Assembly: GCA_000310025.1 (NCBI GenBank)
Contig: FN649756.1
Location: 153,122 to 217,121, forward strand
Direction: 5' to 3'
Length of the DNA: 64,000 nt
Source of the DNA: Ectocarpus siliculosus
Lineage: Eukaryota; Sar; Phaeophyceae; Ectocarpales; Ectocarpaceae
Shown here: piece by piece, positions 1 to 64,000 of the stretch
Numbering within the stretch: position 1 is the stretch's first letter
How the letters are laid out: each line of letters begins with the position of its first letter
Program-made: the position numbers and the translations under genes
Notes under the pieces: generated by a model
The model's database searches: none
What the model was told of the DNA's origin: nothing
Seen by the model: only the letters and a program-made list of their open reading frames with translations

Positions 1-995
1 CCTGGCGGTTTGGGAGGGCTTGCGCCGCCTACACCGAACGAGAAAAACGTTTGGTCGGAGGAGGAGGCCCCGCCGCCTCCGCCGCCGCCGACGGGGGTGG
101 CAGCGGACGAGCCTTGGAACGGAGTTGCGGTGCCTCCCGGCGTCGCCGGCGCGCTCAAGGGGTAGTGTGAGGGCGCGAGCTCGGTGTGCGGCGGGGGCAA
201 CGGCCCCTCGACCGCCGGGGGGGCGGTGACGGCGGCGGCTAGGATGGGCGGCGGCGGCGGCGGCGCGCTCGCGGAGGCCATCGTCGGCGTTGACAACCGG
301 GGGTCTTGCTCTTGCTGCAGCGGCTGCTGTTGGTGGTGGTGGAGGTGGTGGTGGTGCAACTGCTGCTGGTGCTGTTGGTACAGCTGGTGCTGTTGTTGCT
401 CTTGCTGTGGGTGGTGGAGCGGCTTCTGGGGGTTGTTCCATGTCAGGTGCGACGGAGCACCGTTGCCCCAGGCGTTGACGGCTTGGGCCACTTCAGGGCT
501 GTGGTTCCGGGTGCAAGGCCGTTCGTTCGTTGTCCATGTCCGAGTTTCCGGAGTTCAGTGCAAGCGCAGAGGGCCGGAGGGGGGTTACTTGGTGTTATAT
601 GCGTGCCTTGGTTGTGAGACCGTTTACCATGGGGGGGGGGCGTGCCATTGTGTGGTGTTGGAAAACGGTACAAGTACGTGCCTTATACTGTAGGCTGAGG
701 CGTTAGGGCACGACTTCGTCACCGACGGTCCTACCACTGACTAACCCAGCAGAGACCACCACCCTACGAAAAAATGGCCTATCCCTAACCCTAAACCGTC
801 ACCTAATTTTTACCTGCAAGGAGCCGTAGGCGGACTCCCATCGCTGTGGGACATGTCGCTCCCGACGTGGCTTAGCCGCTGGGCTAGGTCTCCGGCCGGC
901 CCGCGCATGCCGGCGCCGCCGCCGGAACCAGGTGGGATGACTCTACGATCTCCTCCGCCGCTGTTCTGCTGCTGCAGCTGCTGCTGGTGGTGGTG

Positions 996-1036
<41 letters not shown>

Positions 1037-4000
1037 GGAGGTGGTGGTGCTGTTGCTGCTTTGTGCTGCCGCCGGCGATGTTGCCGTTACCCCCCGCCGG
1101 GGCGCCGTGGGTACGTTCATGCTCGACGCTCCCTTCCGCGATGAGGCGCTTCAGCATGGCCACCGCCGTGTCGACGTTTTTTCTGTCTCCCGTCACGCAG
1201 AACGTCGACATCTGTCGACCAACAGCAGCATAGGGCGGGCACCGCGTCAGCCAAAAACACAAACATCGGCACAAGGCGCGTCGTTCATGTTACGTTTGAT
1301 AGGTCCAGCCCATCACAGCAGCAAGCGAGTCATGACCCTAGCTAGCTACCCCATGATGAGGCAATCCATGCCGCCACCTTTACTACAGTCAATCTGTGTG
1401 TCTTTCAACTCTTTTTGGTTGTGTCAACAGGTGCCTCGCCGACCAGACAAAAGTTCACAGCTCAAACTCAATACCGCGCATGGATATCCAACCAATACAC
1501 ACATACAACACATGCAGCGAGTGATGGTACGTAGCCTTTCCTATATACTCGTACAACTTAGGGTTAGGGTAAGATAAGTTAGTGTTAGGGTAAGATAAGT
1601 TAGTGTTAGGGTAAGATAAGTCAGGGTTAGGGTAAGATAAGTCAGGGTTAGGGTAAGATAAGTCAGGGTTAGGGTTTACTAGGGTGAGTGAGGTTTAGGG
1701 TTGGGGTTGAGTTGTTGAAAAGGGCCTGACCTTGCAGTTTGCGAACACGCAGTTGGCGCCGCTCTCAGCCTGTATCTTGCGGCTGAGCCTCTGGATGGAC
1801 GGCAGCAGGTTAACCGGACACTGAACGGTCTGCGTGACGCCGCCGCCGCTGGTCGACTGCGATCAAGACGAACAAAGACAACAACAACAAAACAGCAATC
1901 AAGTTTTGCGGGCGTAAAGCCGGATAAACGTTTGGGTTGGAGTATGGGTCGGCCGATGCACTCTTGACGATATCTATCGATAATAGCTAATATTACAGTA
2001 GACAGCCTTACCGTGGAGGATGGAAACGGAAATCGTATTTACACAGTAGACAGCCTTACCGCGGAAGGTGGAAATGGAAATGGAAATGGTACACTCTGAT
2101 TCGGCAATCCATTTTTGTGTGGAGGCTCGAATTATTGCTGCACTTTCTCGTCTCGAAAACTGACGCGAGCTGGGAAGATCGACATGTCTCCAAGCATGAG
2201 TTACTGCGGTATGCCAGTATGTCGAAAATTGTTACCTCGTGGGACACATCCTCCCTTATCTTAAAAGTGCAACACCAAAACAAAAGCGTTTGTCGGAAAG
2301 CGACAACACGAAACAAGGAAACAACGTGTTAATTGTTAATCACCTGGGCCTTGGCAATAAACGTGGGAGCCGTTTTGACGAAGTCGTTGACGGTTTCCAT
2401 GGCCCCCTCCACCTCCTGGATGGCCCTCGACTCAACAATCACACACTGCGAACGTAAACGGTTCAAGCAGGTGGTGAGCATGCCCTCGAGTTTCAACAAG
2501 ATCATCACTCATGCTTCCGAGACACGCAAACAAAAGTGGGAAAGGGCCAAAAAGGCCACACGGTGAAAACGTCGAAACAAGCGAGTAGCGCAACAACACT
2601 AAATAAAAGGATCATGTGCGTGGTCGAGCGGTCGAACAGGGTCCTGGGTCTCGGTTCTATGCAGAAACGGGGATAAGTGGGCAGTGGACACACCGCGGGA
2701 TGAGGACCCCGGAAGAAGCAAGCAAGCAAGTAGTGGAGTGTCGTAGGCGAATCAATCCGCCATTTCTAGAGAAAAACAAAACAATAGCATCAGAGCCCTG
2801 CGAAGATACAGGAGCAAAGAGGGGATCAGACTATGTTTACTTTCGCTTGAGAACGTCGAGGGAACGCGGAAGTGATCGAATCACCTTGAAACTAACCTCT
2901 TTTCACAGCGTCATCGCATCCGACTGCGAAGGAAGGTGCAGCGACTCATGAAAAAAACTCATTCGATGGATACCTTAGGAATCGGGTCCTCCTTACCCCA
3001 ACGTCCACAACACAACACGCCTATATAACAGCAGTCCCATAGCGCAGTGCAAAGCCAAAAACATAAAAAAGACGCAATCCAAACCAATGCATTGTACTTC
3101 TATGTACCTGCCCGGGAACATCCACCCAGAGCTCTGTGCCCGTCTGCTGCTTCAGCATGCGCGCGTTGCAGCCCTTGTGCCCGATCACCCAGCCGATGAT
3201 GGACGTGGGCAAGTGAGCCACCGCACGATACCGACCGCCCTTCAACATTGAAATAACAAAATAAAGACAATGAGGGGAAGTTCATGTCAAATAATCTCCA
3301 ACACAACACAGCAGACTCATTCTTGTATGTTTTCTGCGAAACCAAGCATAAAACTGCTCGGAGTGCGAAGAAAAAGCATACCTGACTTGAAACAGTAGTG
3401 GATCATGTCTCGACGAGCTGCGACATGGAAAACGTCTTGAAAATGCGAACAGCGGCAGTAATTGTTCATCTGGGTGAGGACATCTTACACTCTACTACAG
3501 CAGAGTCATTATTAACCAATTACCTGTTCGGACGTCCTCCATGTCAAGGGCTCCTCTGTCGTCTGCTGATGTTGCTGCTGCTGCATGCGGGACCCAATCA
3601 TGGAGCGGTTCTGATCCGCAGACAATTGTTTCAGCCGGGCCTGAAGTTTCAAAACAATAACACAAGAGGGAGATGCATCTCATCTTTGGAAAACCACCAA
3701 CAGAAAAAATCTTGTGCAAACAACGATCCAACCGTGATCGGGACCTATGGCCGCCATGCGTGTAGACGTCACACCTTTGGGCAGTGCGGAACAGGATAGG
3801 ATAGGACAGGGGGGCTGTCGGAAAAAAAACAAGAACCTTATATACGAGTCCCTTCTTTTCTCTTCTTTGTGCTTTCTCTCCTTGTCAGGTCCTGGTCAAG
3901 CCCTTCGTAAATTTCCTTGTTTGTTGAGTCCTTCTCAAGGCTGGCTGTGTTTGTGTCTTTGTCAAACCTGAGAGATAGCACATTCCGTGGGTGGCATGAG

Positions 4001-5185
4001 CTACAGTATGACACCCACGCTAAGCCAATGAAAACGCCACAATTGACAGACCCCAGCTGCTCTTCGTGCTGAAAAAATCTTTCTGAGGTCGAAAGTTCAT
4101 TTTCTACGGCGGCCATAAACTGGCTCCTCACACTAAAAAGTGAAACTGAACTTTCCGGATCGGATTATTTCCGAAACTCCGAAATAACACGTTCAAATTA
4201 ACCATTCTTTGGAGGCATTGGGACCTTATGCCAGACACCCCAGTGCTCGACCTGAGAGACCAGTCACGTCTACTTCGGACGCTTTTTTTGCTGAAAACCA
4301 CACACTACGATCCGGCATCGGATTCTATACTAATATACTCTGTTGTGGAGTGAACGTTTTTTGAACGTTCTCCTTCTTCTGTAGGTGCGGTGGGTTCGGG
4401 TGTGTATGTACGCGTGGTCTCCATTCAGTATTAGCGTACACGTTGTCTTCAATCAAAGAAATACTGCCCTTTCAAGACACAATCACAGTCGAAGGGGATG
4501 AGTTGAAGTCTTTGCAGTGGGTGGAAAAAAAAATGGCTGGATATTTGCTTATTTCCAGTCTGTGTAAGCCTATTACATTGAGCCTAACCCGTAATGGCTC
4601 TTTAGAAAGTATATAGAAAATCAATCAAAGAAAGACTGCCCAGGCGAGATAACACCACAGTCGAAGGGGTTGTGTTGAAGGCTTTGCAGTGAGTATTGTC
4701 CTCTCCGCCCGACGTGTCGCATCCCGAGGGCAATCTACGCATGGGTCACCATTTGAGAAAACCACATAGCACCGTACCTCCAGAAATATCGCTGAACCAT
4801 TGAACCCCTTGATTGACAGATTCCCCCCCCGGTCACTGCACCATTGGACCAACCCCCCACCAATGATGACGTGCATTGGCTGTCTCGGGTGACCCGCTTT
4901 GTCTTGTTTGTTTGTCGGTACGGTGGTGGCTCTGACGTGTGTCTTCTTCTGTGTCCCGAAGAGAATGAACATAATACTACTACTGTAGTACCATTATATA
5001 TATAATAGGAGTATATGTGATTGATGCTGTACCTTGGCGGAGCGTCGAAGCTGCTTGAGTCCGTTCACGCCCTTCGAAGCGTCAATTGCCTGTCCCAGGG
5101 ACGCCTGGTTGCCCTGGTCCATGGCCTCTTGCAGCCTCATCTGTACCCTGTCTACGGCAGACGCCATCGCACCCTGCCCTAACTC
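1..5185 (-). CDS. KH-domain RNA-binding protein, partial at the left edge
   Basis: Seven minus-strand exons join with GT-AG sites and matching phases: 5033-5185, 3524-3640, 3108-3239, 2344-2445, 1731-1856, 814-1211 and 1-498, the last open to the window edge. The first exon encodes a helical segment (LQEAMDQGNQASLGQAIDAS) with a well-placed ATG at 5165-5167; an earlier exon is possible because a splice acceptor precedes it. Exons 3 and 4 build one type-I KH domain (IIGWVIGHKGCNARMLKQQT, with the GHKG loop that grips single-stranded nucleic acid). Exons 5 and 6 build a second KH domain whose GxxG loop is degenerate but whose C-terminal strand and helix are clear (FCVTGDRKNVDTAVAMLKRL). The rest is Gln/His-rich, then Pro, Ala and Gly-rich, as in many mRNA-binding regulators. 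The role in RNA binding is inferred from the KH fold; target and compartment are unknown. Confidence 0.87.
998..1035. repeat. CTG/CAG microsatellite coding polyglutamine
   Basis: An uninterrupted GCT run inside the sixth exon of the KH gene is read on the minus strand as polyglutamine flanked by histidine runs. The length is likely variable between individuals. A second Gln/His-rich stretch lies in the next exon at about 300-420. Confidence 0.9.
1559..1680 (+). repeat. Telomere-like minisatellite in a KH-gene intron
   Basis: About six tandem copies of a roughly 20-21 base unit built around GTTAGGGTAAGATAAGT lie in the intron between exons 1731-1856 and 814-1211. The unit contains the telomere-type core TTAGGG. 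A separate short stretch of CCCTAACCCTAAA lies at about 783-797 in the next intron. Confidence 0.85.
1994..2090 (+). repeat. Short tandem duplication
   Basis: Two copies of a segment of about 45 bases beginning ACAGTAGACAGCCTTACCG lie next to each other in a KH-gene intron. A shorter relative (ATAGACAGCCTTAATAATA) lies at about 5991. Confidence 0.7.
4446..4690 (+). repeat. Diverged direct repeat pair
   Basis: A segment of about 75 bases (AATCAAAGAAATACTGCCC ... GTCGAAGGGGATGAGTTGAAG ... TTTGCAGTG, abbreviated) recurs about 170 bases downstream at roughly 4616-4690 with scattered changes. Both copies are in the large intron between KH-gene exons 5033-5185 and 3524-3640. No coding signal was seen. 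Confidence 0.6.
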
Positions 5186-8100
5186 CTGAATATGGCCACA
5201 ACCGAGAAAACACACATACATGTAGAGAGGACACAGACAGGTAGCCAACGGGAACGTAACGGTGGTGAGGAGTATAGAGGAGGTAATGCTACATAGCACG
5301 CCTTGAGTAGCCCCATTGTAAGCACCATGCTCTGCCGTTGCATGTTACTATACTGTAGCCTCGTAACAATTATTATTCGGATATTACATGCGTTACATAC
5401 ATAAGAGACCCAGAGAGACTACCCGCTAGAGATATAAGAAAATGTTGAAGTCTGTAGAGTGATACTTTCTCCCCGGCAGTCTGGTCTCTCTCTCGTTCCC
5501 ATCCTTAAATCTCAAACCAACAGCTCCGGGACTACAGTACACTCGGGTGCTACTATCACCGCACGACGATCGATCGATCCCTGCCTCCCCGTTGCCACGA
5601 GTAGACTAGTCGTATTCCTCCACGATACATTCGTACGCATGCGACTGTGCACTCATCGCCGGGCAGACCCTCCGAATTTCTATGATAGTTATGGTTGGGT
5701 TGGGTTGCATTCGCCATTGCCACCCAGCAGATCGGCTGTTCCGGCAGTACGACATTGCAACTACTCCCTACTTCTAGCGTTCTTTCGTCATCTCGCCTCG
5801 GGGGGAAATAAATCCTCACAGGGGGGGGGAGGTACTGCTGTACTTTGGTGATGACAAACATATTAACTGGGGTTATATCTCGAACGGGTACGTAAATAGT
5901 CTTCAATGACGTTTATCTTTTAGAAAACAATGTGTATCATACCGTAGAATCCTTAGTAGACTATTCCTCCGACGAAACTACAGGCTGCATATAGACAGCC
6001 TTAATAATATGTGCTGCGTTCAAGCGTTAAATGTTAGTGTTGACACGACCGTTGGCACGACCGTTGGCACCACCCGAACTACGGACGGTACATGTGATTT
6101 ATTACTATGCGTGCAGCTGCCTGCAGACTTAACTAAATACGTAATGATTTCCCGAACCTTTGCGGCACGGTTTACCCTAGGCCGGGGGGGCAGCGAAATT
6201 GTCTCACGCGTCAAGCGTGTTCCCCCCGTATGCACAGACAAATCAAGTTCGTTGTGGACATCTTGCCGCGGGTGGCGGGTGGTGTAGCCTGGTTTTCTAT
6301 GACACGCCGCGGCATGCGACTCTGAATCTGTCGCTGGCTCTACAATACCCTACCAGTAGATTTTATTAATACATGCATGAGTTGTTCCTTACATGGTACA
6401 CCTCAAGACAAGCTACCGCTGTACGGTTTTTTGACGAAGTGCGCTCACCACAAGGATTAGGATTGACAATAAAAAGCGTGCGCATCGCACCATGAGCAGC
6501 AGTCTCGGCTTTATGCTCGGTCTGGTTATTGATCACTCGGGATGTCTTTGTCATTGTTTGCAAAGCCCTGGAACATCGCTTGCTTTATCGTAGTAGGAAA
6601 GAGGCGACCCAGTTGGCTGAAAGCAGAAAAGAGGCAGCGGGTTCGTTTGTGCGTCAATGCTCGTTTGTGCGTCAATGCACAGCGAGCATCCAAGCAGTCG
6701 CGACAAAGGCTATCTGTGAGTTGCGCACGAAAAAAAGGAGACACATCGGTGGGAGTTAGATCGATGATTGAGAAAATATATGCAGAGGGCCAGCGACAGC
6801 AACGAGCTGCTGTCTACATGGCAAAATTTTTCATATATTGCACTACTGCTGTAAGACTGCTGCATGCATATGTGTAGAGCCTCTTGTATGCGCTGTGAGG
6901 CGGGACGCAAGATAAAATATCTTCGAAAACCATCATACACCATACACCTATCGCTGGATCGACAGCAACGCTCCTTCTCTCTCTCCCGTCCCCCTCATCA
7001 GCGTATTAAGCAAATCTTTGCTAACACCAGCAGCTGAGTGTCTGGAGGGCGTCGCCCATGCTCCTCTTTCGTACTACCGCGCACAGCAGCAGTGTAGATG
7101 CACTCCCTCCATCTGAAAAACACCCCGCCGCCGTTGCCTTGCATCTCTCTCTGCAGATAATAGACAGACATGTTCTTGTCTGAAAAAAAAGAAACAGCAT
7201 CGTGCACAGGAGAGCCCTCACTCAATACCGTAGCGCTATTTGGCGTGTGATCGCACGCCAAGCAGCCTGGTTCGAGTCTAAAACACTGGGCAAAGCGCTC
7301 GGGGCCGCAAAGCGATAGAGCGGGCGCATTCGGCGCGGCAGCAGTATCCATGTTTTTCCAGCTTGAGACAGCGCGCTAGGCGGGCCGCGGCCTGCTGAAC
7401 AATCATTGCGCAGGCTGGTCGTGCAAAAAGCAGCCTTGCAACAAAAGCAACCGCATCGATGCTAGCAGACGGGGACGGCAGATCCGTACGACCACCACAG
7501 CTGCACGGGTGGGGATCTCTCTGTTGCGCGCCTCTACCCCCCCCCCGGGGTGAGCAGCATCGATGGCATCATGGCGTCATCGTAAACGCTAAAATGCCAC
7601 TGCCCGCGGCTGGCTCTAATTGCGCAGTAGAGTTGTTGAGGAGGAACATCGCACGTTCCACTTCAGCGCTGAACGCTTTAAAGTCTCGAGAGCAGCTGCC
7701 TTTCGGGCGGATACTGCTGCGGCCCGCGGCAAAGTCGCCCAAGGTGATCCCACCACCAACGCAACCCTCCGCCATGGCCATCACCCGGCTATGCACGATC
7801 GTCCTCAGCCAGCTCTATTTCCAATTCGCTGCACCTATGGTTGTTGTTTCAGGTGAAGCTGAGCACACAGGTTTAGTCTAGAGAGAGAGCCAGACCAAAA
7901 AAACACAAAGCGACAAACAAAATCGCCGACACGTACCTACCTGTGGATAGCGAAGATAAATCTTGGTTGCCTTGGATCGCGTTGGCCAAGGCTGGCAAAG
8001 GTGTCTGCTGCACGTCGGATTCCCAGTGTCGGGAGTCGGTGAGGTCGAAAACAGAGAGAGAGCGGAGCATGTGGTGGTGTGATGTTGTGGGTCTGTTGAC

Positions 8101-9853
8101 AGCAAATTGGCTGGCCAATGAAAGACGCCGGTCTTCGCGGTACGAAACGACTTTTTGTACGGTACGGAACACGGACGAGGGAAAATAATATGGGTCAAGT
8201 TCTAGAACACGTCCATTATCTCAATTATCTCGCTGTCTGTCGGGCGTGTAGGCTATGTTGTTTGCTCTCCCTTCGTGTGCTGCTGTGGCCGGTATCAATC
8301 TGTTCATGGCCAACGGGAGTCATACCTGGAGAATCCCGCAAAAACGCGTGAAACAACAACTACAAGCAGGACGCTGTATGTAGTACTGAAATTTTTATGC
8401 ATGGGACGGGACAGAGTTCAGAGTAGAAAAAACAAGCCGGACAACAGCAAGTTGTACAACGTGCGATGACACCTACAGGGGACAGCAAGAAGAGAGGAAG
8501 AAGCGTACCCATCGATCGCTCCATTCAATTGTTCAGCGTTGTTAATAATACGTATAATACAGCGTAGATATGCACACATACGAAGACAAATAATGTAGAC
8601 CCGTGTTGTCAAATTTAAGCAAAATTCGAATTTCGATGCAGAGCTTGTGTCAGAGGTCCTAACGGGTGTGAGCGTTCTGCACAGGGAAAAAAGAACGCTA
8701 TTAATAGTCGAGCCAAGGAAATTCGCTCGAAATGCACATCAACGCATCATACCCTGCGCCTGTTCACAGCTTACTTACAGTGCAGTACTTCAAGTAGGAC
8801 AATAGATCGATTTCCCTTCCTTGAAGCAGCCAAAACAGGACCGCTATGTATCAGCTCTTTGCAGTACATTTGATACTACAATATAATCTAGATGATAGTG
8901 GGCCGTGGGTACGAATTAACGGCATGCCACAGAGAATAATCCGAAGCGGTCACCCACCTATGCGGTGTTGGAGTCATTGTTGCCGTTGGCTTCACTTTCA
9001 AGATCGATCTAAGCTCTACCTGTCGCCGCTCTTCAAGGCAAGAAGCGAACTACTAGGTGTTGACCCCTGCCAGAATGCAGGCGCTTCACGGTGCACCTCA
9101 AACTCCAGCATGGTGGTCCCGGATCATGGAGCCGGGAACATGGGGTGTGCATGACACATGCGAAGAACGCAAGGCCTAAAGAGGATCAAGCTCTACGGTA
9201 ACGTAAGGGTGTCATTGACACCGTCATACCCGTGGACACGAACGGAACGGCACCAAACCGGTGCTAAACAGCTGATTTCAGCAGACGGACCGTGTCCTTT
9301 TCCATGGGCCCACAGGACATAAACGCCTACAAACCCTCAACCCCAAAACGGCGAGTAGAGATCCAGCCACACTCTTATCGCTTCGATATCTTCCGTAGTA
9401 GCGTAGGGCCTAACTGGTAAATCAGGCATGCTGGTGAATGAGGAGAACCGAGAGTGAACACAAGGGTATTTCATCGAGTGGCTACACAGACCGCCGGAAC
9501 ACACACACGCCCCCTCCACGGCATCACAATCTGCGCAATCCCTTGAAAGCCCTTTCAGCTGAGACCCTCGAACAGCTGACAGGATGGACCACCTTGGGGG
9601 TAGAAGTGATCAACATGGCGGTGGCAGAACCATCTGATCCTGCCGTGTGAAACGGCCATACTACGCGCGAAGCACCACAGATGCTACTCATAGGCCGACT
9701 GCTGTACCGCCAGGCACGCGTGTTCCACATTCAGAACTTGACCACATACGGCAGACGTCGCGACTTCCCCACTCCGCAAAAGAAACCGTAACCTATCCAA
9801 GGACAAATGAGACGTCTTTTCACGGTAGTCGAGGCGTTTTTCTCTCGCCCCCA
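5186..9853. other. Between KH gene and derlin: no firm gene
   Basis: No convincing complete gene was found. Two weak minus-strand exon candidates exist. One starts at ATG 7351 (MDTAAAPNAPALSL) and could splice at a GTATTG near 7225, in a phase that would fit the first KH exon. The other spans roughly 7943-8086 and reads TPLPALANAIQGNQDLSSL before a GTAGGT donor. Either could be a 5' exon of the KH gene. A 15-base direct repeat (GTTTGTGCGTCAATG) lies at about 6645-6678. The stretch 8.2-9.8 kb shows nothing recognisable apart from the derlin 3' flank. Confidence 0.4.
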
Positions 9854-12800
9854 TCAGTCGTCGTGCAAGTGCCCCTGTCCGACATCGGGTACCGGAACCA
9901 CTGCTGGTACATCCTGACGGTCCACGGCAGGCACCTGCCCGCAAAGCTGCTGTACAATCCTAGGCGCGCGCATGAGCTGAGCGAGACACGAAGGTCGAGC
10001 AAGGAACGCCAAGGTAGAGGGGCAAGGACGGGTTCAATTTTCACCTACGAGAGGTCGGGATGGACAGCTACGAAGGGACCGGAGTGTTGCCGACCACTTC
10101 TCCTGTCCCATGGGTTGGTGCTTGACTCGCAGAACCGAGGCGAAGAGAAGGGATAGCCGGCAGAACATCCGTGCTGCCGATGACTACAGACGTATGGCTC
10201 ATGCACTAACGTTTCATTCGAAGCTCTGGGGCAAAGACGTGTGCCTTTGGGCGATCCCATCTATTGCTACTGTAGTGGACTACTCTAGAATACTTGTACC
10301 ATGATGCACATTGGCGCTAGCGGGCACGACACTGAACGGCGGTGCGATCGGTCTTGAACACGGAACACGGAACACGGGACACGGAATCGACACCACATCA
10401 CACCACATTTCCCGACTTGGGGGTTTTGCCAAACCCGGGACCATCGATGAACAAAAGCATTTTACTTGCGGAATGCCATGCAAGTACGCATGCAAGGACG
10501 GAGGTCGCCAGCAAAACGGGGCCAGGACAGCCGGTGCACGCTAATTTGACCCGGCATAAGATACGACACATAGATGCGTTCCAACCTTTCTTTAAGGCGT
10601 AAATAATCCCGATAGCGGTTTGAGAAGGAAGGATGCCCCCCCCCCAGACAATAAACACGCTCCCAAAGGCCGGCCAGGGATTATCCCAAACAGCAGAGTA
10701 AATCCAACGGGTCGCACGCTAAGTCTAGGGTTGCATGAATGCTCCGCACACACCTGCTTCCACTTCCAGCCCCTGATGTTCGCCACTTCCGGGTATACGA
10801 ACTCTAGGAAATAGAAAAGGTGACCAACGGCGATGCCCAACTGAGGACACGAGCGACAGGATTACGTCAGAGGGGGCGGGTGGGTCGAAGGAGGGAGACG
10901 CACAGGACAAGTCTAAGAGGGGACAAGGCCAACAAGTGTTCAGAAATACAACAGATTGGGTAAACTGAGCGACAGCGCGCGGTATCTATGTTTGTCAGCA
11001 TGTTGAGGGCAGATGGATCATTGGCCCGGTGGTTTCGTAACGTGGACAACCATGATGTGCACTACCATGTTGTGCACGATGTGTGCCCCCGCCCGACACG
11101 GCGCCTATTCGAAGACGACAGACTACACCGCCTGCACACCAAGGTGCCTCAACTTGCACCGAAGCAGCGTCGCCCTTCCGAAGCTATGCAGGTAGTACCA
11201 TGATATCAGGACAGGGCAATTTTGGGGTTTACCACAAGACAGCGGTAATTGCTTCTCGGAGAACATATCTACGCGTAGGCGAGAGGCGGAAAGCACGCAC
11301 CAGATCGCTTTTCAGCGGCGATCCTAGAACTGCCGACAGGAGGAGCAGGACCCACGGTAAGTACGGCGCGGTGAAGGGGAACATCCCCAGCAGGTTCATT
11401 CTCACGTGCTCGTTTCTCCTGCCGACGCAAGGACGTAAAAAAGGGCCCAACAACGGACGAGGGTAAGCCACGTGTAAAATGCCGGCATGTGCGCAGCAGC
11501 AGTGCGTGCGACCGTCAGATTATCGACGAGGGACTTACTCCACGTGCCTCCTGGCATAGCAAAGAAAAAGAGGGTGGTAATGGGCAGCATGCCATGCTGC
11601 CCCGGAAACAGTACTTAACGCTTGTATGGGGCAGAAAACAAATGGGCCGAGACAACTCTTCGTTCATATTACAAATAGTGTGCCACGCCTTGCCACCGCT
11701 GAACCGCAAGTGAGCCCTTTTGCGTGCAGCTAGATACCTCCCTCCACGTTCGTCCCACGCGCTTTTACCTAGAGTCAGCTCCACCAGCATGGTCTGCGGA
11801 AGATCAAACACGCTCTTCCTGCAGCACCGAGTAAACACCATTCATGTCTACATCTACAGCTACACACAGCATCCGTGCTCATTGTGCTCGCGCTCAAGCA
11901 CCCACCTCCCCCAGACGTAGACCATCATGAACGCCAGCGGTCGGCCAAGGAAGTTCATTGCCAAGTAGGGGGCCGCCCCTATCATGAGCGAAGCGCAGAA
12001 CAGCAAGAACCACACGAAGTCTCCCGTTCTCCCCCTGAAGTCTCCCTCCTCGAGTAATCGGCTATATCTCACCTGGTTTGGTGTGCCAGCGGGTAACAGG
12101 CAGAGATAGGCGATTGTTCTAGGTGCTTCAAAACGCTACCGGGCTTACGATGGTACCCGATTTCCTTTCCCGTTCAGAGAAAAAGAGCGCAGTGTATGTA
12201 AACTTCGTAGAGACTAGATCTAGACTAGACTACTGAATGTAGCCTTTTGAGATGAGCTCACGTTCCCTTTTCTTATTGAGCAAGAAGTCTGACCTTTGCG
12301 CATGTCACCCTGAAACCGCAACTATTGTTGCCCTTTATCGTTGTCCCTTCTGTGGCAACCTTGCTGTACTTGTTGATTAGGTGCTGATGGTAGATACGCA
12401 TCCTTAGTGTTGTTGGATACAGTACTCACGAGGAAGTACATGTGGAAGAGAAAGTGCACGTCCAGCGCCCCGAAGAAGAAGAAGTTGGTTACTAGCCGCC
12501 ACACCTGCCCCTTGCATATCAGCGGCCAGCTGAAGAAGAGCTTCGTCGAAGAGGTGGCATCCAGCTGGCACATGGCCTATCCTCCCACGAAAACGGCATC
12601 AGCGATAAGCAAATCGCAAGGTCGGTTGGGTGCACAGCATAGTACTACATATTGCCGAGACGATACTTGCATTTACTCTGCCTCAAGTGATCGTTAGACA
12701 ATTGATGAGTGGCTGGTCATTCTGTCACGGTGATTCGACGCAACAACGTGGGGTTGCTGCTGCTGCAACATAGGAAAGATTCCAGCAGTAGGTGGGACAC

Positions 12801-13226
12801 GTGTCTCCCCACAAATAAATGGTATGTTTGTTCTCGGAAGAGCACATCGGCAAGTGTTTCAACCGTTTTTGTCTCTCCGACAGAGAGTTCAAAGGGAGAG
12901 CAGTGCCGACATATTCGTGGTTCGCTCCATCGAACCACTACATGGTACGAAGTGGGTGACACGATCTCGCCAACCAACACACCTCAAGGGGGGTCGCGTT
13001 GTTTATATAGCAACGCCGGGGGTTGCACTGGTTGGGTACTGCTTTAGTCTACAAACTGTCTTCCACAGCTGACTGTCTGATGATCGGATCGAGTTGCCGA
13101 TTTCAAATGCAGAGGAAGCTGCGCCTTGGGACTCACCGTTGTAACAAACGCAGCCGTCAGATACACCCGGGTCACCACGGGTATATCATAATACCAAGAT
13201 AGCGGGTCAGCGGGAGCATTGTTCAT
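9854..13226 (-). CDS. DER1: Derlin (Der1 family), ER-associated degradation channel
   Basis: Six exons (13137-13226, 12430-12576, 11906-12072, 11301-11418, 10754-10840, 9854-9976) sum to 732 bases and encode a complete 243-residue protein, the usual derlin length. All junctions are GT-AG with consistent phase. The N-terminus (SWYYDIPVVTRVYLTAAF), the WR motif (GQVWRLVTNFFFFG), the second-loop motif (RLLEEGDFRGRTGDFVW), YVWGRRNEHVRMN, and DLLGIAVGHLFYFLE are all hallmarks of derlins, the rhomboid-like membrane proteins that draw misfolded proteins out of the ER lumen to p97/Cdc48 for ubiquitination. The tail ends LHDD with no visible SHP-type p97 motif. No plastid presequence is visible, so it is more likely the ER derlin than the SELMA plastid version. 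It shares a 160-bp promoter with the RING gene. Confidence 0.96.
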
Positions 13227-13386
13227 CTCGCTATCGTCGTGTGTGCTGTGGTGAATGTGTGTCCTTGCTGTTCCCTACATTGGTTGCTTGACTCTTGCCT
13301 GGGTACCTTATTTGGATAGAATGATCTTGCGGACTCCCTAGGCTGGCACCAGCGACTTACACGCTGCTTCACTCCCCAGCTCCCGT
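13227..13386. promoter_or_regulatory. Bidirectional promoter between derlin and RING gene
   Basis: Only 160 bases separate the two divergent start codons, so both promoters must lie here. The interval contains an inverted CCAAT box (CATTGGTT at 13278) and a 77-base element that recurs upstream of the gene at 24698-25333. Shared control is inferred from the layout. Confidence 0.7.
13278..13354. repeat. 77-bp promoter-associated repeat, copy A
   Basis: This segment matches 25433-25509 at 75 of 77 positions with no gap (key parts CATTGGTTGCTTGACTCTTG, GATCTTGCGGACTCCCTAGG). Beyond it the two copies stay similar after a small insertion in copy B. It lies 52 bases upstream of the derlin start codon and 32 bases upstream of the RING start codon. 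Confidence 0.93.
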
Positions 13387-15945
13387 ATGGCCCTCGCTGG
13401 CGTCACTGACGACGTTCACAGTGGTGAGTAAAACTACAGTACCGCTTGCCTGATCTGCAAGTTTCGTTGTCCAAGAGGAAGGCAGCAGTGTATTGTCTCC
13501 AGAAAACAGCATGTCGAACTGTATCTCTCAACCCAAAATCGACGTGTGGTATGCTTACGCCTCTTTGTGTCCTTTTGTAATATGTAATATCAGCACCCGC
13601 TCTTTTTCCCTTTCCCATCGCTGCGCGTCTTCTGGCTTCGCCCTACCACGACTGCTGTAACCTGGTGCCATTCGCATTCGCATCTGCACGAAGAAGTGGA
13701 GTCGATCGTGAACCTCGACTCCGCCCCTGGGAACCCTGTCTGTGGTCCGAGTACCGAAAACGTCATCATCGTAGGTGGAGCAGGTGGAAAAGAAACTGAA
13801 TCTCTTCAACCAGTTGACGATTCTGATCGTCATGACGGCGGTGCACACAGCAGCGACGGCACGACGGACCCCATACCTGCGGATATTTCCACCACAGGTA
13901 CTGACTGCTGTCGCACGACAACAAGCCGAATGTCGATCACATAGGATGCACGTCAGCACCGATCGTATTATGTGTGGGTGTCCTTCATTTTGTCGAATGC
14001 ATCGCGAAATACTGACCAATCAACGACGACCTCCTCCATTCGAGGTACTGTTGTAGCTGAGGGGCTTCAGCTCCCGTCCATGACTCTTTGTGAGAGTCAG
14101 ATCCAACACTGTAGACGCAGCACGACTTGAGTGCCAGGTGGAGCGAGAGGGGGCATATATCCACTGCATTTCATGCGCAGATCTCGAAATGCGCACACGT
14201 TTTGGTTGAGATAGGGCACTTGCCGAGAAGAAACAGATGCCACGTTCTCGAACGATTTGATCAGATGCCGTTGCCAAGGAGACGGAGTACCTAAGCGAGC
14301 CGGCCCGGAGATGGACTAAGCTAAGACAAAACTTCCGCCTCGTGAGTAAAACCAATCGCGTGCAGCTAGCTCTTGCGCGTAAGAATCTCCAGGTTTGGGG
14401 GTTGGTTCATTGTTCCTAGGTTATGCTACGAATGGCCTCTAAACAGGTTTTGGTGAAGCGGTTCTCTACTGAGCTTACGAATGGTGCTCAAGTTCTTAGA
14501 TCTTGAGTTTTTCAATGCTAATCAGCTTCTTACCTGACGAGATTTTAGGTTTTTTTAGGCTTATTAGCTTCTTAACTGCCAAGTTCTTGAGTGCGGGCGC
14601 TACCTATTGTACAATTCTGCGAATGACGCGTGTATGTATGATACATGGCCGGCATGGCGTGGTAGCATTCACTCACGCATGCAACGTGCATCCTGCTTCA
14701 CTAGATGAAACGTTAACGTTTGTTAGGTACGGCGAGCGTTCGCTGGCGTTGTTTGGAAACATGTACCAACATGCTGGCCTTCTGCCTCCCCTTTCTCCGC
14801 ACGAGCTTGATCTAGTCGGTGGGAATGTGACCATGAAAACTTTCCTTACATGTTGCCGTCTCACTAGCCTTCCCACTCGAGTTGATACTGCCTTCGCCCT
14901 GATTTTTCCCCCCTGCCCCCTCAGGCGGCGCTACGGTCCATCGCCCAAGACAAGCGGGAAGCTCTCAAGAAACTTCAAGAGGTGTGTTCGTAGTTTGCTC
15001 ATCCCGGTTCGTTCGCCACTTCGTTCACGCACAAAGAACCCCCCACCACTTGAAAACCCGGGAGATGATATGGCTAGAACACCGATAGGTTGAAGAACTC
15101 GTCTACAAGAACAGGTGGTCAGTTAAGACTCCTACACTAAAAACAATGTCGGGTTACCCCATAGAAGGAATAAGAAACGACTTGTATTCTACGTGGTACG
15201 AAGCATGTTCTGGAGGGCCCAAGAGACCACTCGGAGACATCGCTCCTTGGCGCAGGAGTGTTTGGTCCTTCTCTTCAAGGCGGTGGAAGCAATGCACTGG
15301 GGTATATCAGGTTGAAGCCCAGAAACGTGGGAACGATCTCCAGGCAAGACTTGACAAATCACCTTCTATATGCAAAAAATGCGGTGTACAGGTGTCGATG
15401 AGAGCCGAAACGAAAGAGGCATCCTACCTACTTACACCGTTTCTATATTCAGAATGTTGGTAGATAGCTATTTACAATGGACGCATCTTGTGTTCCCCCT
15501 CTGTCGATGGTGTGGATTCTCGTCACCCAAGGTTAGGAAAAGAGCAGACAAGGCCCAGGAGGCCCAGAGTGATAGCCGAACGTGCAAGATCTGCTGGGAC
15601 AGGTGAAGACTCTAGGCCATAATTAGCTCTGCGGCTGTTTGGTGTTTTTGCTTGAACCGCTGAGCTCCATTACCTCGAGATCACGACATCGAGTCGCTGC
15701 TGATATTTTCCCACGAACGGATACTACGAAACAGTTGGTTGTGGCCGGGTTTCTGGAGAGGCCCTTTATCTTTCTGACACCTTGGCTCGAAAGGTTGCTG
15801 TGGTGGGCATGCATGCGCATGTTGTGTTGTTGTTGCGATAGGTAGTTAGTTGGCCCATGAACACGGAAGGCGCCCGCATCAGTTGGACTGGTGCTGGTAG
15901 TAGAAGGTACTGAGCAGAGACAGGCCGTAACGGTGTTCGACGTGA

Positions 15946-15988
<43 letters not shown>

Positions 15989-16792
15989 CTAGCTCCTGTA
16001 CTGCTGTGCAGTGCCCGGGTTGGTTCAATCGTTTCGTAGCCGTGGAGTGATATCACCTGTTTACTTCATGACGAGTCTTTGTTGGTAGTTGTCGTGGGTA
16101 ACCGTTGTCAGTCCCATGGCGCACGTTTGGTAGTTGGCGTGCGTAGCACTGCCCACTGCGTGCGATCGACAGGAGCTCGGACTGCAAGTTGCTGTTGCAA
16201 GTATTCTTCCGAGTATCTCGGGCGTTAATATATCACGTCCGCTGCTTGGCCGTCGCAACGCCCGCAGGGCGACGAATACCGTGTGCTTGGACTGCGGACA
16301 CCAGTGCATGTGCACAAGGTGTGGGGCGTGCATGACATTCTGCCCCATTTGCATGCAGGTATGCACACGCTGTACATTCTTCCGGGTAGTACTTGTACAA
16401 CGTGCATATGGAAGCATGCTTGGCACACGCTTGTCGGAGTGGGGGCACGGCTGCCCTGGGTGCTCTATCTCTGCGTAGCATCAAGCAACACATTGCTTGG
16501 GGGAACATGTGCCGTCTGATTTTTTTCGACTTGGTCACTTATGCTTTAGGGACGTGTTTTCTATGCAGATGGTAAAAGGCCCAAATGGGGTGCAACCAGC
16601 ATGTGTTTGCGTGTATGTACGCCGGCATGTTTTGTCAAAACGGAATTTCCGATTGTGAAGTATCAAGCAAAGCACGAAGGCTTCATTCAAAATCACATCG
16701 CAATTGTTGAGTGACGGCCTCGACTTCCGGTGTTCGCCATCAAACACGCAACAACACAACAGGATATTACCGACCTGGTGGAGTTGCAATAG
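13387..16792 (+). CDS. Small RING-finger protein, putative E3 ubiquitin ligase
   Basis: Eight exons (13387-13423, 13775-13897, 14265-14341, 14925-14981, 15089-15114, 15537-15602, 16268-16358, 16763-16792) keep phase throughout and give 168 residues with a stop. The N-terminal third is acidic and polar. The middle is a charged helix or coiled coil (AALRSIAQDKREALKKLQE). Residues about 129-165 form a compact RING of the MGRN/LRSAM type: CKICWDR, then VCLDCGHQCMCTRC and CPICMQ, supplying all zinc ligands across the intron at 15603-16267. The tail is DITDLVELQ. Such RINGs recruit an E2 and transfer ubiquitin; the target is unknown. It is head to head with the derlin, which suggests but does not prove a role in ER protein degradation. 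The first two exons are the least certain. Confidence 0.85.
15947..15987 (+). repeat. (CAA)n microsatellite
   Basis: About thirteen tandem ACA/CAA units in the RING-gene intron before exon 16268-16358; not coding. Confidence 0.95.
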
Positions 16793-17749
16793 CAGCAAAC
16801 ACCGCCCACCCCGCACGGTCCTCTGGCGAGTGGAGCTGGGACAAGCTCGGAATGGCGTGTTGCAAGGCGTTGCGTCTACTTTTATTTATTGGTGCCTGGC
16901 AGTTTCCTGGAGTTCGGCAGACAACGGCGGTGCTGCCAAGTGTTGCCAAGGTTTATGTTGATTGTTTTTGGAACGTTGTTTTGCAGGGGCACATTGTGTA
17001 GCCGAGAGATCGGAAGATCAGTCTCTGTCGCGTAACCTTTGCCGTCACAAGGACAACCGGGTGACCAGTTTGTGCAAGGCATTTGTATTTTCGGAAGTAG
17101 ACGCTAGAGCGGCGAATGTCTTCCCTTCGTAGCCCCCATGAGTGACGGGAGAGGTGAGAGGTGTTGATGTTGGTGACGCGGTGGTTCGGTGTCTGGCTAT
17201 CTGCGGGTTTGTATTTCCAACGATATTGTGAGTGGTCCGGGCGTATTGTCCATTTAACATACTCGTATGTAGAAGGAGTCCTCAGCCCAGGTTTGGTTTT
17301 TTGGATAGAGAAAACAGCGTGCTTGATTGATACCGGTATCATTTTTTTTGTTTGTATTCTAGTAGGCGGATAGTCTGTCTGCTACCCTAAGGTAGAGGCC
17401 GGCGGCAAAATATGGCGCCCCTCAGGCCACGCTCTGATGTCCACTGTTTGATCTCCAACTCCTGTCAGACCAATAAGTATGGATACCCTGCGTTTTATTA
17501 TCATTTATCGCAGTATGTTTCCCCAACTCGCCGACTAACTCCGGTCTGAAGGAATCCAGCACCATCCTCCCCTTGGCACTGCTGCGTGATTCAGCCATTT
17601 GTGACGGCAGGTTTCTGCGCACTTGTGCGAACACGTGCCTGCGGAACAATATCTCACCCCCACTTTCAAACATCAATTGTGCCTTATATAGCGACTACAG
17701 CAGAGAGCTCGAACCAAGGCTGCAAAGGAAAGGAAAGGAAGAGGTTAGA

Positions 17750-17905
17750 CCCCGATTTATGGGAACAAAATATTGTCGATAAATGTTGATCTTGGCCAAG
17801 ATCTGCCAGTTTCACGATTTATGGGAGCGAAATCTTCCGATATATCTTGGCCAAGATATCTCGAGGCCCGACATCTGCCCATTCGAACAAATCTTGAGGC
17901 AGCGT
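17750..17905. repeat. AT-rich repeat family, direct copies
   Basis: Two neighbouring copies of a module begin CGATTTATGGGA and continue through AAATCTT or AATATTGTCGATA to the palindrome-like TCTTGGCCAAGAT. A third copy lies inverted at 18640-18760. The arrangement suggests a decayed MITE-like element about 1 kb long. Confidence 0.6.
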
Positions 17906-18639
17906 AACGAATCTTGCCTGGGTGCGGCGCGATCACCGAAGGTCAGTCAACCTAATCGTCCATAACGCCATGAAATCTGCACGTGGAACACTCGCAAGGG
18001 TCTCTAACGCACCCTGGCGTCACTGTGTTGGCGCCACGGGCGCCGACAGCGAACGAAAACAACCAAGGCGGTCGAAAAAAATGCGTATTTGCCCTGGCTC
18101 GTTCCACGTGCGTCATCACCAGTCTGTCGAGGGACCGTTCAAAGAGTACTTTATTTTGAAGTAGAAAAATAGAGGAGGAGGAACGTCTTGCCAACACTGC
18201 TCTGTCGTGTGCGACGCTTCTATCTCTTCATCGAATCACCCCACACCCAACCCGTTTGCACCCGAGCCAAATCCGTGAGTGCAGATGACAGCGCCGGAGG
18301 CTTGACCTCGGCACCTGCTACATAGTGAGATACGTGCATGGGTGTCATCGGCCTCGGGTTGAAGCACTTTCTTGTCAGTTCGACAGCAATGGAACAATTT
18401 TGTTTCTCCGCTTGACATGAGCTTGTGGGCAACAGCTTCTATTTTGCACCCCAGGTAGGCGCCCATCGTTAGTATCTACCCACAGGGTTGAGGCAATGCA
18501 GCTGGGGGAGGGACGCCCCTTCTACAACTGCGTCATGCTCACGTTTCGCCACACCTCGGTGTTTTCTGTGGACCAAGTGGCCGTGGTGCCTTCATCAACT
18601 TCATGCAGAAGAGAGGAACAACACGCCGCTTTTTCAACA

Positions 18640-18760
18640 TTCAAGATGTTTCCCCCATAAATCGCGATACTGCAAATCTTCGCCGGAAATATATTGTGAG
18701 CAAATCTTGGGTCAAAATGCCAAGATATATTTGCAAGATTCTGTTTCCACAAAGAAGGGT
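18640..18760 (-). repeat. AT-rich repeat family, inverted copy
   Basis: On the minus strand this reads ATATCTTGGCATTTTGACCC, then AATATATTTCC, then CGCGATTTATGGGGGAAAC. It shares the GATTTATGGG and ATATCTTGGC modules with 17750-17905, in opposite orientation. Confidence 0.55.
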
Positions 18761-19078
18761 CTTAGGGCACAAGTTCTGGCTCTCGTGAACAGCACTCAGA
18801 AAACATCCAAAACTAGAGAGGGGCATGGGTCCGACCTATGAGATGATATATGGCTTGCCCTCCATGGCTTGCCCTCCAGCAGTGAAACTTGCACACAGGC
18901 CTTGGAGACCCTTCCTTGCCTCTGATTGCCTCGTTTTTGCAGGCCTCCTCTTGATGGATGGGTTGCCGGGCAGAACAAATGCCTTGACCGAAACCACGCG
19001 GCCGTTCGATGACCATGCACTTGGTTGACAAACACTATCGATGGTTGTCCCACAAGCCTTTCTCAGGACCGTTATCAC

Positions 19079-21654
19079 TCAAAAATCTGCCGGCCAATCC
19101 TTGGACGCTAACTCCTCGTTGTATAATCGAGCCACGGATCGAAAGGCTCGCATGTCGCCTGCTCTCACCATATTTCCTGCACGCGAGAGCCGTTGTGGTT
19201 GAAAGCGGTCAGTTCGGTAGAAGGGGGCGGTGTGGTCGGTGCAGACACAACGGTCCGTGAAAGCTGCAGACTAATTGTTGCGCCTATTCCGGGCTCGCAC
19301 AGTAAGCGACAAACATGCTGGGGAGCATGGACCGCACGTGAGGCCAACCCACGGTTAACAAGCAGTGGTATCCGTCACGAAAGTCAACATTATAGAAACA
19401 AACAAACGCCAAACGCTATAGGCATGCACCTATTCACACACCGTTGTTGAGGCAACATCAGCGGACAAAGTGATGGTTGGATTCGCTTGGATTTGGCATG
19501 ACATACACAAACATACGTCGGAGTTTTGGTTCACGTTTCCCATGATATCCAGTAAAACTAACAAAACCCATTCAATTGAAGCAATCAACTATTAATAGAG
19601 GTGAGATTGAGAACTCTGCTCGTCCTACACGATAGGCGACAGAAATCCGCAAAATTTTGGCCCCAGATCAGACAATGCAGGGCGTAGAGGTCTAAAAACC
19701 AGCAGCTTGGCCATTGTACATACCTGCATCACAGTTGAGGGGGCTGTCTGCCTCAGGGTGAGCAAGCAGGGCCAGGATTGCTCTGCAGGCCCCCTGAACG
19801 AGCAGGAAGCACGCAACAAAAAACACGGGATGGATCAAGCCGGCAAGGCATCAGACGGTTCGGCGTGAGCATGTGGCCATGCGACAATACGTAGCCAGCA
19901 AACCTTGCGACACCAGCTGACTGGTCGGTAGAGTCATGGTGTGGTGGTGTGTGCGATCAGTCACATGGAGCGGGCTGAAGCAAGCTTGTGGCACCGTTCG
20001 CGGGTGTAATGTTGCCGGCTAACATTGGAGGGTTTGTGCTCTAGTTATGCACACAGGTAAATCCCCGTGGCAACACCTCGGTGGCAACGAGAAACTGTCA
20101 CCAGAATGCTGAGGTTGTCAAGGAAGGTGGGTTCGTTTCGTTAATCTTGCTGCTGCTGCTGCTGCTGCTGCCGCCGCCGATGTCACCGAAGCTCAAGACT
20201 TTGCTTGAAGGCACCAAAACCGCCTTTGGTGATCCCGCAACCCAACGTATGGTTCAACGTCAGAAAAACGAACAGGTCGCTGACGGTTAGGAGCCTCACC
20301 TGCAGGCTCCACGCAGGAGACCAATCTTTCTTGAGAATGTTGAGGCAGATTTCGCCAGTCTGGGAAAGAGGGATTGAAAGGGGTATGATGTATGCACCAC
20401 CAGTACGCAAGAAACGTTGACGAGACGTGTCATGCCACGTTAACGGGCGGATATCAATCGCACCACAGCGTCAATATGACCAAGGGAGATGTCTCTACAT
20501 ACTGAGGTACGACAGAATTCGGGAAAATACGTTCTACGGCTTGTAGAAGACAGTGGTGACGGCGACAGCAACAACAATGACGCAATCTGGCTGAGCCTCT
20601 TTAGCTGCTTCCCTCGGGCATATCGACATGCAGCCTGGATTAGACTTGAGTACGGTGGCTGACATACCAACTATAGAGTCCGAAATCAAACCATTAGACT
20701 AGTCAGCTTTGAGAGTTAGTCGAGGCCGGCTGGATACTTTGAGGTGTTCTTTTTCCTGAGACCCTAGAAAACTCCCGGCCAGAGCATGGGTGACAGAAGC
20801 ACTCGTCCGAGACCCTAAAACATCCTGCAGGATGTTGGTGGCTGTGTGTGTGAGTGTTATGAAGCGAAAGAGAGATTGGACGGATAATAGCGCTGGCAAG
20901 GGGATTCACCCTCCTCGGAAGTGAAAGTGCCAGGGCACACGAACCCCACGACTAACTCTTAAGAAGCCGATATCACACCATTAGACTAGACTAGTCTGCG
21001 CTGAGTAGTCTAATGGTTTGATTTCGGCTTCTATGCAACCCTGAACATCGTACATACGCAAAACTCACGTTAAAGTGCACGTTGGGGTGGAAGACCTTCG
21101 TGACGAACCGCATACATGGAGGCACCATGGGGTACTGTTGCCCCACCGTGATTTTCAGCTCGTAGATGCCTGTCGGAATGCGGGGTGGGTGTCGTTGCTT
21201 CACGATGCTTGACCTCCGGCGCGGTACACCTGAAGAAATATCGAAACACTTTGTACATACATCAGGAGCCCTAGCACCAGGAGAACCACAGTGGTCCCCC
21301 CCTTGCCGCAGCTGCCAGCAGCAGCGGAGCTACGATCGTTGTACTACAGTAGTACTCCAGGTGGACATGACCCAGCGGCTGTTCATACACACGTACACTG
21401 CACAGCAACACAAGAAACACAACGCTTCACCGATATGTATCGTGATAAAAGGACCCGTCGCACGGCAACAAAGCCGCGACGCACTTCTGCATACAAGTAC
21501 CTCCTGCGAACGGTGTGTCTGGCGGCCCCCGAATGTACGCCCGCCACTGTCGAATGTCGTCCTCGTCGGCAGACATCCTGATGTCTTCGTCCGGTGGGGA
21601 GGTCTGCAGCTTGTGCATCTCTTTCCGTAGTCGTTTCGCGGAAGTCAGAGACAT
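19079..21654 (-). CDS. PEX4: PEX4-type ubiquitin-conjugating enzyme E2
   Basis: Five exons (21501-21654, 21069-21169, 20300-20359, 19724-19793, 19079-19176) sum to 483 bases: 160 residues plus stop, the size of plant and yeast peroxisomal E2. The fold reads in order: helix 1 (SAKRLRKEMHKLQTSPPDED), IRQWRAYIRGPPDTPFAGG, GIYELKITVGQQYPMVPP, the HPN motif (FVTKVFHPNVHFN), the active-site Cys in TGEICLNILKKDWSPAWSLQ, then DSPLNCDAGN and MRAFRSVARLY. The run HPNVHF followed by TGEICL and DSPLNCDAGN is typical of PEX4/UBC21, which mono-ubiquitinates the import receptor PEX5 at the peroxisome with PEX22 as anchor. All junctions are GT-AG and in phase. Exon 19724-19793 also exists as an identical inverted copy at 23324-23393. 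Confidence 0.95.
19258..19826 (+). repeat. Arm 1 of a 569-bp perfect inverted repeat
   Basis: This arm covers PEX4 exon 19724-19793 with parts of both flanking introns. Its reverse complement is 23291-23859, with no mismatch noticed by eye and no length difference. Splicing from this arm into the true terminal exon at 19079-19176 works, so this is the original gene location. Confidence 0.95.
20148..20172 (+). repeat. (GCT)n microsatellite in a PEX4 intron
   Basis: About eight GCT units in the intron between exons 20300-20359 and 19724-19793, not in the coding sequence. Confidence 0.9.
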
Positions 21655-22169
21655 TCGCCAAACGCAGCGAGTCTATGCAAAGAATATGGCAGCTATTTTG
21701 CTGCCGCAAAAGTGCCCGGTACGTGCGAATTGATCAAGAGCTCCAGACTCGGTGCTTTGCAGGCCTGATCACAGTTAGAGTTGGGTGGCGTTTCAGGGGG
21801 GCGGGAAATGACAGCACCACGTTTACCCACCAGTTCCTTTGGGTGCCTAAACCCGGAGGTCCTGCGTAGTATGTAGCTCTGCCAAACAAAGTAAAATCGC
21901 GACCTAGCAGCAGGAATTCTCAATGTGCACATCGGGGCGGGGGAAACGGCCTGTGTACGTGCTGGCTGGTATTGGAACGGGGGGTATCGGGACGGCAAAC
22001 TGACTCACCCCGTGGTTGAGAGAACGTCACCGTGCATAAAATTTGTCCAGCGGCGGGATGTGCGAAAGTGGGACGAGGGACGAGCGACAAGGAGAGGCAT
22101 TTGCGCCGCATGCCGCAGCCGCATGGAACCAAAATCGTAATTTGTTTTTTGAAAAAAGGTTTTGGCTGC

Positions 22170-22360
22170 CTCTAGGTCACGTTTCGGAGGGTAAACGCGG
22201 AAACCGCATCTTCAGAAAGTATTCCTAATATTGAAGTAGCGTGGAGTCCCAGTGTCCCAGTCCATCACCCATCAACTGTCTTCCATCGACCCGGGGTGTA
22301 AGCAAACACAAGAGAACTCGTGTGAGAGACATCTTCACATCCTGGGCAAAATTTTAATGT
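22170..22360 (+). repeat. Diverged dispersed repeat, copy 1
   Basis: Shared blocks with 34300-34480 in the same order and orientation: an ACGTTT-GGAG-G-AACGCGG block, CACCCATCAACTGTC followed by CATCGACCCGG, and CTCGTGTGAGAGAC followed by ATCCTGGGCAAA. Roughly three quarters of the bases agree by eye. The family is not identified. Confidence 0.6.
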
Positions 22361-23124
22361 ACCGGGACAGAGCTTTTAGGAGTTTAGTTATGCGGGCGAA
22401 GCCCGCCAATAAACGGTTAAACCCATTCATCTGCGAGCCAAACGCTTTCAAAATGTTGCACCTCACTCAATGCATCGATGAAGGAAAGGAGACACCAGAG
22501 CAGAGACGCCGTCACTAGGGTAGAAAAAGAATCACCGGGCAGATATTCTGCCATGCGGGTTGTCAACAAACCGACGCGTCGGGATGGATGGATGATTGAT
22601 GGCGATTGCTTTGGGTGGGGTGTTCACTCCAATAAAGAACCTACCGATAGATGGAGTCAAGAGAGCGAAAAAAAACAACGCGGAGCTGCCAGAGCATCAT
22701 CATCACGTTCCTTGAAGTTTTCTGGCGAGAGGACGGGCGTGCAGATGATATAAAAGCATGCATGGATCCCTGGGTGTGGGTACTACTACTGCTGTGCTGC
22801 AGTAGCTCGACATAAAAATATTCGCGTGTGTGTGCGTGATGCGTGCGTGCGTGTTTGTAGCTCTTCATCTAGCGGGTGCTGCTGCGTACTCGTCATCGAC
22901 ACTCAGTGTGGGTTGACATTGCGAAACTTCGTGCACACAGAAACCAGAATGGTCTCTGCTGCTGTTGGCGTCTGGTATGCATCAGTTGCAGCGCCCAGGC
23001 TCCCGCCTGATGTGTGTCGGTCTCTGAACTGGTTGGTTCGAATGAATGCGGTACGCCCAGAAGAAAAAGCGGCGTAATGGCCAAAATCACTCGAAAATAG
23101 ACAAGGCGCCAAGTAGGCGCCAAG

Positions 23125-23207
23125 TTAAATGGAGACAGCTGATTGGCGGACGCCAAGTTAAATCTGTCCCGGTGGCTTTTTTTGCTGCCACAGCTGTCTC
23201 CATTTAA
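23125..23207. repeat. Short hairpin with 17-bp perfect arms
   Basis: TTAAATGGAGACAGCTG at 23125-23141 is repeated inverted at 23191-23207 around a 49-base loop. The loop also holds a second CGCCAAGTTAAAT. It may be a tiny MITE remnant. Confidence 0.75.
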
Positions 23208-23290
23208 AGCATGGATTTTTGTCAGTTTTTTTACTCGATTAAAGTATCGAAATTTCGGACAGGATATCTTTATTGCTTTTTTCGGATGTG

Positions 23291-23859
23291 GTGTTTTTTG
23301 TTGCGTGCTTCCTGCTCGTTCAGGGGGCCTGCAGAGCAATCCTGGCCCTGCTTGCTCACCCTGAGGCAGACAGCCCCCTCAACTGTGATGCAGGTATGTA
23401 CAATGGCCAAGCTGCTGGTTTTTAGACCTCTACGCCCTGCATTGTCTGATCTGGGGCCAAAATTTTGCGGATTTCTGTCGCCTATCGTGTAGGACGAGCA
23501 GAGTTCTCAATCTCACCTCTATTAATAGTTGATTGCTTCAATTGAATGGGTTTTGTTAGTTTTACTGGATATCATGGGAAACGTGAACCAAAACTCCGAC
23601 GTATGTTTGTGTATGTCATGCCAAATCCAAGCGAATCCAACCATCACTTTGTCCGCTGATGTTGCCTCAACAACGGTGTGTGAATAGGTGCATGCCTATA
23701 GCGTTTGGCGTTTGTTTGTTTCTATAATGTTGACTTTCGTGACGGATACCACTGCTTGTTAACCGTGGGTTGGCCTCACGTGCGGTCCATGCTCCCCAGC
23801 ATGTTTGTCGCTTACTGTGCGAGCCCGGAATAGGCGCAACAATTAGTCTGCAGCTTTCA
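23291..23859 (-). repeat. Arm 2 of the 569-bp inverted repeat (duplicated PEX4 exon)
   Basis: Exact reverse complement of 19258-19826. It carries a second PEX4 exon (23324-23393, plus strand) with no partner exons beside it, so it cannot make an E2. It stops exactly at the first N of the gap, so its true length is unknown. Confidence 0.95.
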
Positions 23860-23959
23860 NNNNNNNNNNNNNNNNNNNNNNNNNNNNNNNNNNNNNNNNN
23901 NNNNNNNNNNNNNNNNNNNNNNNNNNNNNNNNNNNNNNNNNNNNNNNNNNNNNNNNNNN
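23860..23959. other. Assembly gap (100 N)
   Basis: A run of 100 undetermined bases, the usual placeholder for a gap of unknown size. The sequence left of it is the inverted PEX4 copy. Confidence 0.99.
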
Positions 23960-24697
23960 TCCCGGAGTCGGGTCTCACAAAGTTGGCATTCTTCTCAAAC
24001 GTACCAAAATTCACCGCATCCCCACAATGCGTCCGTTCGCGAGGATCTGCTGAAATACTACATACATACAAAGATTGTTATCAAATCACGGGCCACGAGC
24101 GCCCCTTCCTCCTGCAGCCCTATTCATGTCATGGCATGTCGTCACAAAAACCATGCGAAAAAGCTCTGGCACGAAGACCGCTGCATGAGAGACACGAGCA
24201 AGTGCTCGCCGAAGGGAGGGCGTGAGGAAGGCTGTTGGTGTATGCTCAAAATTCTTGAGCAGCTCATAACTTGTGTGTGGAGAAAGTACGATCACCCGAA
24301 AACTTGCTCGGAGTACACAACCAGAGTGGAACTAAGCATGCGGTGACTTCTAGACCACAGGCGCTCGCCAAGACAGTGCTTCGATTGCTTTGCGGTATGG
24401 TGTCAATTTTCCTTCCCGGCACACAAATGACCACGAGGTTACATATGAGCAAAGGAGGACCTGTCACAGCGTTCTGCAGCCAGGTGGGACAAGAAAAGGT
24501 CGCACATACTGTAGTTGCTGAGGAGCGTGGATCTACCATAACGTCCGCAGATTGCTTTGAAGAGGAGGCGAATTGCCCGTGCAAAACGACAGCACTACAA
24601 ATGTACCGGCCACAAGGAACGAGAATTGTTTCAAATGGTCTGCTTTTATTGAGGGTGACCTGCATGCCTTTCCTAATCTGTACACTGCTGTGGATGA

Positions 24698-25333
24698 TCA
24701 CACATATTGGGACGCTTCTATACCTGCGGGGGCGTTGTTGGCACGGAGCTGCTCAATCCTGGAGAGCCGGTCCTCCTTCTTCAAAAGGAGATGGAGCTCG
24801 CGGAGCTGCTCCTCCTTCCTGCGTAGCTGCTCCTCCTTCCTGCCTAGTTGCTTCAAGAGGGCTTCGGGGTCGGTCATTCCGAGGTACCTGGAGCCCCCAG
24901 CAATAGCAGCCTCAATACCATCAGTCTTCTTGACAACCTCTGCCGTCTCCTTCTCTACATCCTCGATCTTGCGCTCTACACCACGGATCTCATCCTGGAC
25001 CGCACGGATCTCGTCCGCCGCCGGACTGCCATCGGCAGCTTCTCGCGCATGATGATCGCCGCCCCCCTCCTCCTCGCCGCCCTCGCTCATCGCGCTCAAG
25101 CTCGTCATCCCTGGCACCGGGTAAAAAAATTGCGCCCCACAAGTGTCACACGCCCCGAACACAGGGCAGATCGGACCAGAGGGCTGCGAGAGCGAAAACG
25201 TCGCCGCCGCAGGCGTGGAAGCAGGGGGCTGCGAGCGTGACGACCTGAACGTCGCAGTCCAGCTCGGGACGAAGGCCAAGCATGCTTGTGCGATACCAAC
25301 CAGGAGAAGAACCGACACACAATTCCTTGACAT
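24698..25333 (-). CDS. Putative plastid-targeted coiled-coil protein
   Basis: A single open frame of 211 residues without introns. Residues 1-20 form a signal peptide (MSRNCVSVLLLVGIAQACLA) followed by FVPSWTATFRSSRSQ. Phe directly after the cleavage site and a basic, Ser/Thr-rich stretch make up the bipartite plastid presequence (ASAFAP type) of heterokont algae. A short Cys cluster follows (CPVFGACDTCG, residues about 56-66). Residues about 105-200 are strongly charged heptad-like helix (EIRGVERKIEDVEKETAEVV, RKEEQLRRKEEQLRELHLL), a predicted coiled coil. The family is not recognised; a structural or scaffold role in the plastid is inference. The 77-base repeat also found in the derlin/RING promoter lies 100 bases upstream of its start codon. 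Confidence 0.78.
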   Translation of the reverse strand: MSRNCVSVLLLVGIAQACLAFVPSWTATFRSSRSQPPASTPAAATFSLSQPSGPICPVFGACDTCGAQFFYPVPGMTSLSAMSEGGEEEGGGDHHAREAADGSPAADEIRAVQDEIRGVERKIEDVEKETAEVVKKTDGIEAAIAGGSRYLGMTDPEALLKQLGRKEEQLRRKEEQLRELHLLLKKEDRLSRIEQLRANNAPAGIEASQYV

Positions 25334-25432
25334 CTTGAAACCAATGCTCTCTTCGCTTCGCTTAGTAGGGGTGCGGCGGCGGCGTGTTTCTCTTTTCGAT
25401 GCCTTCCATCTTTCGCCTTCCTCTGCCTACCG

Positions 25433-25509
25433 CATTGGTTGCTTGACTCTTGCCTGGGTACCTCATTTGGATAAAATGATCTTGCGGACTCCCTAGGCTG
25501 GCACCAGCG
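25433..25509. promoter_or_regulatory. 77-bp promoter-associated repeat, copy B
   Basis: Matches 13278-13354 at 75 of 77 positions. It sits 100-176 bases upstream of the start codon at 25333. Its presence in front of unrelated genes makes a regulatory element, or a small inserted element that brings one, the likely explanation. Confidence 0.7.
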
Positions 25510-25617
25510 TGCCCACAGCGACTTCACACGTGTTGCAGCCCATGGAAAAATAACCATATTGATTTTTTTATTTTTTTATACAATCAAAATATAATCATGG
25601 AATCACATCCCGGGAGG

Positions 25618-25845
25618 TTACGCCGCGAGGAAATCTAGTTCGTTCTGCTCCACCTCTCGTAATAGGGTCGATCCAAAATAGTGCACAGCATCGAATCGTT
25701 CCTCACCGACAGGGCTACCTACCCTGCGATTCTCGTGCAATTTGATGCACTCTACGAAGGTGCACCTTTGGCTCGAAGTTGAAAAGTGTGCTTCCAGGAT
25801 TTCTATTGCGGGCTGAAGTTTGAATTCGTGAGGTGGGGTGGTCAT
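25618..25845 (-). CDS. Hypothetical short protein or terminal exon
   Basis: An open frame of 75 residues from ATG 25845 to a stop at 25618, with balanced composition (AIEILEAHFSTSSQRCTFVE, FDAVHYFGSTLLREVEQNEL) that looks more like coding sequence than most short frames here. It may be the last exon of a minus-strand gene starting near 26.1 kb, but no upstream exon could be joined with confidence. No family recognised. Confidence 0.4.
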   Translation of the reverse strand: MTTPPHEFKLQPAIEILEAHFSTSSQRCTFVECIKLHENRRVGSPVGEERFDAVHYFGSTLLREVEQNELDFLAA

Positions 25846-26524
25846 TGTGACTGCTGTGCTCCACGGCGCCGGTACACGAGGGTCAACGCTCCACTGGCAC
25901 ACAGCACACAACACGAAGCTGGAGGTGGCAGGAAGCTGGCCAGCGGGTCACGTAGGTGGGTGAAAGCAAAGATTCGTTTGAGCAGGACACCCTGTAGGGC
26001 CTGCGCAGCGGCGGAACAACTCGAATTTTGAATCCAATTCCCACACAGCAGCAGTAGATGCGATGCCAGGTACCCTGCAATACATGAGAGGTATCACGTC
26101 TCGTGTATGCTTTCCCGCGTGAACCATAGCAGTCTATATAGGAGAGGACATTGCGCACATGTTTGGTGCGGTATGCATACGCTTACGTCCAGCACATGCG
26201 ATGATCGTAAGATACCACCCCCCCAGCCGCAATATAATCTCCACTGGTCTATCCATATACTGCACCAAGGGGAAGGAGGGAGTCCGGTTTATTTTCTTTT
26301 TTGTTTGGATAACAAACCGCGTCTTGGAGACGTTTCTGAGGTCAACTTGACAAGAAGGTACAGGAGTCCTCCAAACTGTTCAGAATACGATGCGTAGGTC
26401 TGCTCGCCACATAAGTGATCATGCGAAACACAACACGAAAGATATTTTAGATTATTGGCTATTGGTTTGTGGGAGAAGATGTAGCCTTAACAACATGTTG
26501 GCACGTTAACGTCGTAGGTGGTAG
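25846..26524. other. No gene seen
   Basis: Only short unsupported frames. This is where the left end of the putative transposon at 26.5-34 kb should lie, but no terminal repeat matching the right side was found by eye. Confidence 0.4.
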
Positions 26525-27342
26525 ATGGGGAGCCAAGCGACGAACAAACGTAGGCGTCAAAGGCAACTGCTGAAATTCCGGAGACCGGTGGAGATCTCGA
26601 AGAAGATGTTCGATCCTGGCCTTTGCTCGTGGAGAGACGTGTACAAGGCGATTCCGAATCGCGGGCAGGGAGACTTTTGGCCCTTGTCGGTGATATTTCT
26701 CGCCTTACACAGAGGTGGAATGGATGCCCACAGAGCGCAATGTGTGCTGTCGACACAACGTAAGGAATTGGCGGACCTTATCCTCCTTTGTCGGGAGCTC
26801 ATCGTAGAGTACCAAGCAGCTACAGGAGAGGGGGGGGCCTTCTTTGTAAGCCAAAGCGACTCGGACAAACCGGATGCGGACATCAAGAGCATGGCCAAAT
26901 CCACCGCCGACATCTGCACGTTGGAAGACTGGAAACGCGTCACCCTCTGTCCCGAAGGCTACCTGGACGACAAAGCTCTTGTGATCCTTGGCAAGCTGTT
27001 ATTGCGCGAGGTCATCCAGCTCGTCAAGGAGGATGGTATCGTGGGAGAGCGTATCGTGGACGCCAGAGAGCCGTCCGCTTTGCTGGGGGCAAACCTGGTC
27101 CTCCACCGTGGAGCCCACTTCGAGGCTCTTCTCCCGAAAGTGAGGACTGCCGTTTGCCGTTGTCGTGACGAATCGTGAATGGAAACTATACGTCACGTGA
27201 GTTCCACCAAGCATAGACAAAGTTTAAAAATTTCCAACCTCCTTCCCATTTACAGGACGAGTTGAGGGCCAATGATGACACCGGTGACGCTGGTGGCGAG
27301 ATTTGGTACGCACGACCGAACATTGGTATTCGAGGGGTATGA
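26525..27342 (+). CDS. OTU-like protease-fold protein, possibly inactive
   Basis: Two exons, 26525-27139 and 27256-27342, join in phase at a GTGAGG donor and a TTTACAG acceptor and give 233 residues. The C-terminal RGAHFEALLPK resembles the His region of OTU cysteine proteases (deubiquitinases), and YLDDKALVILGKLLLREVIQ fits the helix before it. Where active OTUs have GDGxC, this protein reads GQGDFWPLSV, with no Cys in place, so it would be catalytically dead if the alignment is right. The N-terminus is basic (NKRRRQRQLLKFRR). It is followed at once by a Cys-rich gene on the same strand and converges on a transposase and a methyltransferase; OTU-like proteins are known cargo of large eukaryotic transposons. 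The assignment is tentative. Confidence 0.5.
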
Positions 27343-28037
27343 TAAAGCAGGCTGCCCCAAACTTCGACGTTATTGATCTTGGCGTGCAACGGATGGAATG
27401 GTTGGTGGCGTACTGGCTTTCTGTGGTGCCGCTTGGTTCCGGCAACTATCCGATTAAAGTGCCCGACTGGAACGGCAAGGGGTACCTCACGAACCCGGAG
27501 TGTGATGGAGGTGCTTTGGTGCTGTTGCGCACGTTGCCAAAGGTAACTCTCTGGGCGGGTGTAGGGGTTAACATAGTGTCGTGCAGGTGTTCATCCCAGA
27601 AGGGAAAGGGCCAAAGTAAGGATTGTGTTTGCATGAAAAACGGTGGTCCAGGTCGTTGCTCAGAGTTGTGCAAATGCAAACTTGCGTGCTGCGAGGAGCA
27701 GAACACAGTAGTAGACGAGGGTGGTGCAGAGCCGACACCCGAGGAGGAATTCTGTCCAGACGATAGTGACACCGACGACGAAGAGGAGGATTCACCAATG
27801 GTAGAAAGGTTGGGGGTGCACCAGGACGATAGAGACCCAGCGTTAGAACACGACGATAATTCACCGGCTGTAGCAAGTTCAATCATGGACATGAGTTTCG
27901 GTGTGTGCGGATTCTTAGGGGACGATGAGCGAGAGTACGAGAAGCAACTCGTGAGTGAGGGGTGGGAAGGTACGCTACAGCCGGTCGATTGTAGGGACCA
28001 GGTTGTATCCGCCCCTAGTAATGAAATGTCCGTGTGA
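27339..28037 (+). CDS. Cys-rich protein with acidic tail, unknown
   Basis: An open frame of 232 residues. After about 90 ordinary residues comes a compact Cys cluster (SCRCSSQKGKGQSKDCVCMK, then CSELCKCKLACCEE) that resembles the CXC zinc-cluster repeats of tesmin-like and some transposon proteins. An Asp/Glu-rich segment (FCPDDSDTDDEEEDS) follows. Its ATG overlaps the stop of the OTU-like frame by four bases (ATGA). In a eukaryote this more likely means that a splice joining the two frames has been missed, or that this frame starts at another exon, than true coupling. The function is not known; DNA binding is inferred from the Cys cluster only. Confidence 0.55.
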   Translation: MIKQAAPNFDVIDLGVQRMEWLVAYWLSVVPLGSGNYPIKVPDWNGKGYLTNPECDGGALVLLRTLPKVTLWAGVGVNIVSCRCSSQKGKGQSKDCVCMKNGGPGRCSELCKCKLACCEEQNTVVDEGGAEPTPEEEFCPDDSDTDDEEEDSPMVERLGVHQDDRDPALEHDDNSPAVASSIMDMSFGVCGFLGDDEREYEKQLVSEGWEGTLQPVDCRDQVVSAPSNEMSV

Positions 28038-28540
28038 TGTACTTGCCAAAGTATTTTTCGAAATGAGACTCATCGTATAGCGCAGAGGCCGGGGCACAGT
28101 CTGTTGTGTACTTGCCTGGGGCATTCATAGAACGATCGTACAAACTAACAACAACGTGCAGATTGATCGTTCGTCTGGCTCCAGAGAGCCTATCCGATCA
28201 CAGGCAAAGAAAAACGAGGCCGGATTGTCTTGTATTTCTTTCACAAGGCACATGCCCACACCGCCGAGCGCGCTTCCACCCACCACCAACTAACCAAACC
28301 GTAACACGCGTCCACGTCTCATTTATCATTTATTTAGGGATTGGTTGTCGTACAATCGTGCTCAACTATTGGGGCTGCGATGATTAGTTGCGAGCTTATC
28401 CGAAAAAAATAACACCGGGATTTACTGTGGGCTGCTACAAGAGCGCGCCATACATAGGGGAATGCAAAACAACGCACCCGCGTGACATCTGTACCTTACA
28501 TCACCCTCGCAAATACCTTCCACTCGTTCCCCAACGCTTA
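28038..28540. other. Convergent spacer inside the putative transposon
   Basis: Five hundred bases between the two converging stop codons, with no coding signal and no repeat recognised. Confidence 0.5.
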
Positions 28541-30143
28541 TTATTCCGGGCAGAAGACCATTCGCGTATCACAGGTACGCGCACTACCACCATCAGCATA
28601 CCACACGCCCCAAAATTCGCCAACCATGACGTGCGCGGGTGTGTACCTAGCCCTCCTAAAAAAAACACACACAGCGGGGGGAGTCGCGTGAAGCCAGCCT
28701 CCCCGGTCGGCACATGGTTCCAAGAACGACAGTGGCAGTTTCAGTGCCACGCCTTTCGCAGCCAGCGACAAAGCCGACTTGACATATTCTAGCGCGCCCT
28801 TGTACGGGGGGCTCGTCAGGACCCAGTCAGGTCGTTGCCCAGGCTTGGCTAACAGAAAGTCGACAGCAAATGACGCCAAGCTTGCGTCCAGGTTCGTGTC
28901 CGGGGGCAACCCTCCAGGGGACAATCTGGTGTGAAAAACAATATGACAAACGGATAGTTCGGGTGAGAGGGAAGTCCCAAAAAAATTGTCATGAGGGTAC
29001 GTGGCTATCTCGGAAAGATTTAAAGGTGGGAGATCCAGGAAAAAGTCGCAAGGGACCTTCCTCTCGCCCACAAACGTACCACCTGATTATGGTGACTACA
29101 ATGTACGTGTCGTATGTGTCGATCACTTCGAGACACTAAAAATCCCTGAACGTCATCATTGCGTTTACTTTGAACCACACCACGCCTGTGCCACTGATTT
29201 TACGAGCAGATACTTCATGAAAAAAGTAGTTCGCTTGCACTCGACCAGCTCTATGTTCAACCTAGCAGAACTTTCAACACCAAACAAGGCAAAGAAATGC
29301 AAGGAGGTACCCTTTTGGCTGTAATTGACAACAACACAAAAGAAAAAAACTTAACAGTTTCGTATCCCCAATCCTGCAAATACCAAAAAGACACGGAGCT
29401 CGGGATGCTGTGACGCTACTGTTGATCGCGGTCGGAACACGCCTTGAAACGCAAAGCGATATACCAGTGATATCATGCAACAATAAAGAACAGCTTGGGA
29501 CTAGCTTGCTTTCAACAAAAATGTCGAAGGCACGCGCGACTGGTCGTTGCGATGGACCACGAGAACAAGAAAAGTGGGAGCGATCGGTTGTAGGAAACAA
29601 TAAGCTCCGAACATGCACTTATCATGTCATGCCCGCAATTTCAAAGGCACGTTCCGCTAGAATATCCAGCGCTGACTGACAGGCGGGGCGACGTTCCGTT
29701 AGATTACCCCGCCGCCGACCAAGAGAAGCAACACGCAGCAGCACTCACCTAGTGCTTATGTCGTTCGTGACGACCTTGCACGTGGCTCCAAGACGAGTTG
29801 CAATGGCATCGCCTGGCCCCCCACACATGTCGAGGACACACCCCTTGAGTTCAACAGCACCCAGCAAGGCCTCCACAGCCTCAGGCGAAGTGCAGTAGCG
29901 ATCCAGACAACGGCGTTTGATGTGCTTCCTCGGTTCAGGAATACCGGTCCACTTTGCGCCGTGCCGCGCTAGTTGCTGAGCTCGAAGCTTTGTGAGCGGC
30001 TTGTTCTTCTTCCGTAGCTGCTTGATGTACAGCTGCAGGAGGCAGTCCGGCCGGTTGCACAGGACAAGCCGGTACATGCCCGAGCCCTCAGCATTCAAGG
30101 AGGGGAATTTTCGGCCATGCCGGCCTCTTCGATAAAAGCCCAT
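28541..30143 (-). CDS. Adenine-type (Dam-like) methyltransferase
   Basis: Two exons, 29749-30143 and 28541-28925, join in phase (AG|GTGAGT donor, TTTTCACACCAG acceptor) and give 259 residues, or 237 from the second ATG at 30077. The SAM-binding motif I is [19 protein letters not shown], preceded by [14 protein letters not shown]. The catalytic motif IV is [16 protein letters not shown], an (S/N/D)PPY motif of N6-adenine and related amino-methyltransferases. Then come [11 protein letters not shown] and [12 protein letters not shown], as in phage-type Dam-like enzymes. The order motif I then PPY without a long insert fits a stand-alone enzyme. It starts 57 bases after the transposase stop on the same strand, suggesting that it belongs to the same element and could mark or protect its DNA. 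The substrate (DNA, RNA or other) is not proven. Confidence 0.82.
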
Positions 30144-30200
30144 ACTTGACGCCCGGTCCTTTCCCTGAGGCGCCGAAAGTCAGAACGATCACCTCCTCCT

Positions 30201-33200
30201 TCACCACACGCGCGTACGGACGAATCTCCTGTAGTGGCTGTTCCCAGCCAGAGCCATAGCCTCCTCTGCGTTGACGCCCCTGTTGTTGATGATGTAGGCC
30301 GCCACGCGGTGGACGTCCGGCTCATGCTTCGCTGCGATGCAGGTGCCGACCTCCCTGACAAACAGCAAGCGGCGACGTCAAAGAAAGAACGCGAGCAGGG
30401 GGGTGAAACGGGCAATCGTGACCTACGTTGGTCGCTACCATCGACGTCCGTGGATGGGTCATTGGACCCGTCGTGTGTGCCCTACTACAACACCTCAGTT
30501 AGCTTTACCAATCACCGAGACGATACGAATCGCAACATTTCCATGCAGTCGAAAATCTATCCCCTTTTCCGCTTTCGATTTACCTGGATAGTGCGGCGTG
30601 GAGAGGGTGTGCACTCAGTGTGTGGGTGGAAATAATCTGGACCTTGTGAAACAGGTCTGCGAACGGAGTCCTCTTCACGTTCGGGAAAATGTCGACACAC
30701 AAGTGAACGGTGACGTCCTTCTTCCCTTCGCAGCAGGTGTCCGCAAACACCTTCACCACATCGTTCAGTGTCCCCAGCCGGTCCAGACGTGCCCTCAGCC
30801 TGTTCGTTGGTAAAAGGATGTGAAAACAGGGGAAAAAGGAAAAATTATGGGTCTCGAATCTAAGGCCGTCGTTTTCAACTGTGTGTCACCGCCGCAAAGA
30901 ATGAGATGCCGCTCCAGGTTAGCGCAACAAGCTAGCGTCCATCTTCAAATATCTCCGATCTTTGGTGCGTCTACACACCCATCAACATCGCATCGCATGA
31001 CTCACGCATGAAGCAATGGCAACAAGTTGCTCCACTTGTCGGACCGTAGAGCGGCCCATCCAATGATGTGGCCGAACTCTCCCAGCAAGAAGACGATGCA
31101 GGAGGCGTCGCCAGTGGCTATTTTCGCCAACCTGAACGTAGCATCCACCGAAACCGCTTTCCCTGGTGAGAGGTTGCAAAGCTCTCTCTTCAGAAGTAGC
31201 TTGACCTAGCAAGGGGGAAAATAAATGCAAACGATCAACAGCAAAGGCTTAGCCCATGTTTTGGCCTAGCTCTAGATGTGGATGCACTCTCAGCTCATGT
31301 GCAAGCATACCCAACACTCGTAGTTGTTCAAAACTACAGCCCTCCTTCCAAGCGTTCCTCACCGCCTGGAACGACTTCGAGCAGTACGTCTCCATGTATG
31401 CCTGAGAGGGGCCAGATAGAAGGGTGCCGCTCCCCACCACCCCCAACTTCGGGAACACTCCTGAGCCCTTGTGCATCGCTGCGAACACGTTCCAGCACGT
31501 GTGCCTCTGTCTCTGCTTGAAGTCGTATGCCTGCAAGAATAACACATCAATAGACCATAATGCAAAGTAAAACCGAAACTCCAATCAGAGGCCATCGTTG
31601 TACGCAAACCATATGATTTTTTTTTCTGGAGTAGCATCTGGAGTTGCATCGGGAAAGCACTTTCAATATAAACCCCGATCCTAGTTTTGCCGAGTTTATA
31701 GGTCTACTCTCCGTTCTGCACTTGTAAGATATTATTTATTTGACCGCAGGTATTCAGGGCACAACAAACACCCCCTAGCGTACCTCCTTCGCTTGACGGT
31801 GCAAAGCCGCTACAGGCTGCGCTCCTGTCACAGTGAGGTCGAGAAGGGCATGATCGGCGCCACCCTTACCGAAGCACTCGAAGTCGTACTTCGCTTGGAC
31901 AGCCGCCGGAAGAAGTCTCATGTAACTTCGTGGGCGACAGAGCAGCGATACCGGGAACAATCGAAACGGTCAGGAATGTTGACGGCACGTGCGAGAATTG
32001 TAATAAACAACCAGCTGGACAAACAAAAGCCCGAAAGGGAGATGCCCCATTGCCATCAATGGCCAATTTATGCGGCACGAGAGAATCACACCTCTGGTCC
32101 GAAATCGTGAAAGACACGCCTCCCTTGAGCAGAGTCTTGACAAGACTCATACATCCTTCCCACTTGATATCACCCCTGCGTAACGCCGCCTTCACAGCGT
32201 CGGGTGCACTGTCCACGCTATCCGCTCCCTTCTTCTTGGCTTGCACCCTCGCCTCCCCACCGTCGTCTCGCCGTTTCATGGCTGCAATCGTGGCGTCCGT
32301 TACAGCTCGGCACTCCGGCCCCAAGCATCGGTGGCGGGCTGAGCAAATGAGCAAATTCTCGCCAGACATGCTGTGAACCGCTCGGATCTGATAGATGTAG
32401 AAACGCCGCGAACAGAAACACCTTAACATCAGGTGATTGGCATGCGCCCACCGCGTAAAAATAAAGCAATACACAGAAGACATGCCCACCATATTTGCAC
32501 AGCAGCAACACACAGGGAAATACCAAGACATTCTTACGACGTCTGCTATTGCACAGCAGCAACTAGCAGGGAAATGCCAACACTCGTCCTCACGTCGCTC
32601 CACGAAGCCCAACTCGTGTGGGCGTTGCTCCGGCAGGTGGGGCAAATCAACCGTGCGCCAACCACCCGGTCACCCCGAATGACTTGAAATTCTTTCGATG
32701 CCAATAGGGCTTGTCTGTCGAAAACCTGAACATTCAGCGGTAGGAAGGAGCAAAATGTAGAATCATCGCGAGTGCTGTTTACATTATACTTAGACACATA
32801 TTCCCAGATAGGCAGAGATGCGTGGTTTTGGGGGGCGCTTTCATTCATCAACGGCGAGGCTCTCATCATCGTACTTGTATACTTCATACAGCAGGAACGT
32901 TCGTTGCACACACGACACACACGTCGCTGGAACCTCTGTCCCTTGACTGTTGGAGCCGCGTACTCGTTCGAAATCCTACTAAACCCCGGGGACAACACTT
33001 GGTCGTACAAATCACCGGGTTGTACTCTATGGGGGTGTCTCTTATCTCATGTGGGTGTATTATCTTGTGTCGTACTCCCGACTACTGCCGTACTGCTGTC
33101 GAGACTAGAGAAGCCTGCACGTGCAGGCATACAAAACTATGTTCTTCCGACTACTACGACTACTGTTTCGTGCAAATCACCTCAGGCATGACGAACACGA

Positions 33201-34050
33201 CAGTTCCGGTCACCAGGTGGTGTATCCGCGCAAGTTCCTTGGACTCCGCCGTCCAGTCACCATCCCCTTTGGACCGCATAGCACGTATCCCCGAATCCTC
33301 CAGACGCATGTACGCCCCAGGCCATTTGGATTGATCCTTCCAAGCGTCTCCCCATTTCCCGGAGTCCGACAGTGACCCATCCTTCGTCAGCCTCGGCATC
33401 CCTTTCCTGAGCGGATGCACAACCTTCGCCACCGCCTCCCTAACCGCTTTATCCGTGAGCTCCGTGTGCCGCTGTGTTCGGGGCGACAACACCCGTGGAG
33501 CATCGGCACTCTCCTTCGTGGGGCAGGACTGCCCGTTGAAAAACAAGTCCGATAGCCTCTTTAGCTGAACCTCTGCCCCTCCTGGGCGAGGAAAAGTGGC
33601 GACCAAGGGAACCTGGTCAATGTCAGCACCCGCACCGCTCGTGCTGCTTGCGGAACGTGAGCCGGGTTCAGCCGCGGAAGACGCACCCGCTGCTGCCCCT
33701 GCAGTCAGCGGCCGCGCTACCCGGCCTCCGCTCGTGCTTTCCATGATTTCAGGCCAGTGCGCTGCGCAATACTGCTCGAAGTGCTTATGATCGTACGTAC
33801 GGCTTGCCCTCAATTGGCCTGCTGCATGCCACGCTCCACTGTAGCCTCTGTCACTCCCGTCTGTCCCCTCCGTGCACCCGCTGCGTTCGGCGTACGCGTA
33901 CTTGAAACAAACCTCTGCGGGCTTCAAGGCATACAAGGCGGCGTACCCTTTTCTCTGCCTCGGTTTTCGCGGTCCGAGGAGCCGTCTTCGGCCATGAGCA
34001 CCAGGAGCATTGCCATTGGTCGCGGCGAGAGGGATAGGTGGATCTGCCAT
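30201..34050 (-). CDS. Zinc-ribbon/DDE transposase
   Basis: Eight exons (33181-34050, 32594-32725, 32092-32387, 31784-31925, 31288-31530, 31006-31205, 30584-30799, 30201-30354) sum to 2253 bases, 750 residues plus stop, with consistent phases. The N-terminal 290 residues are basic and Ala/Ser-rich. Exons 2 and 3 form a Cys cluster (ARLICPTCRSNAHTSWASWS, then ENLLICSARHRCLGPEC) like the DUF6729 zinc-ribbon. Exons 6 and 7 carry the RNase H-like core: first Asp in AVSVDATFRLA, then FLLGEFGHIIGWAALRSD, second Asp in VVKVFADTCCEGKK, and DLFHKVQ downstream. This order is that of the widespread transposases with a D-CC motif in fish and invertebrates. The third catalytic acid was not placed. The weakest junction is the donor at 31288. 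Confidence 0.8.
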
Positions 34051-35004
34051 GTTCGTTACACTCCTGGCGTGCTCGGTCTGATCATAACCGTGGTCGTTTG
34101 TGTCGTATGTGTCCTGGTGCTGATCGCTGTCTTGGCCCCCATTTGAAAAAGTGCGGTGGAAAAAAGTGTTCCACGCGGCGGAACACGTGGTGGAACAGCA
34201 GGTTTTTGGTCAAACTTCACTTGGTTTTATTGTCACGCCCCCAGCTATAATTTTAGCCCAAATCCCCCGCCTATGATTGGCTGGCCCGGGAGGGTGTTCG
34301 CTGCTTTCCATAGGTTACGTTTGGGGAGTGAACGCGGACAAGAAAACGAATCTTTCAGCTTTCAGCAGGTAGGGCGCAGCATCTCCAAGCACCCATCAGC
34401 TGCCTCACATCGACCCGGTGAGCGGTGATAGCAAATACTCGTGTGAGAGACGTCTGTATCCTGAGCCAAATGAAGGAACGCATCTCGCCCGTGGTAATAA
34501 CCCCGTCACTCTCACCCCAAGTGGCCCAGTAAAAGAGAGACTACTGTATAGTGTACAGTTACACGTGTAGACTCGTCTCCGTGGGATAACAAAGCCAACC
34601 TGGACGAAGGCAGGCAATCTCTGTGGTGTGTTACTGGAGGGCTGAAGGACTGTATGTACATGTACAAGATTAGGTGCGTGGAGTACGTGCTCTCATGCTC
34701 TAGATAGAGACGGATTTGGGTATTTTTGAAAGGAAGCAGCATGGTTGCAAAGAAGCATCAACTACCCCATTTTCAGCAGGAGATCGTTGGATTTTCTGCA
34801 CGACGAGACCTTAGCGTAGCCCACTTCTTGCGTACGTTGTCCAACAAGGCTGGACGAACTGACAACAATATCGCTTCCAGTGCGTTCCAACAAGGGATTG
34901 TCAAGTTTTGGACAAACCTGTTGGGTAGCGCCAGCATTTAGCAACAAACTGCTAGATAGAGTAGGGCTGTCCAAAACTGCTTCAAAAAGCCGCCTTCTTA
35001 GTTA
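34051..35004. other. Between transposase and Harbinger-like element
   Basis: No gene recognised. An imperfect palindrome (GTGTTCCACGCGGCGGAACAC less a few mismatches, at about 34167) and one copy of a dispersed repeat (34300-34480) lie here. Confidence 0.45.
34300..34480 (+). repeat. Diverged dispersed repeat, copy 2
   Basis: Shares ordered blocks with 22170-22360 (CACCCATCAGCTGCC, CATCGACCCGG, CTCGTGTGAGAGACG, ATCCTGAGCCAAA). The element family is not known. Confidence 0.6.
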
Positions 35005-36226
35005 GGCCATTTCTTGCGGTTGTCTTTTTTTATTATCTTTTTCTGTTTTCCTTCTCAAAAAAAGACAACTGGCCGTAGAAGGTCTTCTTACAATGTCTTT
35101 TTTCCTCAAAAAAATATCGCCAGAAAAAGACAACCCGTTTTGGACAGCCCATCCTGTCTTTTTTGGGGGCAGTTTTGGACAAGTGGAGACTGTCCAAAAC
35201 TGTTGTCTTTTTTTGGTCACAACCACATCACTCGTACCTAGAAACTTGAATCTCTCGACGGCCCACCGCAAACTCTAACGGCGGTCACACGAGTTGTGTC
35301 ATGTTGCTGGGGTACAGAGTCGGTGGCACCGGCGGTAGCCAATGTTTTTTCAGTGGGCTGGACCACGTGGACAACCCGATGTGTGCGGCAAACAAGATGT
35401 AAACAAACCGAGAGAGCCTGGACGCAGCAGCGGTGGGTCATTTTTCGTGTACTGTCAACCTTGCGAACCCAACTTTCGGGCGTCCTATAGCCTCCTGGTC
35501 TGTATCAATCATCACACAAGACGAACCATACGCACAGCTCGTGGCGCATGCCTTCATCATCGCTGTTGCTTGAGTGGGTGGCGAGGGAGTACTGGCAAAC
35601 CAAAGTTAGTTGTGACACGGGCAATAGAGCGAAAAAAGTTGCTTGAAGATGCGGCGGATCATTTTTCCCGCTTGTCCACCACTCTCGCGCTCACAATTTC
35701 TGAGCGTCCTATAACCTCCTGGTCTGTATCAGCCACCACACAAGACGGACCATACACACAGCTCGTGGCGCATACCTTTGTCATCGCTGTTGCTAGCGTG
35801 GGTGGCGAGGGAGTACCGGTAAACCAAAGTTTGACAGGGGCACAAGAGCAAAACAAAATGGTTGCTGGCGCGGTGGGCATTTTTTCAGCGTGCTGTCGAC
35901 TCTCGGTACCTCCATTCCCGTGCCTCCTATCGCCTTGTGGTCTCTGTCAGCCGCCACCCAAGACGGACCATACACACAGCTCGCGAGGGATAGCTTTACA
36001 GTAGGCGCTGCTTCACTCTGTGAGGAGATATCACCGAAAAACCATTTCGGTGGGAAGGTCCATGTATGTGTGACAGCAGCCATTGCAGTGTCTGTTTTTT
36101 TTTTGGTCGTTGAAAAAGGATCGACCAACACCGTAAGAAGGGGGTCATCTTTTTCGTAGATCCCTTTCTGGGTTGTCCGAAAGGGGGAAAAAAAGATCTG
36201 CGAAAAAAGAACCGCAAGAAATGGCC
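35005..36226. mobile_element. PIF/Harbinger-like non-autonomous transposon
   Basis: The two ends are perfect 17-base inverted repeats, GGCCATTTCTTGCGGTT, at 35005-35021 and (inverted) 36210-36226. Similarity continues inward as T-rich sequence with GTCTTTTTT-like modules. Both ends are flanked by TTA (35002-35004 and 36227-36229), the 3-bp target duplication typical of PIF/Harbinger elements, whose terminal repeats also commonly begin with GG. The element is 1222 bases long and contains no transposase frame, so it would depend on an enzyme made elsewhere. Inside are extra copies of CTGTCCAAAACTG in both orientations (35173-35202) and a three-unit tandem repeat. Confidence 0.88.
35491..36060 (+). 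repeat. Three diverged tandem units of about 220 bp
   Basis: Units begin at about 35491, 35716 and 35925 with a CTGGTCTGTATC or GTGGTCTCTGTC block, followed by CAAGACGGACCATACACACA and AGCTCGTGGCGCAT or similar. On the plus strand the second and third units translate to related segments (TTQDGPYTQLVAHTFVIAVA and ATQDGPYTQLARDSF), so the array may come from a captured repeat-protein gene. No complete reading frame remains. Confidence 0.7.
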
Positions 36227-37740
36227 TTACGTCATCTCTCTGGCTGTCACACGTGGTGCTTTTTCTGTACGGGCGGAAGAACTCCGAACAATTTATACTT
36301 GTTCCTACAATTCATATTTGGTTTATTGCGGTATTGTAGAGCCAGGTGGATACCCGTCCTCCCACCAATCACACGTCGATTGTATGTAAAGCATTTTGTA
36401 AGACAGAAGCAGCTGATTGTGCGATTGCCACGCCGCTCGGGGAGAATCCCCGAAAGCCTGTTGAAAGATTTGTCACAGGAGCAACGCACGTAGACAACAA
36501 ACTATACAACCAGCACAGCAGCACACGAGACTGCTGTAGGCCAAAGGGCAGCCAAAAGCACACATCATAGGGGCGTCGCGTGCGACTCTTAGAGCCGGTT
36601 GCCTGCTGTCGGCAGCACAAGCGAGGGAGGCGAGTGCACAAAAGCCAATCTGCGGCCTGTCTTGCATCTGCAGGGCGATATTTTGAGCTTCCCACACAGA
36701 CGCACCCCCGAAACAGAGACAATGAGACACACGCATTGCTATAGACCCAGGGCGGCTTTAGGCTAACATCGTAGGAGACGTCGGGAGGAATTGTTAGAGC
36801 CCGCTCCGTGATGCTGCTAGCAGCGTGAGCGAGGGAAGCAAGTGCACACCCATGCGCGGTGTCTCCGACTTTTCCCCATAGCAGCAAGCAGCTGATCAGA
36901 GTTTCGTCCACACCAAGCAACGCTCTCACTCATCCCGGCGCTGTATGACCAACAATGTGGCCACATCACGGTGTCTTAGATACACTTCAATAGGCATGAA
37001 ACCACGGGCGATGTGTTCCCACGCCCTCCAGCTGTCGCGCAAGTTGTCGTTCGGCGCAAACTAACAGGTGGTCATACAAACACCGCTGTCGAAATAGTTT
37101 TCTTTACCGTTCACCATATTTTGCAGCACAGAATAATATGGCCTCTTCAAGGTGCGACCGCTTCGCAAACGGTCCATGCTTGGCTTGGTGCCACCACGCT
37201 GTGCCAGGACTTTGATTCCCGCGCGAAAATCCAGACCACACTACCTACTGCTGCATACATGTGTTTTTGGAGTCTCTGCGAACAGCGCAGCAACGCCCCT
37301 GTCCGACATCTCTCTTCTGAGAAAATAAGTTTTTTAGTGACCGGGCGGGACAGGCAAATAGTGGGGGGCTCCAGAGCAACTTGCGGCCAATGTTTGCGTT
37401 CGGGTAGTCTCTGCCGATAATATGCAATCCGGCTGTCAAAAGGTTTCGAAGAGCAACAGTTAAGGGGGGGCAGAAGACAAATTTTGATGTTTACTAATAT
37501 TGAAAACAAACGCGAGAGCACCAGAAACTGCACAACAAGTACACCAGACCAGTAGGAAGGCACCGCGAAAAACGGCAATCGTTGATTCTCGCACAGGGCG
37601 GCAGTAGAGGCTACTCAAAACATACATTCCATGCGTCTACGTCCACATGTCTCCTTTGAAATCAAGATCAAAACTCACACCATTCTAAATTCTAGTAACC
37701 CTAACCCAAAACGGAAGGCGCTCAAACAAGGTCAATTTTG
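36227..37740. other. No gene recognised; diverged two-unit repeat
   Basis: Between about 36550 and 36920 two related segments follow each other on the minus strand; both contain CALASLA-H/C-AA when translated in their own frames. An open minus frame of 186 residues (36369-36929) crosses them, but its composition gives no support for a real protein. The rest, to 37740, shows only short chance frames and CCCTAACCC at about 37700. Confidence 0.4.
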
Positions 37741-38188
37741 AGGGTTAGGTTAGGCGTTCTTTTGTCATCAGTAGAAGACATCATGAAGAGGCGTCGTGCG
37801 TGCTGGCACGTTCAGGCTTGCTACTGGAGCTGAAATATCTAAGGTCGCAACAGCCTCTGAAAACAGTCCGAAATCTGCGCCGGAACCAAGCGGCATCCAA
37901 CTTTTATCACAGCCGTGCTCGCCGCCACTGACCCCAATCTCCTGAACTACGGATACCACTAGCTACTGCTGACGACCTTCATTCAGGGGTTTACGGTCCG
38001 TGGCGGTGAGCACCGCTGTGACAAAGGTTAGATGCCGCTTGGTTCCGGCGCAGATTTCGGACTGTTTTCAGAGGCTGTTGCGACCCTAGATATTACCGCT
38101 CCAGTAGCAAACCTGAACGTGCCAGCACGCACGACGCCTCTTCATGATGTCCTCTACTGATGATAATAGAATGCGACACCTAACCCTG
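37741..38188. repeat. Fold-back element with arms of about 200 bp
   Basis: The left arm (about 37741-37947) and right arm (about 37981-38188) are inverted copies with well over 90 percent identity in their central 150 bases (for example GAAAACAGTCCGAAATCTGC and TGAAGAGGCGTCGTGCGTGC in both) and a loop of some 35-80 bases. Both outer ends begin GGGTTAGG and share TCATCAGTAGA. No target duplication was recognised. It is either a fold-back MITE or a source of long hairpin RNA. Confidence 0.88.
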
Positions 38189-39045
38189 GCGGGAAGGTTG
38201 TTTTCTTTCTTTGTGTAGGCTTTAAGTATGGGGAAAAGAGCCAGCGTCACAACCCCTTTTCTGCCCCCCCTTGAGAGCCCAGGAACATGGGACAATATCT
38301 GTAGAATGTCACACATTGTTGTCCGAAACAATTAGACTATAGCAACGTTTCCTGGCAGTTTAGTACCACAGCCGCTGCCACTGCCCATACGAATGGAGCA
38401 GCAGCAACCAGCCAGCGTAGACCTCGAATGAATTGTGTTCTCTGAGAAGCAACGTTTGCTGTAGGGAAGGGGGCATGCTATAGCCCAGTAGTGCTTTCAG
38501 TCTGTACAATTTCGTCAGTTTCATCCTTTTTCTTTTCAATTTGGTTATCTTGGTGGTGATACGTGTGTGTCGATCAAGCTAGGATACGGTATTCACCATC
38601 GTTTGGGAGAATCTTGCACACACAGCGACGCAAACCAGACCGCCACCAAAAGAGTCCACCAATCACAATGATAAGAAGCAAGAGAGACGTGCAGAATAAA
38701 CAAGGGACAGAGGGCCACACACGAAAGATAGGCAATAGCAGGCAAGTGCCACATCGGGAGACCAACATCGTCGACCCCACAGACAACATTAACATTGACT
38801 CGCAGCACCAACTGGCAGGAGGACCCCTTCAGCACGAGCACCGTGGCGGATCGCTTCCTCAATAGCCAGAACGACCCCCTCAGCATCAGCAGCATCGAGG
38901 ACTGTTTGCTCGATAGCCAGAGGAACCCCCTCAGCATCATAGGTAAAGAGGCCGTCAACATGCAGGGGGGCGTTTCCAACACCACGACGGTATCCACCCG
39001 CCAGGAGAGTTTCATCAAACCCCTGCCCAACAGTTGGGTGATTTC
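38189..39045. other. No gene recognised; short degenerate tandem repeat
   Basis: Between about 38818 and 38945 three units of roughly 45 bases repeat, each with CCCCTCAGCA or CCCTTCAGCA and a following GATCGCTTCCTCAATAGCCAG-like part (abbreviated by variation). Translated on the plus strand they read DPFSTSTVADRFLNSQN, DPLSISSIEDCLLDSQR, NPLSII. This could be part of a repeat protein, but the frame is short (94 residues) and unsupported. Confidence 0.4.
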
Positions 39046-39299
39046 TGTTCGTGCGTGGAAGCAGATAGGTCGGAAGTAGCCCTTACGTAGGGCGCAGTTG
39101 GGATGTTCCTGGAGAGCATGTGGGAAGAGGCCTTTGGATGATGGTGCGGAGTCCCTGTTTTCTGTCGAGCTTCGGGGCTGTCCTCCTCCTCCTCGCTCTC
39201 TCTTCCTTCCCTCTCTGGTTCTCCCTTGCGAGCTAGTAAACAAGTCAAAACAGCAACCCCAGTCCACACGGCACAGTCCGGTGCAGAGCTCACGAATAC
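39046..39299 (+). repeat. LTR-like direct repeat, copy 1
   Basis: About 254 bases starting TGTTCGTGCGTGGAAGCAGA, repeated in direct orientation at 41691-41944 with about 93 percent identity by eye. It starts with TG and lies just before a gag-like segment, as expected for a long terminal repeat. Confidence 0.75.
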
Positions 39300-40876
39300 G
39301 CTAGCGTTCTCCTCCCGGGAGGGACCTGCGCACACAGGAGCGGACCATGTCGACAGGAGGAGACGGTGGGGTTCCAGCAGACGAGGTAATCAACTCCGAA
39401 CTGGTTGCGAGGATGACAGGTATGGAGCAGCGGTTGAACGCACCAATGGAGGCGAAGATGGAGACCCTTATGGGCAACATGATAGGCGAGATCTCGTCTA
39501 TGATGAAGGAGACGATGGACGCTGGAAGAGAGTCCGGGGGTGACGGAGGGGCACCCGCAGGGTAAGCGGTCACGCGCCCCCCGACAACAGTAGGCTGCAG
39601 CGGGGAACATCGGGTGAGGGCGGCTACGTTGGAGGGGTGGAACTCCCAGGTGAGACAGCCGCGAGCGGCGGTGGTGTTGGTGGTGCTGTGCTCAGCGGTG
39701 GTGATGCCGCTGGGCAGACTCTGTTTTCGGGAGGCGGCGGAATTTCGAAACTCCCCCCGTCTCATGTGGAGCCCGACTGCACCACCAAGGAGGAGGACTA
39801 CCTAGAACAGTGCGACACCTGTTCCGGCTTCGGTCACTACAGCAAGCAGTGCCCGACGCCCACAGCGCCCACGGAGAAGGCGTGCCTGGCGGTGGTGGTG
39901 GTGGTCAAGTTCGCGAAGGTAGATGAGACCAAATTCCCCACGTTTGAAGAGCAGTACGACCGCACCGAGACGGACCTGTCCAAGACGGAACCTGGTTGGG
40001 AGAAGCTGACCGAAGAGGAGAAAGACGGGAAAGTGCAGAAGACTTTGTCTACGACTCTTTAAGGCGGACCAGTAGTGATGCTCATTCGGTACGGCAGTAT
40101 GGCCGTAATTCCCCAGCCTCGCTGGTTTTGCGTGGGGGGGAGAGGAGACAGCGCACAGTTCATGGCGTGCCCTACGTTAACGTCCCACAGATTTGTGGTG
40201 CAAACTCCATCTGCGGGATATGAGGCGGTGGAGAAACAGAACGGTAGCGTGACCGTTTGGGCAGAATGGCCAGAGATACCCTCCCTGGGTTGACTCGCGC
40301 TGACGAGTGCGTGGAGGGGTGGGCACCGTACACGCTTGATGCTGGCGGTGTTTGTCTAAGTCGATCACTGGCACGGCATGTGGCCGTGCACACCCCTCCG
40401 CGGTTCAGCGCGCGACGGCGCGTGGGGGTGTGTGCGCCGAATCACGCGGGAGCGGGCGGCGTTTCTTGTTGTGGTAGTTAGTCAACCACAGCACGGACGT
40501 GGGGGTCGTGGCTGTTCTGTCTCGCGCGGAGCATGTTAAGTCGTGGAGGTGGCGCGCAACCATCACCTGGAGGTGGGCGTTGGAATGGGGCACAGCGTGT
40601 CATCAATCAAACGTCGCGTGGGGAGCTGACGTGCGCATTTCATCAGCCGGAAAGGGGGGGCAGAGACAGGGCCGGTTCATCAGCACTGTTGATTGGTGGA
40701 GTAATGTGGAATGAGCTTGAATTTTATTGGTGTTTGGTTTTGTCGAGAGGTACCAGTTCGAGGTCGATGAAATGGTGCTAAGTTTTTTTCCTCTCGAAAG
40801 TTCTGGATCTTCTTTTGTGTTGTTATTTAGTCAGCAATTTTATTTTGGCTGCCGCCGAGCTCCGTGGTGATTTTCA

Positions 40877-41437
40877 GTGTGTGTGTTCATCATTATGCCC
40901 CGTGCTGTACGCTTTGACCGTTGCTTAATGTCAAGACCTCATTCCGGTGACACATCTGTCGTGATGGTAGCAAAGTGGGGAAGTAGAGACGTTCACGTTG
41001 GTAGAAATTGGCACCATCTTGTTTTAGTTTTATTTGTGTTTGCGCAGTTGTGCTTGGCGGTTCAAATGAAGGTTAATGTGTCATTAATTGAAGGAGAATT
41101 GAGGATCTTCTGGTTGTTCACAGATTATGGAACCTTGGTCGAAGCAGGCTACGGCAGGATTTATTTCTGTTTTTTTTATTCGTTGGATTGTTCTTCAGTT
41201 GAAACAAAGTTACGAGTTTTTTTCGTGGAGGATTGTAATTGGTTGATCCAAAACAGGGAGAACGTACCTGTCTGGTGTAGTTTTAGGTGTAGAATGCAGA
41301 TAGGCAGGGAGGGCGTTGCCTGTATGTGTGTGATGCCTGAAGAGTCAGTGTTGTTGGTGCTGCACGAGGAGTTTGTTCCATTATGCACGAAGCGCTTTGT
41401 CAGAAGCATTGCTCGAGGTTATAGAGCGTTGCTTTGA
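40877..41437 (+). CDS. Unrecognised 186-residue frame in an AT-rich segment
   Basis: An open frame of 186 residues with a hydrophobic stretch (HHLVLVLFVFAQLCLAV) and many Cys and Phe residues. The base composition is richer in T than the surroundings. It lies between the two LTR-like repeats. No family is recognised, and it may be a chance frame in non-coding sequence. Confidence 0.3.
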   Translation: MCVFIIMPRAVRFDRCLMSRPHSGDTSVVMVAKWGSRDVHVGRNWHHLVLVLFVFAQLCLAVQMKVNVSLIEGELRIFWLFTDYGTLVEAGYGRIYFCFFYSLDCSSVETKLRVFFVEDCNWLIQNRENVPVWCSFRCRMQIGREGVACMCVMPEESVLLVLHEEFVPLCTKRFVRSIARGYRALL

Positions 41438-41690
41438 GTGTGTAATTTGCATGTTTGGAATCATTTGGTTTGCGTTGATAGTGCAGAATGACCGATGGAA
41501 TCATTTGCGGTATGGACGGTATATTTGATTTTGTTTGAGGTGTTGGATTCAAGGGGGGGTTTGATCCGGTGGCCGCGTTTCCCCTTATTTTATTTTATTT
41601 TATTTTATTTTTTTCGTTGTGTTTCGGTCATTTTCTGGTTTATTTTCGACGCACGAGAGGGTCTTCACTGGCGTACAGAACCAGGGAGGA

Positions 41691-41944
41691 TGTTCGTGCG
41701 TGGAAGCAGATAGGTCGGAAGTAGCCCTCACGTAGGGCACAGTTGGGATGTTCCTGGAGGGTACGTGGTAAGAGGCCTTTGGATGATGGTGCGGAGTCCC
41801 TGTTTTCTGTCGAGTTTTGGGGCTCTCCTCCTCCTCCTCACTCTCTCTTCCTTCCCTCTCTTGTTCTCTCTTGCGAGCTAGTAAACAAGTCAAACAGCAA
41901 CCCCAGTCCACACGGCACCGTACGGTGCCAGAGCTCACGAATAC
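41691..41944 (+). repeat. LTR-like direct repeat, copy 2
   Basis: Second copy of the repeat at 39046-39299; it precedes the gag-pol fossil that follows on the same strand. Confidence 0.75.
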
Positions 41945-44900
41945 TTTCCACCTGCCTCCGCACCAGTCCGGTGGTTTCCACTTTCCCAGGGGTTATTACC
42001 AGCCGCCCAACCAGGCAGGAGGTCTCACCCGAATGGGGGATTTCCTTGACCCCCGATCTTCCCCCTTTCTCTACGGGGCCCAGGGTCAGGGTTTGACCCT
42101 CAACCCCATGGGGGGGGACGGGGCAGGGGCTACAACCACCAACAGCAGCCAGTACTCTTTACGGCAGACACCCTCACCCTCCGATGGGACCTATGGACGG
42201 ACCCGGGGTTGGGGCGGCGGCAGGACAATCATTCAGGACCACAGCCGCACTCTTTGGTGTTCAGCGTCAACGTGGCAGACCCGAAACATCTCGCCACGGG
42301 CTGGAAAGCATCCGGAAGCGCATCGTCCACGGCACGGGAGACGGCGGCTTTAAGGGATCCCCACTGCAGGACAGTTCCAACGGAACTCTTCTCCTGAAGG
42401 CCAAACATTATCCTTTGTTCTCCCAAGACATCGCAACACGAGCGTATGCCGCGGAGACTGACCCAATCGCTCCCAACAGATCGGGCTGCAATTCATCCGT
42501 CCACCGGGACAACACATGGCTCACCTAGAAGCCGACGACCTCACGCCGTCGAGGTTGGAGAGGCTGCTTGGTCTTCTGCCGCAAGAACTCGCGGGAGTCG
42601 CGACGTACACCGCATCACGGCGCCAAAAATACTCGTCCACGACACCCGGGGATTGCGGAAACGCTCCTAGGAAGGTAGGAGACACACCAGTCTTCCACAA
42701 TGCGTGAATTGGATAACACGTACTGTCCAGGCAATCAGCGACAGCGACAGTGGAGACCTATCTTCTCTCCGTGGGGTGGAGGTTCGCAGCAGTAAAGGTG
42801 ACAAGCGGAATCAGTCGAGGATACTCGAGAGGAAGCTGCCGGAGGATGCACCGCAGCGGGGCGTTTCGCAGGACGCCATCCAGCGGTATACCATGAATCC
42901 AAGTCATGACTGTTGTACTTTAACTCTGGGTCGGGGGAGGTAACTACGCGTCCGCTATGGTTGTTCAGGGCGTGGAACGCAGGCAGTATAAAGGGAAGAA
43001 CCAATCGTACTGCACCTGCAGTCAAGAGCGCGGGGCGGTTGGAGCCTACGCCAGCAGGAGGAAGCTGCCCGAGAAGATGGAACTCGCCACAGCAGTAGAG
43101 GTGGAAAAAACCCTACTCGAGTACCCGGAGGAGGTGACCACGGAAGACCAACCGGGAGGAGCTGAAGACGCGGAGACGCGGATGGTTAGGCCTCGTCTCA
43201 CCATTGAGGGTGTGTCATGGAAGATCGTCTCCTTGAGGACGCACAAAAGTTGCACCACATGCAGGAGCTCGGTGGCGAAGAGGACGAGGATGAGATTACC
43301 ATTGGGGTTCCCACCAGTACGACAGTCCCACTGTTCAAGGGTTCAGGGTGAGAGCACAACTATGAAATAAGCGTGCACGCCAACGGAGTCAAGTCGCGAA
43401 TGCTCTGATTGACGCTGGGAGACAGCTCCACATCGGGAACATTTATATTCAGGGAGTGAAACGTATTGAGTATGGAGGAAGGACCACGGTTGTCACCGAC
43501 GGAAGAGGTTTCGGAGATCCTGGCTCAGGACGGTTTCGACCGGCGCCTACCTCGTCAAGATCACCACTTCTACCGTGGCGCGAGCCTCCACGGAAAAGGT
43601 CTACATCTCTACACACGCAGGAAGCGGTACAGCAGGAGGAAGAGACTTCACCGCCGACCTTCTACGCAACGGGTTGGGTACGAGACGAGGATCTGATCCA
43701 CAGCTCACTGCCGTCAGAGGTCTTGGCGATGGAAGCTCTACACTTCGGGTCTACGGCGTGGGAAGACGAGGAGACTCTACAATGGTCGATTTTCGTTAAC
43801 CAAGAGACTCAGGGCGTCCAATGATGGAGCCCAGGATCCTGGCCGAAGATCAAAGGGGATTAACAAATCAGCCACTCCCGTACAATCATGACGGAGAAAA
43901 CGCAAATCGCCAGCGCGGTCACATGACTTGGGACGACGTGGAGCGCATGCATTTGGTCAAGGAGCCGTTGTCGGAGGCGGCAGCAGAAGAGCCAAGGAAA
44001 GTAGGACCGGAACCAGAACAAGACCCCTCATCAAGCTATTCAAAATGGACAGCGAGGGACTTGGAGACATTACGGGGACACTCGAACGCATGAGGGGCAG
44101 CAAGTTCTTCACGTCCCTCGACCGGGCACAAGCGTACCATCAACTGAAACTCAAGGAGGATGGCAAACACAAGACCGCCTTCAGGGAGCCCACCAGGAGG
44201 CTACAGGAGTCGAAGATCTGCCCTTCGGCATCAGCACCATTCCGGTTGTCTTCTTGGCAACGCTCGGAGGAGGCCTACGGGAACTGTTGAGCAGGGGCGT
44301 GGAGGAGGGGCTGTATGACATCGCGCTGCACACTAAGACGGTAGAAGAGCGCTTTGCACTGCTTGGAGCAGGTTCTCACCATCTTGACGCACAGGCCACT
44401 TCGTGAAATCGAGCGAGTTCCTCCTTCCAGAACTCGAGTTCCTAAGCGTCATCATGGGACGCGATGGCACTAGGCCGGCGTTATCGTACAGGAGCTGGAG
44501 ATACCCAGTACAATGGGGGAGGTGATATCGTTTCTGGGATGCACTACCTGCGCTTGTTCGTGCCCAAAATCAGCGTCATCGTGGCGCCGATCGCGGACAT
44601 CCTGCGAAACAAGGAGTTCAGTTCCGTAGAAGCCCATACTCGACCGTTGGGACCGGAAGTAGCCGCAGCGCTCATAGAAATCGTCGAGAGACTCACCACC
44701 TATTCAAGTCTCGTACTACCCGACTGGCAAAAGCCGTTCACTCAAACGGATGCCAGCACTCTGGTAACAGGGCCAGTGCTCGCGCAGGACGTGACGCACC
44801 ATAGACGCCAGTAGGTCACCCCAGTAAGAGACTATCGCTGTCGGAGAAGAAGCTTTAGTCTAACGATCGGGAGGTCCTTGGGGATGTTGTACGCGCTGGA

Positions 44901-47082
44901 GCACTTCCAACATCACTAGTTCACCTAGGCACGGCCTGCGCGGTGCTGATGCGGCTTTTCACCAGCCAAACCTTTCGTCTAAGATGCATTGGTGGGCTCG
45001 GAAGATGACGTACAACATGGTCATCAAGTAACATAGGGAAACGGACCACATCGCCCCGGACGCTCTATCGTGCCTCCGACGGAAGGGACCGCGGGAATCT
45101 GACATCGATACAGCACGCAGGAGCAGAGAAAAGGACCCGAAGGACCCGTGTGGCAGAGCATTCGCTTCCAGAGTCTGGTGATATTGATGGAGGTACAGCA
45201 TGCGGGCATTCTTGGTCGTGGGGCAGGAGCAGCGCTACGTGAAGTTATAGGACTGCAAGAATTCGTGTGTCACTGACGTATTCGAATGCATCTGAGCCAA
45301 TGGTGGAGCCGGTAACACAGCCTTGACCCGCAAATCACTGGACAACCAGTCCTGCCAGAAGATCCTAGAGGAGGTCAAATGCGACGTCCTGGTGGGAAAT
45401 GCGTGCGGCACCGCAGATGACCAAGACTTGGGAGTAATGATGTTGCGAACGGCCGATACCATCGTAACGATTTCCACTGTTTCCCGAGCCCAGATCATTA
45501 AGTTCGATAGCCCCGTCGGATCCACGGGAACGGACGGTTGGAAAAACGGCCTACAACCAGAGTTGCGACTAGCGGGATGTGAGACAGCAACGGCGTCTTT
45601 GTTAACAACGTCGGTGGGAGTGCCCACGGCCAAGCGGTCAGTGGTTGTTGTCGTCATCAAGAGGAGTGGAGACATCCTGGAGGCCAAACTCTGGAAGTTG
45701 AAGGAAATGTCGAGCGATCTCCGCCTTCAGCTCCGACGATGCGCGCCTTTTTGGCGCGATGGGGTGTTCTTCTTGAGGCGAGGATATCAAGCTAATGAGG
45801 GAATCTTCTCGTTTTCCGATCACACCATGAACTGCAAGCCAACGGGCTTTTACAGTGGTGCAGGACCGCTCGACGAAGCTTAAGAGCTGTAGTGGGAGGA
45901 CTACTGAAACTCACCACTACTCTGGACAACTTCGAAGTTCCTCAGACTTTCAGGCGTTGTGGTGTGGCGTTGGTGACGCAGAATACCACTCTAGCGCCCA
46001 TGCTCCCGGAGTGCTTAGTCTTCTGCAGCTTCGAGGGATGCCAAAGCGACGGATGGAGGCTACACTTGGAGACGGCACAGGTCAAACACGGCTCGGCGAG
46101 AAAAGCTCCTCATCTACCTAGCCGATTTGCAGCAGGAAGATTCGACAACAACCGATGTAACACGGGGAGTTGCTCGAGCGATCGCCAACAAAGCTGATCG
46201 ACCATGAAGTCACACCTGCTGGGACTCGGAGTGCGACCCGCAGAGCACGACACCAGCAGAAAGATCCGCCACCACAGTTGCCGGAGGAAGGAGCACCGTC
46301 CTCTGCACAGTCCATACCACCACAAGCCCCAGCCACACCAACTTCGACGCTAGCACCAACGTCGTTATCATCATCAATACAATCGACACAGACACCGAAA
46401 CCGTCATTGACACCAGCGGAGACACCAAGCACCAGCACCGTCGACTAACCCCCAACCCGATTCACCAACATGCATGGAGCTCATCTTGGGCAATGGCCCA
46501 CATTGAGAGCATCTCAGCAGGAGGGCCTCATGTTGAAGCCCATCAAAAAAGCACTGGCGAAAGGCGGAGGAGAGACGTTCCCGCCCCTGCGACCTTCACA
46601 ACGCACAGGTCACGCTGACATCACCAGGGGCAAAGCGGAAGGTAGGAGATGAGATACTCGTCAAGGAGACTGCCACCAGTCCATTACACCGGAATAAAGC
46701 CATTTTACCATCGATCGCTGGAGATTCCACCCTTTGCCCACGGCGGACTTCGGGCTTGTCGAGGACTCCGTAGTCGCAGAGCCCTATACACCTTGGTGAA
46801 CCGACGGGCAGCCTAAGGCGCCGGAGGAACATCGTCGGCGTGGGCGTGGGAGTTTCAAGGGAAACATCAGGATGGAGCTGCTTCTTGTTAATTCACCGAA
46901 GACGCCGTCAGGACGGGTTTCCACCCTCGCAACTCAACGTGCTCCGCGCCATGTGGGAAGACTACCACGGACCGCAAAAGTGGATAGGCCCGCGGGGCCG
47001 CCGCCTTCTTCAGGGAGACCGGTTCCAAGCCGGCCAGAGCACTGACGGCCTCCGTTCGAGGTTGAACCCTTTCGAGATTTAA
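41945..47082 (+). mobile_element. Fossil Ty3/gypsy-type retrotransposon, gag-pol remnant
   Basis: Downstream of the second LTR-like repeat come, in order, a Pro/Gly/Gln-rich gag-like region (about 41.95-42.5 kb), a likely protease remnant (about 43.4 kb), and reverse transcriptase with RNase H (about 44.05-45.1 kb). The reverse transcriptase shows the Ty3/gypsy signature around SKFFTSLDRAQAYHQLKLK. The region from 45.2 to 47.1 kb is probably the rest of pol but is not clearly recognisable. No LTR copy was found at its right end. The element is old and broken in many places (on the order of ten). Confidence 0.75.
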
Positions 47083-47724
47083 CATCGAAATCAACCTCAA
47101 GACCGGCACCCTTCCTTCACTAGGTTAAACTCACCGTCGTAGTACAACCGAGGAAGGGAGAAGCGAGCGTTCGGCTGCCTCTTGAGCATTTTATGTTTTT
47201 CAACACACATATGCTGGGGGGGTGTTGTGGTAGCTTGACGCTCGGGAATTCGATTATTCAATTCGCTGTCAACCCAATGGAGGAGGGCCAGGGTATACCC
47301 GAAGGTGACCTGAATCAGTTGTGGAACCCCCTTTTATTCTGCACCACAACACGTGATTACTTGTCACAGCCCAAAGTGAACGAAGTCAAACGAAGTCTAA
47401 ACGCTGAGAGCAACCCCTTGTGAGCAACTAAAACGGTAACAGTCCATGCAAGTTTTGTGCTTGACAGAATCCCTGTCGTAGAATTACTTCTTAGATCGGT
47501 GGTTCTAAATAAATGATCATGTGATTGCGTTCGAATAGGTTCTTGGCCCCTTTTAGATGAACTTACCCCATAAATCAGCCAGTTGGTACCCAAGCTATCC
47601 CCAAGGCGACTGCAGTATAAATGCGAGACCGCGTAGCTGAAATCCCATCGTGACACTTAGCCTATATCGTACCACTAAAATAGAACCTGTGCTCCCGGGT
47701 CCACACCCGACAGGCAGTGAGAAC
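47083..47724. other. 5' flank of the hypothetical gene at 47.7 kb
   Basis: No coding exon could be supported. The gene that follows may have a 5' exon here, because a splice acceptor (CCCGACAG) sits at about 47713. Confidence 0.4.
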
Positions 47725-50460
47725 ATGGAAAGTTTTACCGAGACCAAGGCGCTCGGTGAAGAAATGGCAGACGACCTCTGGGGCACCAGCCAACGGGATT
47801 TCAGAGCTGTCACGGGTGGGACCGAAGCATCAAATGAATCGGATTTCACTCCTGAGCAGCTGGCGGTGATGAGGAAGAGATTTTCCGTTGGAGGGATGCC
47901 TCTCCCAGATGGCGTCGAGGACGTGGAATGGCAACCGCCAGTGTCGACAGGACTCCAACATTCCAGCGCCATATTCAATACAACATCGGACCAGGAAGGG
48001 GTGCTACGACTCTCCAGCGCAGAATTGAACGTGGACAATTGCCATTTTCGGAGTTGGCAAGAGGACAACGGTGTCGCCAAGACGTTCGCCTCCGACACGG
48101 TTGTGAAAGATGTCGATGGCGTGAAACGGAGCGTGGCCATTGATCGTGGGTTTCCTCATCTAGCAGGGCGCGCAAAGACGATGATGCCGGCCGATCTGCG
48201 TTCTTCCCACGCAAGAGCGGAATCAGAAGCCATCAGGCCGGTTGTCCGTCCCGGTACGAGGATTGTGTCGCCTTCTATGGGAATGCCCTTTCGAAGGGCG
48301 AAACCTGGACCGGTATCTGCGACGGAAGGAAGCAGTCACGACAGGTTGCAATTCACCGAGGAGGACGAAAGTGGATCCGACGAAAGCGAATCACCTGTGG
48401 AACCAAGTCCTTCGAAAGACGCGGTCAAGGGCGTAGGGGAGGGAAAGGAATTGAGTGAAAACGGGAGGGATTCTGCGGTCGGGGAGACTGGCGCTGAGCC
48501 TTCCGACGGGTCCAGCAAGCAAACCTCCTTGATGGCGCGACGCCCTTCGTGTACTTCATCGAATGTTGCAGGTGACGCACCAGAGAGAACGGACGATACG
48601 AAAGATTCACCGCAACGAGACGATGGTCCGACAGACAGGGTCACTACTGGGCCGTCGCTGCCTTCTAGTACGGATAGGTCGAAGCAACCCTGTTCGCAAA
48701 CACCACGGCGCCCTTCAAGCGGTCCCGCCAGCTTTCACGCGCGTCATCAACCACAGAATAGGCGGTCACTTCGCCACAAGGTGCCACACAACCCAAGTCT
48801 TTGTTGTTGTTGTTGTTGTCTTCACATTGAAAACCGTTCCAATCTCCCTGCCCGATGCCTCCATCTGTCCGTACCGATCTACCATTTGACGCTTTCGATT
48901 CCCATCGTCATAGGCCAACTTACCCTAAAATGGGTATACCCAATAAAATGAGGGTCCGCAACACTATCTGCAAGTTGCATATTTCTATTTGTTTGGTTGA
49001 CATCACAAAGTGGGTGGTTACTTCACCGAGAGGTACCATACTCCCACCTACACATTAGCATTTGGTTGGGTGACACGGAGCTGATTCCACAACAGGGCGT
49101 CATTTTGCTTCAGCACGAAGTGCAAACCGATGCTATTTCGTAAACGTGGTTCCGGCTGCTGCTAAGTTGGCATGAACATCATGGCTGGGGACAGGGTGAA
49201 CGGAACCACCTGCGTTCTGTGATTTACGATCGCCGGGATGTTGTACTGGTTCGTAAGACTCGCTGCTCTTAGAGTCACCTGTCTCAGTGATCCTGCACAC
49301 TTTTTTACGAATGCCGTTGGTACGGAAATCCGCAACGTACCCAGGATGCCATCGGCGATGTGCCGGCTTTGGCACAGAAAGGAGGAGGAGCCGAGGAAGT
49401 ACGTCAACCTTCTCCTGTGCGCCGGTCGAGCGGGGAATGCAAAACGGCAGTGGTTGTTCACGAGGGTGGTGCTGTCGAGGGCGCCCCGGGTGTCGCACCC
49501 AGGCTAGAGAAGGACGCTGCTATCACCAACGCTCAGGATGGACATGACGTTGTGGTTGGGACAGCGGGGACGGGTGATGGCCAAGACGGGCGGGGAGGCC
49601 TACAGGAGAAATGTGAACAACAACAATACAGGGTCCCCGAACTGTCGAGCTTTACTCCGAGTACAAAGGTGGGGGGGGTAAAATGACAGATTGCAACATG
49701 TTGACATGCCTGTTGGCTGGGTTGGAGGAGAACCCGAGGTGGTTGTAAATGCCGGTTTCTTGATACCACAACCTTCAGTTAAATGGAGCACGTATGGGAA
49801 CTTCCTCATGTTTCGTTCAGTACACTTGTATTCCTGGAAAATTTCGTTGATACTTGGGGTTTTGGAAGGGCCCAAACACACACGGCGGTGGACAGACGCG
49901 ACAGACCGAAACAAATTTGTTGGCGTCGCAATCAAGCTGGAGGTCGATTATACATGTCCTGTATGACTGGCACAAGAACCTTCCTCATGGTGGAACAAGC
50001 TGTTGATGCCAAGGGGCGCACAGTTCTACATATATCAGTGATGCAGTGCTACCCTGCACACAGCAGTATTGCATGGGCGACAGGCGTGCGCTTCGTCAGA
50101 AAAAAACTGGCTCGCTGAATTGGCTCGCTTTACAAGAATGTTGCATTCTTTCAACGTCTTTGCCCCTGTGCGTCGATGCATGGACCGATAACCTGCCCCA
50201 CACAGATGGGGAAAGCAACAAAGAAATCGTGGTGGGGTGGACCACGAACTCCCAATAGAAAGATTCGACACCCGTGTAAGTCACCGCCAAGGGAACCGGT
50301 TCCAGAACAAGCCAAAGAACAGCCCCGAGAACAGCCCGAAGAACCAGTCCATGAGAGCGAGCTCCCGGCGGCAGTCTCTCATGCCACTTCAAGCCGTGCA
50401 GCTCCCGAACGCAGGTCTTGGCTCAGCTTTAAGTGGAATCGGAGGAATGTTTCGGCGTAA
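47725..50460 (+). CDS. Unrecognised multi-exon gene, intact copy of a duplicated pair
   Basis: Exons 47725-48780, 49345-49668 and 50259-50460 are supported by long open frames and by a second, diverged copy at 55866-57939 that keeps the same splice positions. Exon 1 (352 codons) begins MESFTETKALGEEMADDLWG and becomes acidic and Ser-rich (EEDESGSDESESPVEPSPSK). Exon 2 reads GDVPALAQKGGGAEEV and contains VVVHEGGAVEG. The last exon is Pro/Glu/Gln-rich and ends ESELPAAVSHATSS to KWNRRNVSA. The junction of exons 1 and 2 is in phase; the last exon needs a one-base phase entry, so one small exon between 49.67 and 50.26 kb is missing from the model. No known domain was seen. Most of the protein appears disordered. 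Confidence 0.65.
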
Positions 50461-52026
50461 ACGGGAAGCGGTGCCCTGCAGGCACTTGCCCACGAGCCAG
50501 GACTAGTGGGTGTAGCTTCAACCGAAGCTGTCGACGACTTTCTTCTGTTTACTCCGTCCTAGGGCTGGCTGTTGAACCAGAATCAAAGAGTGTGAGGAGT
50601 ATCTTGGCGACCGAAGATTTGTGCACTGGCCTTAACCAGCCAGGATTCCGTATTACTGCTGGTGCAGTCTGATGAAACAGCATACGGGTGAGGCATTGTC
50701 TGCCAACTTATGAATGGCGAACTGGCACCCTCTGAACTACTAGAGACAGTAGACGATGCCCGTATTTCTAGGTGCCTACTGCACGACTACGGCATTGGAA
50801 ATCGGTCCGGCGTCGTCAGGAGGTGGTGCGAGTTGGTACGTATTGTGCTTTTCAAGGATGAAGATGTGCCGGCCGGTGGCAGACATCCTCTAGAAGACGT
50901 TGATGGGCATGCTGCCAGCCGTCGAGGGCAATCAAGGTGTGAAAGTATGCTCGTAGTATCCAGTTTAGCCTTTTCAACGCGAAAAACGTCGAACGAAAAA
51001 TTGAAGGTAGAAATCGAAGACCAGGTAGCATGCGAAGGAATATCGATTATTCACGTGAGTACCTGTACCGGCAGATGAATTTTCTTGACATGACCTGATG
51101 TCGTTGCCGATGACGACGAGGAATCAGTCTCTGGAAAATTGTTTGTGCGAAGGCGGAGAAGCGTCTTCCGCGGAACTGGTCGGCGTCGGAGGTTTGGAAG
51201 GCGTGCTGGACGGGACCATTTTATATTGACGGTAGTGAAATGCTGAGGCATGTGCTGCACGCGAAGTAGTCGTTAGCGTTGTGGCGTTGCTGTTCATGGT
51301 TGACCAATGATCCTCCAACGATCACGATGCCGGGACAGAGATTCTTGTGATTTCCCCCTGCCGGATTCGGTTTTGTGGCGATACTTTGTGCGGGACTGGC
51401 CTAATCGTAGACGCTGCTATATTTTGCCGTGCTGGTACGAAGATTGATTGCCAGTTTAGAAAGATGCATCATGGTATCTTGTCCTTGGCGTTTTGTAGAT
51501 GCTCGCAGAGTAACCGCCAAGAGTGTGCGGCTAACAGTTCGGCTGTTCACTGTACTTGTAAGAAATAGAGATGTATTCGAAGGTGGTGTTCTGTAACCAA
51601 GATGGGAAACTGGAAAAGAGGGTGATAAGTGGGGGCGAGCACTGCTGGAAGCGAGTCATCATCGCAACATCTCGGGAAGACTCATCAAACTCGGGCTAAA
51701 CCCTCAGGTGGTAGAGCAAATCTCCGGAGAAGGGGGCATGTTGTCCTTTCAAACAAATGGCGTAGCTGACCTTTTGTGTTCCTTGTTTGCTCGGCTAGCG
51801 CCAGGTATATGTGTTTGATGTATCAGTCGCGGTCGCACGGGAGGAAGACACGTCATAGAGCTGATTTTGCAGTTTGCCCCACGTTTCCTCCCGCAGTACT
51901 CGCCTGAATTGTACGGCGAGAATGATTCATCCGTCCCTTTCCCTCGTCCTGACGTGGTTGAAGTAGTGGTAAAATCGGATTTGAAGGAAAGTTTTTTGGC
52001 TCAAGATACCTGGGGATCGGGTTGAG
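50461..52026. other. No gene firmly supported
   Basis: One frame of 122 residues (50710-51078, plus strand, MNGELAPSELLETVDDARIS) has reasonable composition but no recognised family and no splice partners. The rest shows nothing. Confidence 0.35.
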
Positions 52027-53700
52027 GAAATATTGTTTCTAGGGAACGAATGCGTACCACCGCCGTCGCAGAAAGCCGCAAGCAAGGAGCAGGAGAGCTT
52101 TAGATAAACTGGGGAAGATGTCCAGAAGTTCAGAGGGAAGTGAGAAGTTGTCATGGTGGGCTATTTCAGCTCCAGAGCAGGGAATGCTTCCAGTAGGGGA
52201 CAGGCGATCGGGCAGTACGGAGAAGATAAGGTAAATGACAACAGAGCGAATATGCTTGAATTCTTGGGAAGTAACGAGCTGATGAGGGTAACCGGTAGAA
52301 GGTATTGCGATACGTCGAAATTCACCAGGAAAGGGCAGTTGGCAAGGAGTACTCGATTCTCGACTACATCCTGGTAGATAGAGGCAGCACACAGATCCCA
52401 ACAACTGCATGTAAGTGCAATATAGGCTCAACCGCCCACTTCTTTGTACGGGCGAACATTGACCGGACAAGGAAGGTGGCGGGTAAGAAGCGGAGGATAG
52501 CGTTGCGTTGGAAAGTAGAGCGTTTCGGAGACGAGAAAGGGACTGAATAGTAGTGTAGAACAATTCAGGAACATTGCTGAGAAGAGCTGAAGACGGAAAT
52601 AAATGTAGACGTACAAGCAGCAGGGACCAGGGTGATAGGAGGGTGGGAGTCCAAAGTGAACACAACCTCAGAGGGGAAAATAGGTTAAAAGGTGGTACGA
52701 TGAAGGGTATCGGTCGTTAAGTGGTGGGATGACAAGAAATAGGGGAACGTAGAGAAGTGTTTAAAAGCAATACCTGAGTGAGGAGTCTGAGGGGAGTTGG
52801 GAAAAGTACAGGGTCAAGAGAAAACAGGTGAAGGGATCATTAGTGAAAAAAAGAAACATTGCATTTGGGATGAAGTTCAATAGTGCAGAAGGCCAACGGA
52901 GGCCTGGAGGGGGAGGTAAAACAGATGTGGCAAGGGATTAGTGGATGGTAAAAAAGATCGCGCAGGTGGGGGAGAAAAGGGGAAGCAACATTACGGGGTG
53001 TAGACGGTGGACTTGTCACCAATGGGAAGGGAAAAGGGAGGTTTTAGCCGGACACTACCAATAGACTTGGAGTGCCGTCGAACAATGAAGCTTTTCGGCA
53101 AGTATTTAAGAAGGAGGGGGACACATGGGCCCAAGAAGAAGAGGCATCGAAGGCAGACGTTGGGGACGTAGAGCTAGAGAGCGAGTTCACTGAGAACGAG
53201 GTTGAGACTTGTTTAAGAAGGGAGACAAGGCTGACCCAGGAAACTATAGGGGGATCACACTGTTGAACACAGTACAAAAAGTGTTCTGTAAGCTGCTGAA
53301 CGATAGGGTAGTTGGAATATTGGTGTAGGATAGTAAGTGAGGTAGAAGCAAGTTTCCGAAAGAAGAGGGGGTGCGTAGACCACGCATTCACGGTATAGGG
53401 AGAATCATCCAACGTAAAAATAGGGCGGGGAATCCGACGTACAGTTTATTCTTGAACGTGCAAAAGGCATACGATACAATATGGAGAAATAGACTGTTGT
53501 GCAAGTAGGGACAAACGGGAAGATGTGGAGAGTGCTGAAGATGGCAGAGAGCACGAAAAGCGCTGCCATGCTAGACGGACTGTCAAAATTCTTCAACATT
53601 GAACAGGGGATCCCACAAGGTTGCACTTGTCCCCAACATTGTTCCAAGAGTTCATCAACGATCTGTTGAAAGTCGTGATGTAGAGGCATGCAAAACATAA
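52027..53700 (+). mobile_element. Broken LINE (non-LTR retrotransposon), 5' and 3' truncated
   Basis: The left part, about 52.1-52.55 kb, matches an AP-endonuclease: MVGYFSSRAGNASSRG, MLEFLGSNELM, YSILDYILVDRGSTQ, IGSTAHFFVRAN. The right part, about 53.15-53.7 kb, matches the reverse transcriptase: YRGITLLNTVQKVFCKLLND, FLDVQKAYDTIWRNRLL (with small changes) and FFNIEQGIPQGCTLSP. The sequence leaves the family just after FINDLLKVV, before the catalytic YADD block, so the 3' half is missing. The stretch between the two domains is shifted between frames several times, and stops interrupt the reverse transcriptase. The element is dead and moderately old; its clade was not settled. Confidence 0.82.
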
Positions 53701-55500
53701 GAGTAACCCCCCCCCCCGCCCTTCCCTCGTCGACTGTGACGTCGAGGTGAGATTACGCACGAAATTAGTCGGTTTCCACTGCAAACTGTGGGTATAGACA
53801 ACCCTTCAGAGAGAGTATCGGACCCATTCCCAATCTGCAAACTTGCGGGGTTGACCACCTGGCCACCTGGACCGACCGGTCTACTCGAAGGATTTGTTGC
53901 CGTACGCATTCTAGAAGTGATGCAAATCGAGACAACGCCGCGTGTTCCCTTCGGAGATTATCTTGAGTATTATTGTGGGATTAGTATTGCCTGACCTGAA
54001 ATGTGAGAAAGAAGTAGTTTCTATGCAATATGTCTACCCGCTTGTTGTCCCGTGAAGCGAGTTTCCATTGATAATGGGGATCGACCAACGAGTCCAAACT
54101 TCGGCACATATTCGGAGGTAGACGTTCGCCCTCAACGTAGCTTGACACGTTGCGTGCCCAATTAATCGTTGTTGAGCCTTCACATTAAGAAACCGTTCCG
54201 GTCACCCCTCAGAACTTTCACACGAAGTACCATATCTGGTCCAGCTGATGTGGACGGACGCGTTCCGTGGTCACAATCGTACGTTTTTTTTATCCCTTTC
54301 GCGAAACGCTCCGCAAAAAGGGGAAGGAAGCAAGAGTTCGAGCCATCCCGCCCACCAGAGACGCATTTTGCGGCTGAACCCGCTTGATCATTGACGAACC
54401 ACATTGCCGCGCCGGCTGAAACTTGGCGGCGTGGCAGTGCATCCGTGGGACACCCTCCAGACCTCATCCAAATGAAGTAAGTAGCTCGAATGTCAAAGGG
54501 TGAGAAGTACGAACCAAACAGACAACATACCAAGATTGTCTTCGCATGCATGTTCCGTTTCGTATGCCATGGAGCGTATGCTTATGTACCCGTTGAAGGA
54601 GTCGGAGCGAATAACCACTGGAAATAAATCAGAGGAGGAGCTGTACACCGATTAGGGCGAAACCACAGTGAAGAATCACAGCCTGATCTACACCATGCCA
54701 CCACCCTAGGAATAACTGGACGTGGTATTTTTGGGATTTCACGAAGAATGCAGGAAGCCAGACAAGCAGTCATCATCGCCCCGTCACAGATTGAACGAGA
54801 GCACAAGAGGTGTGGGCTCAACATCGTTTTGATTGCTCCGTATATATGAAGTCAAGTAGGGATGGGTGTTTGGTTTTCTCCAGAGCTTGACCTCTTGGTT
54901 CTAACCTTGGTGGCAGGGTCGCGGTCTTCGATGACGAACAACGGCAAGTGGGAGTCTGCGTGTGTTCCGCGCTAAACCAAAGGCGTATGGAATCCCTATG
55001 TAGGTAAATAATGGTTACACGCGATGAGAATGATACTTCGTATCAAACTTGCTGGAACCAGGTACGGAAACGTTTGCTTGCCATGTCGGTAGTGAGTTCC
55101 GTCTGGAGTGCAGTATGTGATGCCATTGTCGCCGCTCCATGATGTACGGGGTGCAGGTTTGGCGCACAACGGAAAAGTTTGTTGAGCTCGACCGTCATCT
55201 ATCTACTACTTGAAGTACAACAACAGTAGAACCCTTCTTTCCCATCTCGCCAACGATGCTTTCATAGCTTCAGTGTGCCCACAAGAGTAGTGAACAAAAA
55301 AGTCCGAGGGTCGTCCAGACAGTGCGCTCAGTCGTCGTCGCGATTCCACGGAAAGGAATGGCGCAGTACCCCGACAAGCGTGTCCACAAGATGCATCAAA
55401 TGTCATCCCCCGTACTCCCGCTCACTAGAAACATATTGAGGTTTCGCCCACTTTCTGTGTTCCCCTCGTGCTCGGAAGGCCAGCTTAAAATATTCGAAAC
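53701..55500. other. No gene recognised
   Basis: Short frames only. A 29-base motif related to CTTCACATTGAAAACCGTTC occurs at about 48820, 54177 and 58037, so the duplicated unit may extend beyond its exons. Confidence 0.35.
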
Positions 55501-55865
55501 GATTTCTACGGACCGTAGCTGACTTGCTTCATGTGCAGATACGGGGTCTTTGGTCCTGGGTCAAAAATCTCTTCGAAGAATTTCAAGGAAACTCTTGCTC
55601 TCCTTCACTGGTTCTCTCGATGCTGTCGGAGAGCACCAACGCGCACAACCTCGCCAATCCCGGTGTGATTGCCATCGGACACCGTTGGCATGGAAGTGTA
55701 GGGTCGTCGCTTTGCCCCATAAGAATCATCAGCAAAGCGTGGAAGCCCTACGGTAGTACTCATTGTTCTGGTGCGTTATTCCAGGTGCACGGTGAATGGT
55801 ACGCTACACGATCCAATTCATATTGTGCCTCTACCAACGTGTCCCTCTCGTTATTTTCTTTGTCC

Positions 55866-57939
55866 TCAGCGAACAGCAAGTGAGATGATGGAGAATGTGG
55901 TGGAGCCCAGAGTGATCGAGGGGGGGTTAGCAGACGACCTTTGGGCAATGGTAGAGTAGACTCCGGAGCCTCAACTACCGCAGCCCATCCATCGGATGCA
56001 TCGGACTTGACTCCTGCGCTGTCGGAGATGATAAGGAGAAGTATTTCAGATGAAACTGTGCCTCTCCCGCATGGTGTAGGAGACGCCGTCGGATGCAAGC
56101 ACCATCTACGAACGGGCTCGAAATTCCGCCACCATACTGGACACAGAAGCTGACCACCAGGTGCACGTAAGGCTCTCCTACAAAGGATTGAACTTGGACC
56201 ATTACCATTTTACGAGTTCGCAAGACGGCAACGGTGTCGCCGGCACCATCGGCTCTAGAACAGGTGTGAAATATGTTGACGGCGTGAGACAGGGTGTACA
56301 CGCCACTCATGAGCTTCCTCAGCCAAGAAGGCCGTATGGGCGCATCGACACGCCGCCAGTTGCCGCGTCGTCTGCTTCTTGTGCTAAGCCGACCACTGCG
56401 AACCCCTTGCCTATTGTCTCCCGGTTGGTGGGGGCCCATCAGACGTTACGAAGGAGGCTGTCATCGGTGGCAGAGGTTATCCGAGAAAGTCTGCGAGAAA
56501 GTCTGCGAGCCAGCGAGAAAGATGGAGGTGTTGCTGTTGCAGCGGGTGCTGCCGATGCCGCAGAACTCGTTGCCGGAGCGTCGACGCCACCAACACACAG
56601 GTGCGACGAGCAGATGGCACCAGTGTTCGTGGGTCTTTCGAGAGACGCTGTGCACGAAGCAGAGGATGGAAAAGGATCGAGCGAGGAAAGGAGAAATGGG
56701 GTGGGGAAAAGTGATAGAGCCGTTCGCCGCAGCCGAGGTCAGCAAGGAAACCTCTTCGGCGGTGCGATGCAATTTGCGTACTCCAATGGACGTCGCACTG
56801 GAGACAACGGACGGTATGAATGATACGCCGGAGTGGAAGGATGGTGCGACAGGATGATGCAGGGCAGCTAGTTCTCTCTAAAATTGGGTCCACCCAAACA
56901 TTTCTACCAACACCACGGCCTTCAAGTGGTGTTGCGAGCATTCACGCGAGGCAGGAACGACATGGACGGTCATTCTCAACACAGGTATAACCTCAAGACG
57001 TCTCTCATTCTTTCGGTTGCCCGTCGGCCGTTCTCCATCTTCGCGTTTCCTTTTGATCGAAATGTATCCATACCTGCTGTTGGGGGGTACGGCGTAGTTG
57101 GGATTCTGCTGACGGACAATCGCGTTTGTGGGCAGGACTGCAGTAGATGAGGTCTCCACCAAACAAAAAAGCCTGATCATGAAATAAATCATTGACGGAA
57201 TGCTTTCTCGAGGAACGCGTCTGCAATTCTGTCTAGACTAGTCTATTCCTTTCAACTATTTCCTGAAAACGTTTTGTTTTTTGGGCACGAAGCTCCCAAA
57301 ACCGTCAGTGGCGGTGCTCTGGTGTCTAGCTCGATAAATTTGTCTGTAACCCTGCCAACACCCGTGAACAGGGGGCCAGCAACGACTTGCCGGCTTTAGT
57401 AGAGAACGGAGGAAGAGGCGAGGCAATACACCGTTCTTCTCCAGCAAGCCAGTCCAGATACGAAGGTGGGCAGCCAGTCGTTGTTCACGAGGGTGGTACT
57501 GTCGAGGGCTTTCCGAGTGTCGCAATCGCGCTAGAGAAGGACAACGTCATCACCAACGCCCAGGCTGGGCCTAACTTTCTTCGTTGACACAGCGAGGACG
57601 GGTGATGGTCAACATGGCCAAGAGGTCCTACAGGACCCGAGTTGAAAACAATGGGGTTGTAGATTATGATTCCGAGTGGTTAGGAGGTTGAGACAGACCA
57701 AAGGTTGATGAAGATTGATCTATATGCCAATTTTTCCATTTCATACTAGGACGTCCACCTCGAGAACCGGTTCGAGTCCACCCCAACCGCCCCAAGAACA
57801 GCCTCAACAATCGGCCCGCGAGAGTGAACTCCCAGCGGCGGTTTCTTCCACCGTGGCAAACCGTAGAGCTCCAAGAGTCAAACTAAGGTCTTGGTCAATC
57901 TTTCAGCGTCATCATAGATCCAAGAGTGAGGAGTTGTGA
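55866..57939 (+). pseudogene. Decayed second copy of the gene at 47725-50460
   Basis: Matching landmarks run in the same order: ADDLWAMVE, KGLNLDHYHFTSSQDGNGVA (against LNVDNCHFRSWQEDNGVA), RPSSGVASIHARQ before a GTATAA donor at 56985, an exon from 57372 (GASNDLPALVENGG, VVVHEGGTVEG), and a last exon 57750-57939 (SARESELPAAVSSTV, stop at 57937). The splice acceptors agree with copy 1. The first exon has several in-frame interruptions and the second ends early, so a full protein is unlikely. Direct orientation and a distance of about 8 kb make it a local duplication, with the LINE fossil lying between the copies. Confidence 0.75.
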
Positions 57940-60199
57940 ACCGCGGCGCGGCTACCACCTTTACCTTGGCCTGGGATAGCGGTTGCTCCAAGGAATACCC
58001 ACTCTGTTGTTGTCGTCATTGCCTCTGCTGCTGTTGTAGTTGGTTTCACATAAAAAACCGTGCTCATGTCTACCAGGAGCATATTCTAATGGTAAAAGAT
58101 GGATTCTGCCATAGAGATGAATGGATTCTTCCATAGAGTTTTCGGCTCGCCCTGCATGGCAGCTGGTTGTTTCTAGAGCCGAACCAAAGCCGATGGGATC
58201 AAAAGTGGGTAACGCAGGATTGGCCCCTGAATCAGTGAAGTTCCTCTATGCTGGTTGTAGACGAAGAACCGACAGTATGGGAGCGGTTTGACTTGCGATA
58301 AGTGTGCGGAACATGGCCTAGAGAGGCCCTCCTCCCCATTTCAACGCGTGTTGTCTGGATTATGTCGCATGATATCTCCCGAATGTTTGCACGGGGCCAT
58401 GGGCTCTTGACGATCTACCCACTCTGGAAATATAACCGTAGTTTTCGGGTGTGATATCTACATGTAGGCCCCGAACACGCGAGCTAGTATTCACCAGAAC
58501 GAAGCCGGCGCCCTCAACAGGCATAGCGAAATGACGATGGGCTTGTTTTGGCATCTTGAATTTTAGGGCGCTGACTTGCGCTTTCAGCGCCGGAGGTAGA
58601 GCAAGCTGCACCTGTTGCCGTAGAATATTTCTTCAAATGCGGTTGATGCAGGTTAAAGAGTGTCCGGATGCCGGAAATTTTAGTCAGTGTCCGAGGTCAC
58701 CGAGAAGGAGGTTCAGCTCTCGCGTAATGACTACCAGCTTTCTCTCGACATCCATCGATCGGTGAAAGGTATGTCTTGATCTGGACCTTGCAGCAGGCGA
58801 ATGCTAAGTATTGTGCTACCTACGTGGCTAATTTGAGAGAAGAACCGCAAAGCGAATTTCCGCGGCTAGGGTCATCGGCAAGGAGTCATTTGAACCTCCT
58901 CCCAACTTCTTGATGAAGTCGTGGTGATGGTCGAGGCATTGGTAGTTTTATATTGCCTCGAACTTCAGAGATAAGCTGTTTCAACTTGAAGGCATTGCCT
59001 ACATTTCGTGGTCGTCGTGTGTGTTGTGTTATCGTTGTTGTCCTCGCAGTAAAATAATCTCGTGATCTCGATCAAGTAAACCTGGTCGCAAGCAACATCC
59101 GCAATGCGGCACAAAGCGAGTAAAAAAATCCAAGCTCCAGAGGAAGTCGCACCACTTTCCGAGAACGAAACGCCCCCGACAAAACGTGAAGACCCAGAAA
59201 GTGGCCAATGGAGGAAAATGCCAAAGGTCGAGGATGAACCTCCCTCTGGGAGGGTTGACCCTGGAAGTTTTTTATAATAGTCGAACCTGGACATATTTTG
59301 GCGAAAGGGGGGGGGGGGGAGCTCATTGAGACGACCCGTTTCTTGGAGTGTATTCTCAACATCCCCTCGGGGTAACTTGCCGAAACTGGGGTACTTTTCG
59401 CTTTTCTATTGCTTGGGAGCGATTGCCTTTTCGCAACACAGCTCGGACTTAACAAGAAGAGGAACCCTTGGAAAGTCCAGCAGTGCGGTGGCAGATGACT
59501 TTCATGGGTTTCCTTGTCTTTGTCCGACCACACAGATCTCAGGGCATTCTGGGTTGGGTGAATAGATATGAGGAAAGCATGCCGCCACGCGGTCGAGAGG
59601 TATCCTAATCGCCCTAAGCGGTAGAGTCTGCGTAAAGCGGGAAGAACATGTCTGCGCAATACAAGACAAGTCGTCCTCACATAATTTGGATGTGTAGCAT
59701 TTATAATACAGCCTTACCTCGCTAATAGGAGAAGAGCTCCGATCTGGGTGACGGTCACACAGAAAACGTCCTCAGCCATGCTTGCTCTCGGTTGTCCAAG
59801 AAGGCTTCGGTATGGCACATCAGTTCCTTCAATCCTTTTCAAGGGCTAACCCAGGGAACACAACTCGCCAAGATTCGAATTGACAACCTAGCGGCTGGAA
59901 CCTAGACCCCGGGTGACAACTTAAATGGACACCAATGGATACGCTCCAGCGATACGTTGCTCTCGTGTGATACGTCAGCCATTTCCCCCGTCTTCCCGCA
60001 ACTAGGCCAAAATATAACGGCCGAAAGCACCCCTTCCTCGCCGCTTCCATCGCCAACTCACGAATGCCGTATACTTTGGGTTATGCTCCCACAATTGCCT
60101 CTCGTGATTCCATGGTGCTAAATATTAGGAATACTAGCGCACCTCGGCAACAGGAGGGAGAGGACGGGGGCGGGGACATGAACCAACAGCTTGCGTGGA
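57940..60199. other. No gene firmly supported
   Basis: A minus-strand frame of 202 residues (59072-59680) and several shorter ones are open, but none shows a domain, a splice partner or convincing codon use. A run of G at 59309-59320 and the 3' flank of the MutY gene close the stretch. Confidence 0.4.
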
Positions 60200-63100
60200 T
60201 CATTTTGTAGCCCCCTTGGTTTGCTTCGTGGTTCTCTGGTTGGGTTCCTCGTCGAGTTTTCTCTTCGCGTCCCTTTTCGTCCCCTTCTTGGCACCGCTGG
60301 TGCTTCTGCTGCTGCTGGCACGTGCTTTGCTAGCAAGAGCTAGCACCTTCTTCATGCCGGTGGTGATGCCCACCCCGCCCATGTCGGAAACATCCACCCA
60401 GCGATTCTGGAACGTGATTCGTAACGAACGTGGCACACATGCGGGGGCTCAGTTGCGTTGTATTTGCATGGTTTGGTTTTATTATCGCCACCGGCCAGCG
60501 CACGCAACAGTAGTCGCTACCCCAGGTCGTACTCTATGCGTGGAGATGAGAGATTGGAGGTGTATACCCCGACAACTGTACGAATAAGAATGGTACAAAC
60601 CATCAACGAAGCAACCGCAACCTTTACCGGATCAAACTGAACAGAGAGGGACGCATATATAGACATCAACATGTCAAAGGCGCCGAAAACTCTGCCTAGC
60701 AAGCTGTTCAATAGGTTTTCCTGCTCAAACTGTCTACAGCTATCAGCGTGATGTCCCACCTCCCGGGAGCTGGTTGTGCCAAATTTATCATCCATGCCAG
60801 GGTCACTCGCGATCTCTATGCGTTCCACCTGAACGTGGAGACACGACACACACACGAGTAAGGTCCACCGGTGCAACGCAAGCACAGGGAGAAACAACGC
60901 AAGAACCAACCAGTTTCGAAACAAAACAATGCATCGTACTCGTCGGAACGCGAAACCTGTTTCTTCCCATAAAATATGCGAGATTCACCTGCCGGTACTG
61001 GACGCACCGCGTGTGAATGTCCCTACACTCGAGTTGTCACATGGATAACGAAATGCATGTTCCCACAACATTTTGATGTCCGCCTCCCGTCAACGCGGCC
61101 AATGTAGAAACTGCGATGTGTGCCGATCGAAAAGAAAATTAACTACCGCACCTTACTGTGAGCGGTTTCTGGAAGGACTTTTCGTCATTGAGTCGACATT
61201 GTTTTGCAAGAGAGATCAAAAACTTGTTTTGCACCTCGACAGGCGTTCTTTACTCGGACCGCGCAATTAACCATCCACCTTAAACTGGGCAAACAATCAA
61301 AAGCATGCTTCCTCGACGCCGGCACGGAAAATCAATGTTATCCCCACCTTCTTAGCGATCATCTTGGCGAAAAGAGGTGCGACTACCGCACTCACTGTGG
61401 TACATACCACACAAGATTTGAAGTAGGACTTGTCTTGGTTCGATTTTGCTCATACCTGCATGGTGTGCCTTAAGTGAGAGAACACGTGCGTTGCGGTGCC
61501 TACGCTCGCTCTACCTAAGAGGACGACAACAGGAAGAAATAAGGGGTGGGGGACGAAACACGGGATAAGCACGCATATCTGAGATTGAAGAGGCCGCAAC
61601 AGCTAGAACTTAACGCCGCTCACGTACAGATGTGCGTAGACGTACCTCCCTGGCCAATCAGCATGCCTGAGAGACCACCGTGTCAAACAATAGTGCGGGG
61701 GGACCTACAAGACTTCGATGTTGTCAACATCGAAAGGTTCAACATTGCCTCGGTTCTCTAAAGAACACGGTGGACTTTCCCCAGCCAATACCACCCTTTC
61801 GATGTTTGCAAGCCGGCCGAGGGTATGTCGGCATCAAGCAAGAGACAACAAATATGGCCGCACCACATGTGCACATGACATGGTTTATTTTCTCTCGAAA
61901 AATCCTACGCCCAGAACTGCGAAAAGGTTACCTGATGTTCACATCCTCTACTTGCCCAGCAATCTGCTCGTTCGTGGCGTTGAGCGCCAAAAAAAAAAAA
62001 AGCGGCCAATATTTCTATGGCACATTTCGGGAATACGCACTCACTTCGAACGAGGGTCTCAGAGAGGCCCAGATCACAAAACAGGAAGGCGTCCACCAAT
62101 CGCAACCTTTCCTTCTCCGGCACATCGGACGAAGGAACAACAGTCCCTCTTGCCCGATTTCCGGCGTCAGAGCTCCTCGGCTCCGACCCATCCCTAAGCA
62201 TAACACAGGGGCATTCCCACTGACCGGCAAGCAACCCCTGAGATAGACAAGTTAAGGCGAGGGTCGCCGAGGAGCCGACATCGCGAGCCAATAACACTGG
62301 TGGCTCGAGTCCAAAACACCATCAAAGCCAAACAAGAAACACGTAGTTCACGCTGGGCGATCGAAACACGGTAAATCTCGAAAGGAAAGGAAGCACCGAC
62401 TACGCTATCGATCACTAGGACGGGTCACAAACATAGACACCCGTGTGAAACATCCATATGAAGTCGCCAATAGAGTCACCATGGCGTGCTGTTTACACCG
62501 TGGCGAGCGGTATGCCCACACGAGTTACAACAGTGATGGGCTCGCGATAGCGCCAGCATGTGCCAGCCGGTATCCCGGCACTCCTGCCGACATCCGCTGG
62601 CACTATCCACCGTATGAAACTACGTTGATCTACTTTTTTCTGTGTGTCGCGGTTGAACCGGCCGTACTGAGGGCTCACGGCACTACGGAAGGCCGCCCAT
62701 TTTATGCACGGCCTCGTCCCGGGCTCGAAACTCGGCTGTGGAAAAAAGGGATGTGCACGTCTCACCGTTTCCGGACGTTTAACGAGTAGGACCTGCGGGC
62801 CCGCCGGTCCGTCGCGTTCAACTACAGACACCGAGAGCGCTTGATCTTTCACCAGCCTGAGCAAGAGACAGCATGGAGACAAGGCGAAAAAATACGCGGT
62901 CAAGAGCAGAGACAGAATTCGGCGGACCCCAACCGACGACCACACCGTCACACTGTCGACTTCTCGTTGGAACGAAATGCTCGCGCCCAGTCAACCAGAG
63001 ACCTCAAAAGGTCTAAGAACGCGCCTGCCGTATCATAGAGAACATTGTGGGCATGCACGTGAGCACGCGATGCCGTGTGTCAGGGGTAGCGCGGCAGATT

Positions 63101-63296
63101 CAATGCATAAAAGCACGTTCAAACAAGGCAGGAGGCCGAGGTAATGCTCACGTCTTGGCAGCCTTCCGCGGAAAGTCTGTCACGGCCGTTGGTACCACCG
63201 CCATCCCATCCTCCCCAACCTCGCACACAGTGCAACCGCAAGCGCCCAGCTCGCCGTTCTCTCGTGAGACAACGGATGAGGGGGAAGGCCTGGCCG

Positions 63297-63343
<47 letters not shown>

Positions 63344-63507
63344 TTGCCTGCCGCAAAAGCGGTGCCCCTCGTAGAAGATGCCGCGTGTTTGGGTCCTTTG
63401 GATCCTGCGGAGGTAAGCTTCTTGGCGAAGCATGACGTTCTTACGGGGCAGGCAGAGCAGGAGGGATTCTTGACCGTGCAGACGGTTGCGCCTAGCTCCA
63501 TCAAAGC
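60200..63507 (-). CDS. MUTYH: MutY/MUTYH adenine DNA glycosylase, C-terminal part
   Basis: Six exons (63152-63507, 62766-62856, 62045-62237, 61456-61514, 60760-60828, 60200-60406) join in phase and give the C-terminal half. The first visible exon starts ALMELGATVCTVKNPSCSAC and holds the iron-sulfur cluster (C-x6-C-x2-C-x5-C). A Ser run and linker follow, then VTDFPRKAAKT. The NUDIX-like OGG-recognition domain covers the other exons: LSVSVVERDGPAGPQVLLVK, GLLAGQWECP, THVFSHLRHTMQ, and TTGMKKVLAL before a Lys-rich tail that may be a nuclear signal. The enzyme removes adenine paired with 8-oxoguanine. The helix-hairpin-helix catalytic half must lie to the right of the window. GLLAGQWECP has Cys where most family members have Phe (WEFP). 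Confidence 0.94.
63299..63347. repeat. CTG/CAG microsatellite coding polyserine in MUTYH
   Basis: About fourteen GCT units, read on the minus strand as AGC (Ser), in the linker between the iron-sulfur cluster and the NUDIX-like domain. On the opposite strand they give a false poly-Leu frame. Confidence 0.92.
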
Positions 63508-63699
63508 CTGGCAGCATAAGGTACCACAACAATGGCATGCCAACAACGAATGAGATGAGAACAAAACGAAGGGTGTTCACTGCAGTGCGTTCGTCAGCAA
63601 TAATGAGAAATCTTCCCGGAGAGTAACAGGAACACCACTCTGATCCTACTGCGCATCCAAAGGGCTTCAATTACAACGAGGGGGCATGCCCCAGCGCGC

Positions 63700-64000
63700 G
63701 GGGGGGGGGGGGGGGGGGGAAAACCGGTTTAAACTCCAAACAAAGGGAAAACCAAGGGAACAAAACCCCCAAGCAAGCAATCCAAAGGGGACCCCGGATT
63801 CCTTTACCCCCCAAATGGGCCCCCCTAACAAATCCACCCTTCCCCAATAACCCTGGTCCTTTAAGGCCACCAAGGCAAAAACCCCCCCCGGCCCAACCAA
63901 ACTTTTGGGTCCTAATGGCCGGGCGAAAAAGGGGCGGGCCGGGGGTTCTGCCCCCCCGGGGAAACAAACCCCTTTTGGAATTTTGGGGGCCACCCGGGCT
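63700..64000. other. Probable low-quality sequence
   Basis: From the G run at about 63700 onward the sequence is made of runs of the same base (GGGG, CCCCCC, AAAA) at a density not seen elsewhere in the window. It looks like the tail of a poor read rather than genomic DNA. No feature should be called in it. Confidence 0.65.

What the first reader, a model, noticed from the sequence alone, without database searches (positions are those of the whole stretch)
26525..34050. Four-gene block: DDE transposase, adenine-type methyltransferase, OTU-like protein and Cys-rich protein
All four frames are open and converge in a compact 7.5-kb block. The transposase has a DUF6729-like zinc ribbon and a D-CC core. 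A Dam-like methyltransferase follows it by 57 bases on the same strand, and an OTU-like protein with no visible catalytic Cys sits opposite. A transposon that carries its own DNA methyltransferase and a ubiquitin-fold regulator could control its own silencing. I know of methyltransferases in DIRS-type and some other elements, but not in this transposase family.
Basis: partly seen in the sequence, partly recalled or inferred. Interest (0 to 1): 0.78.

Follow-up and report, generated by a model that had tools for sequence, protein, structure and literature searches.

The report
Phage-type DNA methylase beside transposase-like gene
In a stretch of what looks like algal nuclear DNA, a gene for a DNA-methylating enzyme of bacterial-virus type, now interrupted by an intron, sits 57 bases after a gene that resembles a jumping-gene enzyme; a mobile element may have picked it up, but this window alone cannot show that.

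Summary
The block is real but over-labelled. The methyltransferase is secure: the spliced two-exon product (30143-28541, minus; 823-nt intron) matches phrog_799 'DNA methyltransferase' at 1e-16, and its catalytic domain aligns with phage, plasmid and viral-contig proteins at 26-33% identity. A relative's model resembles M.TaqI. The window copy has SPPY where relatives have NPP[FY]; base specificity and activity are open. It starts 57 bases after an eight-exon gene with a four-Cys pattern and a D-66-D/DTCC core. That 'transposase' has no significant library match and ends 102 residues after the second D, without an assignable third acid: a lead, perhaps truncated. 'OTU' has no support (unusable model). 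No terminal repeats with a target duplication enclose the block and no genome is held, so 'one four-gene transposon' is untested. DNA transposons carrying DNA methyltransferases, Ectocarpus Sola1-1 among them, are published (PMC12477816, PMC3627910). Best reading: captured phage-type methyltransferase as a transposon's accessory gene; new variant of a known kind.

The parts
33181..34050 (-). transposase-like gene, exon 1 (ATG at 34050)
   Evidence: open frame, GT donor
32594..32725 (-). transposase-like gene, exon 2 (CPTC half of the four-Cys pattern)
32092..32387 (-). transposase-like gene, exon 3 (CLGPEC half of the four-Cys pattern)
31784..31925 (-). transposase-like gene, exon 4
31318..31530 (-). 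transposase-like gene, exon 5 (donor uncertain)
31006..31205 (-). transposase-like gene, exon 6 (first Asp, VSVDATF, D572)
30584..30799 (-). transposase-like gene, exon 7 (second Asp, FADTCC, D638)
30201..30354 (-). transposase-like gene, exon 8 and stop
29749..30143 (-). DNA methyltransferase, exon 1 (motif I region LDMCGGPGD)
28541..28925 (-). DNA methyltransferase, exon 2 (catalytic SPPY) and stop
26525..27139 (+). so-called OTU-like frame, exon 1
   Evidence: open frame; no family match
27256..27342 (+). so-called OTU-like frame, exon 2 and stop
   Evidence: splice model
27339..28037 (+). Cys-rich frame (CRC...CVC...CKCKLACC), 232 aa
   Evidence: open frame; no family match

Best explanation
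The block is part of a DNA transposon, or the decayed remains of one, in a nuclear genome that is probably that of a stramenopile alga. It has picked up a phage/plasmid-type, M.TaqI-like DNA amino-methyltransferase as an accessory gene next to its own transposase-like gene. Shown: the methyltransferase homology, its intron, and its position 57 bases downstream on the same strand. Inferred: that the neighbour is a transposase (two-Asp core, four-Cys pattern), that both travel together, and that the enzyme methylates the element's own DNA, which could tune transposase binding, protect an excised intermediate or mark copies. The plus-strand pair would be the element's second, convergent transcription unit.
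For: Methyltransferase: phrog_799 at 9.8e-17; 27 of 50,697 phage and 18 of 72,556 plasmid records matched at E 0.01 or better; alignments; in a tree of 95 rows it joins a 30-row clade of plasmid, cyanobacterial, other bacterial and viral contigs proteins, support 97/70, below the tree program's mark for a firm branch and on a long end branch; a relative's model resembles M.TaqI. Its intron falls inside the fold and the spliced product aligns across it, which argues for a eukaryotic gene and against contamination. Transposase-like gene: D-66-D spacing and four-Cys pattern against D567/D635 and an N-terminal CCCC finger reported for Dada-U6_DR (PMC3706591, passages). Published precedents in algal DNA transposons.
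Against: The transposase-like protein has no significant match in Pfam, NCBIfam or PHROGs, nor its C-terminal part in the PDB (one chance-level PHROGs row, E 0.25); it has DxxP where Dada has DxxH and stops 102 residues after the second Asp, without an assignable third acid. No inverted repeats with a target duplication above chance, no repeat of the block in the window. SPPY replaces NPP[FY] in the methyltransferase, which itself has no significant Pfam, NCBIfam or single-sequence PDB match.
Confidence: 0.45

Rival explanations
1. Chance neighbours: a horizontally acquired phage-type methyltransferase gene that now belongs to the host genome lies beside an unrelated transposon relic. The plus-strand frames are further unrelated genes.
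For: No boundaries enclose the four frames above chance; no repeat of the block in the window; the methyltransferase is far from every relative found (end branch 1.69), as for an old acquisition; other repeat elements lie close by (35005-36226, 37741-38187).
Against: Only 57 bases separate the two minus-strand genes, same strand, both open in the models used; the block is compact.
Confidence: 0.3
2. One gene instead of two: the transposase-like protein and the methyltransferase are one fusion protein of roughly 930-1000 aa, joined by a short intron over the 30201 stop, with the methyltransferase in place of the transposase C-terminus.
For: In-frame GT-AG joins exist, 28 combinations listed, for instance donor 30209 with the acceptor listed at 30033; the transposase-like frame lacks an expected C-terminal part; the Dada paper reports an exonuclease domain inside some Dada transposases (passages).
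Against: Such joins are easy to find in open DNA and no null was run; 8 of the 28 introns are under 100 nt, shorter than any intron of the models (112-823 nt); an own ATG and stop fit as well.
Confidence: 0.12
3. Degenerate remnant: both minus-strand genes are decayed, the methyltransferase inactive (SPPY, changed motif residues) and the transposase truncated; nothing in the block works today.
For: Ser in place of the catalytic Asn that 110 of 110 aligned relatives keep (the viral rows and an unknown share of the genome rows were found with a pattern that asks for NPP, but 11 of 11 phage and plasmid rows not so selected also have it); the window differs at 6 of 31 columns that are at least 75% conserved; Pro for the Arg of LLRLSFLEP, Arg in 9 of 10 relatives; DxxP for DxxH.
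Against: No frame is broken in the models used; SPPY is, from general knowledge, a working variant in amino-methyltransferases.
Confidence: 0.13

Closest known systems
phrog_799 phage/plasmid DNA methyltransferases (e.g. of Staphylococcus phage SEP9, Rhizobium phage RHph_Y25, Nostoc plasmids)
   Same: motifs in the same order across the catalytic domain; DW..T.PP, GVA....SFLEP, R..WL, VW in the closer ones
   Different: window copy is eukaryotic with one intron, has about 75 extra N-terminal residues, SPPY for NPP[FY], and a shortened region after SFLEP
Sola1-1_Ec32 of Ectocarpus (PMC12477816, section 5 read)
   Same: algal DNA transposon carrying a prokaryotic-type 4mC/6mA methyltransferase gene
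   Different: [quoted passage not shown] here 259 aa, no ParB match, same strand, no termini known
Mariner elements of algal viruses PGv and OLpv (PMC3627910, passages)
   Same: transposase and methyltransferase in one element
   Different: Methyltransf_26 or C5-cytosine domain, with an endonuclease, in virus genomes
Dada superfamily (PMC3706591, passages)
   Same: two-Asp spacing 66 against 68, N-terminal four-Cys pattern, introns, no terminal inverted repeats found
   Different: DxxP for DxxH, no C-terminal CCHC finger or third acid in the model, no small-RNA gene target found
DIRS retrotransposons with Dam-like methylases (PMC5890265, passages)
   Same: adenine-type methylase in a mobile element
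   Different: retrotransposon; the enzymes were not compared here

Membership tests
phrog_799-type DNA methyltransferase | profile match over the catalytic domain | tested here: met
   E 9.8e-17, residues 74-227; 22 of 22 aligned relatives match the same family
phrog_799-type DNA methyltransferase | catalytic NPP[FY] | tested here: not met
   SPPY in the window; N in 110 of 110 kept relatives of 171 (biased by search patterns), 11 of 11 rows not selected for it. The profile match stands; this lowers the claim that the copy acts like its relatives
gamma-class N6-adenine methyltransferase (M.TaqI-like) | fold and motif order | tested here: inconclusive
   tested on a relative (L012), not on the window copy: model pLDDT 87.6; M.TaqI second in the PDB list, E 4.6e-7, TM-score 0.58 by the query, but RNA methyltransferases of the same superfold follow (TrmM, KsgA, METTL5); weak profile hits to a type I modification subunit and adenine-specific enzymes; weak Pfam hits in a few of 22 relatives, EcoRI_methylase 3, N6_Mtase 2, Dam 1
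gamma-class N6-adenine methyltransferase (M.TaqI-like) | methylates adenine | not testable with these tools
   needs expression or long-read methylation calls
Dada transposons | D-68-D spacing and N-terminal CCCC finger | tested here: inconclusive
   D572-66-D638 and C318, C321, C355, C360 (from positions and the sequence); pair order differs from the published C389, C394, C429, C432
Dada transposons | DxxH after the second D, third acid E, C-terminal CCHC finger | tested here: not met
   DIFP at 654-657; model ends 102 residues after D638
Dada transposons | insertion in a small RNA gene with 6-7 bp duplication | tested here: not met
   no tRNA, no Rfam family at gathering score, only chance-level small-RNA rows near the block, e.g. 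a Giardia U4 row at E 3.6
DUF6729 protein | Pfam match | tested here: not met
   no Pfam family for the whole protein at E 5 or the zinc region at E 10; that the copy holds a DUF6729 model was not checked
OTU cysteine proteases | profile match and catalytic Cys | tested here: not met
   no family match, PDB rows only at E 0.6 or worse and to other proteins; AF2 model unusable, pLDDT 39
cut-and-paste DNA transposon | terminal inverted repeats and target duplication around the genes | tested here: inconclusive
   2 candidate pairs against 0-5 in 12 simulations; wide scan: 15 pairs against 0-2 in 5 simulations, 11 of them AAC-type simple repeats, the other 4 with 15-16 matches and no duplication
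ParB-methyltransferase accessory protein (Sola1-1 type) | ParB domain | tested here: not met
   no ParB family among the Pfam rows of the four proteins

The most novel reading that the evidence does not exclude
A DNA transposon whose transposase has exchanged its C-terminus for, or is expressed together with, a phage-type amino-methyltransferase, in a lineage that lost its own DNA methyltransferases (if the host is a brown alga; PMC13076208, passages). The element would write its own 6mA or 4mC mark in an otherwise unmethylated genome and read it through its transposase.
Probability: 0.08. Interest if true: 0.78.

Novelty: new variant of a known kind. Interest (0 to 1): 0.42.

Why it matters
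If the host is a brown alga, a clade reported to lack DNA methyltransferases other than the DNMT2 type (PMC13076208, passages; but an earlier paper reports about 1.4% methylated cytosines in Saccharina, PMC6916402, abstract start in the listing), an intron-bearing DNA methyltransferase linked to a transposase-like gene would be a sharp test of whether mobile elements bring DNA methylation back into such genomes. It would add a second enzyme type to the published Sola1-1 case and make a direct experiment possible: look for 6mA or 4mC on copies in long reads.

Tried and rejected
Genome of the window: not held. A pattern for a motif that I recall from DUF6729-bearing animal proteins, LDIWHFMRR: 0 matches in viral contigs. 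OTU fold: low-confidence model, no fold search made. Terminal repeats by three scans: none with a target duplication above chance. Rfam MIR8622 origin: not found in the papers looked at; that it is an Ectocarpus family is my recollection only. DUF6729 in print: 0 papers in the held library. Statements about what is in print rest on searches; most subscription papers are not held.

Full report
What is in the sequence. The window is 64 kb, 47-59% G+C in 2-kb steps, without tRNA genes and without Rfam families at gathering score; no whole genome is held for it. Genes with introns and a frame at 24698-25426 (minus) whose product begins, by eye, with a signal peptide followed by AFVP suggest a nuclear genome of a stramenopile alga; this is inference from general knowledge, not a test. 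A hairpin at 37741-38187 matches Rfam MIR8622 at 173 bits, below the curated cut-off of 197; I recall that family from Ectocarpus but could not confirm it.

Gene models. On the minus strand eight exons from 34050 to 30201 give 740 aa, and two exons, 30143-29749 and 28925-28541, give 259 aa; the gap is 57 bases. The nine introns of the models are GT-AG: 112-455 nt in the first gene, 823 nt in the second, 116 nt in the OTU-like frame. On the plus strand 26525-27139 joined to 27256-27342 gives 233 aa, and 27339-28037 gives 232 aa; stop and start overlap. All four have their lowest G+C at second codon positions, as coding DNA does. Open frames are longer than in 300 Markov simulations. The donor of exon 5 is uncertain, and fusions of neighbours can be drawn in frame: 16 ways for the plus pair and 28 for the minus pair, so gene number is not settled.

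The methyltransferase. Pfam, NCBIfam and a single-sequence PDB search give nothing significant, but PHROGs phrog_799 'DNA methyltransferase' matches residues 74-227 at 9.8e-17. tblastn finds 27 of 50,697 phage records and 18 of 72,556 plasmid records, at 27-36% identity in the rows listed (20 of the 27 and 18 of the 18); none covers 80% of the query, since most of the N-terminal 75 residues do not align. Eleven of these proteins align through the catalytic domain, and closer ones share GVA...SFLEP, R..WL and PP. The two large scans kept 80 loci each; with the 11 phage and plasmid loci, 171 of 171 matched by tblastn and 110 were kept for a column count after dropping rows with stops in the extended frame or short matches. 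The window differs at 6 of the 31 columns that are at least 75% conserved, among them E and P of motif I (D and M here) and N of NPP (S here). The 110 of 110 for that N is inflated, since the viral rows and an unknown share of the genome rows were found with a pattern that contains NPP; 11 of 11 rows not so selected agree. A tree of 95 rows (rows with identical core stretches dropped) places the window protein beside a clade of 30 plasmid, cyanobacterial, other bacterial and viral contigs rows with support 97/70, on an end branch of 1.69 changes per column; the program names no firmly supported set that holds it, so its exact place is unsure. A relative (L012) was folded in an alignment of 18: pLDDT 87.6. 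The PDB list starts with a putative methyltransferase and M.TaqI at TM-scores near 0.58, and also holds RNA methyltransferases of the same superfold; the viral list starts with an uncharacterised phage protein and a putative phage DNA methyltransferase. Pfam's Dam matches 1 of 22 relatives and EcoRI_methylase 3 of 22, weakly. Hence an M.TaqI-like amino-methyltransferase family, most likely N6-adenine; whether the window copy with SPPY makes 6mA, 4mC or nothing is open. 'Dam-like' is right only in that broad sense.

The transposase-like protein. It has CPTC (318, 321) and CLGPEC (355, 360), then D572 in VSVDATF and D638 in FADTCC, with the strand-helix order expected of an RNase H fold by eye. 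There is no significant match in Pfam, NCBIfam or PHROGs, nor for its C-terminal part in the PDB. The Dada paper reports D567, D635, a CCCC finger, DxxH, E811, a C-terminal CCHC finger, no terminal inverted repeats and insertion into small RNA genes (passages). Ours agrees in the spacing and roughly in the finger, disagrees in DxxH (DIFP), and ends before a third acid or C-terminal finger; no small RNA gene was found nearby. I therefore do not file it as Dada. 'Transposase' remains the likeliest name, not a proven one.

The other two frames. No library recognises either (the first). The AF2 model of the first exon is unusable. OTU domains do occur in DNA transposons (Ginger1, PMC2836005, passages), so the idea is not odd, but it has no support here.

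One element or not. A first scan gave 5 short inverted matches without a target duplication, a second 2 candidates against 0-5 in 12 simulations, a wide one 15 pairs against 0-2 in 5 simulations, of which 11 are AAC-type simple repeats and 4 are 15-16-nt matches without a duplication. No repeat of the block of 60 nt or more was found in the window. This does not exclude an element with short or no inverted repeats.

Against the literature. [quoted passage not shown] PMC3627910 (passages) describes mariner elements in algal viruses with a methyltransferase. PMC5890265 (passages) names Dam-like genes in DIRS and cytosine methyltransferases in other retrotransposons. PMC12730594 (passages) describes fungal DNA transposons with TET/JBP genes. 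So the kind is known; a small stand-alone phrog_799-type enzyme directly downstream of a transposase-like gene was not seen in what I read of these papers. PMC13076208 (passages) reports absence of DNA methyltransferases other than DNMT2 across brown algae, which would make the gene notable if the host is one; PMC6916402 (abstract start) reports low cytosine methylation in Saccharina.

Verdict. A securely identified, horizontally derived, eukaryotic phage-type DNA methyltransferase; a plausible but unproven link to a transposon; two convergent frames without a known family. New variant of a known kind, interest 0.42.

Noticed in passing
35002-36229: Small inverted-repeat element: exact 15-nt termini GGCCATTTCTTGCGG (35005-35019 and 36212-36226) flanked by TTA on both sides, as in Harbinger-type insertions; three internal direct copies of a 148-nt unit, the other two 86% and 63% identical to the first.
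   Followed up: partly
37741-38187: Long hairpin, 206-nt arms 90% complementary, matching Rfam MIR8622 (RF04141) at 173 bits on one strand and 161 on the other, below its cut-off of 197; looks like a foldback element annotated elsewhere as a microRNA precursor.
   Followed up: partly
19258-19826 and 23291-23859: 569-nt perfect inverted repeat whose second arm abuts a 100-N gap (23860-23959); possibly an assembly artefact.
   Followed up: no
13278-13354 and 25433-25509: 77-nt repeat, 97% identical, 12 kb apart; the second copy lies just upstream of a plastid-targeted-looking gene on the minus strand.
   Followed up: no
63148-63576: Minus-strand frame with an endonuclease III iron-sulphur motif (Pfam EndIII_4Fe-2S, E 0.017, below its cut-off; a TrbL_3 row at E 0.0093 scores beside it), perhaps a MutY-like host gene.
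   Followed up: partly
1560-1675: Tandem array of AGGGTTAGGGTAAGATAAGTC, containing telomere-like TTAGGG units.
   Followed up: no
47641-48951 and 56080-56823: Two plus-strand frames that look like relatives of each other by eye; no Pfam match, not aligned.
   Followed up: no
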